Virus record (IMG/VR): IMGVR_UViG_3300027754_000228 | Location: 1-36,984 of that record | Source: a virus | Reading direction: 5' to 3' (one strand) | DNA length: 36,984 bases | Shown here: positions 1 through 36,984 of the stretch, piece after piece | Layout: the number at the start of each line of letters is the position of its first letter | Numbering within the stretch: the stretch's first letter is position 1 | Position numbers and translations under genes: made by a program | Notes under the pieces: generated by a model | Databases searched by the model: none | The model's input: the letters and a program-made list of their open reading frames with translations, nothing else | What the model was told of the DNA's origin: nothing

Positions 1-127
1 CCGAGACACCTGCCCCTGTGGTCATGCCCGCGGCGGCTCCGGTGGCCCCGGACATGGCGGCCCTCGTCCAGATGCTCGCGGGCGCGATTGCCCAGTCGGG
101 CACGATGAATGCGGAAGCGTTCAAGGA
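1..127. repeat. Terminal direct repeat, left copy
   Basis: These 127 bases are identical to the last 127 bases of the window. An exact overlap of this length is what a de Bruijn assembler with k = 127 leaves at the ends of a circular contig. I therefore read it as evidence that the genome is complete and circular (or circularly permuted), not as a biological terminal repeat. Confidence 0.9.
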
Positions 128-560
128 CGCGATGGGTTCGCAGTCCGCGATGGCCCGCAACCCGATTGCCGAGACGTATCTGTCGGGTGGCTATCCCGGC
201 AAGAGCGTGTTCAGTCATCCCGATGGGGATGCCGCCCACCCGCGCACGGAGCTCCGCTGCCCGATGTATCTGGGCATCTACGACCAGAAGGGCGAGACCA
301 CCCCCGCGTTTGAAATTGACGGCCGCGCCTGCAAGGAAACCGAGCGCGTGTTGCTGAATCAGTTGGTCCCTGGTGCCTACATGGTCGAGCGCAACGACGG
401 CAAGAGCGCGAAGTGGCGTGTGGTGCAGCAGACCGACGACCTAGGCGAAGCGATCCGCCTGGTGATTGCGATTCCTCCGACGTGGCTGAGCAAGGCCGAA
501 CAGGCCCAGATGCCGAGCCAGACGCAGTTCCTCAAGCAGTTGAGCGGCGCCGCCGCATAA
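1..560 (+). CDS. Hypothetical virion-cluster protein, 3' part (continues from 36740)
   Basis: This is the C-terminal part of a gene that starts at 36740 and is cut by the linearisation. Joined, it gives about 225 residues. The N-terminal third is rich in alanine and proline and looks like a linker. The C-terminal two thirds (from about residue 90) look globular, with mixed charged and aromatic residues. I do not recognise a family. It lies between two beta-rich capsid-associated proteins (35954 and 568), so a virion or head-completion role is likely by position only. The stop is followed 7 bases later by the next gene, which has its own AAGGA ribosome site. Confidence 0.85.
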   Translation, partial: ETPAPVVMPAAAPVAPDMAALVQMLAGAIAQSGTMNAEAFKDAMGSQSAMARNPIAETYLSGGYPGKSVFSHPDGDAAHPRTELRCPMYLGIYDQKGETTPAFEIDGRACKETERVLLNQLVPGAYMVERNDGKSAKWRVVQQTDDLGEAIRLVIAIPPTWLSKAEQAQMPSQTQFLKQLSGAAA

Positions 561-567
561 GGACATC

Positions 568-975
568 ATGGATACACAGATTCAGTCGAATCCGCAGTTG
601 TTTACCGGCCAGGTGCAGATGACCGGCTCGTTCGGTTACGCGGCCGGCTCCGGTGGGGCGGTCACGCAGGCGACCAATCGCACCACGGGCGTCACGATCA
701 ACAAGCTCTCGGGCACGATCACGACCAATAACACCTCGCTGGCGGCGGAAGCGGCGGCCAAGTTCACCGTCACCAATAGCACCGTGGCGATTGGCGATGT
801 GGTGCTGGTGGCGCAGCAGTCCGGCGCGGTCGGCGTGATGACGGATGTGGTGGTCGTCGCGGTGGCGGCGGGCTCGTTCGACATCAGCGTGATGAACAAC
901 AACCCGGCGGCTGGCACGGCCGAAACCGGCGCTATCCTTGTCAACTTCATTGTCGTCAAGGCTGTGAGCGCGTAA
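568..975 (+). CDS. Small beta-rich capsid-associated protein
   Basis: A 135-residue protein made almost entirely of Ala, Thr, Val, Gly, Ser and Asn, with alternating polar and hydrophobic residues typical of a beta-sandwich. The central part has the look of a common phage structural protein: a Gly-Ala-Val-Thr-Gln-Ala-Thr-Asn start, then a Thr/Asn-rich strand, then Thr-Asn-Ser before a hydrophobic strand. Such proteins often sit next to capsid genes and act as decoration or head-fibre proteins; that role is inferred here. The ATG follows AAGGA by five bases. The TAA stop overlaps the next ATG (TAATG). Confidence 0.8.
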   Translation: MDTQIQSNPQLFTGQVQMTGSFGYAAGSGGAVTQATNRTTGVTINKLSGTITTNNTSLAAEAAAKFTVTNSTVAIGDVVLVAQQSGAVGVMTDVVVVAVAAGSFDISVMNNNPAAGTAETGAILVNFIVVKAVSA

Positions 976-1328
976 TGCAGGCGGTGGTGCTTGCCTCATC
1001 GTCGCTCTGCGAGACGGACGCAACCCCGTTGCTCCCGAAGTTTGCGGTCGTAAACGCGGCGGTGGGGGATAACTCGATTGTCGCGGCGGTGACGGGCAAG
1101 AAGATCCGTGTGCTGTCGGGGCTGTTGGTGGCGGGCGCGATTGGCACCGTGCGGTTCGAGTCAGCGGCGGGCGGGACGGCGTTGACCGGCATCATGGTGT
1201 GCGTGGCGAGTAATGTGTTGCCGTTTCCGTTCAATCCGCTCGGCCATTTTGAAACCGTGGCGGGGCAGGCGTTGAGCCTCGAAACGACGGCAGACGTGGA
1301 CGGCTGGATTACGTACGTCGAAGTGTAG
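975..1328 (+). CDS. Small beta-rich structural protein
   Basis: A 117-residue beta-rich protein, starting at an ATG that shares one base with the preceding stop. It has alternating hydrophobic and small residues, few charges, and ends in strands rich in Thr and Val. No catalytic motif is visible. Position between capsid-associated proteins and the adaptor suggests a virion surface or connector protein. I cannot name a family; small phage proteins of this kind are often decoration proteins. Confidence 0.75.
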   Translation: MQAVVLASSSLCETDATPLLPKFAVVNAAVGDNSIVAAVTGKKIRVLSGLLVAGAIGTVRFESAAGGTALTGIMVCVASNVLPFPFNPLGHFETVAGQALSLETTADVDGWITYVEV

Positions 1329-1342
1329 CCGATGGCGACACG

Positions 1343-2314
1343 ATGACACGCGCTGAGTTACTTACGGCGGTTGGGCAGCGACTCGACAAGAACGTGTCCA
1401 GCATGGACGCGACGACCCAAGCACGGCTGATCGGGTATCTCAACCAGCGCCAGCGGCGGCTGTTGTCGCTGCCTGGCATCAAGCATCTGCGCGACGATAC
1501 GATCACGTTCGCATCGGTCGCGTCTCAGCCCGATTACGTCCTCCCGAACATCGCCAAGATTCTCGGGATGCGCGAAACGACAAATAAACGGGTGCTGTTC
1601 GAGATGAGCCTGTCCGAGTGGCGGCAAATCTGGCCGGATACGTCCATCACCGGCGTACCGGAACGCTACATTTGGCGCAGTCAGATGGCCGTGGCGGTGC
1701 AGCCCTCGGATGCGTCGTCGCTGTTCGTCAAGTCCACCAGCGCCAGCGACACCACGCAGACCTGTTACGTCGTCGGCGCGATCACGGGCGGGTATCCCGT
1801 GTCGGCGTCGGTGACGCTGACCGGGACGACGGCGGTCAATGTGGCCTCGGCCACGTCTACCTGGATTCGCGTGGACAAGTTCTACCTCTCGGCGGTCGGG
1901 GTCGGCACGATCACGCTCAACGAAGACAGCGGGGCCGGCACGGAACTCGGGCGGATCACGATTGGCAAGACCAACACGGACTACACCGGGTTCTCCCTGT
2001 GGCAAACACCCTCGGCGGTGATCACCTACTACGTGGACATCACCAGGGCCATTACTGACCTCGCGCAGTCCACCGACGTGCCGCTGTTGCCGGAAGACTT
2101 TCACGACGTGATCATGCTCGGCTGCGTGATGGACGAATATCAGCGGCTGTCAGATTCGCGGTATGGCGTGGCGGCGAGCGAGTATGCCCAGCGCGTCGGT
2201 GAGTTGCAATACTGGCTGGCCGGCACGGCGTCGGGGCGACCGGGATCACTGGTGCGTGGCCGTAGCGTCGGGATCCCATCCCAGCTTGGGGCGTACTATC
2301 CGGCGGGCACCTAG
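1343..2314 (+). CDS. Head-tail adaptor (neck) protein, putative
   Basis: A 323-residue protein. The N-terminal region (residues 1-100) is helical then strand-forming, with an Arg/Gln-rich helix ending in Leu-Leu-Ser-Leu-Pro-Gly. A Thr/Ser/Val-rich segment (about 120-230) looks like an inserted Ig-like or beta-sandwich domain. A C-terminal helical part (about 240-300) follows. This layout and the place just before the tail nozzle match podovirus adaptor proteins that bind below the portal, such as P22 gp4 or T7 gp11-type proteins in position. Family assignment is inferred from position and composition. An Ig-like insertion would be an elaboration exposed on the particle. Confidence 0.65.
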   Translation: MTRAELLTAVGQRLDKNVSSMDATTQARLIGYLNQRQRRLLSLPGIKHLRDDTITFASVASQPDYVLPNIAKILGMRETTNKRVLFEMSLSEWRQIWPDTSITGVPERYIWRSQMAVAVQPSDASSLFVKSTSASDTTQTCYVVGAITGGYPVSASVTLTGTTAVNVASATSTWIRVDKFYLSAVGVGTITLNEDSGAGTELGRITIGKTNTDYTGFSLWQTPSAVITYYVDITRAITDLAQSTDVPLLPEDFHDVIMLGCVMDEYQRLSDSRYGVAASEYAQRVGELQYWLAGTASGRPGSLVRGRSVGIPSQLGAYYPAGT

Positions 2315-4300
2315 ATGGATAAGTTCTGGATGCTCTCGGGGCCAGCCTCGCTGATTGAGCGGGGCAATGCTCTACTCGGGGACAGCCCGATCGAACTGTC
2401 GAACGCCTACATGCTGAGTGAAGCCGTGGTGCAGATGCGCCAGGCATTCGCATCGGAAGACTACTCCGCGTCTGGGCTGGATGGCCCGGTGGAGTGGATT
2501 GCGCGGCATGTCACGAATACCGGCGACGAGGAAGGCTGGGCCGCGTCGAACAACAGCGGCACCGCGGAACTCGGCCGGCGGTCTGGTGGCGTGTGGGGCG
2601 CTCAGACGTTCAGCGACACCGCCGCGGCGTCGAATCTCCGCTACATGCACTCTGTGCCCCAGAACGGCAAGTTGTTCCTGGCCTACGACAGCAACGTCAA
2701 CCGTCTGCACGTCTGGGACGGCACGACCGTGCGGCGGGTGGGGTTGATTGTCGCCACGGCTCCCACGGTGGCCCAGATGGGCGCGGGCGCGGTGTCCTTT
2801 ACCCGCTACTACCGGCAGCGGAACACGGTGCAAGTGTCGGGCGTGACCACGATGCGCTCGGAACCGTCCACGTCCGTGTCGATCACGATTGCCTCACGGC
2901 TGGGCGTAACGGTCACCAAGGGCGCGGTGAGCGGCGACAACGAAACGCACTGGGAGTTGGAGGCGTCGGCGTCCTTGAGCGGCCCCTGGTATCGCATTGC
3001 GACCAACTTGGTGGGCACGACGACGTATGACGACACCAGCGCGTCGATCAGCACGACCAACCTGAGCGACACCGAAGGGCTCTACATCCCGCCCCCCAGC
3101 GCGAAATACCTCGTCTCGGACGGTGCGGTGCTGTTGCTGGCGGGCGCGTGGGAAACCACGGCGGCGACCGGGCAGACGGTGCCCTCTCAGAATCGCGTGT
3201 GGTTCACCCGTCCGCTGGGCGCGTCGGATGTCAGCGACGATGAATCCATCCCTGAGACGGGGACACAGAACAACTGGATCATCGTCGGGGACGCGGGGCC
3301 GATCACCGGCCTGGTCGGGCCGCTGTATGGCGAGATTTTCGTGTTCAAGGCATCAAGCATCTGGAAGCTGGTCCCGACCGGCGATGTGGACACGCCGTAT
3401 TCCAAAGTGCTGGTCTCCGATGCTTACGGCGCGGTGGATCAGCGGGTGATTTCGGCGGGCGACCTCGGAGGCGCACCGGCCATCTTCTTCTCGGACGAAA
3501 GCGCCCTGTATGCGCTGTCGTCCGGGGGTGTGCAGTGCGTCTCGGAAGCGATTGCCAGGGACTTGCGGCAGACCTCGGTGACGGCCTCCGATAGCTTCGT
3601 GTCGTTCGACCCGTTCCAGCGCATCCTGCTGTATCAAGTCTCGACGGCGGCGGCGTCTACCACTGGCAGTTATCGGGCGTTCACGTTTGACGTGGCGAAG
3701 CAGCAGTGGAGCGGCTTTGATCTGGGTGGGGCGACCAGCGGCTGGATCATGGGCGTCGGCGTGTTGGACTCCACCACGATCATGGGCGGCACGGGCGCGG
3801 CGATCATCAACGGCGCGTTCTTGGAAGATCCCAACGGCGGTCGGCGCCTGTATCTCTGCGGCCAGTCGTCGGCATCGGTCGGCACGCTGTTCAAGTGGGC
3901 AGGCCAGGTCGGGCTCGATGTCACGAATCCCTATACCGCGGTGGCGCGGTATCGGCGGGCGTTCGCCGCGCAACTCGGCAAGAAAATCACGACCGGCAAC
4001 CCGACCGTGTGGTATCGCAACCCCCAGGGCGCGACGGCTGGCACCCTGACGTTGCAAGCCTCGTTGATCCGCGATTACGACGAGACGCGCACGCAGAGCA
4101 TCACGCTGGAGACGACGGACGACGAAGACGGCATCTCGGTGAAACAGGTCACGCTGGAATCGCTGGCGTCGGCGGATGTGTCCACGCTCGACGTGCGGCT
4201 GTCGCTGAGTTATAGCGGCACGGCGTTTACGTCTAGCACGACGCCCTCGATTGACGCGATCTCGATTCCCTACACCGTGGGTCAGGAGTTACCGCAATGA
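2315..4300 (+). CDS. Tail nozzle / hub protein, beta-propeller-like, putative
   Basis: A 661-residue, beta-rich protein with many Trp- and Asp-containing turns (for example LHVWDG, VWFTRP, IWKLVPTG, FFSDESALYAL). These recur at intervals expected for propeller blades. Large proteins of this kind follow the adaptor in podoviruses (position of P22 gp10 or T7 gp12) and form the tail nozzle. The ATG comes immediately after the previous stop, and the stop overlaps the next ATG (ATGA), so translation is probably coupled. The C-terminal 100 residues, rich in Thr and Ser, may bind fibres. The fold is inferred from sequence pattern, not from a search. Confidence 0.7.
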   Translation: MDKFWMLSGPASLIERGNALLGDSPIELSNAYMLSEAVVQMRQAFASEDYSASGLDGPVEWIARHVTNTGDEEGWAASNNSGTAELGRRSGGVWGAQTFSDTAAASNLRYMHSVPQNGKLFLAYDSNVNRLHVWDGTTVRRVGLIVATAPTVAQMGAGAVSFTRYYRQRNTVQVSGVTTMRSEPSTSVSITIASRLGVTVTKGAVSGDNETHWELEASASLSGPWYRIATNLVGTTTYDDTSASISTTNLSDTEGLYIPPPSAKYLVSDGAVLLLAGAWETTAATGQTVPSQNRVWFTRPLGASDVSDDESIPETGTQNNWIIVGDAGPITGLVGPLYGEIFVFKASSIWKLVPTGDVDTPYSKVLVSDAYGAVDQRVISAGDLGGAPAIFFSDESALYALSSGGVQCVSEAIARDLRQTSVTASDSFVSFDPFQRILLYQVSTAAASTTGSYRAFTFDVAKQQWSGFDLGGATSGWIMGVGVLDSTTIMGGTGAAIINGAFLEDPNGGRRLYLCGQSSASVGTLFKWAGQVGLDVTNPYTAVARYRRAFAAQLGKKITTGNPTVWYRNPQGATAGTLTLQASLIRDYDETRTQSITLETTDDEDGISVKQVTLESLASADVSTLDVRLSLSYSGTAFTSSTTPSIDAISIPYTVGQELPQ

Positions 4301-4584
4301 AACTCGGGCTGCACTTCCGCGCCGTGATTGCGTCGTTCTCATCGGCGCTGATTGCGGAATTGGATCAACTCGTCTCACGGATCAACACCTGGGCGGGCAA
4401 AGAGCATCTGTCTGACGGGACGCACGGCGACATCAGTGTCACCGGGTTGACGTTTGGCGGCGAGACGCAAACGACGGTGGGCGCGGCGGGGGCGGCGACG
4501 GCATTGCCGGCCACGCCTTCTGGCTATGCCGTCTTTACCATCGGGACGACCGAATACGTCCTCCCGTATTACGCGAAGAGCTAA
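4297..4584 (+). CDS. Small tail-associated protein
   Basis: A 95-residue protein overlapping the nozzle gene by ATGA. Residues 1-35 form a hydrophobic amphipathic helix. The rest is Gly/Ala/Thr-rich and ends with a motif of the type Ala-Leu-Pro-Ala-Thr-Pro-x-x-Tyr followed by a short strand and V-L-P-Y-Y. That ending recurs in phage tail genes located beside fibres; its function is not known to me. A role as fibre attachment or tail tip subunit is inferred from the position directly before the fibre gene. Confidence 0.7.
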   Translation: MKLGLHFRAVIASFSSALIAELDQLVSRINTWAGKEHLSDGTHGDISVTGLTFGGETQTTVGAAGAATALPATPSGYAVFTIGTTEYVLPYYAKS

Positions 4585-4595
4585 AGGACTATTCA

Positions 4596-5912
4596 ATGCC
4601 TGCTGCATGGACGACACCGAGAAACTGGACCGCGGGCGAACTCGTCACCGCCGCCATTGGTAATTCGGCGTGGCGCGACAACCTGATGTATTTGAAGGAC
4701 TCGCCCGTCTTCGATGGCAACGTGACGGTGACGGGCACGACGCTGTTGACTGGCGTGGCGACGCTCACCGCCGCCCCGGTGTTTAGTTCTGCCACGGCTT
4801 CGCAGGCGGTCTTCACCAACGGCAGCAAGGCCCTGGTCAGTAATGCCATCACGGGCACGGGCAACGTGGTGATGAGCGCGAGCCCGACCCTGACGGGCAC
4901 CATTGCTGGCTCGGCGATGACGCTGAGCAGCACCCTCGGCGTGACGGGTGCCACGACCCTGTCCTCGACCGTGGCGACCGGCGCGTTGACCGTGACCGGT
5001 GCGGCAACCGTCTCGACGACACTGGGCGTCACGGGTGCGACCACCTTGTCGTCTACGGTAGCGACCGGTGCGCTGACGGTGACCGGTGCCGCGACGGTCT
5101 CCACGACCCTCGGCGTGACCGGTGCAACCACGCTGTCGTCCGGCACCTACAGCACGTTCCTCAAAAGCACCACGGCCCTCGCGACCCCTGCGGCCCTGAC
5201 CGCCACGCAAGCCACCGCGTTTGCCAGCACCGTGTCTGGTAGCGCCATTATGGGCTTCGGCACGACCAACGATGTCGCGCTAATGAACCGTGCAGGGACG
5301 GTCGTGTTAGGCGTCGGCCCGAATACGACCACCGTCAATATGACGGGCCTCCTCACCGTCTCGGGCTTCGGGACGCACAGCTTTAGTGCGAGTGGGGCGG
5401 GTTTCAACGCGATACAGGTTGAAAATACAACCAGCGGAGCAGCAGCCCGAGCCTATGCGTTAGTCACGGCTGGTTCGGTCAACGCTCAGTTGTTTGCCTT
5501 TTCGCAAGGTTATACGACTGGAACGTGGGACAAGCAAGCAGCAACTGCGCTGTATGCAGACGGTGCAGGCGGCATCAGTATCGTCGCCTCTAACGCCTCC
5601 GGCGCCATCCGCTTCTACGCTGGCGGGACGACGTTGCGGGGGTCGTTTGATACCTCTGGTAATTTAGGTTTAGTGCTTCCGCTGAAGCTGCAAAACAACT
5701 CATCGGCCATGACAACGGCACTCGCCATGTCTGGCAATGCGTACGACGTGGTGATCCTTGGTGGAAACTCAAACTATTCCGGTCTGTACTACAGCGCGAC
5801 TGTGCCAGCAGCCAACGCAGGGTTAAACGGAGCGGTGCAAGTAACTACCACGGGTTCTATCTATTTCTATTCTGGCGGGTCGAGATACGTTCTCGCCGGG
5901 GTGTTAGCTTAA
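4596..5912 (+). CDS. Tail fibre / receptor-binding protein with 29-residue repeats
   Basis: A 438-residue protein. The first 35 residues (W-T-T-P-R-N-W-T-A-G-E-L type, then R-D-N-L) match the conserved N-terminus of many phage tail fibres and probably anchor to the tail. Residues 114-182 hold two full and one partial copy of a 29-residue Thr/Val/Gly repeat, as in trimeric beta-helical shafts. The region after about residue 270 is compositionally different and likely forms the receptor-binding tip. AAAGGA lies eight bases before the ATG. The reading frame stays open for 26 codons after the TAA (see 5913-5993). Host-range protein by inference. Confidence 0.8.
   Translation: MPAAWTTPRNWTAGELVTAAIGNSAWRDNLMYLKDSPVFDGNVTVTGTTLLTGVATLTAAPVFSSATASQAVFTNGSKALVSNAITGTGNVVMSASPTLTGTIAGSAMTLSSTLGVTGATTLSSTVATGALTVTGAATVSTTLGVTGATTLSSTVATGALTVTGAATVSTTLGVTGATTLSSGTYSTFLKSTTALATPAALTATQATAFASTVSGSAIMGFGTTNDVALMNRAGTVVLGVGPNTTTVNMTGLLTVSGFGTHSFSASGAGFNAIQVENTTSGAAARAYALVTAGSVNAQLFAFSQGYTTGTWDKQAATALYADGAGGISIVASNASGAIRFYAGGTTLRGSFDTSGNLGLVLPLKLQNNSSAMTTALAMSGNAYDVVILGGNSNYSGLYYSATVPAANAGLNGAVQVTTTGSIYFYSGGSRYVLAGVLA
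4935..5141 (+). repeat. Tandem 87-bp coding repeats in fibre shaft
   Basis: Units at 4935-5021, 5022-5108 and a partial unit at 5109-5141 encode the same 29-residue peptide. The DNA copies differ mainly at third codon positions (for example CTC/CTG and GTG/GTC), so the peptide is conserved while the DNA has drifted. Confidence 0.85.
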
Positions 5913-5993
5913 AAAAGATGGATCGTCGGTTGGCAGCAGCACGACGCTCGTCTCGCAGCAATGGAAGCCAAACTTTTAGCAGCAGGAGTATAG
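5913..5993 (+). other. Open 26-codon extension in frame with the fibre gene
   Basis: After the fibre TAA (5910-5912) the same frame stays open to a TAG at 5991-5993, two bases before the next ATG. The translation contains a W-I-V-G-W-Q-Q-H-D-A-R-L stretch and a Glu/Ala/Leu helix, which looks more protein-like than the Arg/Ser-rich frame that starts at ATG 5918. Only one internal ATG (5961) exists in the frame. It may be a lost or read-through fibre C-terminus, or a small gene with an unrecognised start. Confidence 0.35.
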
Positions 5994-5995
5994 AC

Positions 5996-6232
5996 ATGGC
6001 GATAGTCGGTATTTTTCTCGGTGGCACGGTGGCGGTCAGTTCGACGGGTGTGCTGACGATGGGGGCAAGCGTCCAGATGATCGACAGCGAACTCGGTGAG
6101 GTGGGACAGCGGAATATTCCAGCCACAGACCCTGCGACTATCGCGCAAGTCAATGCGACGTTGCAGTCGATGATGCCGCAGTTGTCCATTGATGCGGGCT
6201 TCCCCGTGACGATGCCGGGAGTCACGCCATGA
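5996..6232 (+). CDS. Small hypothetical protein of the tail region
   Basis: A 78-residue protein from ATG 5996. I chose this start because AGGAG lies eight bases upstream. The longer frame from ATG 5918 adds an Arg/Ser-rich segment with no convincing ribosome site. Residues 1-20 are hydrophobic and Gly-rich. The middle has S-V-Q-M-I-D-S-E-L-G-E, and the end is rich in Met, Pro and Thr. No family is recognised. It overlaps the following gene by ATGA, and its position between the fibre and the internal-protein block suggests a minor virion or assembly role. Confidence 0.6.
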   Translation: MAIVGIFLGGTVAVSSTGVLTMGASVQMIDSELGEVGQRNIPATDPATIAQVNATLQSMMPQLSIDAGFPVTMPGVTP

Positions 6233-6441
6233 CGAACTACTGGCGGCTCAAGGCGGCAGTGTTGACGCGGCAACTGGCCATGCAGCAGCTACAGGCTGAG
6301 GCGGAGAAGGTGCAAGCCGCATATGCGGCAGCGATGTTGGCCGAGGGCATGGAGGCTGGGAAGAATTATCAGTTCAACGATGCCGATGAGACCGCGGTCG
6401 AGGTGACCCAGGTGGAATCAGAGTCGAATGATGGCGCGTAA
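6229..6441 (+). CDS. Small coiled-coil protein
   Basis: A 70-residue protein starting at an ATGA overlap. Residues 5-45 form a continuous Gln/Ala/Leu/Glu helix with hydrophobic residues at heptad spacing, so a coiled coil is likely. The C-terminal 25 residues are acidic. It overlaps the next gene by 14 bases. No known family. Small acidic coiled-coil proteins here could be chaperones or assembly factors for the ejection proteins encoded just downstream; that is inference from position. Confidence 0.7.
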   Translation: MTNYWRLKAAVLTRQLAMQQLQAEAEKVQAAYAAAMLAEGMEAGKNYQFNDADETAVEVTQVESESNDGA

Positions 6442-7402
6442 CAACTTTAACGACGACGATCTGGATCAGGATGCGCTGCTGGCGCAGTTGGAGGCTAGCG
6501 GTGACCCAGGCACCGGAGGGACCGTCCTGGGTGGAGGACAAAGAAGCCCCATGGAGGGCGGCCCTTACGACGACACCATGGGCGGGCGCTTACCGCGGGG
6601 GTCCGTGCAGACATTTGGTGGCCCTTCCGACGGCCTCTCGAACACGGGGAACCAAGGCCAGATCGGGCATATTACCCGTGGCGGCACTGTGCCGCTTGGG
6701 CCACTTGTAGGGCCGGATGATGCGCCCACATCAAACACGATGCCGGTCGATCGCAAGCCGGTGCCGCAGACGATGCTTGGCGGGACGACCACGACGCCGC
6801 CCGCGTTCACCAGGGATACGCGGGACGCCCTGAAGTACGGCAACGTCGGGCGCATGGAAGGCTTTAACACGGGGGACTACGGCGGCGATCTGAAGGCCCG
6901 CAACTCCGTGAAGAACACATTCGGCCGGATTGCCAGCCGCTACGCCAACGCGCCGAACTCGGTGGAGGTCATGATGGCCGACCCTGACTTCAAATCGGCC
7001 TTCCCGAACGCGAAACGGGTGGCCGGAGGCGCAGGCGACAAGATCGACTTTGGCGGCGTGCTGAGCGATTTTGAGAGCGGTTCGCCGGTCGGCGTGGTCG
7101 ATGTGCTGACCGCGAGCGACCCCCGGAACAACACCGCGAACGGGTGGGCGTGGATGCCCGATGGCGAAGGCGGCATGGTGCAGGGCGGTGGCCCTGCGGC
7201 ACAAGCGAACGCGCCCACGGGTGGTCAGCGCATCGACAATGGCTCGATTGGACGCCCCGCCCCCGCCGACGCCCCAGCGCAGACCCCGCCCCAGAACGCG
7301 GACCCGATGGCGGCGATCATGGCAGAAATTCAAGCGTTGCAAAACGGGGGCGGATCGCCGATGGAGCAGGACGCACTCTTGCAGCTGCTGGGGGCCGTGT
7401 AA
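6428..7402 (+). CDS. Putative internal virion protein with cargo motif at both ends
   Basis: A 324-residue protein. Residues 12-21 read LDQDALLAQL and residues 312-321 read MEQDALLQLL, the same helical motif found at the N-termini of the proteins at 10540, 29287 and 32151. Residues 25-130 are Gly/Pro/Thr-rich and probably disordered. A compact region (about 150-245) contains FGRIASRYA, DPDF and KIDFGGVLSDFESG, which looks like a conserved globular domain of unknown function. A Pro/Ala linker follows. It is the first large gene of the block before lysis, where P22-like phages encode ejection proteins. An ATG lies at 6428 and another at 6431; neither has a strong ribosome site. Confidence 0.75.
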   Translation: MMARNNFNDDDLDQDALLAQLEASGDPGTGGTVLGGGQRSPMEGGPYDDTMGGRLPRGSVQTFGGPSDGLSNTGNQGQIGHITRGGTVPLGPLVGPDDAPTSNTMPVDRKPVPQTMLGGTTTTPPAFTRDTRDALKYGNVGRMEGFNTGDYGGDLKARNSVKNTFGRIASRYANAPNSVEVMMADPDFKSAFPNAKRVAGGAGDKIDFGGVLSDFESGSPVGVVDVLTASDPRNNTANGWAWMPDGEGGMVQGGGPAAQANAPTGGQRIDNGSIGRPAPADAPAQTPPQNADPMAAIMAEIQALQNGGGSPMEQDALLQLLGAV

Positions 7403-8616
7403 TGGCAAAAGACTGGCAAGGACGTACATTTAACGAGGACTGGGAACCCATCGACGCGATGGGTAACAAGACGGGCGAGAAAGATTGGGACGCCAATCGG
7501 TCGTGGAATGAGCAGAACAACCCTGCCGACGTGAACAACTTCTCGCAGGACATTCTCGATCGCACGGGGGGATGGAAGGGGGCACCGGGGACGGGCGTAA
7601 TCGGGATGAACCCTGGTGGGCCCCGCGCCTCTGCCGCCCCCGCCTCGGTTGCGCCTTCGACCTCGTTTGCGTGGGATGACGGTGCCGCGCCGTCTGTCAC
7701 TGCGCCCAACCTCGATGCCGCCGCGATGATGAGCCAACTACAGGGCCCCGCCGCGCTCGGCCAGGTGCAGGGTCCGCAAGCCCTCGCGCAACTTGGCGCA
7801 GCGCCCACGGTGGCGGCGGCGGGGCCCACGTCACAGTTTGGGCAGTCGGTGCAGGGGTCGATTCAGAGCGGCTTGGCGGCCCCAGCGGTCAACGAGAACG
7901 ATCCCGCCTATCGGGCACAGGTGGATGCTTATAACCGCAACTCGCAGCGGTCGGCGGAACGGATGCGGGCCTCGGCGGCCCAGCGAGCGAACGCCACCGG
8001 CACGATCGGGTCGGGCGGGTTCGATGCAGGCGTGAATCGCATCCTCCAGAATCAGGGCGCACAGGAAGCGGACTTTGAAGCGCAGTTGATGCAGAGCGAA
8101 TTGAACGCCGGCCGCGAACGACAGGCGCGGGCGCAACAACTCGGCGCGGGGTTGTTCTCGCAGGAACAGCAGCAGGATCTGACGACTCGGCTGGCGAATC
8201 AGCAGGGCGCTCTCACGGGTATGGGGATGAACAACCAGCGCGACCTGAGCAACCAGAATACGGCCATGCAGACGATCGGCCTGAACTCGGGCCGCGATCA
8301 GGCGAATCAGGCCGCGCAACTCCAGACGCTCGGGATGAACAATCAGCGGGATCTGACGGGCTACGGCGCACAGAACCAGCGCGACCTGACCCGCTATGGT
8401 GGGCAGTTGCAAGCGGGGTTGGCGAATCAAGGCGCACAGATGCAGCAGCGGGGCTACAACCTACAACGCGATCTGGGGTTGAGTGATCTGGACTTCCGGA
8501 ACCGTCAGAGCAATCAGCAGAACGACCAATATTACTCGGGCCTCGGGCAACAGTTGGGGTTGGAGACGGCGCGGTTGAATCAGCAGGCCCTCTTGAGCCT
8601 GATGGGTGGAGGTTAG
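7402..8616 (+). CDS. Putative internal/ejection protein, Gln/Asn-rich repeats
   Basis: A 404-residue protein from an ATG overlapping the previous TAA (TAATG). Residues 1-75 are polar with Trp and Asp. Residues 75-160 are Ala/Pro/Gln-rich. The rest is a long helical Gln/Asn/Ala-rich region in which variants of N-x-Q-R-D-L recur (about residues 275-370), suggesting an extended repeated helix. The end, LNQQALLSLM (392-401), resembles the ten-residue motif of the neighbouring proteins. Position and composition fit a podovirus ejection protein that leaves the virion with DNA; there is no direct functional motif. Confidence 0.75.
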   Translation: MAKDWQGRTFNEDWEPIDAMGNKTGEKDWDANRSWNEQNNPADVNNFSQDILDRTGGWKGAPGTGVIGMNPGGPRASAAPASVAPSTSFAWDDGAAPSVTAPNLDAAAMMSQLQGPAALGQVQGPQALAQLGAAPTVAAAGPTSQFGQSVQGSIQSGLAAPAVNENDPAYRAQVDAYNRNSQRSAERMRASAAQRANATGTIGSGGFDAGVNRILQNQGAQEADFEAQLMQSELNAGRERQARAQQLGAGLFSQEQQQDLTTRLANQQGALTGMGMNNQRDLSNQNTAMQTIGLNSGRDQANQAAQLQTLGMNNQRDLTGYGAQNQRDLTRYGGQLQAGLANQGAQMQQRGYNLQRDLGLSDLDFRNRQSNQQNDQYYSGLGQQLGLETARLNQQALLSLMGGG

Positions 8617-8617
8617 G

Positions 8618-9460
8618 ATGCTGCCAGCAATACTTGCCGGCGCGGGGTTACTCGGGAATCTGTTTGGCGGCACCGCCAAAGGTTCGGCGGCCGAGCGCGG
8701 CAACCAGAACGACTACGCGCAACGCCAGAATCAGCTCGCGCAGCAGCAGTTTGGCACGCAGCAGAACGCGCTGTTGCAGTCCATCCTCGCGGGTGGACGC
8801 GACTCAATAGATCGCTACCAGACCCAGCAGGGCGCGACGACCAGCGCCCTGGGCAACCAGTCGCAGGAAGCCACCGGACGCTACGGGATTCAGCAAGGGG
8901 CCACGACGACCGCCCTGGGCAACCAGTCGCAGGAAGGGCTCCAACGCGCCCGCCTCGGCATGGATTCGGGCACCGCTCGAGCCCGTCAGTCGATCATGGG
9001 GTCGCTCATGGCGAACATGCAGCCGGTGAGTGTGCAAGCGCAAGGGCAAGTGCGCGGACGTGTCCCGGTGATTAGTGGCGGCCTGTCGGCCTCGGCGCTC
9101 AGTCCAGAGACCCGCCAGCACGGATCGGAACTGTCGAAGGCGGCCTTGATGGCGCAGTTGACCGGCAGCGACGTGCCCGCGGCCACGGACTTCAAGAGCG
9201 GCATTCTCAACGCGCCCGCGGCGACAGACTTCAGGAGCGGGATTCTTGACGCACCCGCCGCGACGGATTACAGCAAGGGGATCATGGCCCCGCCGAACCA
9301 GCAGGGCTACCAGAAGGCCGGGAAGGTCGAGTCGATCATGTCCTTGCTCAGCATGATCTTGGGCGGGGCGGGCGCGGTGGGACAGGCGAAGTATGGCACC
9401 AGCATTCCGGGCGTCCCGTTCGATACGACGCCCCCGCCACCGCCAGGATACAGAGGGTGA
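8618..9460 (+). CDS. Putative internal/ejection protein with tandem repeats
   Basis: A 280-residue protein. I chose ATG 8618 because GGAGG lies just upstream. Residues 3-18 are hydrophobic and Gly-rich, a membrane-active N-terminus as seen in podovirus internal proteins. A Gln-rich helix follows, with QQNALLQSIL at 48-57. Two 22-residue repeats start at residue 66, and three 13-residue repeats (PAATDF type) start at residue 187. The C-terminal region has a hydrophobic Met/Leu/Gly stretch and a poly-proline tail. Role in DNA ejection is inferred from composition and neighbours. Confidence 0.75.
   Translation: MLPAILAGAGLLGNLFGGTAKGSAAERGNQNDYAQRQNQLAQQQFGTQQNALLQSILAGGRDSIDRYQTQQGATTSALGNQSQEATGRYGIQQGATTTALGNQSQEGLQRARLGMDSGTARARQSIMGSLMANMQPVSVQAQGQVRGRVPVISGGLSASALSPETRQHGSELSKAALMAQLTGSDVPAATDFKSGILNAPAATDFRSGILDAPAATDYSKGIMAPPNQQGYQKAGKVESIMSLLSMILGGAGAVGQAKYGTSIPGVPFDTTPPPPPGYRG
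8813..8944 (+). repeat. Two 66-bp coding repeats
   Basis: Units 8813-8878 and 8879-8944 both encode R-Y-x-x-Q-Q-G-A-T-T-x-A-L-G-N-Q-S-Q-E followed by three variable residues. The GCCCTGGGCAACCAGTCGCA core is identical in both, so the duplication looks fairly recent. Confidence 0.8.
9176..9292 (+). repeat. Three 39-bp coding repeats
   Basis: Units at 9176-9214, 9215-9253 and 9254-9292 each encode P-A-A-T-D-[FY] followed by a Ser/Lys-Gly-Ile segment. The first two are nearly identical in protein; the third has diverged. The unit repeats in the middle of a putative ejection protein. Confidence 0.85.
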
Positions 9461-9466
9461 CGCATC

Positions 9467-10540
9467 ATGTTTAGTCTCAGTGGACAGGTCGCAGGCGGGC
9501 TGCAGACCGCGCTCGATGAGGTCATGGAACGTCGGCTGCGCGAACAGATGCGCCGGCAGCAGGAGCAGCAGCAGGCCGCGCAACTCGCGTTGCAGCAGCG
9601 GCAGCAGCAAGGCGTGGAAGACGATCGCACCTACCGCCGGGACAATGATCGACGGGTCATCGACCTTGCGGAGATGGAGCGCATCGACGCGAAAGCGCAA
9701 CAGGCCACGGATCGCAACATCAGCCTCGATGCGGCGAACGTGATGAACATGCCGGGGATGACACCACAGGCGCGGGCGGATGAGCTTAACCAGTCCGTGT
9801 TCCGCAACCCGAAGGCGTCCTCGGCTCCCGATATGCGGCGAGTCATCGAGGGGCTGACCAAGCGACCGGATCGGGTGCAATACACCTACACCAACCCGAA
9901 GACGGGCAACCAATCCACTCGGTTTGGGAACCCCGACGAGATGCCGGCCGGTGGGTTTGACATGGGCAACGAACCACAGAAACCCGAACGTGGCCCAGCG
10001 CCCGACTACGAATGGGTGATGCGTAACGGCAAGCCCGTGCAGATTCGCAAGGGCAACGCGCAGATGGGCGACAGCCCTTACGAGAAGGCGGCAGCGGGCA
10101 GCGGGGCCGAAGCGCAAGAGAAGATGCTGACCGCCGCAGACGTGAAGGCCGCGGCGAATGCCCTACTGAAACATAAGGGATTCGAGGGGGCGTTTGGGTT
10201 AGCGAACTCACGGATGCCAACGTTCTCGCAGAATACCGCCGACGCGGAAGCCTTGCGCGACCGTGTGTCGTCGCTGCTGCAACTAGCCAATATGGGCAAG
10301 ATGAAGGGCATCTTGTCCGACTCCGACATGAAGGTAATCAAGTCAGCGAGTACCACGCTGAGTAATCGTCTCTCTGGGAAATCGGCACGGACGGAACTGG
10401 ACCGCGTGATCAAGATCATGGATCGCATCGAGAGCGGGATGCCGGGGATGGATATGGCGACTTCTCGCGACGGCCAACAGGACGACCTGGATGCTGAGAT
10501 CGCCCGCATCCGTGCGGCGAGACGACTGGGAGGGCGGTAG
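9467..10540 (+). CDS. Putative internal/ejection protein, coiled-coil
   Basis: A 357-residue protein. Residues 18-60 form a Gln/Arg-rich coiled coil. The centre (130-200) is polar with Asn, Gly and Pro. The C-terminal part (about 215-330) contains GFEGAFG, then T-F-S-Q-N-T-A-D-A and G-I-L-S-D-S-D-M-K, a pattern I have seen in phage internal proteins of unknown function. GAGGGTGA overlaps the previous stop and serves as ribosome site. It overlaps the next gene (start GTG at 10540) by one base. An ejection-complex role is inferred from its place in the block. Confidence 0.75.
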   Translation: MFSLSGQVAGGLQTALDEVMERRLREQMRRQQEQQQAAQLALQQRQQQGVEDDRTYRRDNDRRVIDLAEMERIDAKAQQATDRNISLDAANVMNMPGMTPQARADELNQSVFRNPKASSAPDMRRVIEGLTKRPDRVQYTYTNPKTGNQSTRFGNPDEMPAGGFDMGNEPQKPERGPAPDYEWVMRNGKPVQIRKGNAQMGDSPYEKAAAGSGAEAQEKMLTAADVKAAANALLKHKGFEGAFGLANSRMPTFSQNTADAEALRDRVSSLLQLANMGKMKGILSDSDMKVIKSASTTLSNRLSGKSARTELDRVIKIMDRIESGMPGMDMATSRDGQQDDLDAEIARIRAARRLGGR

Positions 10541-11835
10541 TGGAACAAGATCGCCTTTCCGATCAGGCGCTCCTCAAACTGCTCGACAGCAACGATGATG
10601 TGTCGTTCCTGACGCCCCAAGAGAAGCAGCGCATGGTGTCGCTGGCGAATCCGTCAGCGGGTGGCCCTCCTGAACCGTCCGTGATGGACGAGCGCGGGAT
10701 GGTGGATCGTGCGGTCGATTACCTCCCGGCTGCACTCAGCACAGGCATGGGGTTTCTGGGCGGCACGAAACGCACGCTCCCAGGCGCGGCGTTGGCTGGC
10801 CTCGGCGGGGCTGGTGGCGAAGGGCTGCGTCAGACGGTGCGAGCCATGCAGGGGCGCACGGATGAATATCCCGACACCCCGGCCGGCCAGCTGCGCCGCA
10901 TGGGCGAATCAGGTGTGGGAGGGGCCACGACGGAACTCGGTGGTCGTGCGGTCATTGGGGGGCTCAAGCGGTTGGCTCCATCCTTTATGCGTTCGGCGTT
11001 TGGCGCACAGACGCAAGTGCGTAAGGCGTTTCCGGACGTGGACCTCGAGCGAGCGGCACTGGATGCGCGAGCGATTCCAGGGTCCACCCGGTCGATGAAC
11101 GCTGTGCAACAGGCCGGGCAACAGGGCGCGGCCACGCTCCGCAACGACCTCAAAGTCATCGACATTGCCTCTGGGAATGCGCCTGTGGCGTCCCACGCGG
11201 ATGCCGTGTCGGTGCTGCGTCGTAGAGCGCCGGATGCACGCATGGGGGCTCGCGGTGGCGCTCCGGCGGAACTCAACGCGGTCAAGGATGGCTTACGCCA
11301 AGTTCGCGACATGAGAGGGCGACCCCTCAACGCCGAGGAAACATTTGTGGCTAAGCAGGCGCACCAGCGTGCGGGAGCCGCCGCGCAACGATCGCAAGCC
11401 GGTGCCGAGGCCGAAGCTGGCGCAGAAGTCAGCAGCGACATCGGTCAAGGATTGGTGGCGGCCCTGAAGGCGAAGCATCCAGAAATCGAAGCGCAACTCA
11501 GCACGCAGCAGGGGCTGATGGCGCTGCAACGGGCGATGGAGAACGCGCAGACACGGACGCCCCTATTGCGGACGATTGCCTCCAATACCGCAGGCGCGGG
11601 TGCGGGCGCGGCGATTTACGGAGCTACGGGCGACCCGCTCTCGTCGCTCTTAGCGGCGGCGGCGGTGCCAGCGGTGACCCACGCCGTGACCTCTCCCGCG
11701 AGTTTGGCTCGGATGGGTATCACGTCCGATGCGGGCGCACGCATGATGCAGTCCGCCGGGGCGCGTATCCCAGACGCACTGTTACGGAAACAGTTGCTTG
11801 AGCTCTTGAGCGGTAAATACCAAGGGCAGGAATGA
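10540..11835 (+). CDS. Putative internal/ejection protein with membrane-active segments
   Basis: A 431-residue protein from a GTG sharing its G with the previous TAG. Residues 6-15 (LSDQALLKLL) resemble the cargo motif of the proteins at 6428, 29287 and 32151. Residues 60-100 are Gly/Ala/Leu-rich and could insert in a membrane, as could the segment near residues 345-385. Between them lies a long Arg/Ala-rich helical region. Last gene of the ejection block, directly before the lysis enzyme (ATGA overlap). The size and composition suit a protein that forms part of a trans-envelope channel; this is inference. Confidence 0.7.
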   Translation: MEQDRLSDQALLKLLDSNDDVSFLTPQEKQRMVSLANPSAGGPPEPSVMDERGMVDRAVDYLPAALSTGMGFLGGTKRTLPGAALAGLGGAGGEGLRQTVRAMQGRTDEYPDTPAGQLRRMGESGVGGATTELGGRAVIGGLKRLAPSFMRSAFGAQTQVRKAFPDVDLERAALDARAIPGSTRSMNAVQQAGQQGAATLRNDLKVIDIASGNAPVASHADAVSVLRRRAPDARMGARGGAPAELNAVKDGLRQVRDMRGRPLNAEETFVAKQAHQRAGAAAQRSQAGAEAEAGAEVSSDIGQGLVAALKAKHPEIEAQLSTQQGLMALQRAMENAQTRTPLLRTIASNTAGAGAGAAIYGATGDPLSSLLAAAAVPAVTHAVTSPASLARMGITSDAGARMMQSAGARIPDALLRKQLLELLSGKYQGQE

Positions 11836-12296
11836 CCCGCGACGAGCTCCGCGCCTTCCTCGCCCCGCTGCCGGATGAAGCCATTCTCGGCTTGAGCCTC
11901 TATGGTGAAGCCCGCGGCGAGCCCATTGAAGGCATTGTCGCGGTGGGCTGCGTGATCCGCAACCGGATGCAGGACGCCAAGGGGCGCTATGGCAAGACGT
12001 ATCGGGACGTGTGCCTGAAGCGGTTGCAGTTCAGTTGCTGGAATCCAGACGACGCCGATCCGAACTTTCGTGAGGTGCTGAGAGCGGCGACCGGGCTCAT
12101 GGCCTCGCCGGTCGTGACGGACCCCGCGCTTGAGCAGTGTTCGTGGACCGCGATCGGTATCAGCCGTGGGGCGCTGGCCGACAACACCAAGGGAGCCAAC
12201 CATTACCACGTCGGCTCGATGCAACCGCGGCCGTCGTGGGCGCAAGGGTTTGCCCCCCTGGCGCAGCGTGGGGCGCACGTTTTTTATCGGTTGTGA
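11832..12296 (+). CDS. Cell-wall hydrolase, SleB-like (endolysin candidate)
   Basis: A 154-residue protein with LYGEARGEP at residues 23-31, followed by a helix and V-I-R-N-R-M. This matches the Hydrolase_2 / SleB family, in which the Glu of the G-E-A-R-G-E motif (Glu26 here) is the catalytic residue that cleaves peptidoglycan. A later W-T-A-I and N-H-Y-H segment also fits the family. There is no signal peptide, so it likely needs a holin. The domain fills the whole protein, as in single-domain phage lysins. It starts at an ATGA overlap with the last ejection protein and opens the lysis cassette. Confidence 0.85.
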   Translation: MTRDELRAFLAPLPDEAILGLSLYGEARGEPIEGIVAVGCVIRNRMQDAKGRYGKTYRDVCLKRLQFSCWNPDDADPNFREVLRAATGLMASPVVTDPALEQCSWTAIGISRGALADNTKGANHYHVGSMQPRPSWAQGFAPLAQRGAHVFYRL

Positions 12297-12297
12297 G

Positions 12298-12510
12298 ATG
12301 GAGTCTCGCTCTCACGGTGCGCTGTTGATCACGGCTCCCTCGGAGGATGAGCGGCTGTATGAGATGTCCGTGCGGATGGCGCACGAAGAACTCCGCGTTC
12401 TGGTGGGGCAGGAGTTATCACCTTGGCTTCGGGTGCGAGCGAACATCGAGACGGGCGACGTGCTGGTCGCAGCGGGGATCAAAGTGACGACGGCAAAACG
12501 CGCCGAGTAA
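12298..12510 (+). CDS. Small hypothetical protein of the lysis cassette
   Basis: A 70-residue protein from ATG 12298, one base after the lysin stop. It is rich in Glu, Arg and Val, with no membrane segment and no cysteines. The pattern of alternating strands and a central acidic helix suggests a small globular protein. No family recognised. Placed between the lysin and a membrane protein, it may be a lysis regulator or an unrelated cargo gene. Confidence 0.65.
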   Translation: MESRSHGALLITAPSEDERLYEMSVRMAHEELRVLVGQELSPWLRVRANIETGDVLVAAGIKVTTAKRAE

Positions 12511-12520
12511 AAGGGACACG

Positions 12521-12733
12521 ATGGATTGGTCGATTGTGATTGGATTGGCGTTAGGACTGGGCATTCCCGCGATCGGCGGGCTGAACATCATCGTGCGGAT
12601 GGAGAACCGGATCACGCAATTAGAGCGTGACCGGGAGGCCGACCAGCGGTGGCGTGAAACCGTAGGCGGCAAGCTCGACGCGATCGCTCGAGACGTCAAT
12701 CAGCTGATTGGCAGCGGAAAGGTTTACGAATGA
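12521..12733 (+). CDS. One-TM protein with coiled coil, holin/spanin candidate
   Basis: A 70-residue protein. Residues 3-25 are strongly hydrophobic (Ile, Gly, Leu, Ala) and form one transmembrane helix. Residues 27-62 are a charged coiled coil with heptad-spaced hydrophobics. An N-terminal anchor and periplasmic or cytoplasmic coil next to a lysin is seen in small holins and in inner-membrane spanins. The ribosome site is AAAAGGGAC before the ATG. There is no outer-membrane lipoprotein partner nearby, which favours a holin-like or accessory role. It overlaps the next gene by ATGA. Confidence 0.7.
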   Translation: MDWSIVIGLALGLGIPAIGGLNIIVRMENRITQLERDREADQRWRETVGGKLDAIARDVNQLIGSGKVYE

Positions 12734-13362
12734 GTTACCAGTCAATCTGGATCGGGAAAAAAAACGAGATACTGGCGTGCGCTGAAAAAGTAAAAACGTC
12801 CAACCCCTCGGCATGGGAAGAAGTAAAGGTGCCGGGCCAGAAGTCGCGCACGTTTATCAGCCTTGTCGCCGCGGAATGCCAAAAAACGGTGTCTGCGACG
12901 ATTGGCTGCAACCTGAAGCGGGGCGGACCGGAAGTCAGTCTTGATGTGCTCGCAATGCCAAACGACACTGGAGCTGTGGATGCCACGGGTACGTTTGCGG
13001 GCCTGGAACTGATCGACATCATTGCTGGCGCAGAAGGGCCGAACCCCTCTCTTGTCTGGGGCGACGCCACGCAGAAGACCATTGATGCCGGCGTGCCCGG
13101 TGGGTGGTTAAAGAGCGCAACGCCACAACCCGTGCCGACGCCTGGGTGTGTCTTCCCACCTCGAGATCAAGGTCTGCTGTTCTTCAATGACCTTGACGCA
13201 AAATACAAGACGAAGGGCTACCCGGCCACGCCGTATTTTGTGGACAAGGAAGGCACCAGCGTCTGGTATGCCCAGTATCTGCTGTATCGGACGCAGGGAC
13301 TGGATCATGCGGCCGCGCAGGCCAAAGTGTTTGCGGACATTGACGCGATCTGGTATCCGTGA
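12730..13362 (+). CDS. Hypothetical protein of atypical composition
   Basis: A 210-residue protein. Its opening codons are unusually A-rich (a run of A at 12759-12766 and several AAA lysines) compared with the GC-rich neighbours, suggesting recent acquisition. It has Cys at about residues 17, 51 and 61, a central Gly/Asp-rich beta-like region (75-130) and a C-terminal helix. No signal peptide or membrane segment is evident. I recognise no family. It sits inside the lysis cassette between two membrane-related genes, with ATGA and GTGA overlaps on both sides, so it is co-expressed with lysis genes. Confidence 0.75.
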   Translation: MSYQSIWIGKKNEILACAEKVKTSNPSAWEEVKVPGQKSRTFISLVAAECQKTVSATIGCNLKRGGPEVSLDVLAMPNDTGAVDATGTFAGLELIDIIAGAEGPNPSLVWGDATQKTIDAGVPGGWLKSATPQPVPTPGCVFPPRDQGLLFFNDLDAKYKTKGYPATPYFVDKEGTSVWYAQYLLYRTQGLDHAAAQAKVFADIDAIWYP

Positions 13363-13640
13363 CGGAGAACCCGGACTACTGGCGGCGTGTGCGCGACCGC
13401 GCTGACGCCCTGGGGTCGGATGGATGCAGCGGGGTGCCTGAATGGCACCACGACTGCTGCCTTGAGCATGACGTGCATTACCGGACGGGCATGGACATCA
13501 ACGGCATGGCCTTGACGCGCCAAGAGGCCGATGCGCTGTTCCGCGAGTGCCTGAGACGGCGGTCGGTCTTTTCGTTCTACAGCCCGCTGTCGTGGTGGCG
13601 GTGGGCTGGGGTGCGACTGTGGAATAGGTGGAAGCGATGA
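13359..13640 (+). CDS. Phospholipase A2-like protein
   Basis: A 93-residue protein from a GTGA overlap. Residues 19-27 (GSDGCSGVP) resemble a calcium-binding loop. Residues 32-44 (DCCLEHDVHYRTG) carry the Cys-Cys-x-x-His-Asp core of phospholipase A2, with His37-Asp38 as the predicted catalytic dyad. A second helix (54-67) follows. The C-terminus is rich in Trp and Arg (residues 74-93) and looks membrane-binding. The family hydrolyses the sn-2 ester of phospholipids. In the lysis cassette it could weaken membranes; a role in entry is also possible. Function is inferred from motif and context. Confidence 0.7.
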   Translation: MTENPDYWRRVRDRADALGSDGCSGVPEWHHDCCLEHDVHYRTGMDINGMALTRQEADALFRECLRRRSVFSFYSPLSWWRWAGVRLWNRWKR

Positions 13641-13813
13641 ACCCGTTGTATATCGGAGCCGGGGCTCGGTGGCTGATTATCGTGGCCGGCACTCGCGGTC
13701 TGACCGTCTCGGAAGACTTGGCGATCCAAACCGTGTCGGCCATCCTCACATTTGGGGCGCTGGCCTGGTCGTTCCACCAGAAGAAGCAGCAAATGCGGGA
13801 GCGCCGGCAGTGA
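13637..13813 (+). CDS. Two-TM holin-like protein
   Basis: A 58-residue protein from ATG 13637 (ATGA overlap with the previous stop). Residues 5-22 and 31-48 are hydrophobic and separated by a short polar turn. The C-terminus is strongly basic (Lys/Arg/Gln). Two transmembrane helices, small size and a charged tail are the hallmarks of class II holins. With a signal-less SleB-type lysin upstream, this is the best holin candidate in the window. It overlaps the next small gene by a GTGA. Confidence 0.65.
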   Translation: MNPLYIGAGARWLIIVAGTRGLTVSEDLAIQTVSAILTFGALAWSFHQKKQQMRERRQ

Positions 13814-13914
13814 AGGGCTGGATGAAGAAGCTGGCCGCGTGGCTGCTCGAGCGGGCAAAGGATGAAATCAGCAAGCCCGCGAACAAGCCGAAAGCCCCAC
13901 GCAAGCCGCACTAG
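13810..13914 (+). CDS. Small basic amphipathic peptide gene
   Basis: A 34-residue peptide from GTG 13810 overlapping the holin-like stop as GTGA; an internal ATG at 13822 is an alternative. The first half is an amphipathic helix with Trp, Leu and Lys. The second half is Lys/Pro-rich. Both ends obey the overlap pattern of neighbouring genes, which supports it being real. It might associate with membranes during lysis; there is no known family. Confidence 0.5.
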   Translation: MKGWMKKLAAWLLERAKDEISKPANKPKAPRKPH

Positions 13915-14057
13915 TGGAGATCACTTGCCCACGCTGCGATACCGCCCAGCAGCCGGAAGACCTCGGCAGTGGTCGCTACTTGTGCCCGTGCTGCGCGAAG
14001 ACGTTCACGCCCGCACCGGCCGCCGTGCCACGTTTGGTGATTCGTGGCACGGTCTAA
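13914..14057 (+). CDS. Small zinc-ribbon protein
   Basis: A 47-residue protein from a GTG that shares a base with the previous TAG. Cys5-x-x-Cys8 and Cys24-x-Cys26-Cys27 form a likely zinc ribbon. The rest is Pro/Ala/Val-rich. It is the last + strand gene before the attachment site. Function unknown; it could bind nucleic acid. Confidence 0.55.
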   Translation: MEITCPRCDTAQQPEDLGSGRYLCPCCAKTFTPAPAAVPRLVIRGTV

Positions 14058-14079
14058 AATCAGGCCTAATTTCGCGTTT

Positions 14080-14126
14080 GCCCCGGCTTCGAAGGCCGGT
14101 GCTCTATCCAGTTGAGCTACGAGCGC
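14080..14126 (-). other. attP-like 5' half of a tRNA-Arg(TCG) gene
   Basis: Read on the - strand from 14126, the sequence gives a 7-base acceptor strand (GCGCTCG), D arm with GCTC/GAGC stem, and a full anticodon arm. The loop is CTTCGAA (14094-14088), so the anticodon is TCG (Arg). The match ends after the anticodon stem; no T arm or 3' acceptor follows, so it is not a functional tRNA. The adjoining integrase gene makes this the likely attP core. Unusually, the 5' half rather than the 3' half is carried. Confidence 0.75.
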
Positions 14127-14155
14127 ATTAGGGTTTTTCTTAAGGATTTATCCGG

Positions 14156-15259
14156 TTATTGCGTTTTCTTTCGTGTTTTTTTGAGTGCCCCTTGATCGTG
14201 GTTTCGGTGTTTAAAATCCAGCATATTTGACTGTTTCTGACCCGTGCCACGTTTTGAAAACGTGGCACGGATGGCCTCAGCCATGCGGTCTTTCACCGCC
14301 GACTGAGCATACCTCGCGGTCTGGGCGGGCGTCGAATGCAGGGCCAGGTGAGAGACGGCGTGGATGTCGCCGGTCTTCCGGTAGACCTCGGTCAGAAACG
14401 AGTGGCGCAGGTCGTAGGCGCGGATGCTCTTCGGGATGTCCTTGCGCGTGGCACGGGCGTTCCTCACGGCGTTGCGAAACGCCTTCGCCGAGCTCGACCG
14501 AGAGAACTCGCCCCAGCAGTCGGCGGCCGCGAAGTCCTTGAAGGCTTGCACGGCCTGTGGGGAGAGCGGCAGGGTGCGCCCTGGTGATCCTTTCCCCTTG
14601 CGCCGGGGACTGACGCGCACGGTCTTGGCCTTCAGGTCCACATCGGCCGGCGTGAGTTGGGCGATCTGCGCTTGGGGGAGGCCGGTGTAGGCCATGACGG
14701 CGAAGCGGGCGCGGCTCTGAGTCGGCCCCATCTGGTCGAGGATGGCCGTGATGACCGAATAGGGGAGGCTGCGGGGCGTGTCGTAGCGTTCCCTGACCTT
14801 CGGCACCTCTCGGACGGGGTTGTAGCCGCTGGCCCCGCTGAGGCTCTTGTAGAGGCTGCTGAGCACTTGGCGGCGGTGGTTGAGGGTGGAAGGGGCGTTG
14901 TGCCAGGCGGCCAGTTGCTGGCGCACGTCCACGGCGGTGATGGCGTCTCGGTGGCGGTCGCCAAACGCCGTCACCCAGTGGGTGAGGATGTCGTCGGCGT
15001 CGGCCTTATGGCGTCCGGTGAGGGTCGAGAGGTAGGTGGCGGCGTCGGCGCGGAGGGTGTCGGCGGTGGCTTCCTCGCGCTCGAGCTTGAGCGCCCCGGC
15101 CTGCTTGAGCGTCAGCCGTTCCTTGATGAGCTCGGCCACGTCGGAATCGTGGGGGCAGCGGTATTCGTGGGGCTTGCCGTTGACCGAAACGATCACGGCG
15201 ATCCCGATGGCATCCCGAAAGATGCCGGTGGCGATGCGTTGACGTAACCCTCTCGGCAT
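14156..15259 (-). CDS. int: Tyrosine recombinase (phage integrase)
   Basis: A 367-residue protein. Residues 60-150 form a core-binding SAM-like domain. The catalytic domain (about 165-325) has the Lys-rich beta hairpin (RRKGKG, 219-224), YDLRHSF (282-288; Arg285), His308 and the nucleophile Tyr317 in HSTPAQTARY. The usual first catalytic Arg of TG-x-R is replaced: here the text is TGLPQAQ, with Pro195. It reads toward the attP-like tRNA half 30 bases beyond its stop. The 172 bp upstream (15260-15431) probably hold its promoter. It integrates the phage at a host tRNA-Arg gene by inference. Confidence 0.85.
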   Translation of the reverse strand: MPRGLRQRIATGIFRDAIGIAVIVSVNGKPHEYRCPHDSDVAELIKERLTLKQAGALKLEREEATADTLRADAATYLSTLTGRHKADADDILTHWVTAFGDRHRDAITAVDVRQQLAAWHNAPSTLNHRRQVLSSLYKSLSGASGYNPVREVPKVRERYDTPRSLPYSVITAILDQMGPTQSRARFAVMAYTGLPQAQIAQLTPADVDLKAKTVRVSPRRKGKGSPGRTLPLSPQAVQAFKDFAAADCWGEFSRSSSAKAFRNAVRNARATRKDIPKSIRAYDLRHSFLTEVYRKTGDIHAVSHLALHSTPAQTARYAQSAVKDRMAEAIRATFSKRGTGQKQSNMLDFKHRNHDQGALKKTRKKTQ

Positions 15260-15431
15260 ATTAGGTCATCCAGCGAAGGGCCTCATCTGTCACGCTCGCG
15301 ATCTAATCTCGCCCGTGAATGCGTCGCGCTCACTGATTGGATGTTTCAGATGAAGCCCGTTCGGCGTCATCGTCGTTTGTCGCGTGTGTTGCTGTCGCAA
15401 TTGGAGCAACTGAGTCCTGCGGATTACACGG

Positions 15432-15773
15432 CTATCCGCGCCGTCGTCCGCTACCGGCTGTCTTGCGCCGTCGAATCAGCTTCTCAAAGGCAGCCCGCTC
15501 GACCGGCTCCATCGCCTTCAAGTTCGCGACGATCTCGCGCTGGCTCTCCGTGAGGGACGGCTTCGGCATGTCTTCGGCCAATACGTCGGCCAGCGAATGG
15601 TGGAACACGCGGGCGATCGCGTCCATGAAATCCAGCGCCGGGTATTTCATGTCCCCGTGGAAAAACCGATTTACGTCCTGTTGACGCAGGTGGGCCGCAC
15701 GGGCTAGACCCGACTCGGTCATCTCGCATTGTGCGCGTAACGCGGCCAGGCGCTCTCGCACCCGCGCCGTCAT
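15432..15773 (-). CDS. HTH repressor (CI-like), short form
   Basis: A 113-residue protein. Residues 10-60 hold an XRE-type helix-turn-helix (GLARAAHLRQQDVNRFF). The remainder is helical and ends in Lys/Arg. There is no S24-type peptidase domain, so RecA-dependent self-cleavage is not expected. I chose ATG 15773 because AGGGA lies just upstream; ATG 15797 would add eight residues but lacks a ribosome site. A TAGAAT -10-like box lies at 15817-15812 on the - strand. It is divergent from the Cro-like gene and probably keeps lysogeny by binding the half-sites at 15839-15867. Confidence 0.8.
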   Translation of the reverse strand: MTARVRERLAALRAQCEMTESGLARAAHLRQQDVNRFFHGDMKYPALDFMDAIARVFHHSLADVLAEDMPKPSLTESQREIVANLKAMEPVERAAFEKLIRRRKTAGSGRRRG

Positions 15774-15876
15774 TACGTCCCTAGTTTTGGCCGACATACT
15801 GTCACAGTCTCATTCTAGCCTGCCCTACAAAAAATTTATGTTGCAAGCTACACAAAGTCTATGTAGCATCGCTCGT
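15774..15876. promoter_or_regulatory. Divergent repressor/Cro control region with operator half-sites
   Basis: This stretch separates the - strand repressor from the + strand Cro-like gene. Three half-sites of the form TGTWGC are visible: TGTTGC (15839-15844), GCTACA (15847-15852, inverted) and TGTAGC (15862-15867). The last two are a perfect inverted repeat with nine bases between. A TAGAAT box for the repressor lies on the - strand at 15817-15812. TATGTA at 15860-15865 could be the -10 box for the Cro-like gene and overlaps the third half-site. Confidence 0.6.
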
Positions 15877-16086
15877 GTGAATCGGAACCCCGCAAATCGC
15901 CTGCGCGTCCTGCGTGCTGAACGCCTCTGGAACCAGATGGAAGTGGCGTCGAAATTGGGCGTGGGCTTGAATCGCTACTGGAAGATTGAGAACGGCCACA
16001 CGACACCGGAACCGGCCGAAAGGGCCAAGTTGGCCCGTGTCTTTAAAGTCAAGGTTGTTGACGTGTTTCCCACGGTGGCGGCATGA
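15877..16086 (+). CDS. Cro-like HTH regulator
   Basis: A 69-residue protein. The XRE helix-turn-helix (about residues 5-55) has RLRVLRAERLWNQ, E-V-A-S-K-L-G-V and Y-W-K-I-E-N-G, the usual pattern of small phage regulators, ending with a VDVFP helix cap. I chose GTG 15877 because it lies downstream of the operator half-sites; ATG 15838 would place them inside the gene. Neither start has a good ribosome site, so a near-leaderless mRNA is possible. It leads the early operon and is coupled to the next gene by ATGA. Confidence 0.75.
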   Translation: MNRNPANRLRVLRAERLWNQMEVASKLGVGLNRYWKIENGHTTPEPAERAKLARVFKVKVVDVFPTVAA

Positions 16087-16334
16087 CCCTCGCGGAATGG
16101 CAAGCGTATCCGCCGACCTTGCGTGTCCAGCACCTGGCCGGCATCTACAGCAAGAGCGTCCACACGGTGCGCGACCTGTTGGCGCATGGTTCCCACAAGT
16201 TGCCGACACCGTGCGAACGGCGACCGTGGGGCGTGAACCGGGACGACTGCCGCCGTCATTACGAGACGCGCACCCTGGCGCGTCGGTGGATGGTGATCCC
16301 GGCCATCGACGGCAAAGGGCGGAGGACATCGTGA
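16083..16334 (+). CDS. Small HTH protein, excisionase-like
   Basis: An 83-residue protein. Residues 12-50 (RVQHLAGIYSKSVHTVRDLL then a wing with Pro and Trp) look like a MerR/Xis-type winged helix-turn-helix. The C-terminus is basic. A small winged-helix gene directly after cro in a phage with an integrase suits an excisionase or early transcription regulator. Without a search I cannot decide between them. It is linked by ATGA and GTGA overlaps to its neighbours. Confidence 0.6.
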   Translation: MTLAEWQAYPPTLRVQHLAGIYSKSVHTVRDLLAHGSHKLPTPCERRPWGVNRDDCRRHYETRTLARRWMVIPAIDGKGRRTS

Positions 16335-16540
16335 ACCGGTGGGTCGTGATGCTCGAGGGGCGGATCCTTGGCTGGGTGTCGGCTCCCGAGTTTCGCCCAT
16401 TGCCCCGCGGTCGTGGCTTCTGCAAGCGTCCCATTTACTGGGCGTTCCGCCGTGACGGCGTTCGAACAGAGTTCACATTCCCGAGTCGCAAGCAGGCGAG
16501 TGATTGGGTGGTTGGTGCGGCCAGAGAGGTGAAGTCATGA
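16331..16540 (+). CDS. Small hypothetical protein
   Basis: A 69-residue protein from a GTGA overlap. It is rich in Arg, Phe and Trp, with alternating strand-like segments (WVVMLEGRILGWV, WAFRRDGV, TEFTFPS) and a final helix. It looks like a compact beta-rich fold; no known family. Positioned in the early operon between an HTH protein and a Cys-containing protein. Confidence 0.65.
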   Translation: MNRWVVMLEGRILGWVSAPEFRPLPRGRGFCKRPIYWAFRRDGVRTEFTFPSRKQASDWVVGAAREVKS

Positions 16541-16791
16541 GCCGCCTAGACCCGGATACCGATTACGCCTTTGACGTGACCAATCTCCCGTTGCGCGAGT
16601 ACGGGCTGGATGACACGCGCTTCCCCTGCCCCTGTGGTGACGAGCACTGCATCGGTGACGGCGACGACGCCATGAACATCAAGCTCGGCGCGACCTGGTA
16701 TGCGGCCGACTGCGTGATGGCGAACAACCACCCGCTGGTAGTCGAGGACCGCGAGCACGATGCGCGGCAAGCAGAGAGGGCATGGAAATGA
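16537..16791 (+). CDS. Small Cys-containing hypothetical protein
   Basis: An 84-residue acidic protein from ATG 16537; AGAGGTGA lies just upstream and fixes the start. Residues 30-38 hold C-P-C-G-D-E-H-C, a possible metal site, with a further Cys at about residue 61. The rest is Asp/Glu-rich and ends in a basic helix. No known family. It is an early gene, co-transcribed with the annealase downstream. Confidence 0.65.
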   Translation: MSRLDPDTDYAFDVTNLPLREYGLDDTRFPCPCGDEHCIGDGDDAMNIKLGATWYAADCVMANNHPLVVEDREHDARQAERAWK

Positions 16792-16898
16792 GCGCAGAAG
16801 CGGTGGCCGTCCTGTGGGCGGTGGGCATGGTGATCGCGTGGTCTGGCTGCTGCTGGTCGGCTGGTGCAATTTGGGAATTCAAGAGGGAGAAGCGATGA
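16788..16898 (+). CDS. Small one-TM protein
   Basis: A 36-residue protein from ATG 16788, overlapping both neighbours by ATGA. Residues 5-29 are hydrophobic (Ala, Val, Trp, Gly, Cys) and the tail is Lys/Arg-rich, so it is probably a membrane peptide with its tail inside. It sits between an acidic protein and the recombination genes. Role unknown; superinfection exclusion would be one possibility. Confidence 0.5.
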   Translation: MSAEAVAVLWAVGMVIAWSGCCWSAGAIWEFKREKR

Positions 16899-17506
16899 AC
16901 CACTCAGAGCAGATCAACGAGATTGCCACGGCGCTGGCGAAGGCCCAGTCCGTCATTGAGGCGGCGGTGAAGGACAAGACCAACCCGCACTTCAAGAACG
17001 ACTACGCCGACCTGTCGTCGGTGTGGAACGCCTGCCGTAAGCCGTTGACCGACAACGGCCTGAGCGTGGTGCAGACCGCCGCCGACGACAGCGGGCGCGT
17101 GGGCGTGACCACGCTGCTGATGCACTCGTCGGGCCAGTGGATCGCGGACACGCTGTTCATGCGGCCGACGAAGGACGATCCGCAGGGCGTCGGTTCCTGC
17201 ATCACCTACGCCCGCCGCTATGCGCTGGCGGCGATGGTGGGTGTGGCCCCGGCCGATGATGACGGCAACGCGGCCAGCGAGAAGCCGAGCGGCAAGCCTG
17301 TCGCAGTCGCGCAACAGGCACCGAAGGGTTACGCCGACTGGCTGACCGATTTGGAAGCGGTGGCCGACGAAGGCACCCAAGCCTTGCAGAAGTCGTGGAA
17401 GGCCAGCGATGTGGCGCTTCGTGACCACCTGACCAAGACCAACAACAAGGCGTGGGAAGTCATCAAGGCCCGCGCTGCCAAGGTTCCCGCCACGGTGACG
17501 GCGTGA
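16895..17506 (+). CDS. erf: ERF-family single-strand annealing protein
   Basis: A 203-residue protein. The core (residues 1-130) matches the ERF family: an N-terminal helix, then NPHFKNDYADLSSVW, NGLSVVQT and GSCITYARRYALAAMVGV, which are the family hallmarks. The C-terminal 70 residues form a helical tail after a Pro/Ala linker. ERF proteins anneal complementary DNA strands and support phage recombination and genome circularisation. The exonuclease gene follows by GTGA overlap, making a two-component recombination module as in P22 or lambda Red. AGGGAGAAG precedes the ATG. Confidence 0.9.
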   Translation: MNHSEQINEIATALAKAQSVIEAAVKDKTNPHFKNDYADLSSVWNACRKPLTDNGLSVVQTAADDSGRVGVTTLLMHSSGQWIADTLFMRPTKDDPQGVGSCITYARRYALAAMVGVAPADDDGNAASEKPSGKPVAVAQQAPKGYADWLTDLEAVADEGTQALQKSWKASDVALRDHLTKTNNKAWEVIKARAAKVPATVTA

Positions 17507-18159
17507 ACTTCACCATCATCGACGCCCCGCAGCGATCACCTGAGTGGTTCCAGGCCCGCGCCGGTAAGCTGACCGGCTCCAAAGCATGGCTGGTGACGGA
17601 CTTCCTCAAGAGCGGCAAGGAATCCGCCCCCCGCCGAGACTACCGGATGCAGTTGGTGTGTGAACTGCTGACCGGCCGGCCGCAAGAGGACGGTGATGGG
17701 TTTGTGAACGCGGCCATGTTGCGCGGCATCGAGCTCGAGCCCGCGGCCTTTGCCGCCTACGAGTCGCTGACGGGTTTGATGGCTGTTCGCACGGGGTTCC
17801 TGGCGCACAACACGCACCACGCCGGCTGTTCATTGGACGGGCATCTGGACAACTTCAAGGGGCTGCTCGAAATCAAGTGCCCCAAGAGCGCCACGCATCT
17901 GGGCTACTGGCGCGGGCCGTCCACGGCTCCCGACGATCACCTGCCGCAGATCGTTCACAACCTGTGGGTGACGGGCGCGGACTGGTGCGACTTTCTGAGC
18001 TTTGATGATCGCTTCGACGGGGCGATGCAGACGTTCCTGGTGCGCGTGAAGCGTGCGGACGTGGACATCCCGGCCTACGAAGCGGCGGCGTTGAAGTTCC
18101 TAGCCGAAGTGGCAACCGAAGTGAATGCCCTTAAGGGCTGGAAGGTGGTGGCAGCGTGA
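17503..18159 (+). CDS. YqaJ / lambda-exonuclease-type nuclease
   Basis: A 218-residue protein from a GTGA overlap. SPEWFQARAGKLTGS (12-26) is the usual start of the YqaJ family. The PD-(D/E)XK active site is visible as Asp112 in CSLDG and Glu123-x-Lys125 in LLEIKCP, with a Gln-rich helix after it (LPQIVHNLW). The family degrades one strand of double-stranded DNA from the end and loads the annealing protein. Pairing with the ERF gene upstream makes it the exonuclease of a Red-like system. The length is normal for the family. Confidence 0.88.
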   Translation: MNFTIIDAPQRSPEWFQARAGKLTGSKAWLVTDFLKSGKESAPRRDYRMQLVCELLTGRPQEDGDGFVNAAMLRGIELEPAAFAAYESLTGLMAVRTGFLAHNTHHAGCSLDGHLDNFKGLLEIKCPKSATHLGYWRGPSTAPDDHLPQIVHNLWVTGADWCDFLSFDDRFDGAMQTFLVRVKRADVDIPAYEAAALKFLAEVATEVNALKGWKVVAA

Positions 18160-18389
18160 GCGAGACGAAATACCCCGACGACCGTGGCGCACTCTGGATC
18201 GACAGCGAGAACAAGATGTCCGGCACGCTGAATGGCGAGCGCGTGGTCTGCTGGCGGAACGACCGCAAGACCCCCGGCAGCAAGCAGCCTGACTGGCGCA
18301 TCAAGGCCGACAAGGGCAACCCGAAAGCCGCCGCCGCCAACGAGACCGACCAGCGCGAACCGATGACCGACATCGACGTTCCATTTTGA
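18156..18389 (+). CDS. Small protein with SSB-like C-terminal tip
   Basis: A 77-residue protein from a GTGA overlap. The N-terminal half (GALW, MSGTLNGERVVCWRN, then KQPDWRI) has the pattern of a DUF736-like or OB-like small beta domain. The linker is Ala/Asn/Lys-rich. The last eight residues are MTDIDVPF, close to the acidic D-D-D-I-P-F tip by which bacterial SSB recruits partners. Next to the annealase and exonuclease, it may bind single-stranded DNA or recruit SSB-binding host proteins. Assignment to DUF736 is tentative. Confidence 0.7.
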   Translation: MSETKYPDDRGALWIDSENKMSGTLNGERVVCWRNDRKTPGSKQPDWRIKADKGNPKAAAANETDQREPMTDIDVPF

Positions 18390-18391
18390 TC

Positions 18392-18544
18392 ATGGCGCAC
18401 ATCCACACCTGCGTTGACTGCGACGACGACTTCTCCTGCGACGAGCCGGAGATTGACAGCGAGTTCCGCGAGGGCTGCTCGGTGGAGCCTGACCGCTGCC
18501 CGTCGTGTCGTGATGCCGAAGTGGTGGAGGCACCGCGTGGCTAA
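18392..18544 (+). CDS. Small acidic zinc-ribbon protein
   Basis: A 50-residue protein. Cys7-x-x-Cys10, Cys16, Cys30 and Cys37-x-x-Cys40 suggest a zinc-binding fold, in a very acidic sequence (Asp/Glu-rich). It overlaps the HNH gene by eight bases. Function unknown; perhaps a small regulator or inhibitor. Confidence 0.6.
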   Translation: MAHIHTCVDCDDDFSCDEPEIDSEFREGCSVEPDRCPSCRDAEVVEAPRG

Positions 18545-18902
18545 CGCGGCCCTGGCACCCGGTGCCCTGCACGTCGAGAAACGGGTCAAGTCGTCCGCGA
18601 AGTCTGACCGCGAGGTGTTCGCGCACGTCTCGGAGCGGGATGGTCTGCGGTGCCGCGCCTGTAGCGCGTACTGCGGCATCGACATTGAGCGGCATCACCT
18701 GCGTGGGCGGAAGTACACCACGGTTCAGGATTGCTGCTGCCTGTGTGAAGACTGCCACGGGCTGTTGCATGTCCGTGTGGGCGGGAAGCTGCTGAAAGTT
18801 CACGGCAATGCGGAGCAGCGGAGTCCATTTGGTGTGCTGAACGGATTGACGATCGAGACGCGGAACAACGACGGCACCTGGCGCGTGGAGTCGGGCCGAT
18901 GA
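18537..18902 (+). CDS. HNH endonuclease
   Basis: A 121-residue protein from GTG 18537. Cys39-x-x-Cys42 and a later CCCLCEDCH (from about residue 69) supply zinc ligands, with IERHHLRGR between (about 51-59) carrying the His-His of the HNH core and LLHV closing the motif. HNH enzymes cut DNA; in phages they act in packaging, recombination or as free-standing homing nucleases. As it lies in the recombination cluster and not next to terminase, a recombination or resolution role seems more likely. The C-terminal 40 residues are a beta-like extension of unknown role. Confidence 0.75.
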   Translation: MANAALAPGALHVEKRVKSSAKSDREVFAHVSERDGLRCRACSAYCGIDIERHHLRGRKYTTVQDCCCLCEDCHGLLHVRVGGKLLKVHGNAEQRSPFGVLNGLTIETRNNDGTWRVESGR

Positions 18903-19075
18903 GCGAACCCCTGGTCCTCCCGCGCAACTGCGCCAACTGCGCCCACTTCGACGGTGAGCACTGGTGTGCCTTGGGCGAGCAGGCGAGAGTGGTTGGGTTC
19001 ATTTGGGCCGCGCCCCTCGTCGTCTGTGCGAAGCATGAACCCCAAGAGCCTGAGATTGAAGGCGCGGCGGTATGA
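18899..19075 (+). CDS. Small zinc-ribbon protein
   Basis: A 58-residue protein with ATGA overlaps at both ends. The Cys pattern is N-C-A-N-C-A-H-F near residue 11, W-C-A-L near 24 and V-C-A-K-H near 46, as in small phage proteins with a C-x-x-C knuckle. Likely structural zinc site. Role unknown. Confidence 0.6.
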   Translation: MSEPLVLPRNCANCAHFDGEHWCALGEQARVVGFIWAAPLVVCAKHEPQEPEIEGAAV

Positions 19076-19527
19076 ATACCGCGCTGATGTTCTCGTCCAA
19101 GTCGGACGAGTGGAGTACGCCGCAGGCGACATTCGACGCGCTGGCCCGTGAGTTCCCCTTCACCGTGGACTTGGCCGCGACCGCCGAGAACGCGAAGTGC
19201 CGGCAGTTCATCACGGCCCACCACAACGCGCTGAACCGCGACTGGTGGGAATACGGCGATTACGGCTGGCTGAATCCACCCTACTCGCTTGGCCTGTGCC
19301 CCAGATTCATCGCCAAGGCGGCAGAGGAGCGCCGGAAGGGCTTTACCACGGTCATGCTGCTGCCGGCGCGGACGGATACGCGGTATTTCCACGACTACAT
19401 CTGGGACGCCGAACGTCACCAACCAAAGGCGAATGTGCAGGTGCGATTTATCAAGGGCCGGTTGAAGTTTGGCGACGCCGCCAACTCCGCGCCGTTCCCG
19501 TCGATGGTTGTGGTGTTCCGACCATGA
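19072..19527 (+). CDS. Dam-family DNA N6-adenine methyltransferase
   Basis: A 151-residue protein. It fits the phage Dam family: the opening S-K-S-D-E-W-S-T-P, then F-T-V-D-L-A-A-T, and the catalytic motif NPPYS (68-72) that flips and methylates adenine. A TVMLLPARTDTRYFHD stretch follows, typical of the family. Short length is normal, since these enzymes lack a target-recognition domain insert. It would methylate phage DNA, probably at GATC or another short site, and protect it from host restriction. It overlaps both neighbours by ATGA. Confidence 0.88.
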   Translation: MNTALMFSSKSDEWSTPQATFDALAREFPFTVDLAATAENAKCRQFITAHHNALNRDWWEYGDYGWLNPPYSLGLCPRFIAKAAEERRKGFTTVMLLPARTDTRYFHDYIWDAERHQPKANVQVRFIKGRLKFGDAANSAPFPSMVVVFRP

Positions 19528-19862
19528 CAGCCATCGAGCGCATCGAGCGCATCCAGATCGACATGGCGGGGGACCAGCAGCCATCGCCGGCCCAAGTGCG
19601 CGAGTTTGAACTGGCGCTCTGCGGCTTGCTGGGGCAGTTCGCCCGCGAAGCGACATTAGCCGAGATTGAATTTAAGCGGGTGATCGCGGCCTCGAGGATC
19701 GGGGCGAAGTCAATCGCGGAGGCCAAGGTGGTGGCGGAAGCGCAGCCGGCGTATGGCACGTATCGGCTCGCGGCGATGAACGCCGAGCAGTGTTTGGAAA
19801 TGGTGCGGACCTGCCGCGGGTTTAGTCGCAGCTTGTCGGAAGAGATGCGGTTGCAGCGGTGA
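19524..19862 (+). CDS. Hypothetical helical protein
   Basis: A 112-residue protein from an ATGA overlap. It is almost all helix, with Ala, Glu, Arg and Leu dominant, and two Cys (about residues 33 and 94). No signal or membrane segment. No recognised family. It lies between the methylase and the replication gene, so an accessory replication or DNA-binding role is possible by position only. Confidence 0.65.
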   Translation: MTAIERIERIQIDMAGDQQPSPAQVREFELALCGLLGQFAREATLAEIEFKRVIAASRIGAKSIAEAKVVAEAQPAYGTYRLAAMNAEQCLEMVRTCRGFSRSLSEEMRLQR

Positions 19863-19960
19863 GCAGAACGCCGCTCCCACGTCCCAAAGCAGAGGTGACT
19901 GCGATGATTTTCGTTGCCCGTTCGTATTTTATTCCGCTGCGGTCCGAGGTTACACGATGA
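19859..19960 (+). CDS. 33-residue gene upstream of the replication gene
   Basis: A small frame from GTG 19859 (GTGA overlap with the previous stop) to TGA 19960, which overlaps the replication-gene ATG as ATGA. Inside it, AGAGGTGA precedes an in-frame ATG at 19904, giving an 18-residue alternative. The replication ATG has no clear ribosome site of its own, so translation of this peptide may set its expression. The peptide ends with hydrophobic and Arg residues. Whether the peptide itself matters is unknown. Confidence 0.45.
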   Translation: MSRTPLPRPKAEVTAMIFVARSYFIPLRSEVTR

Positions 19961-20511
19961 CCTGGATCAAGCTCGACGACAACGCCGTCGATCACCCCAA
20001 AGTCGCCAGCCTGACCGACAAAGCCTTCCGCTGGTGGGTGCGCGGCATGAGCTACTCCAGCCGCTTCCTGACGGATGGTGTGCTGCCTATGGTGTTCTGG
20101 AAGCAGGCCCCGAATCAGATTCGTGTCGAGTTGTCAGCGTTTGGATTGTGGGATTGGCACGATCCCGACTTCCGTATTCATGACTACCTTTCACACCAGT
20201 CCAGTAAAGAATCCGTCACGAAGAAAAAGGCGGACACTGCTGCCCGCGTGAAGGCCCATCGAGCACGCAAGAGTAACGGCGTTACTAACGCAAGTAGTAA
20301 CGCGCACGTAACAGCGTCAGAGAACAGAGATCAGAGTCCAGAGATCTTTCCCCCCGTAGCCCCCCAAGGGGGGCGGCGAAATGTCCGACGCGAGGCGAAG
20401 CAAATCCGGAAGGGCTGGGGCATGTGCTCACACCGGCCGACGTGCATCTCGGAAGCCGTCTGCGTCGAGATCATCGCGGCTGATCTCTCGGCAAAGCGCA
20501 GGGCGTCATGA
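19957..20511 (+). CDS. Phage replication protein (replisome organiser-like)
   Basis: A 184-residue protein. Residues 1-75 (TWIKLDDNAVDHPKVASL, then FRWWVRGMSYSSRFLTDG) match the N-terminal winged-helix domain of phage replication-initiation proteins of the O/DnaD type. A basic linker follows (about 85-105). The middle, PEIFPPVAPQGGRR, is coded by a perfect 16-base GC palindrome. The C-terminal part has three Cys and is basic; it lacks a long DnaC-like or helicase-loader domain, so it is shorter than many relatives. It probably binds the phage origin and recruits host helicase. No separate helicase loader is seen. Confidence 0.7.
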   Translation: MTWIKLDDNAVDHPKVASLTDKAFRWWVRGMSYSSRFLTDGVLPMVFWKQAPNQIRVELSAFGLWDWHDPDFRIHDYLSHQSSKESVTKKKADTAARVKAHRARKSNGVTNASSNAHVTASENRDQSPEIFPPVAPQGGRRNVRREAKQIRKGWGMCSHRPTCISEAVCVEIIAADLSAKRRAS

Positions 20512-20834
20512 ACTGGCAACGGCAATTCGCTGAGGGTGCCTGTGCGGGGTGCGCGTTACCGATTCATCCCGGTGAACCGGCGCGGTTACTGACCAAGCGG
20601 AAGGGCGTGTTCTGTGCGGCGTGTGCGGCCCGGCGATTGCTCGAGCAGCCGCCCACGGACATGCCCACGCAAGCGGCGAAGTCAGCGCGGGTCTACGTCG
20701 GCGACGGGCGCTCAGTGGCACCGGGGTTCTCAGGCTTCAATCGTCTTGATGCAGCCGGCACGGTGCGGAAGGCCATCCTTGACCGCCGCGGGTTGAGCGT
20801 TGATCCCCGTGCGCGTCAAGTGGGGAGCGAATAG
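20508..20834 (+). CDS. Small zinc-finger protein
   Basis: A 108-residue protein from an ATGA overlap. Cys12-x-x-Cys15 and Cys36-x-x-Cys39 form a probable zinc ribbon resembling the N-terminal knuckle of many phage proteins of unknown role. The C-terminal half is basic and flexible. Likely a nucleic-acid binding accessory to replication. Confidence 0.65.
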   Translation: MNWQRQFAEGACAGCALPIHPGEPARLLTKRKGVFCAACAARRLLEQPPTDMPTQAAKSARVYVGDGRSVAPGFSGFNRLDAAGTVRKAILDRRGLSVDPRARQVGSE

Positions 20835-20837
20835 CCA

Positions 20838-21200
20838 ATGAGTTTTCCCACACGCACGGGCATTCCCTGCGCTCACTGCCACGTTTGGTTCCGCCCGAGT
20901 CATCCCCATCGGGCGAGGTATTGCTCTCGACGGTGCGCGGCAGATGGGCGCTCTCGGGCGTCACGGGTCGCGGCCGGCCGCAAGGGCGGACTGGCGAAGG
21001 TGAAGACACCGACAGATTGGGCCGCCATTGCCCTTTTCAGCCCCGTGGCGGCGTTTCGATTGGGTCGGTCGGTGCGGAAGGCGTGGCTGGGGAATCGGAT
21101 GCAGGAAGCGCGGCGGGCCGGGTACGACGCGGGCTACGAGGCCGCGTGTGAGTCGTGCGCCAACCTAGGGTGGCAGACCCCTGCACGGAGGACAGCATGA
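20838..21200 (+). CDS. Zinc-finger protein, 120 residues
   Basis: Four Cys/His ligands are visible near the N-terminus (CAHCHVWFRP, then YCSRRC), a zinc finger of the type seen in DNA-binding phage proteins. A basic Arg/Lys segment follows (about residues 40-55), then a helical region with an aromatic-rich end. A further Cys pair (C-E-S-C) lies near residue 105. It starts four bases after the previous stop. No family is assigned; a transcription or replication accessory is likely. Confidence 0.65.
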   Translation: MSFPTRTGIPCAHCHVWFRPSHPHRARYCSRRCAADGRSRASRVAAGRKGGLAKVKTPTDWAAIALFSPVAAFRLGRSVRKAWLGNRMQEARRAGYDAGYEAACESCANLGWQTPARRTA

Positions 21201-21448
21201 GCGCCACCTTACGCGAAGCGGTCGCGGCCCACTTCAAGGCGCACCCTAATCAGTGGGTCTCGGCCTACACCCTGATGGAGATTGGCGGCCGCATGGCGTG
21301 GCGCACCCGCGTGTCCGATGTGCGCCGGATGGGCCTCACCATCGAGAACCAGGTGCAGCGGGACGGGGCGGGCGTGGCGCAGAGCTTTTATCGGTACGTG
21401 CCGCCTGTAGTGTTGAAGCAGGCCGGGTTGTTCACGGAGGTCGCGTAA
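21197..21448 (+). CDS. Winged-helix protein, putative
   Basis: An 83-residue protein from ATG 21197; GGAGGA lies upstream. The sequence reads as helix, helix (WVSAYTLMEIGGRMAWRTRVSDVRRMG) and a wing with strands (LTIENQVQRD, SFYRYV). This is the pattern of a small winged-helix DNA-binding protein often encoded near phage nucleases. Its target is unknown. It ends with an overlap to the nuclease gene (TAATG). Confidence 0.65.
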   Translation: MSATLREAVAAHFKAHPNQWVSAYTLMEIGGRMAWRTRVSDVRRMGLTIENQVQRDGAGVAQSFYRYVPPVVLKQAGLFTEVA

Positions 21449-21708
21449 TGCGTCGAGCGGCAAGAATCGACAACACCGCGAAAGCCTTAATCGCCTACGC
21501 GGAATCGCTCGGCTTCGTCTACTGCCCGATCAACGGCACGGTCGATGGCGTGCTGGCGTGGGGCCAAGCGACGACCGTGGTGGACTGGAAGTCCAAGGGT
21601 GGGGAATTGACCCCCGCGCAGGCCAAGCTCGTCGCCAAGGGCTTCCCGGTGCGGTTTATCAGCAAGCCTGAACAACTCGACGCGCTCCGGGCGGAGTTGA
21701 TGCGATGA
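21448..21708 (+). CDS. VRR-NUC-like small nuclease
   Basis: An 86-residue protein. Residues 25-70 show the small VRR-NUC pattern: INGTVDGVLAWG with a catalytic Asp, then VVDWKSKGGELTPAQAKL, where Asp-Trp-Lys is the D/E-x-K of the PD-(D/E)XK fold and the T-P-A-Q helix follows. Phage members are thought to cut DNA structures or act in replication-linked repair. The whole protein is the domain. It overlaps the winged-helix gene by TAATG and the next small gene by ATGA. Confidence 0.75.
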   Translation: MRRAARIDNTAKALIAYAESLGFVYCPINGTVDGVLAWGQATTVVDWKSKGGELTPAQAKLVAKGFPVRFISKPEQLDALRAELMR

Positions 21709-21866
21709 CCTGCACTCGTTGCCCGCGGCCGGCGCGTCTCTCTGGTCGCTCGCCCCTCTGCATCGTCTGCAAGGTGGGCATGAAAACCTCACGACTCAGG
21801 AAGCGCAAGTTATCGGGGAATGAACAGGAACAGCAAAGACGCCTGATGGCGCGGAGGGTCGCATGA
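21705..21866 (+). CDS. Small basic zinc-ribbon protein
   Basis: A 53-residue protein with ATGA overlaps at both ends. Cys3-x-x-Cys6 and Cys20-x-x-Cys23 form a zinc ribbon; the rest is highly basic with many Arg, Lys and Gln. It should bind nucleic acid. Function unknown. Confidence 0.6.
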   Translation: MTCTRCPRPARLSGRSPLCIVCKVGMKTSRLRKRKLSGNEQEQQRRLMARRVA

Positions 21867-22138
21867 CACTGACACCCTGGTTGATCTGGATCACACAGCA
21901 TTGGCTGTTAGTGCTGGTGTGGGCCTCGATTGTGATCTGCACGTCGTACATCATCGGCGCGGCAGTCTCTGCGATCGCGTTCGCCAACGAGGCCCGCAAG
22001 GCCGACGCGCAGCGGCAGGTGCTGGAGCGGGCGCTGGAGGCGTCCCAGCGTGTGGAGAACGACAACCTGCGGCTGCTGCGGGCGTCACGGCCGGCAAGAG
22101 CCGCGGGGCTGCGGTCGGATGTCAGGAAGGTGAGTTGA
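21863..22138 (+). CDS. Membrane protein with coiled coil
   Basis: A 91-residue protein. Residues 6-40 are hydrophobic with Trp and Ile and form one long or two short membrane helices. Residues 42-75 are a charged coiled coil (Glu/Arg/Gln). Similar one-helix plus coil proteins occur in phage early regions and are unassigned. It is followed by another membrane protein, so the pair may form a complex. Confidence 0.65.
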   Translation: MTLTPWLIWITQHWLLVLVWASIVICTSYIIGAAVSAIAFANEARKADAQRQVLERALEASQRVENDNLRLLRASRPARAAGLRSDVRKVS

Positions 22139-22341
22139 TGACCAATGAAGGCGTGCTCCTCGTCATCGTCGGCCTGGCCGCTGGCTTTGCACTCGGCCAC
22201 GCGCACGCCTGGCGGTTTGCTCGCAAGCTGGAACACCATCGCGTGAGGTTAATGGATTGGGATCAGTCGTTCGACGCGCACGCGGAGGTTCATGGTGCGG
22301 CGACGATCACACCCTTGCGGGCGAGTCGAGGTGACCGATGA
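22138..22341 (+). CDS. Small membrane protein
   Basis: A 67-residue protein from an ATG sharing a base with the previous TGA (TGATG). Residues 4-21 are hydrophobic and Gly/Ala-rich, one membrane helix. A His/Arg-rich segment follows (A-H-A-W-R-F-A-R-K-L-E-H-H). It may partner the protein at 21863. Function unknown. Confidence 0.65.
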   Translation: MTNEGVLLVIVGLAAGFALGHAHAWRFARKLEHHRVRLMDWDQSFDAHAEVHGAATITPLRASRGDR

Positions 22342-22502
22342 GTGACATCAGACAGACTCACGCGCCAGCGGTGGAGCCGGAACCGATCTACACGGCGGGG
22401 GAGATTACCGACCCGGCGTTCTATCGGGAGCCTGCCCTCCCTCTGGCCCCGACACCGCCGGAGCCTGACACTGCGCGACTTCGTAGAGGAGAAGCGAAAT
22501 GA
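22338..22502 (+). CDS. Small proline/acidic peptide
   Basis: A 54-residue protein with ATGA overlaps at both ends. It is rich in Pro, Glu, Ala and Asp, with a Y-T-A-G-E-I-T-D-P-A-F-Y core, and looks disordered. No family. AGAGGAGAAG near its 3' end is the ribosome site of the next gene. Confidence 0.55.
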   Translation: MSDIRQTHAPAVEPEPIYTAGEITDPAFYREPALPLAPTPPEPDTARLRRGEAK

Positions 22503-23143
22503 GATATGAATTGGTCGGCCAGTTGCCGCTTCACCAGTATTGCTATGTGGACACGTCTTTCACCCACAAGCAGCCGGACGCATCGAGCATCCCGGCGATC
22601 TGGTTTGGCTTGGTGAGTTATCCCGGCCGGGCCCTCGGCTGTACGGTTCTACTCGAGAACGGGGCGGTCTATCGCAATGTGCCACTCCACGCACTGGCCC
22701 ACACGCCGGAAGGGTTGCATATCCCGTGGGGGCCGCAGGACGCCCAACACTGGGACTGTTATAGCTCGGGCTTCACCACGCTGGCTTACGACACTTTATC
22801 GGGGCTTGCGTGTCTCGCAAAGACCGCCCCCGGCGAGCAGCGCGAGGGCGCATACCTCTGCACGATCGCGCCGATTGGGGACGCGTACTCTGCGGTGCCA
22901 TCACAGAGCAAGGAACTGGTGCTAGTGGCTTTGACCAACGGGCGCTACACGCTACAGCCAACCGACCGCGTGGTGTTTCGAGATGCGTCATTCACGGTGG
23001 GCGACCTAGCGTTTCCGCGTGGGCTGCGGCGGCAGGACGAGACGTATTCGGCAGAAGTGGAACAGCCAGTACGCACTCAAGGGATGAGCCGCGCCGACCG
23101 CCGCCAAGGGTTTAAAGATGCCATCAAGGGAGAGCCGGTATGA
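22499..23143 (+). CDS. Hypothetical early protein
   Basis: A 214-residue protein with a strong AGAGGAG site. It is a mixed alpha/beta sequence with many Trp, Tyr and Cys and no obvious motif; the centre includes IPWGPQDAQHWDCYSSGF and GAYLCTIAPIGD. The C-terminal helix is basic. I recognise no family. The size, position and overlap with the following HTH gene suggest an early, perhaps host-takeover, protein, but that is only context. Confidence 0.7.
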   Translation: MRYELVGQLPLHQYCYVDTSFTHKQPDASSIPAIWFGLVSYPGRALGCTVLLENGAVYRNVPLHALAHTPEGLHIPWGPQDAQHWDCYSSGFTTLAYDTLSGLACLAKTAPGEQREGAYLCTIAPIGDAYSAVPSQSKELVLVALTNGRYTLQPTDRVVFRDASFTVGDLAFPRGLRRQDETYSAEVEQPVRTQGMSRADRRQGFKDAIKGEPV

Positions 23144-23364
23144 CGGTCTTGACCACCGAACAGCGCCGGCACGCCCTCCAAGCCACACTCGCCGCCCGCC
23201 TCGAGCTCGCCATCGCTGACCAACGCCTCAAGCGGTCCATGATCGTCCCGTGCGCCAGCACGTTGCGGAATCTCCTGAAGGGCCGCAACGTCACCCTCGC
23301 CACCCTGGTCGATGTGGCCGACGGTGCCAACCTCGATGTCGAGATCGTGCTCCATCGCCGCTAA
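23140..23364 (+). CDS. Small HTH-like regulator
   Basis: A 74-residue protein from an ATGA overlap. Residues 40-74 (STLRNLLKGRNVTLATLVDVADGANLDVEIVL) have the spacing of an XRE-type helix-turn-helix. The first 35 residues are helical and Arg/Ala-rich. It may act with the similar protein at 23429. Target unknown. Confidence 0.6.
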   Translation: MTVLTTEQRRHALQATLAARLELAIADQRLKRSMIVPCASTLRNLLKGRNVTLATLVDVADGANLDVEIVLHRR

Positions 23365-23428
23365 CGCGCAATATCTTGTGCAGGAAAGTGCTTTGATCCG
23401 CAAAGGCAGAGGCGCATTCTTGACGGAC

Positions 23429-23680
23429 ATGGTGCCGTGTCGTCCCACGCCTGCCAGCCCCACCGACCCCAAACACTTCGCGCTCCTCTTCACCCGCGCC
23501 CGACTCCGACGCGGCTGGACCCTCATCCGCCTCAGCACCGAAGCCGAAGTGAGCGCCGACACCGCCCTGAGAGCCTGCACCCACGGCCGATGCTCCAGCA
23601 CCACCGCTCTCCAGTTGGCGCACGCGCTCGGCATCCAATTGATCCCCGAGACCCAACCGCGTGAGGGGGCCCGTGGATAA
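23429..23680 (+). CDS. Second small HTH-like regulator
   Basis: An 83-residue protein from ATG 23429. Residues 15-70 contain an HTH (ARLRRGWTLIRLSTEAEVS, then ALRACTHGRCSS and ALQLAHALGIQL), similar in layout to its neighbour at 23140. A 64-base gap before it, with no strong ribosome site, may hold a promoter. It ends with an eight-base overlap to the next gene. Perhaps a late-gene switch; not proven. Confidence 0.55.
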   Translation: MVPCRPTPASPTDPKHFALLFTRARLRRGWTLIRLSTEAEVSADTALRACTHGRCSSTTALQLAHALGIQLIPETQPREGARG

Positions 23681-24116
23681 CTACTTCGCCTCTGACGCCT
23701 ATCGCGCCTGGCGGGCCAAAGTGCCCTTCACCAACGAGGCCATCGCCGCCGCGTTGCGTGCGGAAGCCGACCGCTGTGACCAGATGTTGGATGGACGCCA
23801 CAAAGACGGCCGCGCCTCGGTCTTCTACCGCCAACGCGCCGACGCCGTCGAGGCCGGGGCCGTCACAGGCTACGATGTCCGCACCACCCTCGCCGTTCTA
23901 GTGCAGGCGTGCGGGATCTGCGGGAAACGCGCCCTCTACCGCTACGGCGCTTACGGACGCTGCCGCGCCCACAAGGACCACCAGACGGCGGCCTTCCGCT
24001 ACATCAAAGAACAACACAACGCCAAAAGCGCGTCGTTCGGCACCGCCGCCACGCATCGTGACGCCCTGACCCTCAGCCGCGAATCCCTCCGACGCGCCAA
24101 GGCCGCCCGTGGATAA
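23673..24116 (+). CDS. Hypothetical protein with CxxC knuckle
   Basis: A 147-residue protein from GTG 23673 with GAGGGGG upstream. It is helical at the N-terminus, has CGICGKR near residue 75 and C-R-A-H near 91, which suggests a zinc site, and ends in a Lys/Arg-rich helix. The neighbours are small regulators and another zinc-ribbon protein. Role unknown. The start overlaps the previous stop as GTGGATAA, and so does the next gene. Confidence 0.65.
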   Translation: MDNYFASDAYRAWRAKVPFTNEAIAAALRAEADRCDQMLDGRHKDGRASVFYRQRADAVEAGAVTGYDVRTTLAVLVQACGICGKRALYRYGAYGRCRAHKDHQTAAFRYIKEQHNAKSASFGTAATHRDALTLSRESLRRAKAARG

Positions 24117-24309
24117 ACCCTCACCGCCGCCAGAGACCCTCGTCACCTGTGAGGAATGCCTCTACTACGACGCCCTCACCGACGAGAAGGGAAACTGCCG
24201 CCGCTACGCCCCACGCCCCACCCTCCTCGCCAACGACCGCGTCACCACCCAATGGCCCATCGTCCAGGTCTACGACTCCTGTGGTGATGCACGCTCCATC
24301 CACAGCTAA
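24109..24309 (+). CDS. Small zinc-ribbon protein
   Basis: A 66-residue protein from GTG 24109. Cys14-x-x-Cys17, Cys30 and Cys58 fit a zinc-binding pattern of a small phage protein family ending in W-P-x-V and C-G. It is the last gene before the small terminase. Function unknown. Confidence 0.65.
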   Translation: MDKPSPPPETLVTCEECLYYDALTDEKGNCRRYAPRPTLLANDRVTTQWPIVQVYDSCGDARSIHS

Positions 24310-24313
24310 CCCC

Positions 24314-24787
24314 ATGCCCGACGACCTGACACCACCAGCCCTTGAGGTGACAAAAAGTGTCACCACCACAGATGCCGACAGTAACTATCTGTCGCCCACA
24401 CCCGTCACCGACGCACAAGCCCTCGAACTCCGCAAATTGACCGATGACGGAATGACCGTCGCTGCCGCCGGGCAGCAGCTTGGAATCGGTCGACGTCGCG
24501 CCTATCGCATCCTCTCGCGCTTCGACGCCGAGGCCGACTTGGTCGCCAAGTCTATGCGTATCAGTGAGTTAGAGCGCATGGAGGAGTGGGCCGCGGCGTG
24601 TCAGGTGGCGGCGAGTAAGGGGGACCACCGGCCGGCGAAGGACTGGTTGCTGCACGCCAGGTCGATTGAACCGGTGGTGGATGCTGGCAACCAGGGGGCT
24701 CGTATTGCCATCATCATCGGCACACCCGAGGCTCCGATCCGGGTTCACCCACCACAACCTGTAGTGGTTGACGCGATCGACCTATAA
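24314..24787 (+). CDS. terS: Terminase small subunit, putative
   Basis: A 157-residue protein from ATG 24314. Residues 35-68 hold a helix-turn-helix (LELRKLTDDGMTVAAAGQQ then GIGRRRAYRIL). A long helical region follows (70-115), then KGDHRPAKDWLLHARSIEP and an IAIIIGTPEAPIRV strand. This layout, DNA-binding N-terminus plus oligomerisation helices, fits small terminases, and it lies upstream of the large terminase genes. It recognises the packaging site. It is separated from the ATPase gene by 922 bp containing a non-coding region and two small genes. Confidence 0.7.
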   Translation: MPDDLTPPALEVTKSVTTTDADSNYLSPTPVTDAQALELRKLTDDGMTVAAAGQQLGIGRRRAYRILSRFDAEADLVAKSMRISELERMEEWAAACQVAASKGDHRPAKDWLLHARSIEPVVDAGNQGARIAIIIGTPEAPIRVHPPQPVVVDAIDL

Positions 24788-25119
24788 GTAGGCCCGTATT
24801 CATTGGGCTTTATGGCAGGGTCTGATAATGTAGCTTATGTATACTCAGCCCCTGCCGTAAGTATCTATCAACACAACAACTTACAGGCGCACGTTAACAT
24901 AAGACCTTATGGAAATCCAGCGTGGTCAGGACGCCACATCCGGCCCGCGCCCACCCCACCCCGGTCCCGTGCGGGCGGATCGACGGGGGACCCTACCGCC
25001 AGGCCGTGGACAGTCCCAGCGGGTGATTTTTTCCTGAAATTGGGTGTCTGGGGTGTTGGCGTGAATCTGCGGAAATGGGCCGATCAATGGCACCTTGCCA
25101 TCGTGTGGAGACTGTGGGG
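24788..25119 (+). other. 332-bp non-coding region with inverted repeats (packaging site or promoter candidate)
   Basis: I see no convincing gene here; a 106-residue frame is low in coding character. The first half is AT-richer than its surroundings. Visible signals are GGCAGGG (24814-24820) and CCCTGCC (24850-24856), a perfect inverted pair 29 bases apart; CTTATG (24834-24839) and CATAAG-AC-CTTATG (24898-24911); GTATAC (24839-24844); and GGTCCC/GGGACC (24963-24968 and 24987-24992). As it follows the small terminase gene, it may be a cos/pac site or the late-operon control region. Confidence 0.45.
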
Positions 25120-25359
25120 ATGAGTAAGGTGTGGAGTCGTGGGGAGTGGCTGTTGCGTGTGAAACGGGAGTGCCCGTCGTTTTATAACCTGGTGATATGT
25201 CAGGCGTCCACGGTGGATTATGTGTTCACCCCTGGCCGACAGATACAGGTGCGCTTTCTGTCGCCGGTGGCGTTAGAGGCGTTTAAGACGGGGGTGCCGA
25301 TGCTGCGTCGGCGGGGCTTGATTACGGACGAAACGGTCTATGTGGAGTATGTGCAGTGA
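25120..25359 (+). CDS. Small hypothetical protein before terminase
   Basis: A 79-residue protein from ATG 25120 with GTGGGG upstream. It is beta-rich with aromatic residues and a conserved-looking YVFTPGRQIQVRFLSP stretch. No family. It sits between the non-coding region and another small protein before the large terminase. The 126-bp gap after it holds only a possible 25-residue frame from ATG 25377, not called. Confidence 0.6.
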   Translation: MSKVWSRGEWLLRVKRECPSFYNLVICQASTVDYVFTPGRQIQVRFLSPVALEAFKTGVPMLRRRGLITDETVYVEYVQ

Positions 25360-25485
25360 GGGGAAGCACACAACGTATGCCGTCGCAGACCCGCACTGCT
25401 AAGAAGCACCGAGTCCGATTCGCTGTGCTGTTTCTAACATGGATCTGTGGGTGAGAAGACCGCAGATGTGAGGGTGAGGTAAATC

Positions 25486-25710
25486 ATGGCGAAAACGTTC
25501 CATGTTGGGGATCGGGTGGTATGGACGCCGGTCGTGTCTCTGGCCGGCCCCTACCAGGCTGTGATTGACTGGATATTTCCGAGCGGTCGGATTCGGATCA
25601 ACGTCCAGTTGAATGGGCCTTTTGACTTCTTCGTGATCACCACGCATCGGCGGCTGGACCGGGACAAAAGTGGGGGGGGTATATCCCGCAGAAAGTTTTG
25701 GGGGGCCTGA
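25486..25710 (+). CDS. Small SH3-like protein, putative
   Basis: A 74-residue protein with GAGG in GTGAGGTAA before the ATG. Residues 5-55 alternate strands and turns (VGDRVVWTPVV, AVIDWIFPSGRIRINV), like a small SH3-type barrel. The basic C-terminus ends in a Gly/Arg run. The stop shares one base with the large terminase ATG (TGATG), suggesting translational coupling. Function unknown. Confidence 0.6.
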   Translation: MAKTFHVGDRVVWTPVVSLAGPYQAVIDWIFPSGRIRINVQLNGPFDFFVITTHRRLDRDKSGGGISRRKFWGA

Positions 25711-26654
25711 TGGGGGTGATCGGGTCGGGGCCGGTGCAGGAACTCACGGCGTCACTGGCGCAGTGCTGTTGGTGTGGGGACCGCTTGTTCCGAGCGAAGC
25801 AGGGCGGGGTGTGGGGGCCGTGGGGGTGTTGCCGGCCGGGGTGCTGGGACCGGCAGATGGCGTGGTCGGTGCGGACAGCGGACGGGTGGTTGTTTTGTCC
25901 GGTGCCGAAGCAGGTGGAGTTTTTTGAGGCGACACGGCGGGCGCAGCGGGTGTTGTTTGGCGGGGCGGCGGGGCCGGGGAAGAGTCATGCGCTCCGGTGG
26001 GGGTTGTATCGGGATGCGCTGCGGATTCCCAATCTGAACTGTTTGCTGTTGCGGCGGACGTTTAAGGAGTTGGACCAGACGCACTTGCGGGATATGGCGC
26101 GGGAAGTCGAACCGATTCTGGGCGGGCGGTATTTGTCGGGGGACAAGGTGGCGAAGTTCCCGAATGGCAGTGTGATCCAGGCGGGGCATTGCGAGTCAGA
26201 GAGTGACGCGATGCAGTACTTGTCCACCGAATACGACCGGATTGTGTTTGACGAGCTCGTCACCTTCCCGATGGGCACGGCGCTGGAGATTATGTCTCGC
26301 GCCCGCACGTCGAAGCCGACGGTGATTGAGGAGGGCGGGGCGCAGGTGTGGGCGGGGAGTAACCCTGGGGGCCGCGGGGCGTTGTGGGTGAAGAGTTTCT
26401 TCGTGGACCGGGTGGTGGACCCGGAGGAGTTCCCGCACTACGACCCGAAGCGGTATGCGTATGTGGATGCGCGGCTGAGTGATAATCCGTACATCGATCC
26501 CGCCTATCGGCAGACGCTCGAGGAGTTGCCCGCGATGCGTCGGCGGCAGTTGCTCGAGGGCGACTGGCTCGCGTTTTCTGGTCAGTTCTTTGATTGGTTG
26601 CCGACGAAGGACGGGCAGCCGTGGCATGTGGCGGATGGAGGGCTGACGGCATGA
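25710..26654 (+). CDS. terL: Terminase large subunit, ATPase half
   Basis: A 314-residue protein from ATG 25710. Walker A is GGAAGPGKS (84-92), Walker B is RIVFDE (177-182) and motif III is VWAGSNPGG (213-221). These drive DNA translocation. The protein ends after the linker region, and the nuclease is a separate gene overlapping by ATGA (26651-26654) in another frame. Unusually, the N-terminus has a Cys cluster (C19, C20, C23, C40, C41, C45), a likely zinc knuckle. TTG 25698 is possible, but ATG with GGGGGG upstream fits better. It works with the portal to fill the head. Confidence 0.88.
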   Translation: MGVIGSGPVQELTASLAQCCWCGDRLFRAKQGGVWGPWGCCRPGCWDRQMAWSVRTADGWLFCPVPKQVEFFEATRRAQRVLFGGAAGPGKSHALRWGLYRDALRIPNLNCLLLRRTFKELDQTHLRDMAREVEPILGGRYLSGDKVAKFPNGSVIQAGHCESESDAMQYLSTEYDRIVFDELVTFPMGTALEIMSRARTSKPTVIEEGGAQVWAGSNPGGRGALWVKSFFVDRVVDPEEFPHYDPKRYAYVDARLSDNPYIDPAYRQTLEELPAMRRRQLLEGDWLAFSGQFFDWLPTKDGQPWHVADGGLTA

Positions 26655-27271
26655 GGGTGAGTGACCTGCGCGTCGGCCTCGGCCTCGACTGGGGGAACGC
26701 CTCGCCTGGCTGCGTGGTCTTCGCCGCGGCCCTCCCGAACGGCCACGTCCACGTCTTCGATGAATACAAATTCCAACGCATGACCGCGAAAGACGTGGCC
26801 GCCGCGGTCAAAGAGAAGTGCGCGGACTGGGGCTTATCGCGGGTGCCGTCCTGTGCGTGTGATCCGTCGCTGCTGCCGGCCACCACGGGGGAGCAGGGCG
26901 AGTGGATCGGCCTGACGCTGATGCGGCATGGCTTGCCGGTGCATCGGGTGTCGAATGACCGGGTGAACGGCTGGCAGCGGGTGCATGAGGCGCTGGCGAT
27001 TGACCCGATCACCGGCACCCCGTGGCTCACCGTGCATCCCCGCTGCAAGTATGGTTCACGCACGATCCCGCTGATGGTGCAGTCGCGCAACAACCCCGAA
27101 GACCTCGATTCTGACAGCGACGATCATTTTGCCGACAGCCTCCGCTATCTGCTGATGGGGGGCTTGCGACCGGACACCGGCCGCAGGACACCCGCAGAAG
27201 TGCCAGCCTACAGCGGGGCGTGGTGGCGCAAGATGAGCGGGAACCGTAATGCTCGAGGAGTCCTCGCCTAA
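26651..27271 (+). CDS. terL: Terminase large subunit, nuclease half
   Basis: A 206-residue protein from an ATGA overlap with the ATPase gene. It has the RNase H-like nuclease pattern: VGLGLDWG with Asp13, CACDPS with Asp71, and DSDDHFADSLRYLL with Asp162, the metal-binding acids that cut DNA at packaging start and end. Normal large terminases carry this domain on the same chain. The halves abut with no missing residues, so this may be a true gene split, a frameshift site or a sequencing indel. The two halves differ in codon tone (see findings). Confidence 0.85.
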   Translation: MRVSDLRVGLGLDWGNASPGCVVFAAALPNGHVHVFDEYKFQRMTAKDVAAAVKEKCADWGLSRVPSCACDPSLLPATTGEQGEWIGLTLMRHGLPVHRVSNDRVNGWQRVHEALAIDPITGTPWLTVHPRCKYGSRTIPLMVQSRNNPEDLDSDSDDHFADSLRYLLMGGLRPDTGRRTPAEVPAYSGAWWRKMSGNRNARGVLA

Positions 27272-29285
27272 CCCGCCGACTGCGCCCGCGCCTGCGCCTG
27301 CGTCGGCCCCGCCGTCCGCCGTGCGTCCGCTGTCGCCGGAGGATCTGACCTTTTGGCGAGCGGAAATTGACCGCGCCCGCACCCTGCGGAACGACGTGAT
27401 TGCCCGGTGGGATAGCGTCGGCAATCTGGAACGCTACACCCCGGAATCGGTCAAGACGAACAACAACCTGCTCGATGCGCGGGTGAACGTCGCCAAGGAC
27501 TTTTCGGACGTGGAGCGCAAGAAGGCCGCGCTGTTCTACGACACGCCCGAAATTGCGCTGGTGCCGGACCCCGGCACCGATGGGTCGCTGCTCCCGCTCC
27601 ATGCGGAGTTCCTGAATACGTTGCTCTCGAGCAAGCAGATGGACGCAAAAGCGACCGTGCTGCCGACGATTCAGGATTGTCTGGTGGCGTTGCAGCCCGT
27701 GCCCACGGAAATTGGCTACAACTCGGTCACGGTGCAGGTCGAACAGCCGGTGGTGGACCCGATGACGGGGCAACCGGCGATCGATCCGATGACCGGGGCC
27801 CCGCAGATGCAGTCGGTGCCGGTGATCGTCTGGGAAGAGTTCTTCTGGCGGCGGGTGAGCCCGAAAGCGCAGTTGATCCCCGTCCAGATGCGCGACACGA
27901 TCTACGACCGGGCCCCCTGGTTGGCGTTTGAGTGGCGCAAACCGTTGTCGCAGGTGCGCCGGCAGTTCCAACTGCCCGAGACGTTTACCGGCGGGGGAGA
28001 TAGTGGTCGGGAACGGCCCTATTTCCAGCCCATTGGCGCGTCCACAGAAGACAGCGAACCGATGGTCAGCGGCGTCAAGCTCTGGTATCGAGCCGCGTTT
28101 CGTGATCCCGAGGTCACGCACCCCGAGATCATCCGCGAGCTCGAGCTCATTGAGGGCTACGACCTGCCGGTGGTGCATCGAGACTCTCCGTATCAGTCGG
28201 TGAACCCGCAGACCGGCCGGCTGACGCCGGATTCGCTGACCGGCTACCCGGACCACCCGCTGGCGTTGCGGGATCTGACGGATTCGCCCTATGTGGCCGC
28301 GGATTGCACCCTGACCGGCCCGTTGACGCGGGAACTGAACAAGTCACGGACGACGAACATCCAGCAGCGCGACGGGTCGAAGCTGCATGTGTTCTACGAC
28401 CCGTCCAAGGTCAATGAGGACGTGCGCTCGCAGATTGAACAGGGCGATGCCCCGACGATGATCCCGGTGATGCCGGGGGCGCTCGATGGCGGCACCGACC
28501 GCATGATGGCGCAAGTGCCGGCGTTGCAGCAGTCTCGGGATTCGTTCACCACGCAGCAAATCATCGAACACGACCGGGCGGATATTCTCGGGATTAACTC
28601 CAACACGGTCGGCGGCAGTTCGCGGGGGTCCAAGACCGCGACCGAAGTCCAGAACGTCCAGCGCAACACCGACGCCCGCTTTGAGCAGGAACGTCAGCGG
28701 GTGCTGGAGTGGTGGATTAAGGGCGTCCAGAAGCTCTCGGCGCTCGTCCTGCGCTACGGCGACCGCCTGGCGGTGGAAATCCTCGGCCCGCAGCGGGGGC
28801 AGCAGTGGGTGCAGAGCAAGGCGCAGTTCGGGCCGTTCAGTTTTGAGGTCGTGATCGACTCCGGCAATTACACCGACATCGAATCCCGCAAGCGCCAAGA
28901 TTTGCAACTCTATAACTTGACCGCCAAAGACCCGACGCTGAATCGGAGTGTGGTGCAGGCGCGATTGGCGACGGACTTTGGTCTGAACCCCGCCGAATGG
29001 CTGATCACGAAGCAGCCGGAAGATAAGCCGGAAGCACCGACCGTCTCGATTGCCGTGAAACCTGAAGATCTCGATCCGGCGCTGCCGTCGTATGTGGGCA
29101 CCTACGCGATCTTGACGGCGGGGGGAGTCAAAGGCTTACCCCCGCCCCAACCGATGATGGGCATGGCCCCACCGCCGCAGCAACCGAATCAGCCCGGTCA
29201 CGGCGGCATGGCGGAACTTCAGCCGCGGCTGAACCAGCACCAGATGGATGAAAGCGGAGCAAACCCCGGACCAGCGGTGAACTGA
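27249..29285 (+). CDS. Portal protein
   Basis: A 678-residue protein. The N-terminus is Pro/Ala-rich (1-30). A helical region follows with RKKAALFYDTPEIALVP, a pattern of podovirus portals, then a wing with P-M-T-G-Q repeats (180-200). The centre and C-terminal half hold long helices (about 430-510, SRGSKTATEVQNVQRNT) for the stem and crown. A Pro/Gln-rich tail ends it. Portals form the dodecameric DNA gate at one capsid vertex and bind terminase and adaptor. It overlaps the nuclease by 23 bases and precedes cargo genes, as in P22-like phages. Length suits the family. Confidence 0.85.
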   Translation: MLEESSPNPPTAPAPAPASAPPSAVRPLSPEDLTFWRAEIDRARTLRNDVIARWDSVGNLERYTPESVKTNNNLLDARVNVAKDFSDVERKKAALFYDTPEIALVPDPGTDGSLLPLHAEFLNTLLSSKQMDAKATVLPTIQDCLVALQPVPTEIGYNSVTVQVEQPVVDPMTGQPAIDPMTGAPQMQSVPVIVWEEFFWRRVSPKAQLIPVQMRDTIYDRAPWLAFEWRKPLSQVRRQFQLPETFTGGGDSGRERPYFQPIGASTEDSEPMVSGVKLWYRAAFRDPEVTHPEIIRELELIEGYDLPVVHRDSPYQSVNPQTGRLTPDSLTGYPDHPLALRDLTDSPYVAADCTLTGPLTRELNKSRTTNIQQRDGSKLHVFYDPSKVNEDVRSQIEQGDAPTMIPVMPGALDGGTDRMMAQVPALQQSRDSFTTQQIIEHDRADILGINSNTVGGSSRGSKTATEVQNVQRNTDARFEQERQRVLEWWIKGVQKLSALVLRYGDRLAVEILGPQRGQQWVQSKAQFGPFSFEVVIDSGNYTDIESRKRQDLQLYNLTAKDPTLNRSVVQARLATDFGLNPAEWLITKQPEDKPEAPTVSIAVKPEDLDPALPSYVGTYAILTAGGVKGLPPPQPMMGMAPPPQQPNQPGHGGMAELQPRLNQHQMDESGANPGPAVN

Positions 29286-29286
29286 G

Positions 29287-31557
29287 ATGCTGCTGAACGA
29301 GGAGCAGGAACTCGAGCAGGACGCCTTACTCGCGCAGTTAGGCATCCAGCCGCCTCCGCGCCCTGATGTGAAAACGAAGAACGCCAAGATGCTCGAGGCG
29401 CTCAGGGCGCTGGTCGATGCCGGCGCTCCGCAGCGTCCGGTGGTGTCAGGGCCGCGCCCCCCATCGCTCGGTGGTCGGCGTCTCCCTGATCTGCCTCCCG
29501 AGGGCGGCGAAATTCTCGGACGCGCCAAGAGCCTGCCGGATTTCCTGAATAACACCCCGCTCGGGCTGTTGGGCGATGTCAGCAACCCGATGGAGAACAT
29601 GGACGCGGCGGGCCCGGTGGCGGGCGTCGTTAAAGGTGCCGCGGCGACGGCGAAGTCGGCCACGCGGGCGATGCTGGACGAGGCATTCCCGACGTTCGAC
29701 GCCTACGCGAAAAAGAAGGGGTTCCTACAGCCGCAGACCGTGCTGGAGCGGTTGCTCGCGCATCCGTCCGCGACACCAGAGATGATCGCGAAGGCGGAAG
29801 CGATGGTCGCGAACGGTCAGAAACTAAAACCAGCCGAAGTGGTGGACGTGCTGAGTGGCGTGAAACATGACCGCGGACGTGTGCTGAGAAAAGGCGTCTC
29901 GCAAGTCACGAAGGAGAACATCCCTGGTGCGCCCCTCTGGGTCACGTCTCCCGCAAAGGAACGCGAAGCGGCTGATGGCTACCTGCAACTGATGGAAGAG
30001 GGAGCGCCAGGGCGCAACTTCTATCGCGATTCAGGGGCGAAGTTGTTTCACCTCAGTGGTGAGAATGCCGACACCGCCAACCTGCTCGGCATCGGGGCGT
30101 CAGCCACGTCACCGACCACAAGTGTCGGCGCGAATACCGGGTTTATATTCAAGGGTCACGGGCAGGCTGTCGCGGGTGTGCCGGTTAAAACGGGACGATT
30201 CCCCGGCAATATGTCGAAGCCCATCACGGCCGCGCACGCGGGCGACAACTCGACATACCTCGGGCCGAAGCGTGATCCGTTCGTGCGACAGATCGCGATG
30301 GGCGGTGGCTATGCGACACCAGAGCAGATGACCGACCGTGCGGTTCACGACATCTGGGAAGGCGAAGCGTGGAAGTACGTCGAGCCAGACGGTACTCCGA
30401 TCCGCCGTGGGTTCACGCCTGCGGAGCATCGGTGGATGGACAAGATGACCGATCAGGCCATCGTGGACGCCAACAAACGTCAGGTGGCCGGCTTCACTGA
30501 CTGGGACGCGGGAACCGGGCAGGCGTCAACGTGGACGGGCGCAAAGATCCGTGCCGGCGATATTGAACCGGGAGACGCAGCGAAGTCATTTGCCGACTAC
30601 ACGCCACGCTACGAGATGCAGATGGGTCGCGAGTCGCGGCCTGGCACATCGACAGGGCACCTGGCCGGCTTAAAAGACCTACCACCAGCCGTGCAGCAGG
30701 AGTATCACGATGGCGTGATGGCGATCACACTGGACGCCAAGGGGCGTGATCGGTCTTGGCTGGAAAAGGGGTTACCGAGTGAAGGCAGTACGCATGGCCC
30801 CGGCGTGTTTGAGAACGAGATCTCGCCAGGCACCCAAGTGAAGAACATTGTCGGCACCGAAGGCTCCGGGAAGACACGACAGGTGGAAGCGGCCAACATG
30901 GGGTTAGCGCGGGCCAACGAAGCGGAGTACGCACTGCTGAATGTGCAGAACGCGATGGCCGGCAACATGCTGAACGATGGGGCGCTCGCCGCAGAGCGAG
31001 ACATGTTCGACCTGGTCAAGCCGTCAGGGAAACTCGCCGAAGGCGATGACGTGTTGACGCATCCGCGCATCCAGCAGGAACTCATGGCCGGCAATGGCGG
31101 CAATGTGGCGGTCATGCCGATTGACCAGGGTGCAAGGGTCAAGAACATCGGGATGCCGCAGTCCGACTTCGCGTCGTTGATTAAGCAGTTGACGACAGAT
31201 ACGAGCGGCAAGTCGGTCGCCGGGAAAGATATGGGGTTCTACGAGAACCTGCCGTGGAACACGCCGGATAACGAGGTGGGTCAGTTGTATGCGCGGATCA
31301 TCCGCGATGAGATCCCGAACGGCAAGGCCCTCTTCAACAAGAGTGCGCCCGCGAGAGCGCAGGCGCGGCATGACTACGATGCCCAGTTCGCGACGAAGTA
31401 CAACTTGCCCGTCAACGAGAAAATCCAAGAGCTACGCAGAGCGATCGCGCAGCACGGGTTCGATGGCGTCAATCTGGTTGCGAAGAAGTACGGTCTACCG
31501 CTGGCGGCGGTGATGCTGATGGTCCAGCAGGCGATGGGCGAGGAGCCAGCTTCGTGA
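29287..31557 (+). CDS. Large putative virion cargo protein (polyvalent type)
   Basis: A 756-residue protein. Residues 9-18 (LEQDALLAQL) are the cargo motif. Then come a Pro-rich segment, an Ala/Gly-rich region (about 95-125), and a large central part (about 200-690) with KLFHLSGENADTANLLGIG, then IFKGHG and MSKPITAAHAGDNSTYLGP, and later KNIVGTEGSGKTRQVE. It ends with AKKYGLPLAAVMLMVQQA, similar to the end of the protein at 32151. I recognise no enzyme; the look is of phage polyvalent proteins delivered with DNA. The GSGKT (about 520) is a P-loop-like string, but no Walker B partner is seen. Confidence 0.65.
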   Translation: MLLNEEQELEQDALLAQLGIQPPPRPDVKTKNAKMLEALRALVDAGAPQRPVVSGPRPPSLGGRRLPDLPPEGGEILGRAKSLPDFLNNTPLGLLGDVSNPMENMDAAGPVAGVVKGAAATAKSATRAMLDEAFPTFDAYAKKKGFLQPQTVLERLLAHPSATPEMIAKAEAMVANGQKLKPAEVVDVLSGVKHDRGRVLRKGVSQVTKENIPGAPLWVTSPAKEREAADGYLQLMEEGAPGRNFYRDSGAKLFHLSGENADTANLLGIGASATSPTTSVGANTGFIFKGHGQAVAGVPVKTGRFPGNMSKPITAAHAGDNSTYLGPKRDPFVRQIAMGGGYATPEQMTDRAVHDIWEGEAWKYVEPDGTPIRRGFTPAEHRWMDKMTDQAIVDANKRQVAGFTDWDAGTGQASTWTGAKIRAGDIEPGDAAKSFADYTPRYEMQMGRESRPGTSTGHLAGLKDLPPAVQQEYHDGVMAITLDAKGRDRSWLEKGLPSEGSTHGPGVFENEISPGTQVKNIVGTEGSGKTRQVEAANMGLARANEAEYALLNVQNAMAGNMLNDGALAAERDMFDLVKPSGKLAEGDDVLTHPRIQQELMAGNGGNVAVMPIDQGARVKNIGMPQSDFASLIKQLTTDTSGKSVAGKDMGFYENLPWNTPDNEVGQLYARIIRDEIPNGKALFNKSAPARAQARHDYDAQFATKYNLPVNEKIQELRRAIAQHGFDGVNLVAKKYGLPLAAVMLMVQQAMGEEPAS

Positions 31558-31687
31558 TGGCCCCAGGGTACCCGTGCTGTTGCACCTTGGCCTTCAGCGC
31601 AGGATCTGGGTCAGCATACGGGCCATCGAGTGACGGGTCGTCTCCACTGGCCCACCGTCGCCCTGCGGCATCGATGTAAATAGTCAT
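31469..31687 (-). CDS. Inverted small gene (moron candidate)
   Basis: A 72-residue - strand protein from ATG 31687 with CGGAG upstream and a TAGAAT box 10 bases further. The first 45 residues look real (MTIYIDAAGRRW, then DPSLDGPYADPDPALKAKV); the rest is Pro/Ser-rich. It overlaps the end of the + strand cargo gene by 89 bases. A lone reversed gene with its own signals in a late operon is typical of morons, genes expressed from the prophage. Function unknown. The start could also be GTG/ATG further upstream, but no site supports it. Confidence 0.45.
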   Translation of the reverse strand: MTIYIDAAGRRWASGDDPSLDGPYADPDPALKAKVQQHGYPGAITKLAPRPSPAGPSASPPPAVDRTSSQPD

Positions 31688-31758
31688 GACTCCGATTCTA
31701 TCGCGGACCCACAGCGCAAGCGTAATCAACGTATGTGGATACGTGTATAAGTGAATTC
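31688..31758. promoter_or_regulatory. Divergent control region with palindrome
   Basis: Between the reversed gene and the next + strand gene. It contains ACGTAT-GTGG-ATACGT (31729-31744), a perfect 6-base inverted repeat, and TATAAG (31746-31751) just before the + strand ATG. On the - strand, TAGAAT serves as a possible -10 box for the reversed gene. The palindrome could be an operator or a small hairpin. Confidence 0.45.
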
Positions 31759-32154
31759 ATGATTTGCGACATCTGCCACGCGGAAATACACGTCGGGGAT
31801 TGGCCGTTTTGTGACGTGGGCGGCGGACACAGCCGCGGCACGAATACCGTCGTGGCCGATGACGTGCCTGGCGGGTTCGTGGTCGAGAACGGCTTCGACC
31901 GCCCCACACGTTTCGACAGCAAATCGGATCATCAACGCGCCTTAGCTGCTCGAGGGCTCGAGTTGCGCGTCAAGAATGCCGGCCCCGAGGACAAGATCAT
32001 CTCCCGCTGGGATACGGTCGATCTCGACGCGGCCAAGACGTTGCTGGAGCGTGGCCCCCAGGCGCGGCGTGAGAGGGCTGACCGCTGGCCGCTGGCGACC
32101 GAACCGATCACCGTCACGGTGGGCGGGGTCATTACGTCCAAGGATCTTGCGTGA
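31759..32154 (+). CDS. Zinc-ribbon protein of the head cluster
   Basis: A 131-residue protein from ATG 31759. CDICH (residues 3-7) and W-P-F-C (15-18) with following Gly/His form a zinc knuckle of the type found in small phage proteins next to portal and capsid genes. The middle is acidic and the C-terminus Arg-rich. The GTG 31735 start would add eight residues but has no ribosome site. It overlaps the ADP-ribosyltransferase-like gene by GTGA. Role unknown. Confidence 0.65.
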   Translation: MICDICHAEIHVGDWPFCDVGGGHSRGTNTVVADDVPGGFVVENGFDRPTRFDSKSDHQRALAARGLELRVKNAGPEDKIISRWDTVDLDAAKTLLERGPQARRERADRWPLATEPITVTVGGVITSKDLA

Positions 32155-33338
32155 CGAATCCGCTGGAGCGGGACGCGCTGTTGTCACTGCTCGCGGGTGG
32201 CCGTATGGAGCAGTCACGGGGGCCGATGATGCGGAACCCGACGCCCGACTGGCTGAAGCGGGAGAACGACAGCGTGTTCGATTCCATGCCTGAGAAGGCA
32301 GCGAAAGCGCTGCTGCGGCTGTTGGGTGCCGACGACCCGAGCGGTCAGGTGATTGGCATCGCCGCTCCGGTGGAGGTGCCTGGTGGTGTCGCGTCACCCC
32401 TGAAACGGGCGGCTGATGCTGTCGGTGGCGCGGTCAAGAAAGGCATCAAAGCCTTTCACGGCTCCCCGCATGACTTCGACCAGTTTTCGTCGGCCAAGAT
32501 CGGGACGGGCGAAGGAAACCAGTCTTATTTACGTGGGCTGTACATGGCCGAGAAGCCCACGGTTGGGCGCGACTATCGGGACATGTCGCCTGTGGCGGAT
32601 CGTGCTTCCGGTAAACCACTCGATACAGACCTTCGCATCGGTGGAAAGCTGGTTCATGAGTTATATGCAGACATCGAGCGTAAGGCAGCGCGGCTGTCGA
32701 ACAAGGATGCCGAGCCTTTGTATGAGCAATTGTCTGGTCTTGAGTCACTAATGCAGCACGGTGATTTCCTCGGGGTTCAGGAAGCTGCTGAGGCCGGTCA
32801 GGTGACGCCGAGGGCGATGGAGTGGATGAAGTCCATCGAGCCAAAGTTCACGCGCAAGGGCAAGCTTTATGAAGTCTCCATCAACGCCGATCCCGAGGAC
32901 TTCCTCGATTGGGATGCGCCCCTGAGCCAGCAGAGCGAGAAGGTGCGGCAGAAACTACCCGCCTACTTGCAGCCGCAAGAAGGGGAAAGCATGGGCAACT
33001 CGCTGCGAAGGATTCGGATAGACGAAGACCCGGAAGAGAGCCTACGCGCTGCTGGTATCCAGGGCATTAAGTATCTTGACGAAGGCTCCCGTGGGCCATC
33101 GCTTCGCATTGGTCTTTTAAAAGACAGAATTGCGAGAGAGAAAGCCCAAGGTCTTCCGTTTGACCATTGGCAGCAGGAACTGGACGCGCTTGAAAAAACG
33201 CAGTCCACTCGCAACTACGTCGTGTTTGATGACAAGTTAATCAGCATCGTGAAGAAATACGGCATTGCCGCCGCGCTCAGTGGTGGCCTCATCAATCAGG
33301 CGCAAGCCGCCCAACTCAAGAAACAAGGGCACCAGTGA
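32151..33338 (+). CDS. ADP-ribosyltransferase-like virion cargo protein
   Basis: A 395-residue protein from GTG 32151. Residues 5-14 (LERDALLSLL) are the cargo motif. KGIKAFHGSPHDFDQF (97-112), KIGTGEGNQSYLRGLYMAE (about 116-134), GIKYLDEGSRGPS (about 300) and NYVVFDDKLISIVKKYG (about 358-374) form the pattern of phage ART-type polyvalent domains. The H of HGS and the Tyr of GLY are expected NAD-site residues. The C-terminus resembles that of the protein at 29287. Probably ejected with DNA to modify host proteins; activity and target are inferred. Confidence 0.75.
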   Translation: MTNPLERDALLSLLAGGRMEQSRGPMMRNPTPDWLKRENDSVFDSMPEKAAKALLRLLGADDPSGQVIGIAAPVEVPGGVASPLKRAADAVGGAVKKGIKAFHGSPHDFDQFSSAKIGTGEGNQSYLRGLYMAEKPTVGRDYRDMSPVADRASGKPLDTDLRIGGKLVHELYADIERKAARLSNKDAEPLYEQLSGLESLMQHGDFLGVQEAAEAGQVTPRAMEWMKSIEPKFTRKGKLYEVSINADPEDFLDWDAPLSQQSEKVRQKLPAYLQPQEGESMGNSLRRIRIDEDPEESLRAAGIQGIKYLDEGSRGPSLRIGLLKDRIAREKAQGLPFDHWQQELDALEKTQSTRNYVVFDDKLISIVKKYGIAAALSGGLINQAQAAQLKKQGHQ

Positions 33339-33763
33339 TCATTTCCCCCCACGGCAAAGCCCCGCAGCTACAGGTCATGTCCAGCGTCCAGATCAACGCG
33401 ATCCTGGGACTGGAACAGCTGATCCACGCCACCGGCTTGATTCTGACCTGCCCGACCTGTGCCGCGGACGGTCATCCCCAGTTGGACACCGACAACGCCC
33501 CCGAGTCGCCCGTGTGGAAGATTGATTGCGGCTGCCGGCACCGACGGGTCCAGAGCACGGATGTCGGGCGGGCGATGGATGCCGATGGCGAGCTCATGCT
33601 GTCGGCGGAGAGCATCCTGTCGTCCCTGAACCTTGTGCTGCGCTGCCCGGAGAGACGATGCCTCACCCACCACCTGGAAGTCACACGGGAACCGGAGGCG
33701 GTGATTGTCCGCTGCCGGTGCGCGAAGACGACGCTCCGCGCCCCCCAGCCGACCCGCCACTAG
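33335..33763 (+). CDS. Cys-rich hypothetical protein
   Basis: A 142-residue protein from a GTGA overlap. CPTC (39-42), C-G-C (65-67), C-P-E-R-R-C (about 103-108) and C-R-C (about 126-128) give at least eight cysteines and a likely zinc fold with two ribbons. A helix lies between (Met/Ser/Leu). No family. Placed between the ART-like gene and the scaffold, it may be a small virion or assembly factor. Confidence 0.6.
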   Translation: MIISPHGKAPQLQVMSSVQINAILGLEQLIHATGLILTCPTCAADGHPQLDTDNAPESPVWKIDCGCRHRRVQSTDVGRAMDADGELMLSAESILSSLNLVLRCPERRCLTHHLEVTREPEAVIVRCRCAKTTLRAPQPTRH

Positions 33764-33876
33764 CGCCCTGTCGCTGCGGATCGACCGGGATCTATCGCCA
33801 ACCCAGCAACACCCGCATATGTGCCACCTGCGGCACGACGGTTCGCGTCATTCTTCCTATCGTGCCGAGGTTTTAG
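33718..33876 (+). CDS. Small zinc-ribbon protein
   Basis: A 52-residue protein from GTG 33718, overlapping the previous gene by 46 bases. C-R-C-G (18-21) and C-A-T-C-G (36-40) with GIYRQPSNTRI between them make a textbook zinc ribbon, followed by a hydrophobic tail. The start is uncertain since no ribosome site is seen. Function unknown. Confidence 0.5.
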   Translation: MREDDAPRPPADPPLAPCRCGSTGIYRQPSNTRICATCGTTVRVILPIVPRF

Positions 33877-33924
33877 TTCCTCGGCTTCGACGCGGTGCGC
33901 GACACAGCCGCAAAGGACTGACGT

Positions 33925-34941
33925 TTGGAAGACACGACTGGCGGATCGTCCGCTGTTGCAGAGGCCCCAGCTTCGGCTGGTGCGAGTAGTCCGACGGTTT
34001 CGGCCGATAGACCGACCTCATTCGCGGAAGCGATGGCGTCGGTGGGAGATGCGGCCCCTCCCGATCCCGGTGACCCGGTTCCTGTAGGGCAGACACCGCC
34101 CGTGGCCGCGACAGCGCCACCGCCCACCGCAGACCTCGCACCGGATGCGTCCGTTCCGACCGCTGATCCCAAGGGCCCGATCCCGTTCGACCGTCACGAA
34201 AGCGCATTAAAGAATGCGCGGACGAAAACGGCGTCCGAGATCACCCAGCAGTTTCAGCAGCAGTACGGCGCTCACGTTGAGCTCGGGAACAGGTTTCAGG
34301 CCGATCCGATTGGGACGATGACGCAACTCCTTCAGGAGTTCAGTCAGCATCCCGAGTATGGCCCCCAGGTCGCTGCCATCGCTGCCCGCACCCTCGGTGC
34401 GCGGCGGGGACAACAGCAGCCGCAGGTGGCTGAGGATACGGAACCACAAGCCGACTATCAGATGCCAGACGGCGAAGCGTTTACGTCAGCCAGACGATTG
34501 GCTGAAATTCGCGCCTACGACCGCCAGCAGATTCTGAAAGAAGTCGGGGAGATGGTGCAGCCGCTGAAGCAGCGGGAACAGCAGCAAGTCGCGCAGGAGC
34601 GGTATCAGGAAGCCACGCAGGCCGCCCACGACCGCATGAGCAAGGTGCTGGCCCCCTACAAGGCGCTGCCTGAATTTACCGAACACCGGCCCGCGATTGC
34701 GGCGAAGGCCAAGTCCTACATGGACGAGGGCCACGACCCGCAAACGGCGTTGGGGTTGGCGGTGACGAGTGTTCTACGTGAGACCGTGATGCCCAGTCGG
34801 ACGGCCCAGAGTCAGCAACAGTTGATGGCCCGAGCGGTAGCGAAATCTACCGGGTCCACCAACGCTCCGGGTACGTCTCCTGCCGCTCCCGCCGGCCGTC
34901 CGCAATCGTTTGCGGAAGGCTTTGGCGCGATTGCGATGTAG
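33925..34941 (+). CDS. Capsid scaffolding protein, putative
   Basis: A 338-residue protein from TTG 33925. AAAGGA eight bases upstream decides this start. Residues 1-95 are Pro/Ala/Ser-rich. The middle is helical with Gln and Glu (about 105-160 and 200-260), a coiled-coil layout usual for scaffolds, which guide coat assembly and then leave. DRPTSFAEAMA near residue 28 and GRPQSFAEGF near 325 are alike, so a short motif appears at both ends. It directly precedes the coat gene. Assignment rests on composition and order. Confidence 0.7.
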   Translation: MEDTTGGSSAVAEAPASAGASSPTVSADRPTSFAEAMASVGDAAPPDPGDPVPVGQTPPVAATAPPPTADLAPDASVPTADPKGPIPFDRHESALKNARTKTASEITQQFQQQYGAHVELGNRFQADPIGTMTQLLQEFSQHPEYGPQVAAIAARTLGARRGQQQPQVAEDTEPQADYQMPDGEAFTSARRLAEIRAYDRQQILKEVGEMVQPLKQREQQQVAQERYQEATQAAHDRMSKVLAPYKALPEFTEHRPAIAAKAKSYMDEGHDPQTALGLAVTSVLRETVMPSRTAQSQQQLMARAVAKSTGSTNAPGTSPAAPAGRPQSFAEGFGAIAM

Positions 34942-34963
34942 ACGGACCCGATAGGGGTCAGTT

Positions 34964-35941
34964 ATGGCAAATCCGAACGTGGGCCAGCAGGTCGCGGCCC
35001 AGTGGCAGAAGGTCATCGGGAGCAAGCCCGAAGACAACATCTTCAAGGAATACTCGTTTCTTGCGCTGCTCGAGAAGAACGGCGCGGCTCCCGTCACCGG
35101 CGGTCGGTCGTTCATCGGGACGATTGAATACGCGGTGAACACCACCGTCAAGGCGATCAGCGATACCGAGTCGCTCGATGTCACCCGTGTCGATGTGTTT
35201 GACGAAGCGGAATACACCGAGCGCCAGTATGGCGGCGTCTTCGTGATCTCCACCTTCGAGGAAGCGATCAACCGCGGGTCGTCGCAGAAGATCGACCTGC
35301 TCGCCGGCAAAGCGGAGAACCTCCGCCAGTCGATGCGGAAGCAGATCAACAGCGATGCCTTCGCGGCCGGCACCGGCTTCGGCGGCAAGTCGCTCGGCGG
35401 CCTCCAGGTGCTGGTCCCGGATGATCCGACCACGGGCACCCGTGGCGGCATCAACGCGGCCACCTACACCTTCTGGCGCTCACAGCAGACCTCGGGCGCG
35501 AAGACCACCTCGGCCTACGACAACCTGCGCTCCTCGATGCGGACGATCAACGTCGCCTGCTCGCTCGGCCAGGGCAACACCACCCCGACCCACTTCCTGA
35601 CGGGTTCGGGCACCTGCAACGGCTACGAGTCGATTCTCGTCGCTAACGAGCGCATCGTCAGCAAGGAGAAGTCGCAGGCCAATGCGGGCTTCGATGACGA
35701 TGCCTTTATGTTCAAGCAGGCCAAGGTGGTCTGGGACAACGACTGCGCCGACTCGCGCATGTATGCGCTGCGGTTCGGGCAGAACGGCTTGCGACTGGCC
35801 TATCAGTCGGGTCACTGGTTCAAGGCGTATCCCGCCGTGGACCCGGCCAACCAGTTGCTGGACGTGGTCAAGATCGAGACCATCTGCCAGTTGGTGACCT
35901 TTAACCCGCGCCACCTCGGCGTCGTAACCAGCATCTCGTAG
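34964..35941 (+). CDS. Major capsid protein
   Basis: A 325-residue protein with AGGGG upstream. Its N-terminal arm, a spine-like helix (SSQKIDLLAGKAENLRQS, 109-126), a central beta-rich part and an end with QLVTFNPRHLGVVTSI suit an HK97-fold coat. It follows the scaffold and precedes a beta-rich decoration-type gene. Codon use is strongly biased to C- and G-ending codons (GGC, ACC, GAC), as for a highly expressed gene. The HK97 fold is inferred from size, position and pattern. Confidence 0.8.
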   Translation: MANPNVGQQVAAQWQKVIGSKPEDNIFKEYSFLALLEKNGAAPVTGGRSFIGTIEYAVNTTVKAISDTESLDVTRVDVFDEAEYTERQYGGVFVISTFEEAINRGSSQKIDLLAGKAENLRQSMRKQINSDAFAAGTGFGGKSLGGLQVLVPDDPTTGTRGGINAATYTFWRSQQTSGAKTTSAYDNLRSSMRTINVACSLGQGNTTPTHFLTGSGTCNGYESILVANERIVSKEKSQANAGFDDDAFMFKQAKVVWDNDCADSRMYALRFGQNGLRLAYQSGHWFKAYPAVDPANQLLDVVKIETICQLVTFNPRHLGVVTSIS

Positions 35942-35953
35942 GGAGCACCAAAC

Positions 35954-36679
35954 ATGGCAGGACTTTCATCCGATCCACTGGCGGCTGGACAGCCGCTCTA
36001 CTCCTCCTCGACCACGCAGGCGCATCAGTTTGGCGAAAAGATGTCCGGCCCCGGCGCGGCCGTCTATCGCTACTGCAAGGCCGGCGCGGCCGATCTCGTC
36101 GCTGGTAACTGGCTTCAGGCCCCTGCACAGCTGGCGAATCACCAGAACATCGCCTGCGCGGCGGCGGCGATTGGTGCCACGTCGATCACTGTCACGCTCG
36201 GCGCGACCGCGGCCACGGCCAACCAGTATGCCGACGGTAAGGCCGTCGTCACGATCACCCCTGGCCTCGGTCAGGAACTCAACATCGTCGGCCATCCAGC
36301 GGCGTCGTCCTCGGGCACGCTGGTGTTGACGCTGGCGGAACCGCTCCGTGTGGCGCTCACCTCGTCCACCCGGCTCGACCTCTGCCCCAACCAGTACAAC
36401 GGCGTCATTCAGTCGCCGGTGACCACCCTGACTGGTGCGCCGGTCGGTGTTGCGCCCTACATCATCGCCGCCGCGGAATACGGCTGGATCTTGGTGGAGG
36501 GTCTGGCGGCGGCGCTGATTGCCGGCACGCCTGGCGTCGGTCTGGCGGTTGTGCTGCCGGGCACGGCGGCGGGTGCGGCGGTGCTTGACGGCGCGGCCTC
36601 GGCCACCCCGATCGTGGGACGCATGGTGTCCACGGGCGGCGACGGCGAGTGCAACGGCGTGTTCGTCACGATCGGCTAA
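35954..36679 (+). CDS. Beta-rich capsid decoration-type protein
   Basis: A 241-residue protein with GGAG upstream. It is rich in Ala, Gly, Val and Thr, with repeated short strands and very few charges: an AAAIGATSITVTLGA segment and a long Gly/Ala/Val-rich end (about residues 190-225). It follows the coat gene by 12 bases. The composition and place suit a decoration or head-stabilising protein. No enzyme motif is seen. The long hydrophobic stretch is probably packed beta structure, not a membrane helix. Confidence 0.7.
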   Translation: MAGLSSDPLAAGQPLYSSSTTQAHQFGEKMSGPGAAVYRYCKAGAADLVAGNWLQAPAQLANHQNIACAAAAIGATSITVTLGATAATANQYADGKAVVTITPGLGQELNIVGHPAASSSGTLVLTLAEPLRVALTSSTRLDLCPNQYNGVIQSPVTTLTGAPVGVAPYIIAAAEYGWILVEGLAAALIAGTPGVGLAVVLPGTAAGAAVLDGAASATPIVGRMVSTGGDGECNGVFVTIG

Positions 36680-36739
36680 CTCGGCGGGGCGATGGCGTTC
36701 TATAACCAACGCCGTCGCCTCGCGTTTTCAAAGGATTTT

Positions 36740-36984
36740 ATGAAGGCGACTGGGAACGATAAGGCCACACGGGCGGCGATGCTCGCGGATCAACTCGCGG
36801 ACGACGGAGCGGAGCCGGTGGACATTGCGCCGACGCCCGTGCCGGTGTCCTATGCGCCCGAGACACCTGCCCCTGTGGTCATGCCCGCGGCGGCTCCGGT
36901 GGCCCCGGACATGGCGGCCCTCGTCCAGATGCTCGCGGGCGCGATTGCCCAGTCGGGCACGATGAATGCGGAAGCGTTCAAGGA
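36740..36984 (+). CDS. Hypothetical virion-cluster protein, 5' part (continues at 1)
   Basis: The N-terminal part of the gene that ends at 560. ATG 36740 has AAAGGA four bases upstream; ATG 36692 in the same frame has only a weak site and would add an Arg-rich lead. The residues here are mostly charged then Pro/Ala-rich, probably flexible. The gene crosses the linearisation point in frame, which supports circularity. Confidence 0.8.
   Translation, partial: MKATGNDKATRAAMLADQLADDGAEPVDIAPTPVPVSYAPETPAPVVMPAAAPVAPDMAALVQMLAGAIAQSGTMNAEAFK
36858..36984. repeat. Terminal direct repeat, right copy
   Basis: Exact copy of bases 1-127. It lies inside a coding region that continues across the junction in frame, which supports joining the ends. 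A biological short terminal repeat cannot be excluded without read data. Confidence 0.9.

Follow-up and report, generated by a model that had tools for sequence, protein, structure and literature searches.

A terminal decapeptide shared by ejection-block proteins and inserted enzyme genes of a podovirus-like phage

To our knowledge, how phages choose the enzymes that are carried in the head and injected is largely unknown beyond T4 and P1. In T4, the capsid targeting sequence of internal proteins such as IPIII lies at the N-terminus and is cleaved off by the prohead protease. An ADP-ribosyltransferase, Alt, is among the proteins that T4 injects. The T4 capsid targeting concept is cited in PMC9024508 and PMC5512222. 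In phage P1, the N-terminal 30 residues of DarB suffice to package TetR-mCherry, other Dar proteins are injected too, and a search by the authors for a consensus shared by these proteins was negative (PMC9024508). Phage proteins with the ART-PolyVal domain (PF18760) are predicted to be packaged (PMC5512222). In P22 (gp7, gp16, and gp20), T7, and crAss001 (gp45), as in the phage described here, a block of internal proteins follows the tail genes and is expected to be ejected with the DNA; no terminal decapeptide common to the ejection proteins of these three phages was described in the literature searched.

The window is the whole stretch of DNA that was analyzed, 36,984 nt from an uncultured podovirus-like phage, and genes are named here by the position of their first nucleotide. 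An exact 127-base terminal repeat was found (1-127 = 36858-36984), indicating that the genome closes on itself and that the tagged genes described below form one same-strand late block. The original prediction had placed them in two clusters far apart; on the circular map, genes 32151 and 6428 lie only about 10 kb from each other within this block. The only relative obtained by scanning genome contigs was a contig of 98% identity from a Rhizobium MAG.

Searching the curated proteome with the strict motif [LM]xx[DQ]ALLxx[LM], written as the consensus L-x-x-[DQ]-A-L-L-x-x-L, gave 6 matches in 5 proteins, the products of genes 6428, 7402, 10540, 29287, and 32151. A six-frame search of the window, covering 73,964 codons, returned the same 6 matches, all in real reading frames, and no others. 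The tag is present only at the N-terminus in three proteins (10540, 29287, and 32151), at the C-terminus in the 7402 product, and at both ends in the 6428 product; each of the 6 matches has its start or end no more than 12 residues from a protein terminus (approximately 4e-8 under random positions).

Three of the tagged genes belong to an ejection-protein block on the plus strand, an assignment resting on the product of gene 9467 (9467..10540), which matches PHROG 2534 (E=3e-10), a family annotated, not experimentally, as 'released from the phage upon host infection'; the L116 homologue falls in the same family. The first gene of the block (6428..7402, 324 aa) carries LDQDALLAQL at residues 12-21 (6461..6490) and MEQDALLQLL at residues 312-321 (7361..7390), on either side of a conserved middle domain (approximately residues 127-250) that is also present in homologues from L123, L144, and L117. 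The second (7402..8616, 404 aa) encodes a repetitive, Q/N-rich protein with LNQQALLSLM at residues 392-401 (8575..8604), the version kept most widely in relatives. The last (10540..11835, 431 aa) has LSDQALLKLL at residues 6-15 (10555..10584); a weaker C-terminal look-alike, LLRKQLLELL, was also observed in its product (11779-11808, plus strand). Two ejection-type proteins, the 9467 and 8606 products, are without a tag. All seven peptides on which the original prediction was built were found at their residues, including QQNALLQSIL (approximately 8759-8788), regarded there as a weaker version of the tag, in the third gene (8606..9460, with an ATG at 8618). This site is internal and falls inside a 47% identical alignment of the 8606/8618 product with its own homologue, in a stretch conserved in that gene's own family, and is therefore not counted as a tag.

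The other two tagged genes are located, on the same strand, in the interval between the portal gene (27249..29285; PHROG 15554, E=0.0018) and gene 33925 (33925..34941), which probably encodes the scaffolding protein, as judged by its position upstream of the capsid gene, and which has homologues in L002 and L010-L012. Gene 29287 (29287..31557), directly 3' of the portal gene, encodes a protein of 756 aa with no family match, tagged with LEQDALLAQL at residues 9-18 (29311..29340). It is absent from the portal-scaffold interval of L002, L010, L011, and L012, and no homologues were found in the viral contigs and phages searched; what looked like a resemblance to G001 29738 found no support on comparison. 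Gene 32151 (32151..33338) has a GTG start and encodes an ADP-ribosyltransferase-like (ART-PolyVal) protein tagged with LERDALLSLL at residues 5-14 (32163..32192). Its product, which shares 34% identity with a protein of a Sulfitobacter phage, matched PF18760 at E=1.3e-4 and 23.1 bits, under the Pfam cut-off of 31.2, and its relative in L012 scored 45.0 bits, above the cut-off.

No cargo gene was found in the portal-scaffold interval of L002, L010, and L011. In L012, this interval contains two ART-like genes, both tagged at the start (LDQQALLELL and DDQSILLQLL). In L033/G014, the catalytic part of the ART is 62% identical, but the N-terminus is different and untagged. Less favorably for a shared tag, in the L117 ART the position of the tag is occupied by EQERLQRILG, with only a loose likeness to LSDPALLKLL of the same phage. 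Only on genes 29287 and 32151 does the tag look like a later acquisition; in 6428, 7402, and 10540 it is vertically inherited within each family.

The explanation that we consider somewhat better than even is that the decapeptide is a short terminal docking motif that, while the head is being assembled, recruits ejection proteins together with hitchhiking enzymes. The tag would dock the internal proteins to one common partner, a component of the procapsid interior such as the portal, the scaffold, or an untagged ejection protein; the 9467 product is a candidate receptor. Binding would bring the tagged proteins into the head, and the 29287 and 32151 products would be passengers that are packaged, injected with the DNA, and act on the new host. 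Packaging, and the portal or scaffold as the destination, are what we infer.

The likeness to the T4 capsid targeting sequence lies in a short terminal peptide with a common purpose for internal, injected proteins, and in the fact that here, too, an ADP-ribosyltransferase-like protein (the 32151 product) is among those concerned. The two sequences are not known to be related. The original prediction thus holds well for a short tag shared by unrelated internal and ejection proteins and fails for a simple N-terminal, T4-like placement, since the tag here is at either end or both. The T4 sequence is cleaved off, whereas cleavage is not indicated here, and no protease was found in the part of the structural genes that was scanned. 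The signal of P1 DarB is likewise N-terminal and on a large injected enzyme, but here one sequence is common to five proteins; comparison of the ends of the P1 Dar proteins gave no common tag, and residues 1-30 of DarB, starting MNKLSMGVFRCSSVSEILKYIRAITSHRAP, did not resemble the tag when compared by eye. The 32151 product and its L012 relatives resemble the ART-PolyVal domain. The available sections of PMC5512222 describe no recruitment tag, whereas the tag found here is outside the enzyme domain and lineage-specific.

A different role, which we regard as rather unlikely, is that the tag makes contacts within the ejection machinery as it assembles, for stacking on the portal or for building a trans-envelope conduit, and is not a packaging signal, with the enzymes riding along. 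Every non-cargo tagged protein is in the ejection block, the tags at both ends of the 6428 product fit a linker protein, and in crAss001 both the portal wing and the tail barrel are contacted by a cargo protein (PMC10172136). However, the tags at the very start of the enzymes encoded between portal and scaffold are left unexplained unless riding is itself the packaging route, in which case this reading merges with docking during head assembly.

It is improbable that the tag serves a purpose unrelated to the virion, such as chaperone holding, membrane binding, or control of proteolysis, by binding a factor of the host or the phage, although short leucine-rich terminal peptides can have such roles. 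Its low hydrophobic moment leaves the mode of binding open: for most tags the moment does not exceed the genome median, and the idea of an amphipathic helix was rejected. The original prediction had called the motif helical, which is weakly suggested by a helix at the tag in AlphaFold models of low confidence (mean pLDDT 45 for 32151 and 50 for 10540; approximately 30-35 and 57-68, respectively, at the tag). Against a non-virion purpose, the tag occurs in late genes only and in none of the early half. It was found in 5 of the 7 ejection or cargo genes and in 0 of the 50 others (p=5e-6, with 29287 and 32151 assigned to their class partly post hoc); when the classes were reduced to late half versus early half, p was 0.013.

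The tags are retained, in more or less altered form, in relatives. The L003 homologue of the 6428 product is 231 aa compared with 324 aa, and the two align convincingly only at DDDLDQDALLAQL/DDDLDKKALMDQL and PMEQDALLQLL/PMDQEALLKQL. Counterparts of the N-terminal tag of 6428 were LDKKALMDQL (L003) and LRRDAILRGL (G001), and those of its C-terminal tag were MDQEALLKQL (L003), EQQALIQMI (L123), LDPQELLLQQL (L116), PDPQALLQQQL (L117), and SARDAVLNNL (G001); the distant counterpart in G001, whose portal is 34% identical, is thus tag-like at both ends. For 7402, the counterparts were LNQQALISLL (L121), LNQSALQKIL (L116), LNQRALQILY (L117), LNQQAALAGL (L146), and LNQNAALAGL (L130), and for 10540 they were ISDAALLRLL (L003) and LSDPALLKLL (L117), within a conserved N-terminus of 30 residues. 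Mx8, a cultured relative, has tag-like ends as well: the last gene of its equivalent block, whose product is annotated as virion structural protein, ends with RLRQKALAEALGRAP, and p55 starts with MTNDFDALLQQM.

The original prediction had proposed a motif search over related phages. With a profile built from the close family, held-out terminal matches of at least 13 bits were obtained in 8 of 228 ejection-block genes and in none of 463 other genes (p=1.3e-4), the matches not being independent because most are C-termini of the 7402-type gene and thus belong to a single homologous family. In the whole viral collection, the strict DNA form of the tag gave 12 matches, none a credible terminal tag, indicating that this small lineage alone has the tag in its exact form. 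Terminal 10-mer repeats of any kind, counted over all genes of the distant tail-protein relatives, were not above the internal control (52 versus 46), and a general claim is therefore withheld.

This last count favors chance or compositional bias, by which leucine/alanine/glutamine-rich helical ends common in ejection proteins would merely look alike; yet 2000 within-protein shuffles gave on average 0.011 matches to the strict motif, and never more than 1, compared with the 6 observed, protein ends are kept where the remainder diverged, and non-ejection enzymes are tagged too, which makes this reading very improbable. Equally hard to credit is common descent, in which the tagged genes would be fragments or fusions with one ancestral end spread by duplication: the two L012 ART genes are indeed paralogues sharing a tag and N-terminal region, but BLASTP between the five tagged window proteins found similarity nowhere but in the tag, and tags occur at both N and C ends. 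Identical tag residues are often encoded by different codons, and identity in the flanks does not rise above background, so the tag is not a recent DNA copy; that the proteins are otherwise unrelated, as originally proposed, is borne out.

In the ejection block of L146, a distant relative, two N-termini (DQALRKRLTAQ and EDALRKRLMGQ) and a C-terminus (RAIRKRLTGER) share a changed form, DALRKRL. In ARTs of unrelated phages (L037, L040, L052, and L103), [LI]xPV[DE]HDPF was observed at both ends, and other repeated end tags (GWE[DS]APLL, PKYEDS, and NPLxKYRDMDAA) were seen on ARTs of further phages; [LI]xPV[DE]HDPF occurs on the ART only, as judged from three complete contigs and from 40 kb of the fourth, and is thus a lead, not support.

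A docking tag is well supported because the motif is far above chance, terminal, without outside homology, kept in relatives, present on inserted enzymes, and changed in parallel. More tentatively, in podovirus-like phages of this group a lineage-specific 'zip code' at either protein end may mark everything loaded with the ejection machinery, with code and receptor co-evolving (DALLxxL versus DALRKRL) and enzymes becoming cargo by gaining the local tag. If a shared, readable tag of this kind is true, injected effectors would be predictable from sequence alone, the recruitment step would be testable with a ten-residue fusion, and the tag would provide a compact, transferable handle with which reporter proteins could be loaded into laboratory phage particles.

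Decapeptides matching the strict motif [LM]xx[DQ]ALLxx[LM] lie at the ends of five window proteins, named here by the start coordinates of their genes: 6428 (both ends), 7402, 10540, 29287 and 32151. All of the peptides in the original prediction were found at the predicted residues, and the five proteins, as had been claimed, showed no mutual similarity outside the tag; a seventh proposed site, QQNALLQSIL, was dropped, being internal and part of the sequence of its own gene family. Across the 57 curated genes, the motif in its strict form was counted 6 times versus 0.011 expected from shuffled proteins, all 6 sites were 12 residues or less from a protein end, and a six-frame search of the window gave no further strict matches. 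Identical tag residues were frequently encoded by different codons in different genes and the flanks were at background level; therefore, what these genes have in common is the amino-acid sequence rather than a copied stretch of DNA. Scanning the viral collection with a strict DNA version of the tag gave no convincing match elsewhere. The tag had also been described as helical: AlphaFold models put a helix on it, but they were poor, with moderate confidence for the 10540 product only, and hydrophobic moments gave no support for an amphipathic helix.

An exact 127-base repeat was observed at both window ends (1–127 and 36858–36984), although end repeats are not listed for this viral record; the window, at 36,984 bases, is therefore very probably a complete, self-closing genome. 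The + strand encodes every late gene, including terminase (25698–27271), portal (27249–29285), probable scaffold (33925–34941), major capsid (34964–35941), and the tail genes (18–6232), after which comes the internal or ejection-type block (6428–11835). The terminase large subunit is divided into ATPase (25698–26654) and nuclease (26594–27271) ORFs, as it is in the related contigs L002 and L010, and is a single 551-aa ORF (845–2500) in the relative L012. Inside the L002 nuclease ORF (6064–7668) is an insert resembling an intein (CFVAGTMVLTARGE ... VANGILVSNC), and an HNH-like ORF (L002:6924–7472) is nested there in another frame. The probable scaffold (L002:10681–11727 in the relative) carries a different short motif of its own twice, as DRPTSFAEAM close to the N-terminus and as GRPQSFAEGF at the C-terminus, and this is conserved among close relatives; distant scaffolds (L116, L117, L141, L144, and L160) have other matching end pairs (TPDxxLDxxF, SDDSLAAEIL/TDDDLAAEIL, and TIGDAxAALA). 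An ORF on the minus strand (14156–15259), judged integrase-like from sequence resemblance only, suggests that the phage is temperate. Cultured kin are distant, with a Bradyrhizobium phage, Stenotrophomonas phage BUCT555 and Myxococcus phages Mx8/Mx9 nearest at approximately 30% identity in capsid protein comparison. A Rhizobium MAG contig (L028) has a portal nearly identical to that of the window and both tagged cargo genes.

The same ejection block is carried by contig IMGVR_3300046791_000308 (L002/L003/L013), the portal of which is 62–64% identical to that of the window. Its 6428 counterpart, 231 aa versus 324 aa in the window, aligned convincingly at the two ends only, DDDLDKKALMDQL and PMDQEALLKQL; the 7402 counterpart ends with LDQQAMMALLGG and the 10540 counterpart starts with MAQDQPISDAALLRLL. 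Since the same ends are conserved while the remainder diverges, retention of the tags points to selection.

In L002, L010, and L011, the portal-scaffold interval contained small conserved genes only and no large cargo gene. The window has two large inserted genes there, 29287 and 32151, and L012 has two inserted ADP-ribosyltransferase (ART)-like genes, both starting with the tag (MDDQSILLQLLG, with a GTG start, and MTDESLDQQALLELLG). The 32151 product is ART-PolyVal-like, its L012 relative being above the Pfam cut-off. L033/G014 has a homologue (62% identity over residues 96–395) with a different N-terminus that lacks the tag, and this looks like the pattern expected of a modular address label. 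The ART homologue of L117 has a loose match, EQERLQRILG, at the tag position. The 32151 product and the L012 ART proteins, and weakly the 29287 product, also have a C-terminal pattern in which KKYG/KKFG is followed by a run of hydrophobic residues and an end that contains QA.

Tags of another type occur on ART proteins of unrelated phages: those of L037, L040, L052, and L103 have an [LI]xPV[DE]HDPF-type motif at both termini, absent from other proteins in the examined parts of these contigs. Large ART-domain phage proteins (L045:4675, L110:3622, L089:1813, and L084:619) start with tandem short repeats (GWE[DS]APLL, PK[YW]EDS, NPLxKYRDMDAA, and LS[ED]EEF[LM]G), which may be tags used by other phages.

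For distant relatives, scanning by tail protein yielded 56 loci, many of which contain ejection blocks. The most widely retained tag was the 7402-type C-terminus, including LNQQALISLL (L121), LNQSALQKIL (L116), and LNQQAALAGL (L146). The 6428-type C-terminus was tag-like in L116 (LDPQELLLQQL), L117 (PDPQALLQQQL), and L123 (EQQALIQMI). In G001, the gene at the corresponding position was tag-like at both ends (LRRDAILRGL and SARDAVLNNL). One portal-capsid interval gene of L020 starts with EADAILRAGLAPP, which closely resembles the G001 tag RRDAILRGLAPP. When a profile from the close family was run on 691 genes of the distant loci, terminal matches of at least 13 bits occurred in 8 of 228 ejection-block genes versus 0 of 463 others (p = 1.3e-4), several of the 8 being one homologous family, so that the effective sample is smaller. 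In cultured Mx8, p55 starts with MTNDFDALLQQM (13.1 bits); the final gene of the ejection block, which is annotated as a virion structural protein, ends with RLRQKALAEALGRAP (11.4 bits). When terminal repeats were counted blindly over the distant loci, their number was not above that of the internal control. In L146, the tag has changed in parallel on three ejection genes: the first two carry the altered form N-terminally (DQALRKRL and EDALRKRL) and the last carries it C-terminally (RAIRKRL). This suggests that the tag and a single receptor evolved together.

Phages T4 and P1 offer precedents for such tags in the capsid targeting sequence and the DarB signal, respectively (PMC9024508). N-terminal placement is a defining feature of the T4 sequence; the window tag, tested for this, does not keep to it and is therefore not assigned to the T4 family. 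Most likely, the tag docks its carriers to one common partner in the procapsid interior; docking would load the ejection proteins, together with enzymes that have acquired the tag, and the loaded proteins would later be injected. Because the P1 authors found no consensus among the injected Dar proteins (PMC9024508), a shared tag in this phage group is notable.

Follow-up and report, generated by a model that had tools for sequence, protein, structure and literature searches.

Between the portal and scaffold genes of the phage studied here lie two large genes whose products look alike at their ends and differ in their centres, and the question is what such a pair does beside the head genes. The window, i.e. 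the whole stretch of 36,984 bases that was analysed, covers an entire virus record and has an exact 127-bp repeat at both termini, so that the genome is probably complete. Judged from its gene content, it belongs to a temperate, podovirus-like phage. Among its 47 predicted proteins are an integrase (14156-15259), ERF and YqaJ recombination proteins, an SU10-type adaptor, and a cell-wall hydrolase. The two genes occupy 29287-31557 and 32151-33338, as the first-pass annotation had it; all genes are named below by their first position. The features relevant to the question, including a ten-residue terminal motif referred to as the tag and an ADP-ribosyltransferase (ART) domain, are as follows.

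6428-7402, + strand: internal-cluster protein, 324 aa, with the tag at both ends (LDQDALLAQL; MEQDALLQLLGAV-stop); motif match
7402-8616, + strand: internal-cluster protein with C-terminal tag LNQQALLSLMGGG-stop; motif match
8606-9460, + strand: internal-cluster protein with looser internal motif copies QNALLQSI and KAALMAQL; motif scan
9467-10540, + strand: ejection-protein homologue; phrog_2534 'released from the phage upon host infection', E = 3e-10
10540-11835, + strand: internal-cluster protein with N-terminal tag LSDQALLKLL; motif match
27249-29285, + strand: portal protein, upstream border of the cargo slot; phrog_15554, E = 0.0018, and homologues
29287-31557, + strand: putative cargo protein 1, 756 aa, with N-terminal tag, centre and hydrophobic, ART-like C-end
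29311-29340, + strand: tag LEQDALLAQL of 29287 (residues 9-18)
31735-32154, + strand: small conserved Cys-rich protein, found after the portal in relatives and here separating both cargo genes
32151-33338, + strand: putative cargo protein 2, 395 aa, with tag, disordered linker, predicted ART-PolyVal domain (~98-371) and tail
32163-32192, + strand: tag LERDALLSLL of 32151 (residues 5-14)
33335-33763, + strand: small conserved Cys-rich protein, downstream border of the slot
33925-34941, + strand: scaffold-like protein by its position before the capsid gene, candidate tag receptor
34964-35941, + strand: major capsid protein (MCP); phrog_9953, E = 7.5e-44

The internal-protein cluster spans 6428-11835 and includes 9467, which is homologous to podoviral ejection proteins (phrog_2534). 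The large terminase (25698-27271) is encoded by two ORFs, one for the ATPase and one for the nuclease, in the window and in contigs L107, L087 and L096, and by a single fused gene in L007 and L099. In L004, the terminase nuclease ORF (6064-7668) contains an intein-like insert (DDHA-CFVAGT...VSN-CDALRYL), within which an HNH-like ORF (6924-7472) lies in a different frame.

The ten-residue motif that both genes had been said to begin with was found as described: LEQDALLAQL and LERDALLSLL are identical in 7 of 10 residues. The search pattern [DNQ]ALL.[LQ][LM] matched six times in the window proteome, in five of the 47 proteins and always at most 25 aa from a protein end: in 6428 (both ends), 7402 (C-end), 10540 (N-end), 29287 (N-end), and 32151 (N-end). 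In 2000 within-protein shuffles, the mean was 0.0175 matches and the maximum one. The consensus reads L-x-[QR]-[DQ]-A-L-L-x-[LQ]-L. A short terminal peptide is thereby common to unrelated, presumably virion-internal proteins, as is the case for the T4-type capsid targeting sequence; the phrog_2534 homologue 9467 itself is devoid of the motif. At positions where two tag copies agree in residue, their codons match in 39% of cases versus 35% expected from codon usage. This agreement is near chance, which argues against recent DNA copying as the source of the tags. Randomised synonymous codons, together with retention of the tag in orthologues, point to selection on the peptide. In an AF2 model of 32151, the tag forms a helix (residues 4-16, pLDDT about 66) followed by a disordered linker.

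The retention in orthologues was examined with a position matrix built from the six window sites only, so that all relatives were out-of-sample. The best matches in relatives fell at places equivalent to the window sites. Namely, in L089 (MCP 79% identical) the C-ends of 16368 (MDQEALLKQLQA-stop) and of the 7402 orthologue 17067 (LDQQAMMALLGG-stop) scored 22.3 and 18.9 bits, respectively, and the N-ends of both cargo proteins of L007 scored 23.0 and 12.4 bits. The 6428 orthologue in L089 has kept both tags, the N-terminal one in a weaker form, and the 10540 orthologue in L108 retains ISDAALLRLL. Tags persist in orthologues whose linkers are unalike. In the far relative L109, weaker forms occur (LRRDAILRGL at an N-end, ARLALLKLMGED at a C-end), with scores near chance level. 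The scaffold-like protein 33925-34941 also has motifs of this kind close to its two termini (DRPTSFAEAMASVGD; GRPQSFAEGFGAIAM-stop). These end motifs are kept in L004, L007, L087, L088, and L102, and are possibly the coat-binding motif of that protein.

The ADP-ribosyltransferase-like centre noticed earlier in one member of the pair belongs to 32151, which we predict to be an ART-PolyVal ADP-ribosyltransferase. Its match to Pfam PF18760 (E = 1.3e-4, 23.1 bits) stays below the curated cut-off of 31.2, and the second cargo protein of L007, which has its C-end in common with 32151, reaches 45.0 bits. BFVD matches of 32151 include named ART-PolyVal proteins, with E-values down to 2e-13. The conserved HG, KIGTGEG, GLY, YEV, and NYVVFD positions are present in 32151 in an alignment of 20 sequences. 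Among the conserved residues of 32151 is His103. The AF2 model gave pLDDT values of >85 in most blocks of the ART core and a weak tail; a PDB fold search with 32151 returned no significant match. The second L007 cargo protein (5957-6727) reads KEYAVFD where most ART-PolyVal members read RNYVVFD, a place that we take to resemble the catalytic Glu region of PARPs.

The long centre of 29287, reported earlier as unassigned, has kept that status: no Pfam match at E<1, no PHROG match and no known polyvalent-associated domain were found. When 29287 was compared with PDB, Pfam, PHROGs, phage records, viral contigs, and 69 genomes from the family to which the L107-containing bin belongs, a homologue emerged in L107 only, with 95% identity and a dN/dS of 0.11. 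The contig L107 (CAMDBX010000166.1), a near-identical phage, is part of a MAG labelled Rhizobium sp. Q54, which is a label only and no established host. A profile search with 29287 added L046, L117, and L118, members of another phage lineage, whose 764-769-aa proteins have the core (~351-515) in common with 29287 and differ in N-terminal sequence. The L046 homologue is likewise without a Pfam or PHROG match. In other phages, too, members of the 29287 family adjoin the portal gene. An AF2 model of 29287 from two sequences had a pLDDT of 36. The L048/L047 cargo has a 'FYNN...TADTH' domain; its presence in 29287 was considered and dropped at an hhalign probability of 0.6%.

The similarity of the C-terminal segments (VAKKYGLPLAAVMLMVQQAMGEE versus IVKKYGIAAALSGGLINQAQAAQ), also claimed in the first-pass annotation, was confirmed with one correction. 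The two segments gave a shuffle P of 0.005 as a single pair and came joint third among the 1081 pairs of C-ends that the proteome offers. When 19 ART tails, none of them from the window phage, were made into a profile, the last 60 residues of 29287 scored 16.3 bits, and none of 2000 shuffles of the final 45 residues came as high (best 12.7). Across 4288 C-ends from all loci, with ART proteins and one ART fragment set apart, at least 11 bits were reached only by 29287, by its copy in L107 and, in L064, by a protein of 661 aa that adjoins the ART of this contig. None of the reversed sequences reached 11 bits. In 32151, however, the ART domain itself extends to the KKYG helix, and what follows is a flexible tail. 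The C-end is therefore constant mainly in the sense that 29287 has an ART-like tail. This likeness is real but modest, and weaker than the N-terminal one.

The closest comparison of the stretch from the portal to the small gene of the 31735 type covered five relatives. The stretch is without cargo in L089 and L087 and holds one 80-aa ORF in L088. In L107 (93% nucleotide identity), 29287 is retained along with the beginning of the ART, whose sequence differs after about residue 137; this contig stops within the ART gene, so that the C-end is not covered. L007 (MCP 82% identical) has two ART-family proteins directly 3' of the portal, both starting with the tag. They match over about 130 residues at the N-terminus (56%, E = 2e-40) and over the final 42 (60%, E = 4e-14), and their centres differ. 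Swappable centres between constant ends at the same place, as proposed for this locus, are thus borne out by the L007 pair and by the change in the L107 ART. The opposite pattern, conserved centres with unconserved ends, was also seen in part, since the 29287-type centre is kept in L046, L117, and L118 and the N-terminus differs. Among more distant relatives, the slot is empty in L097 and L099 and holds unrelated small genes in L098, L102, L103, and L105.

The window ART lies a gene further downstream, with 31735 and 33335 as its immediate neighbours; genes of these two types overlap directly in L087 and L089. In L118, a 29287-type gene follows the portal directly, and in L046 the order is portal, ART, 29287-type, so that an ART plus a 29287-type gene beside the portal recurs in two lineages. 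The L046 ART has the same 25-bp junction CAGCCGATGGGGGTGCAGTGATGGC on both flanks, which shows that it was gained or lost as a unit. The L046 portal (7497-9725) and ART (9722-10831) both end in QPMGVQ, because this gene junction is repeated. ART genes enter and leave the slot as whole cassettes.

Three further podovirus lineages point in the same direction: in each, the ART cargo has its own phage's terminal element in common with ejection-cluster proteins. In G003 (L002), an LPD23 protein and the ART have a long common N-region with NALM, and NAL[LMI] occurs at the ends of the ART, the LPD23 protein and two ejection-cluster proteins; these include a phrog_2534 ejection protein (E = 6e-21) with the N-end RNALIDF and a further cluster protein with the C-end RNALLMLP. 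In G080, the ART and two cluster proteins next to it bear NAL[LMY] at their ends, six copies in all. The end-motif tests gave P = 0.002 for each of these two phages, the floor of 500 shuffles. The cultured podovirus phiGT1, which infects a Sulfitobacter host, has its ART, phiGT1_5, between portal and scaffold, and the ART N-region aligns to the injection protein phiGT1_19 (shuffle P = 2e-4, best of 17 annotated proteins compared). Also, an ART and a 660-aa protein beside the portal of G079 have their N-ends in common. In a pairwise test of N-end sharing on near-complete contigs, 3 of 15 phages were individually significant (combined Fisher P 7e-4), and a cruder test on 62 loci, including fragmentary ones, gave five with P < 0.05 versus three expected. 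Terminal sharing was undetectable in most other ART contigs tested. That podoviruses generally sort injected effectors by lineage-specific terminal tags shared with their own ejection proteins is accordingly offered as a plausible but tentative generalisation. Repeats of possible other tag types were seen in ART proteins of the fragment contigs L024, L029, and L056 (repeated PVDHDPF, N-terminal in all three and additionally C-terminal in L024 and L056), in 27176 of L090 (FDPxKPFE-like) and in 9496 of G081 (NPADALFADL, twice). On the fragment contigs, VDHDPF and other short repeats could be traced to no protein besides the ARTs.

Taken as a whole, the locus probably encodes packaged and injected accessory effectors, 29287 and 32151, which are sorted by a lineage-specific tag and lie in a slot for swappable cargo. 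Both would be made late, together with the head proteins, and recruited into the procapsid by the helical tag, which the internal proteins of the phage also bear at their N- or C-ends. The tag probably binds scaffold or coat. The cargo would exit through the portal along with the DNA, and 32151 may ADP-ribosylate a host target early in infection, with another job for 29287. Because only the ends would be needed for sorting, the slot could gain, lose and swap cargo. That scaffold or coat recognises the tag and so directs its bearers to the head would be the simplest account; it builds on the precedents of T4 and P1 and on the scaffold dependence of P22 ejection proteins. ARTs beside head genes have been predicted to be packaged (PMC9503650; PMC5512222).

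The strongest rival, which we consider unlikely, takes the tag for an assembly contact of a trans-envelope conduit, where ejection proteins and effectors dock, and not for a head-entry signal. A conduit requires repeated contacts, and the tag is predicted to be helical and occurs on ejection-cluster proteins, once at both ends. The cargo would have to enter the head first, however, and its single N-terminal copy resembles known head-targeting leaders (PMC12373910; PMC9024508). Slightly less credible is an action of the cargo in the producing cell or lysogen, in lysogenic conversion or exclusion of rival phages, with the tag merely docking it to head assembly. The phage is temperate, and an ART could modify host targets late, but the cargo genes lie within the late head operon, from portal to scaffold, with overlapping starts and stops, which is the setting where packaged ARTs are predicted (PMC9503650).

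It is far less probable that the common ends are a by-product of recombination, in which new genes join via short homologous ends and the peptide is functionless. The repeated 25-bp junction at the cassette gain in L046 and the long common N-ends in L002 and L007 would fit such an origin; codon sharing hardly above chance among the window tags, their occurrence at C-ends and their retention behind unalike linkers speak against it. An equally improbable reading is that the tag is the cleavage site of a prohead protease. T4 targeting leaders are removed by gp21, and the tag is terminal. Several tags, however, are so near the C-end that cutting would release few residues, and no prohead protease was found among the head genes scanned in the window.

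The head-targeting account matters since the entry of internal and effector proteins into the heads of short-tailed phages is poorly known. The tag gives a direct mutational test of head entry, allows injected anti-host proteins of uncultured phages to be predicted and is a possible handle to load reporter proteins into small phage heads. If the principle is general, virion effectors could be found from sequence alone via the phage's own tag at protein ends.

Among known systems, the internal proteins of T4 (IPI-III, Alt) are similar in that a short terminal leader is shared by otherwise unrelated proteins, and in their variable cargo locus; in Ip1-3, the N-terminal packaging leader is the sole common part (PMC12373910). 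T4 internal proteins are injected with the DNA and Alt is an ART; the window phage has an ART cargo whose injection we infer. Unlike in T4, the window tag is also found on proteins of the internal/ejection cluster and can be C-terminal, and the phage is a small podovirus with no protease detected among the genes scanned. In P1, an N-terminal signal of DarB brings large anti-restriction proteins into the head, and 30 N-terminal residues of DarB suffice for packaging (PMC9024508). No common packaging signal could be found among the Dar proteins (PMC9024508), whereas the window phage has one tag common to several proteins. The polyvalent proteins with ART-PolyVal (PF18760; Iyer et al., 2017, PMC5512222) resemble 32151 in their domain, in gene location beside head genes and in predicted packaging. 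The window cargo differs from them in consisting of short single-effector proteins in a cargo slot, and the accessible part of PMC5512222 makes no mention of terminal tags for polyvalent proteins. Procapsid entry of P22 ejection proteins depends on the scaffold and on N-terminal portions of gp7 and gp20 (PMC8402733). P22 and T7 resemble the window phage in an internal gene cluster after the tail genes, which in the window includes a phrog_2534 homologue. The scaffold-dependent entry known in P22 uses signals in long N-terminal parts of gp7 and gp20; unlike for the window phage, no short shared tag is reported in the P22/T7 literature surveyed. Encapsulin cargo-loading peptides are short terminal peptides that sort cargo into an HK97-fold shell, and are alike in this respect, with no homology claimed. 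Packaged ARTs (PMC9503650; PMC5512222) and T4 targeting leaders are already known. New in the literature searched are one short tag, at either protein end, shared by swappable effectors and a podovirus internal cluster, and its differing variants in other lineages.
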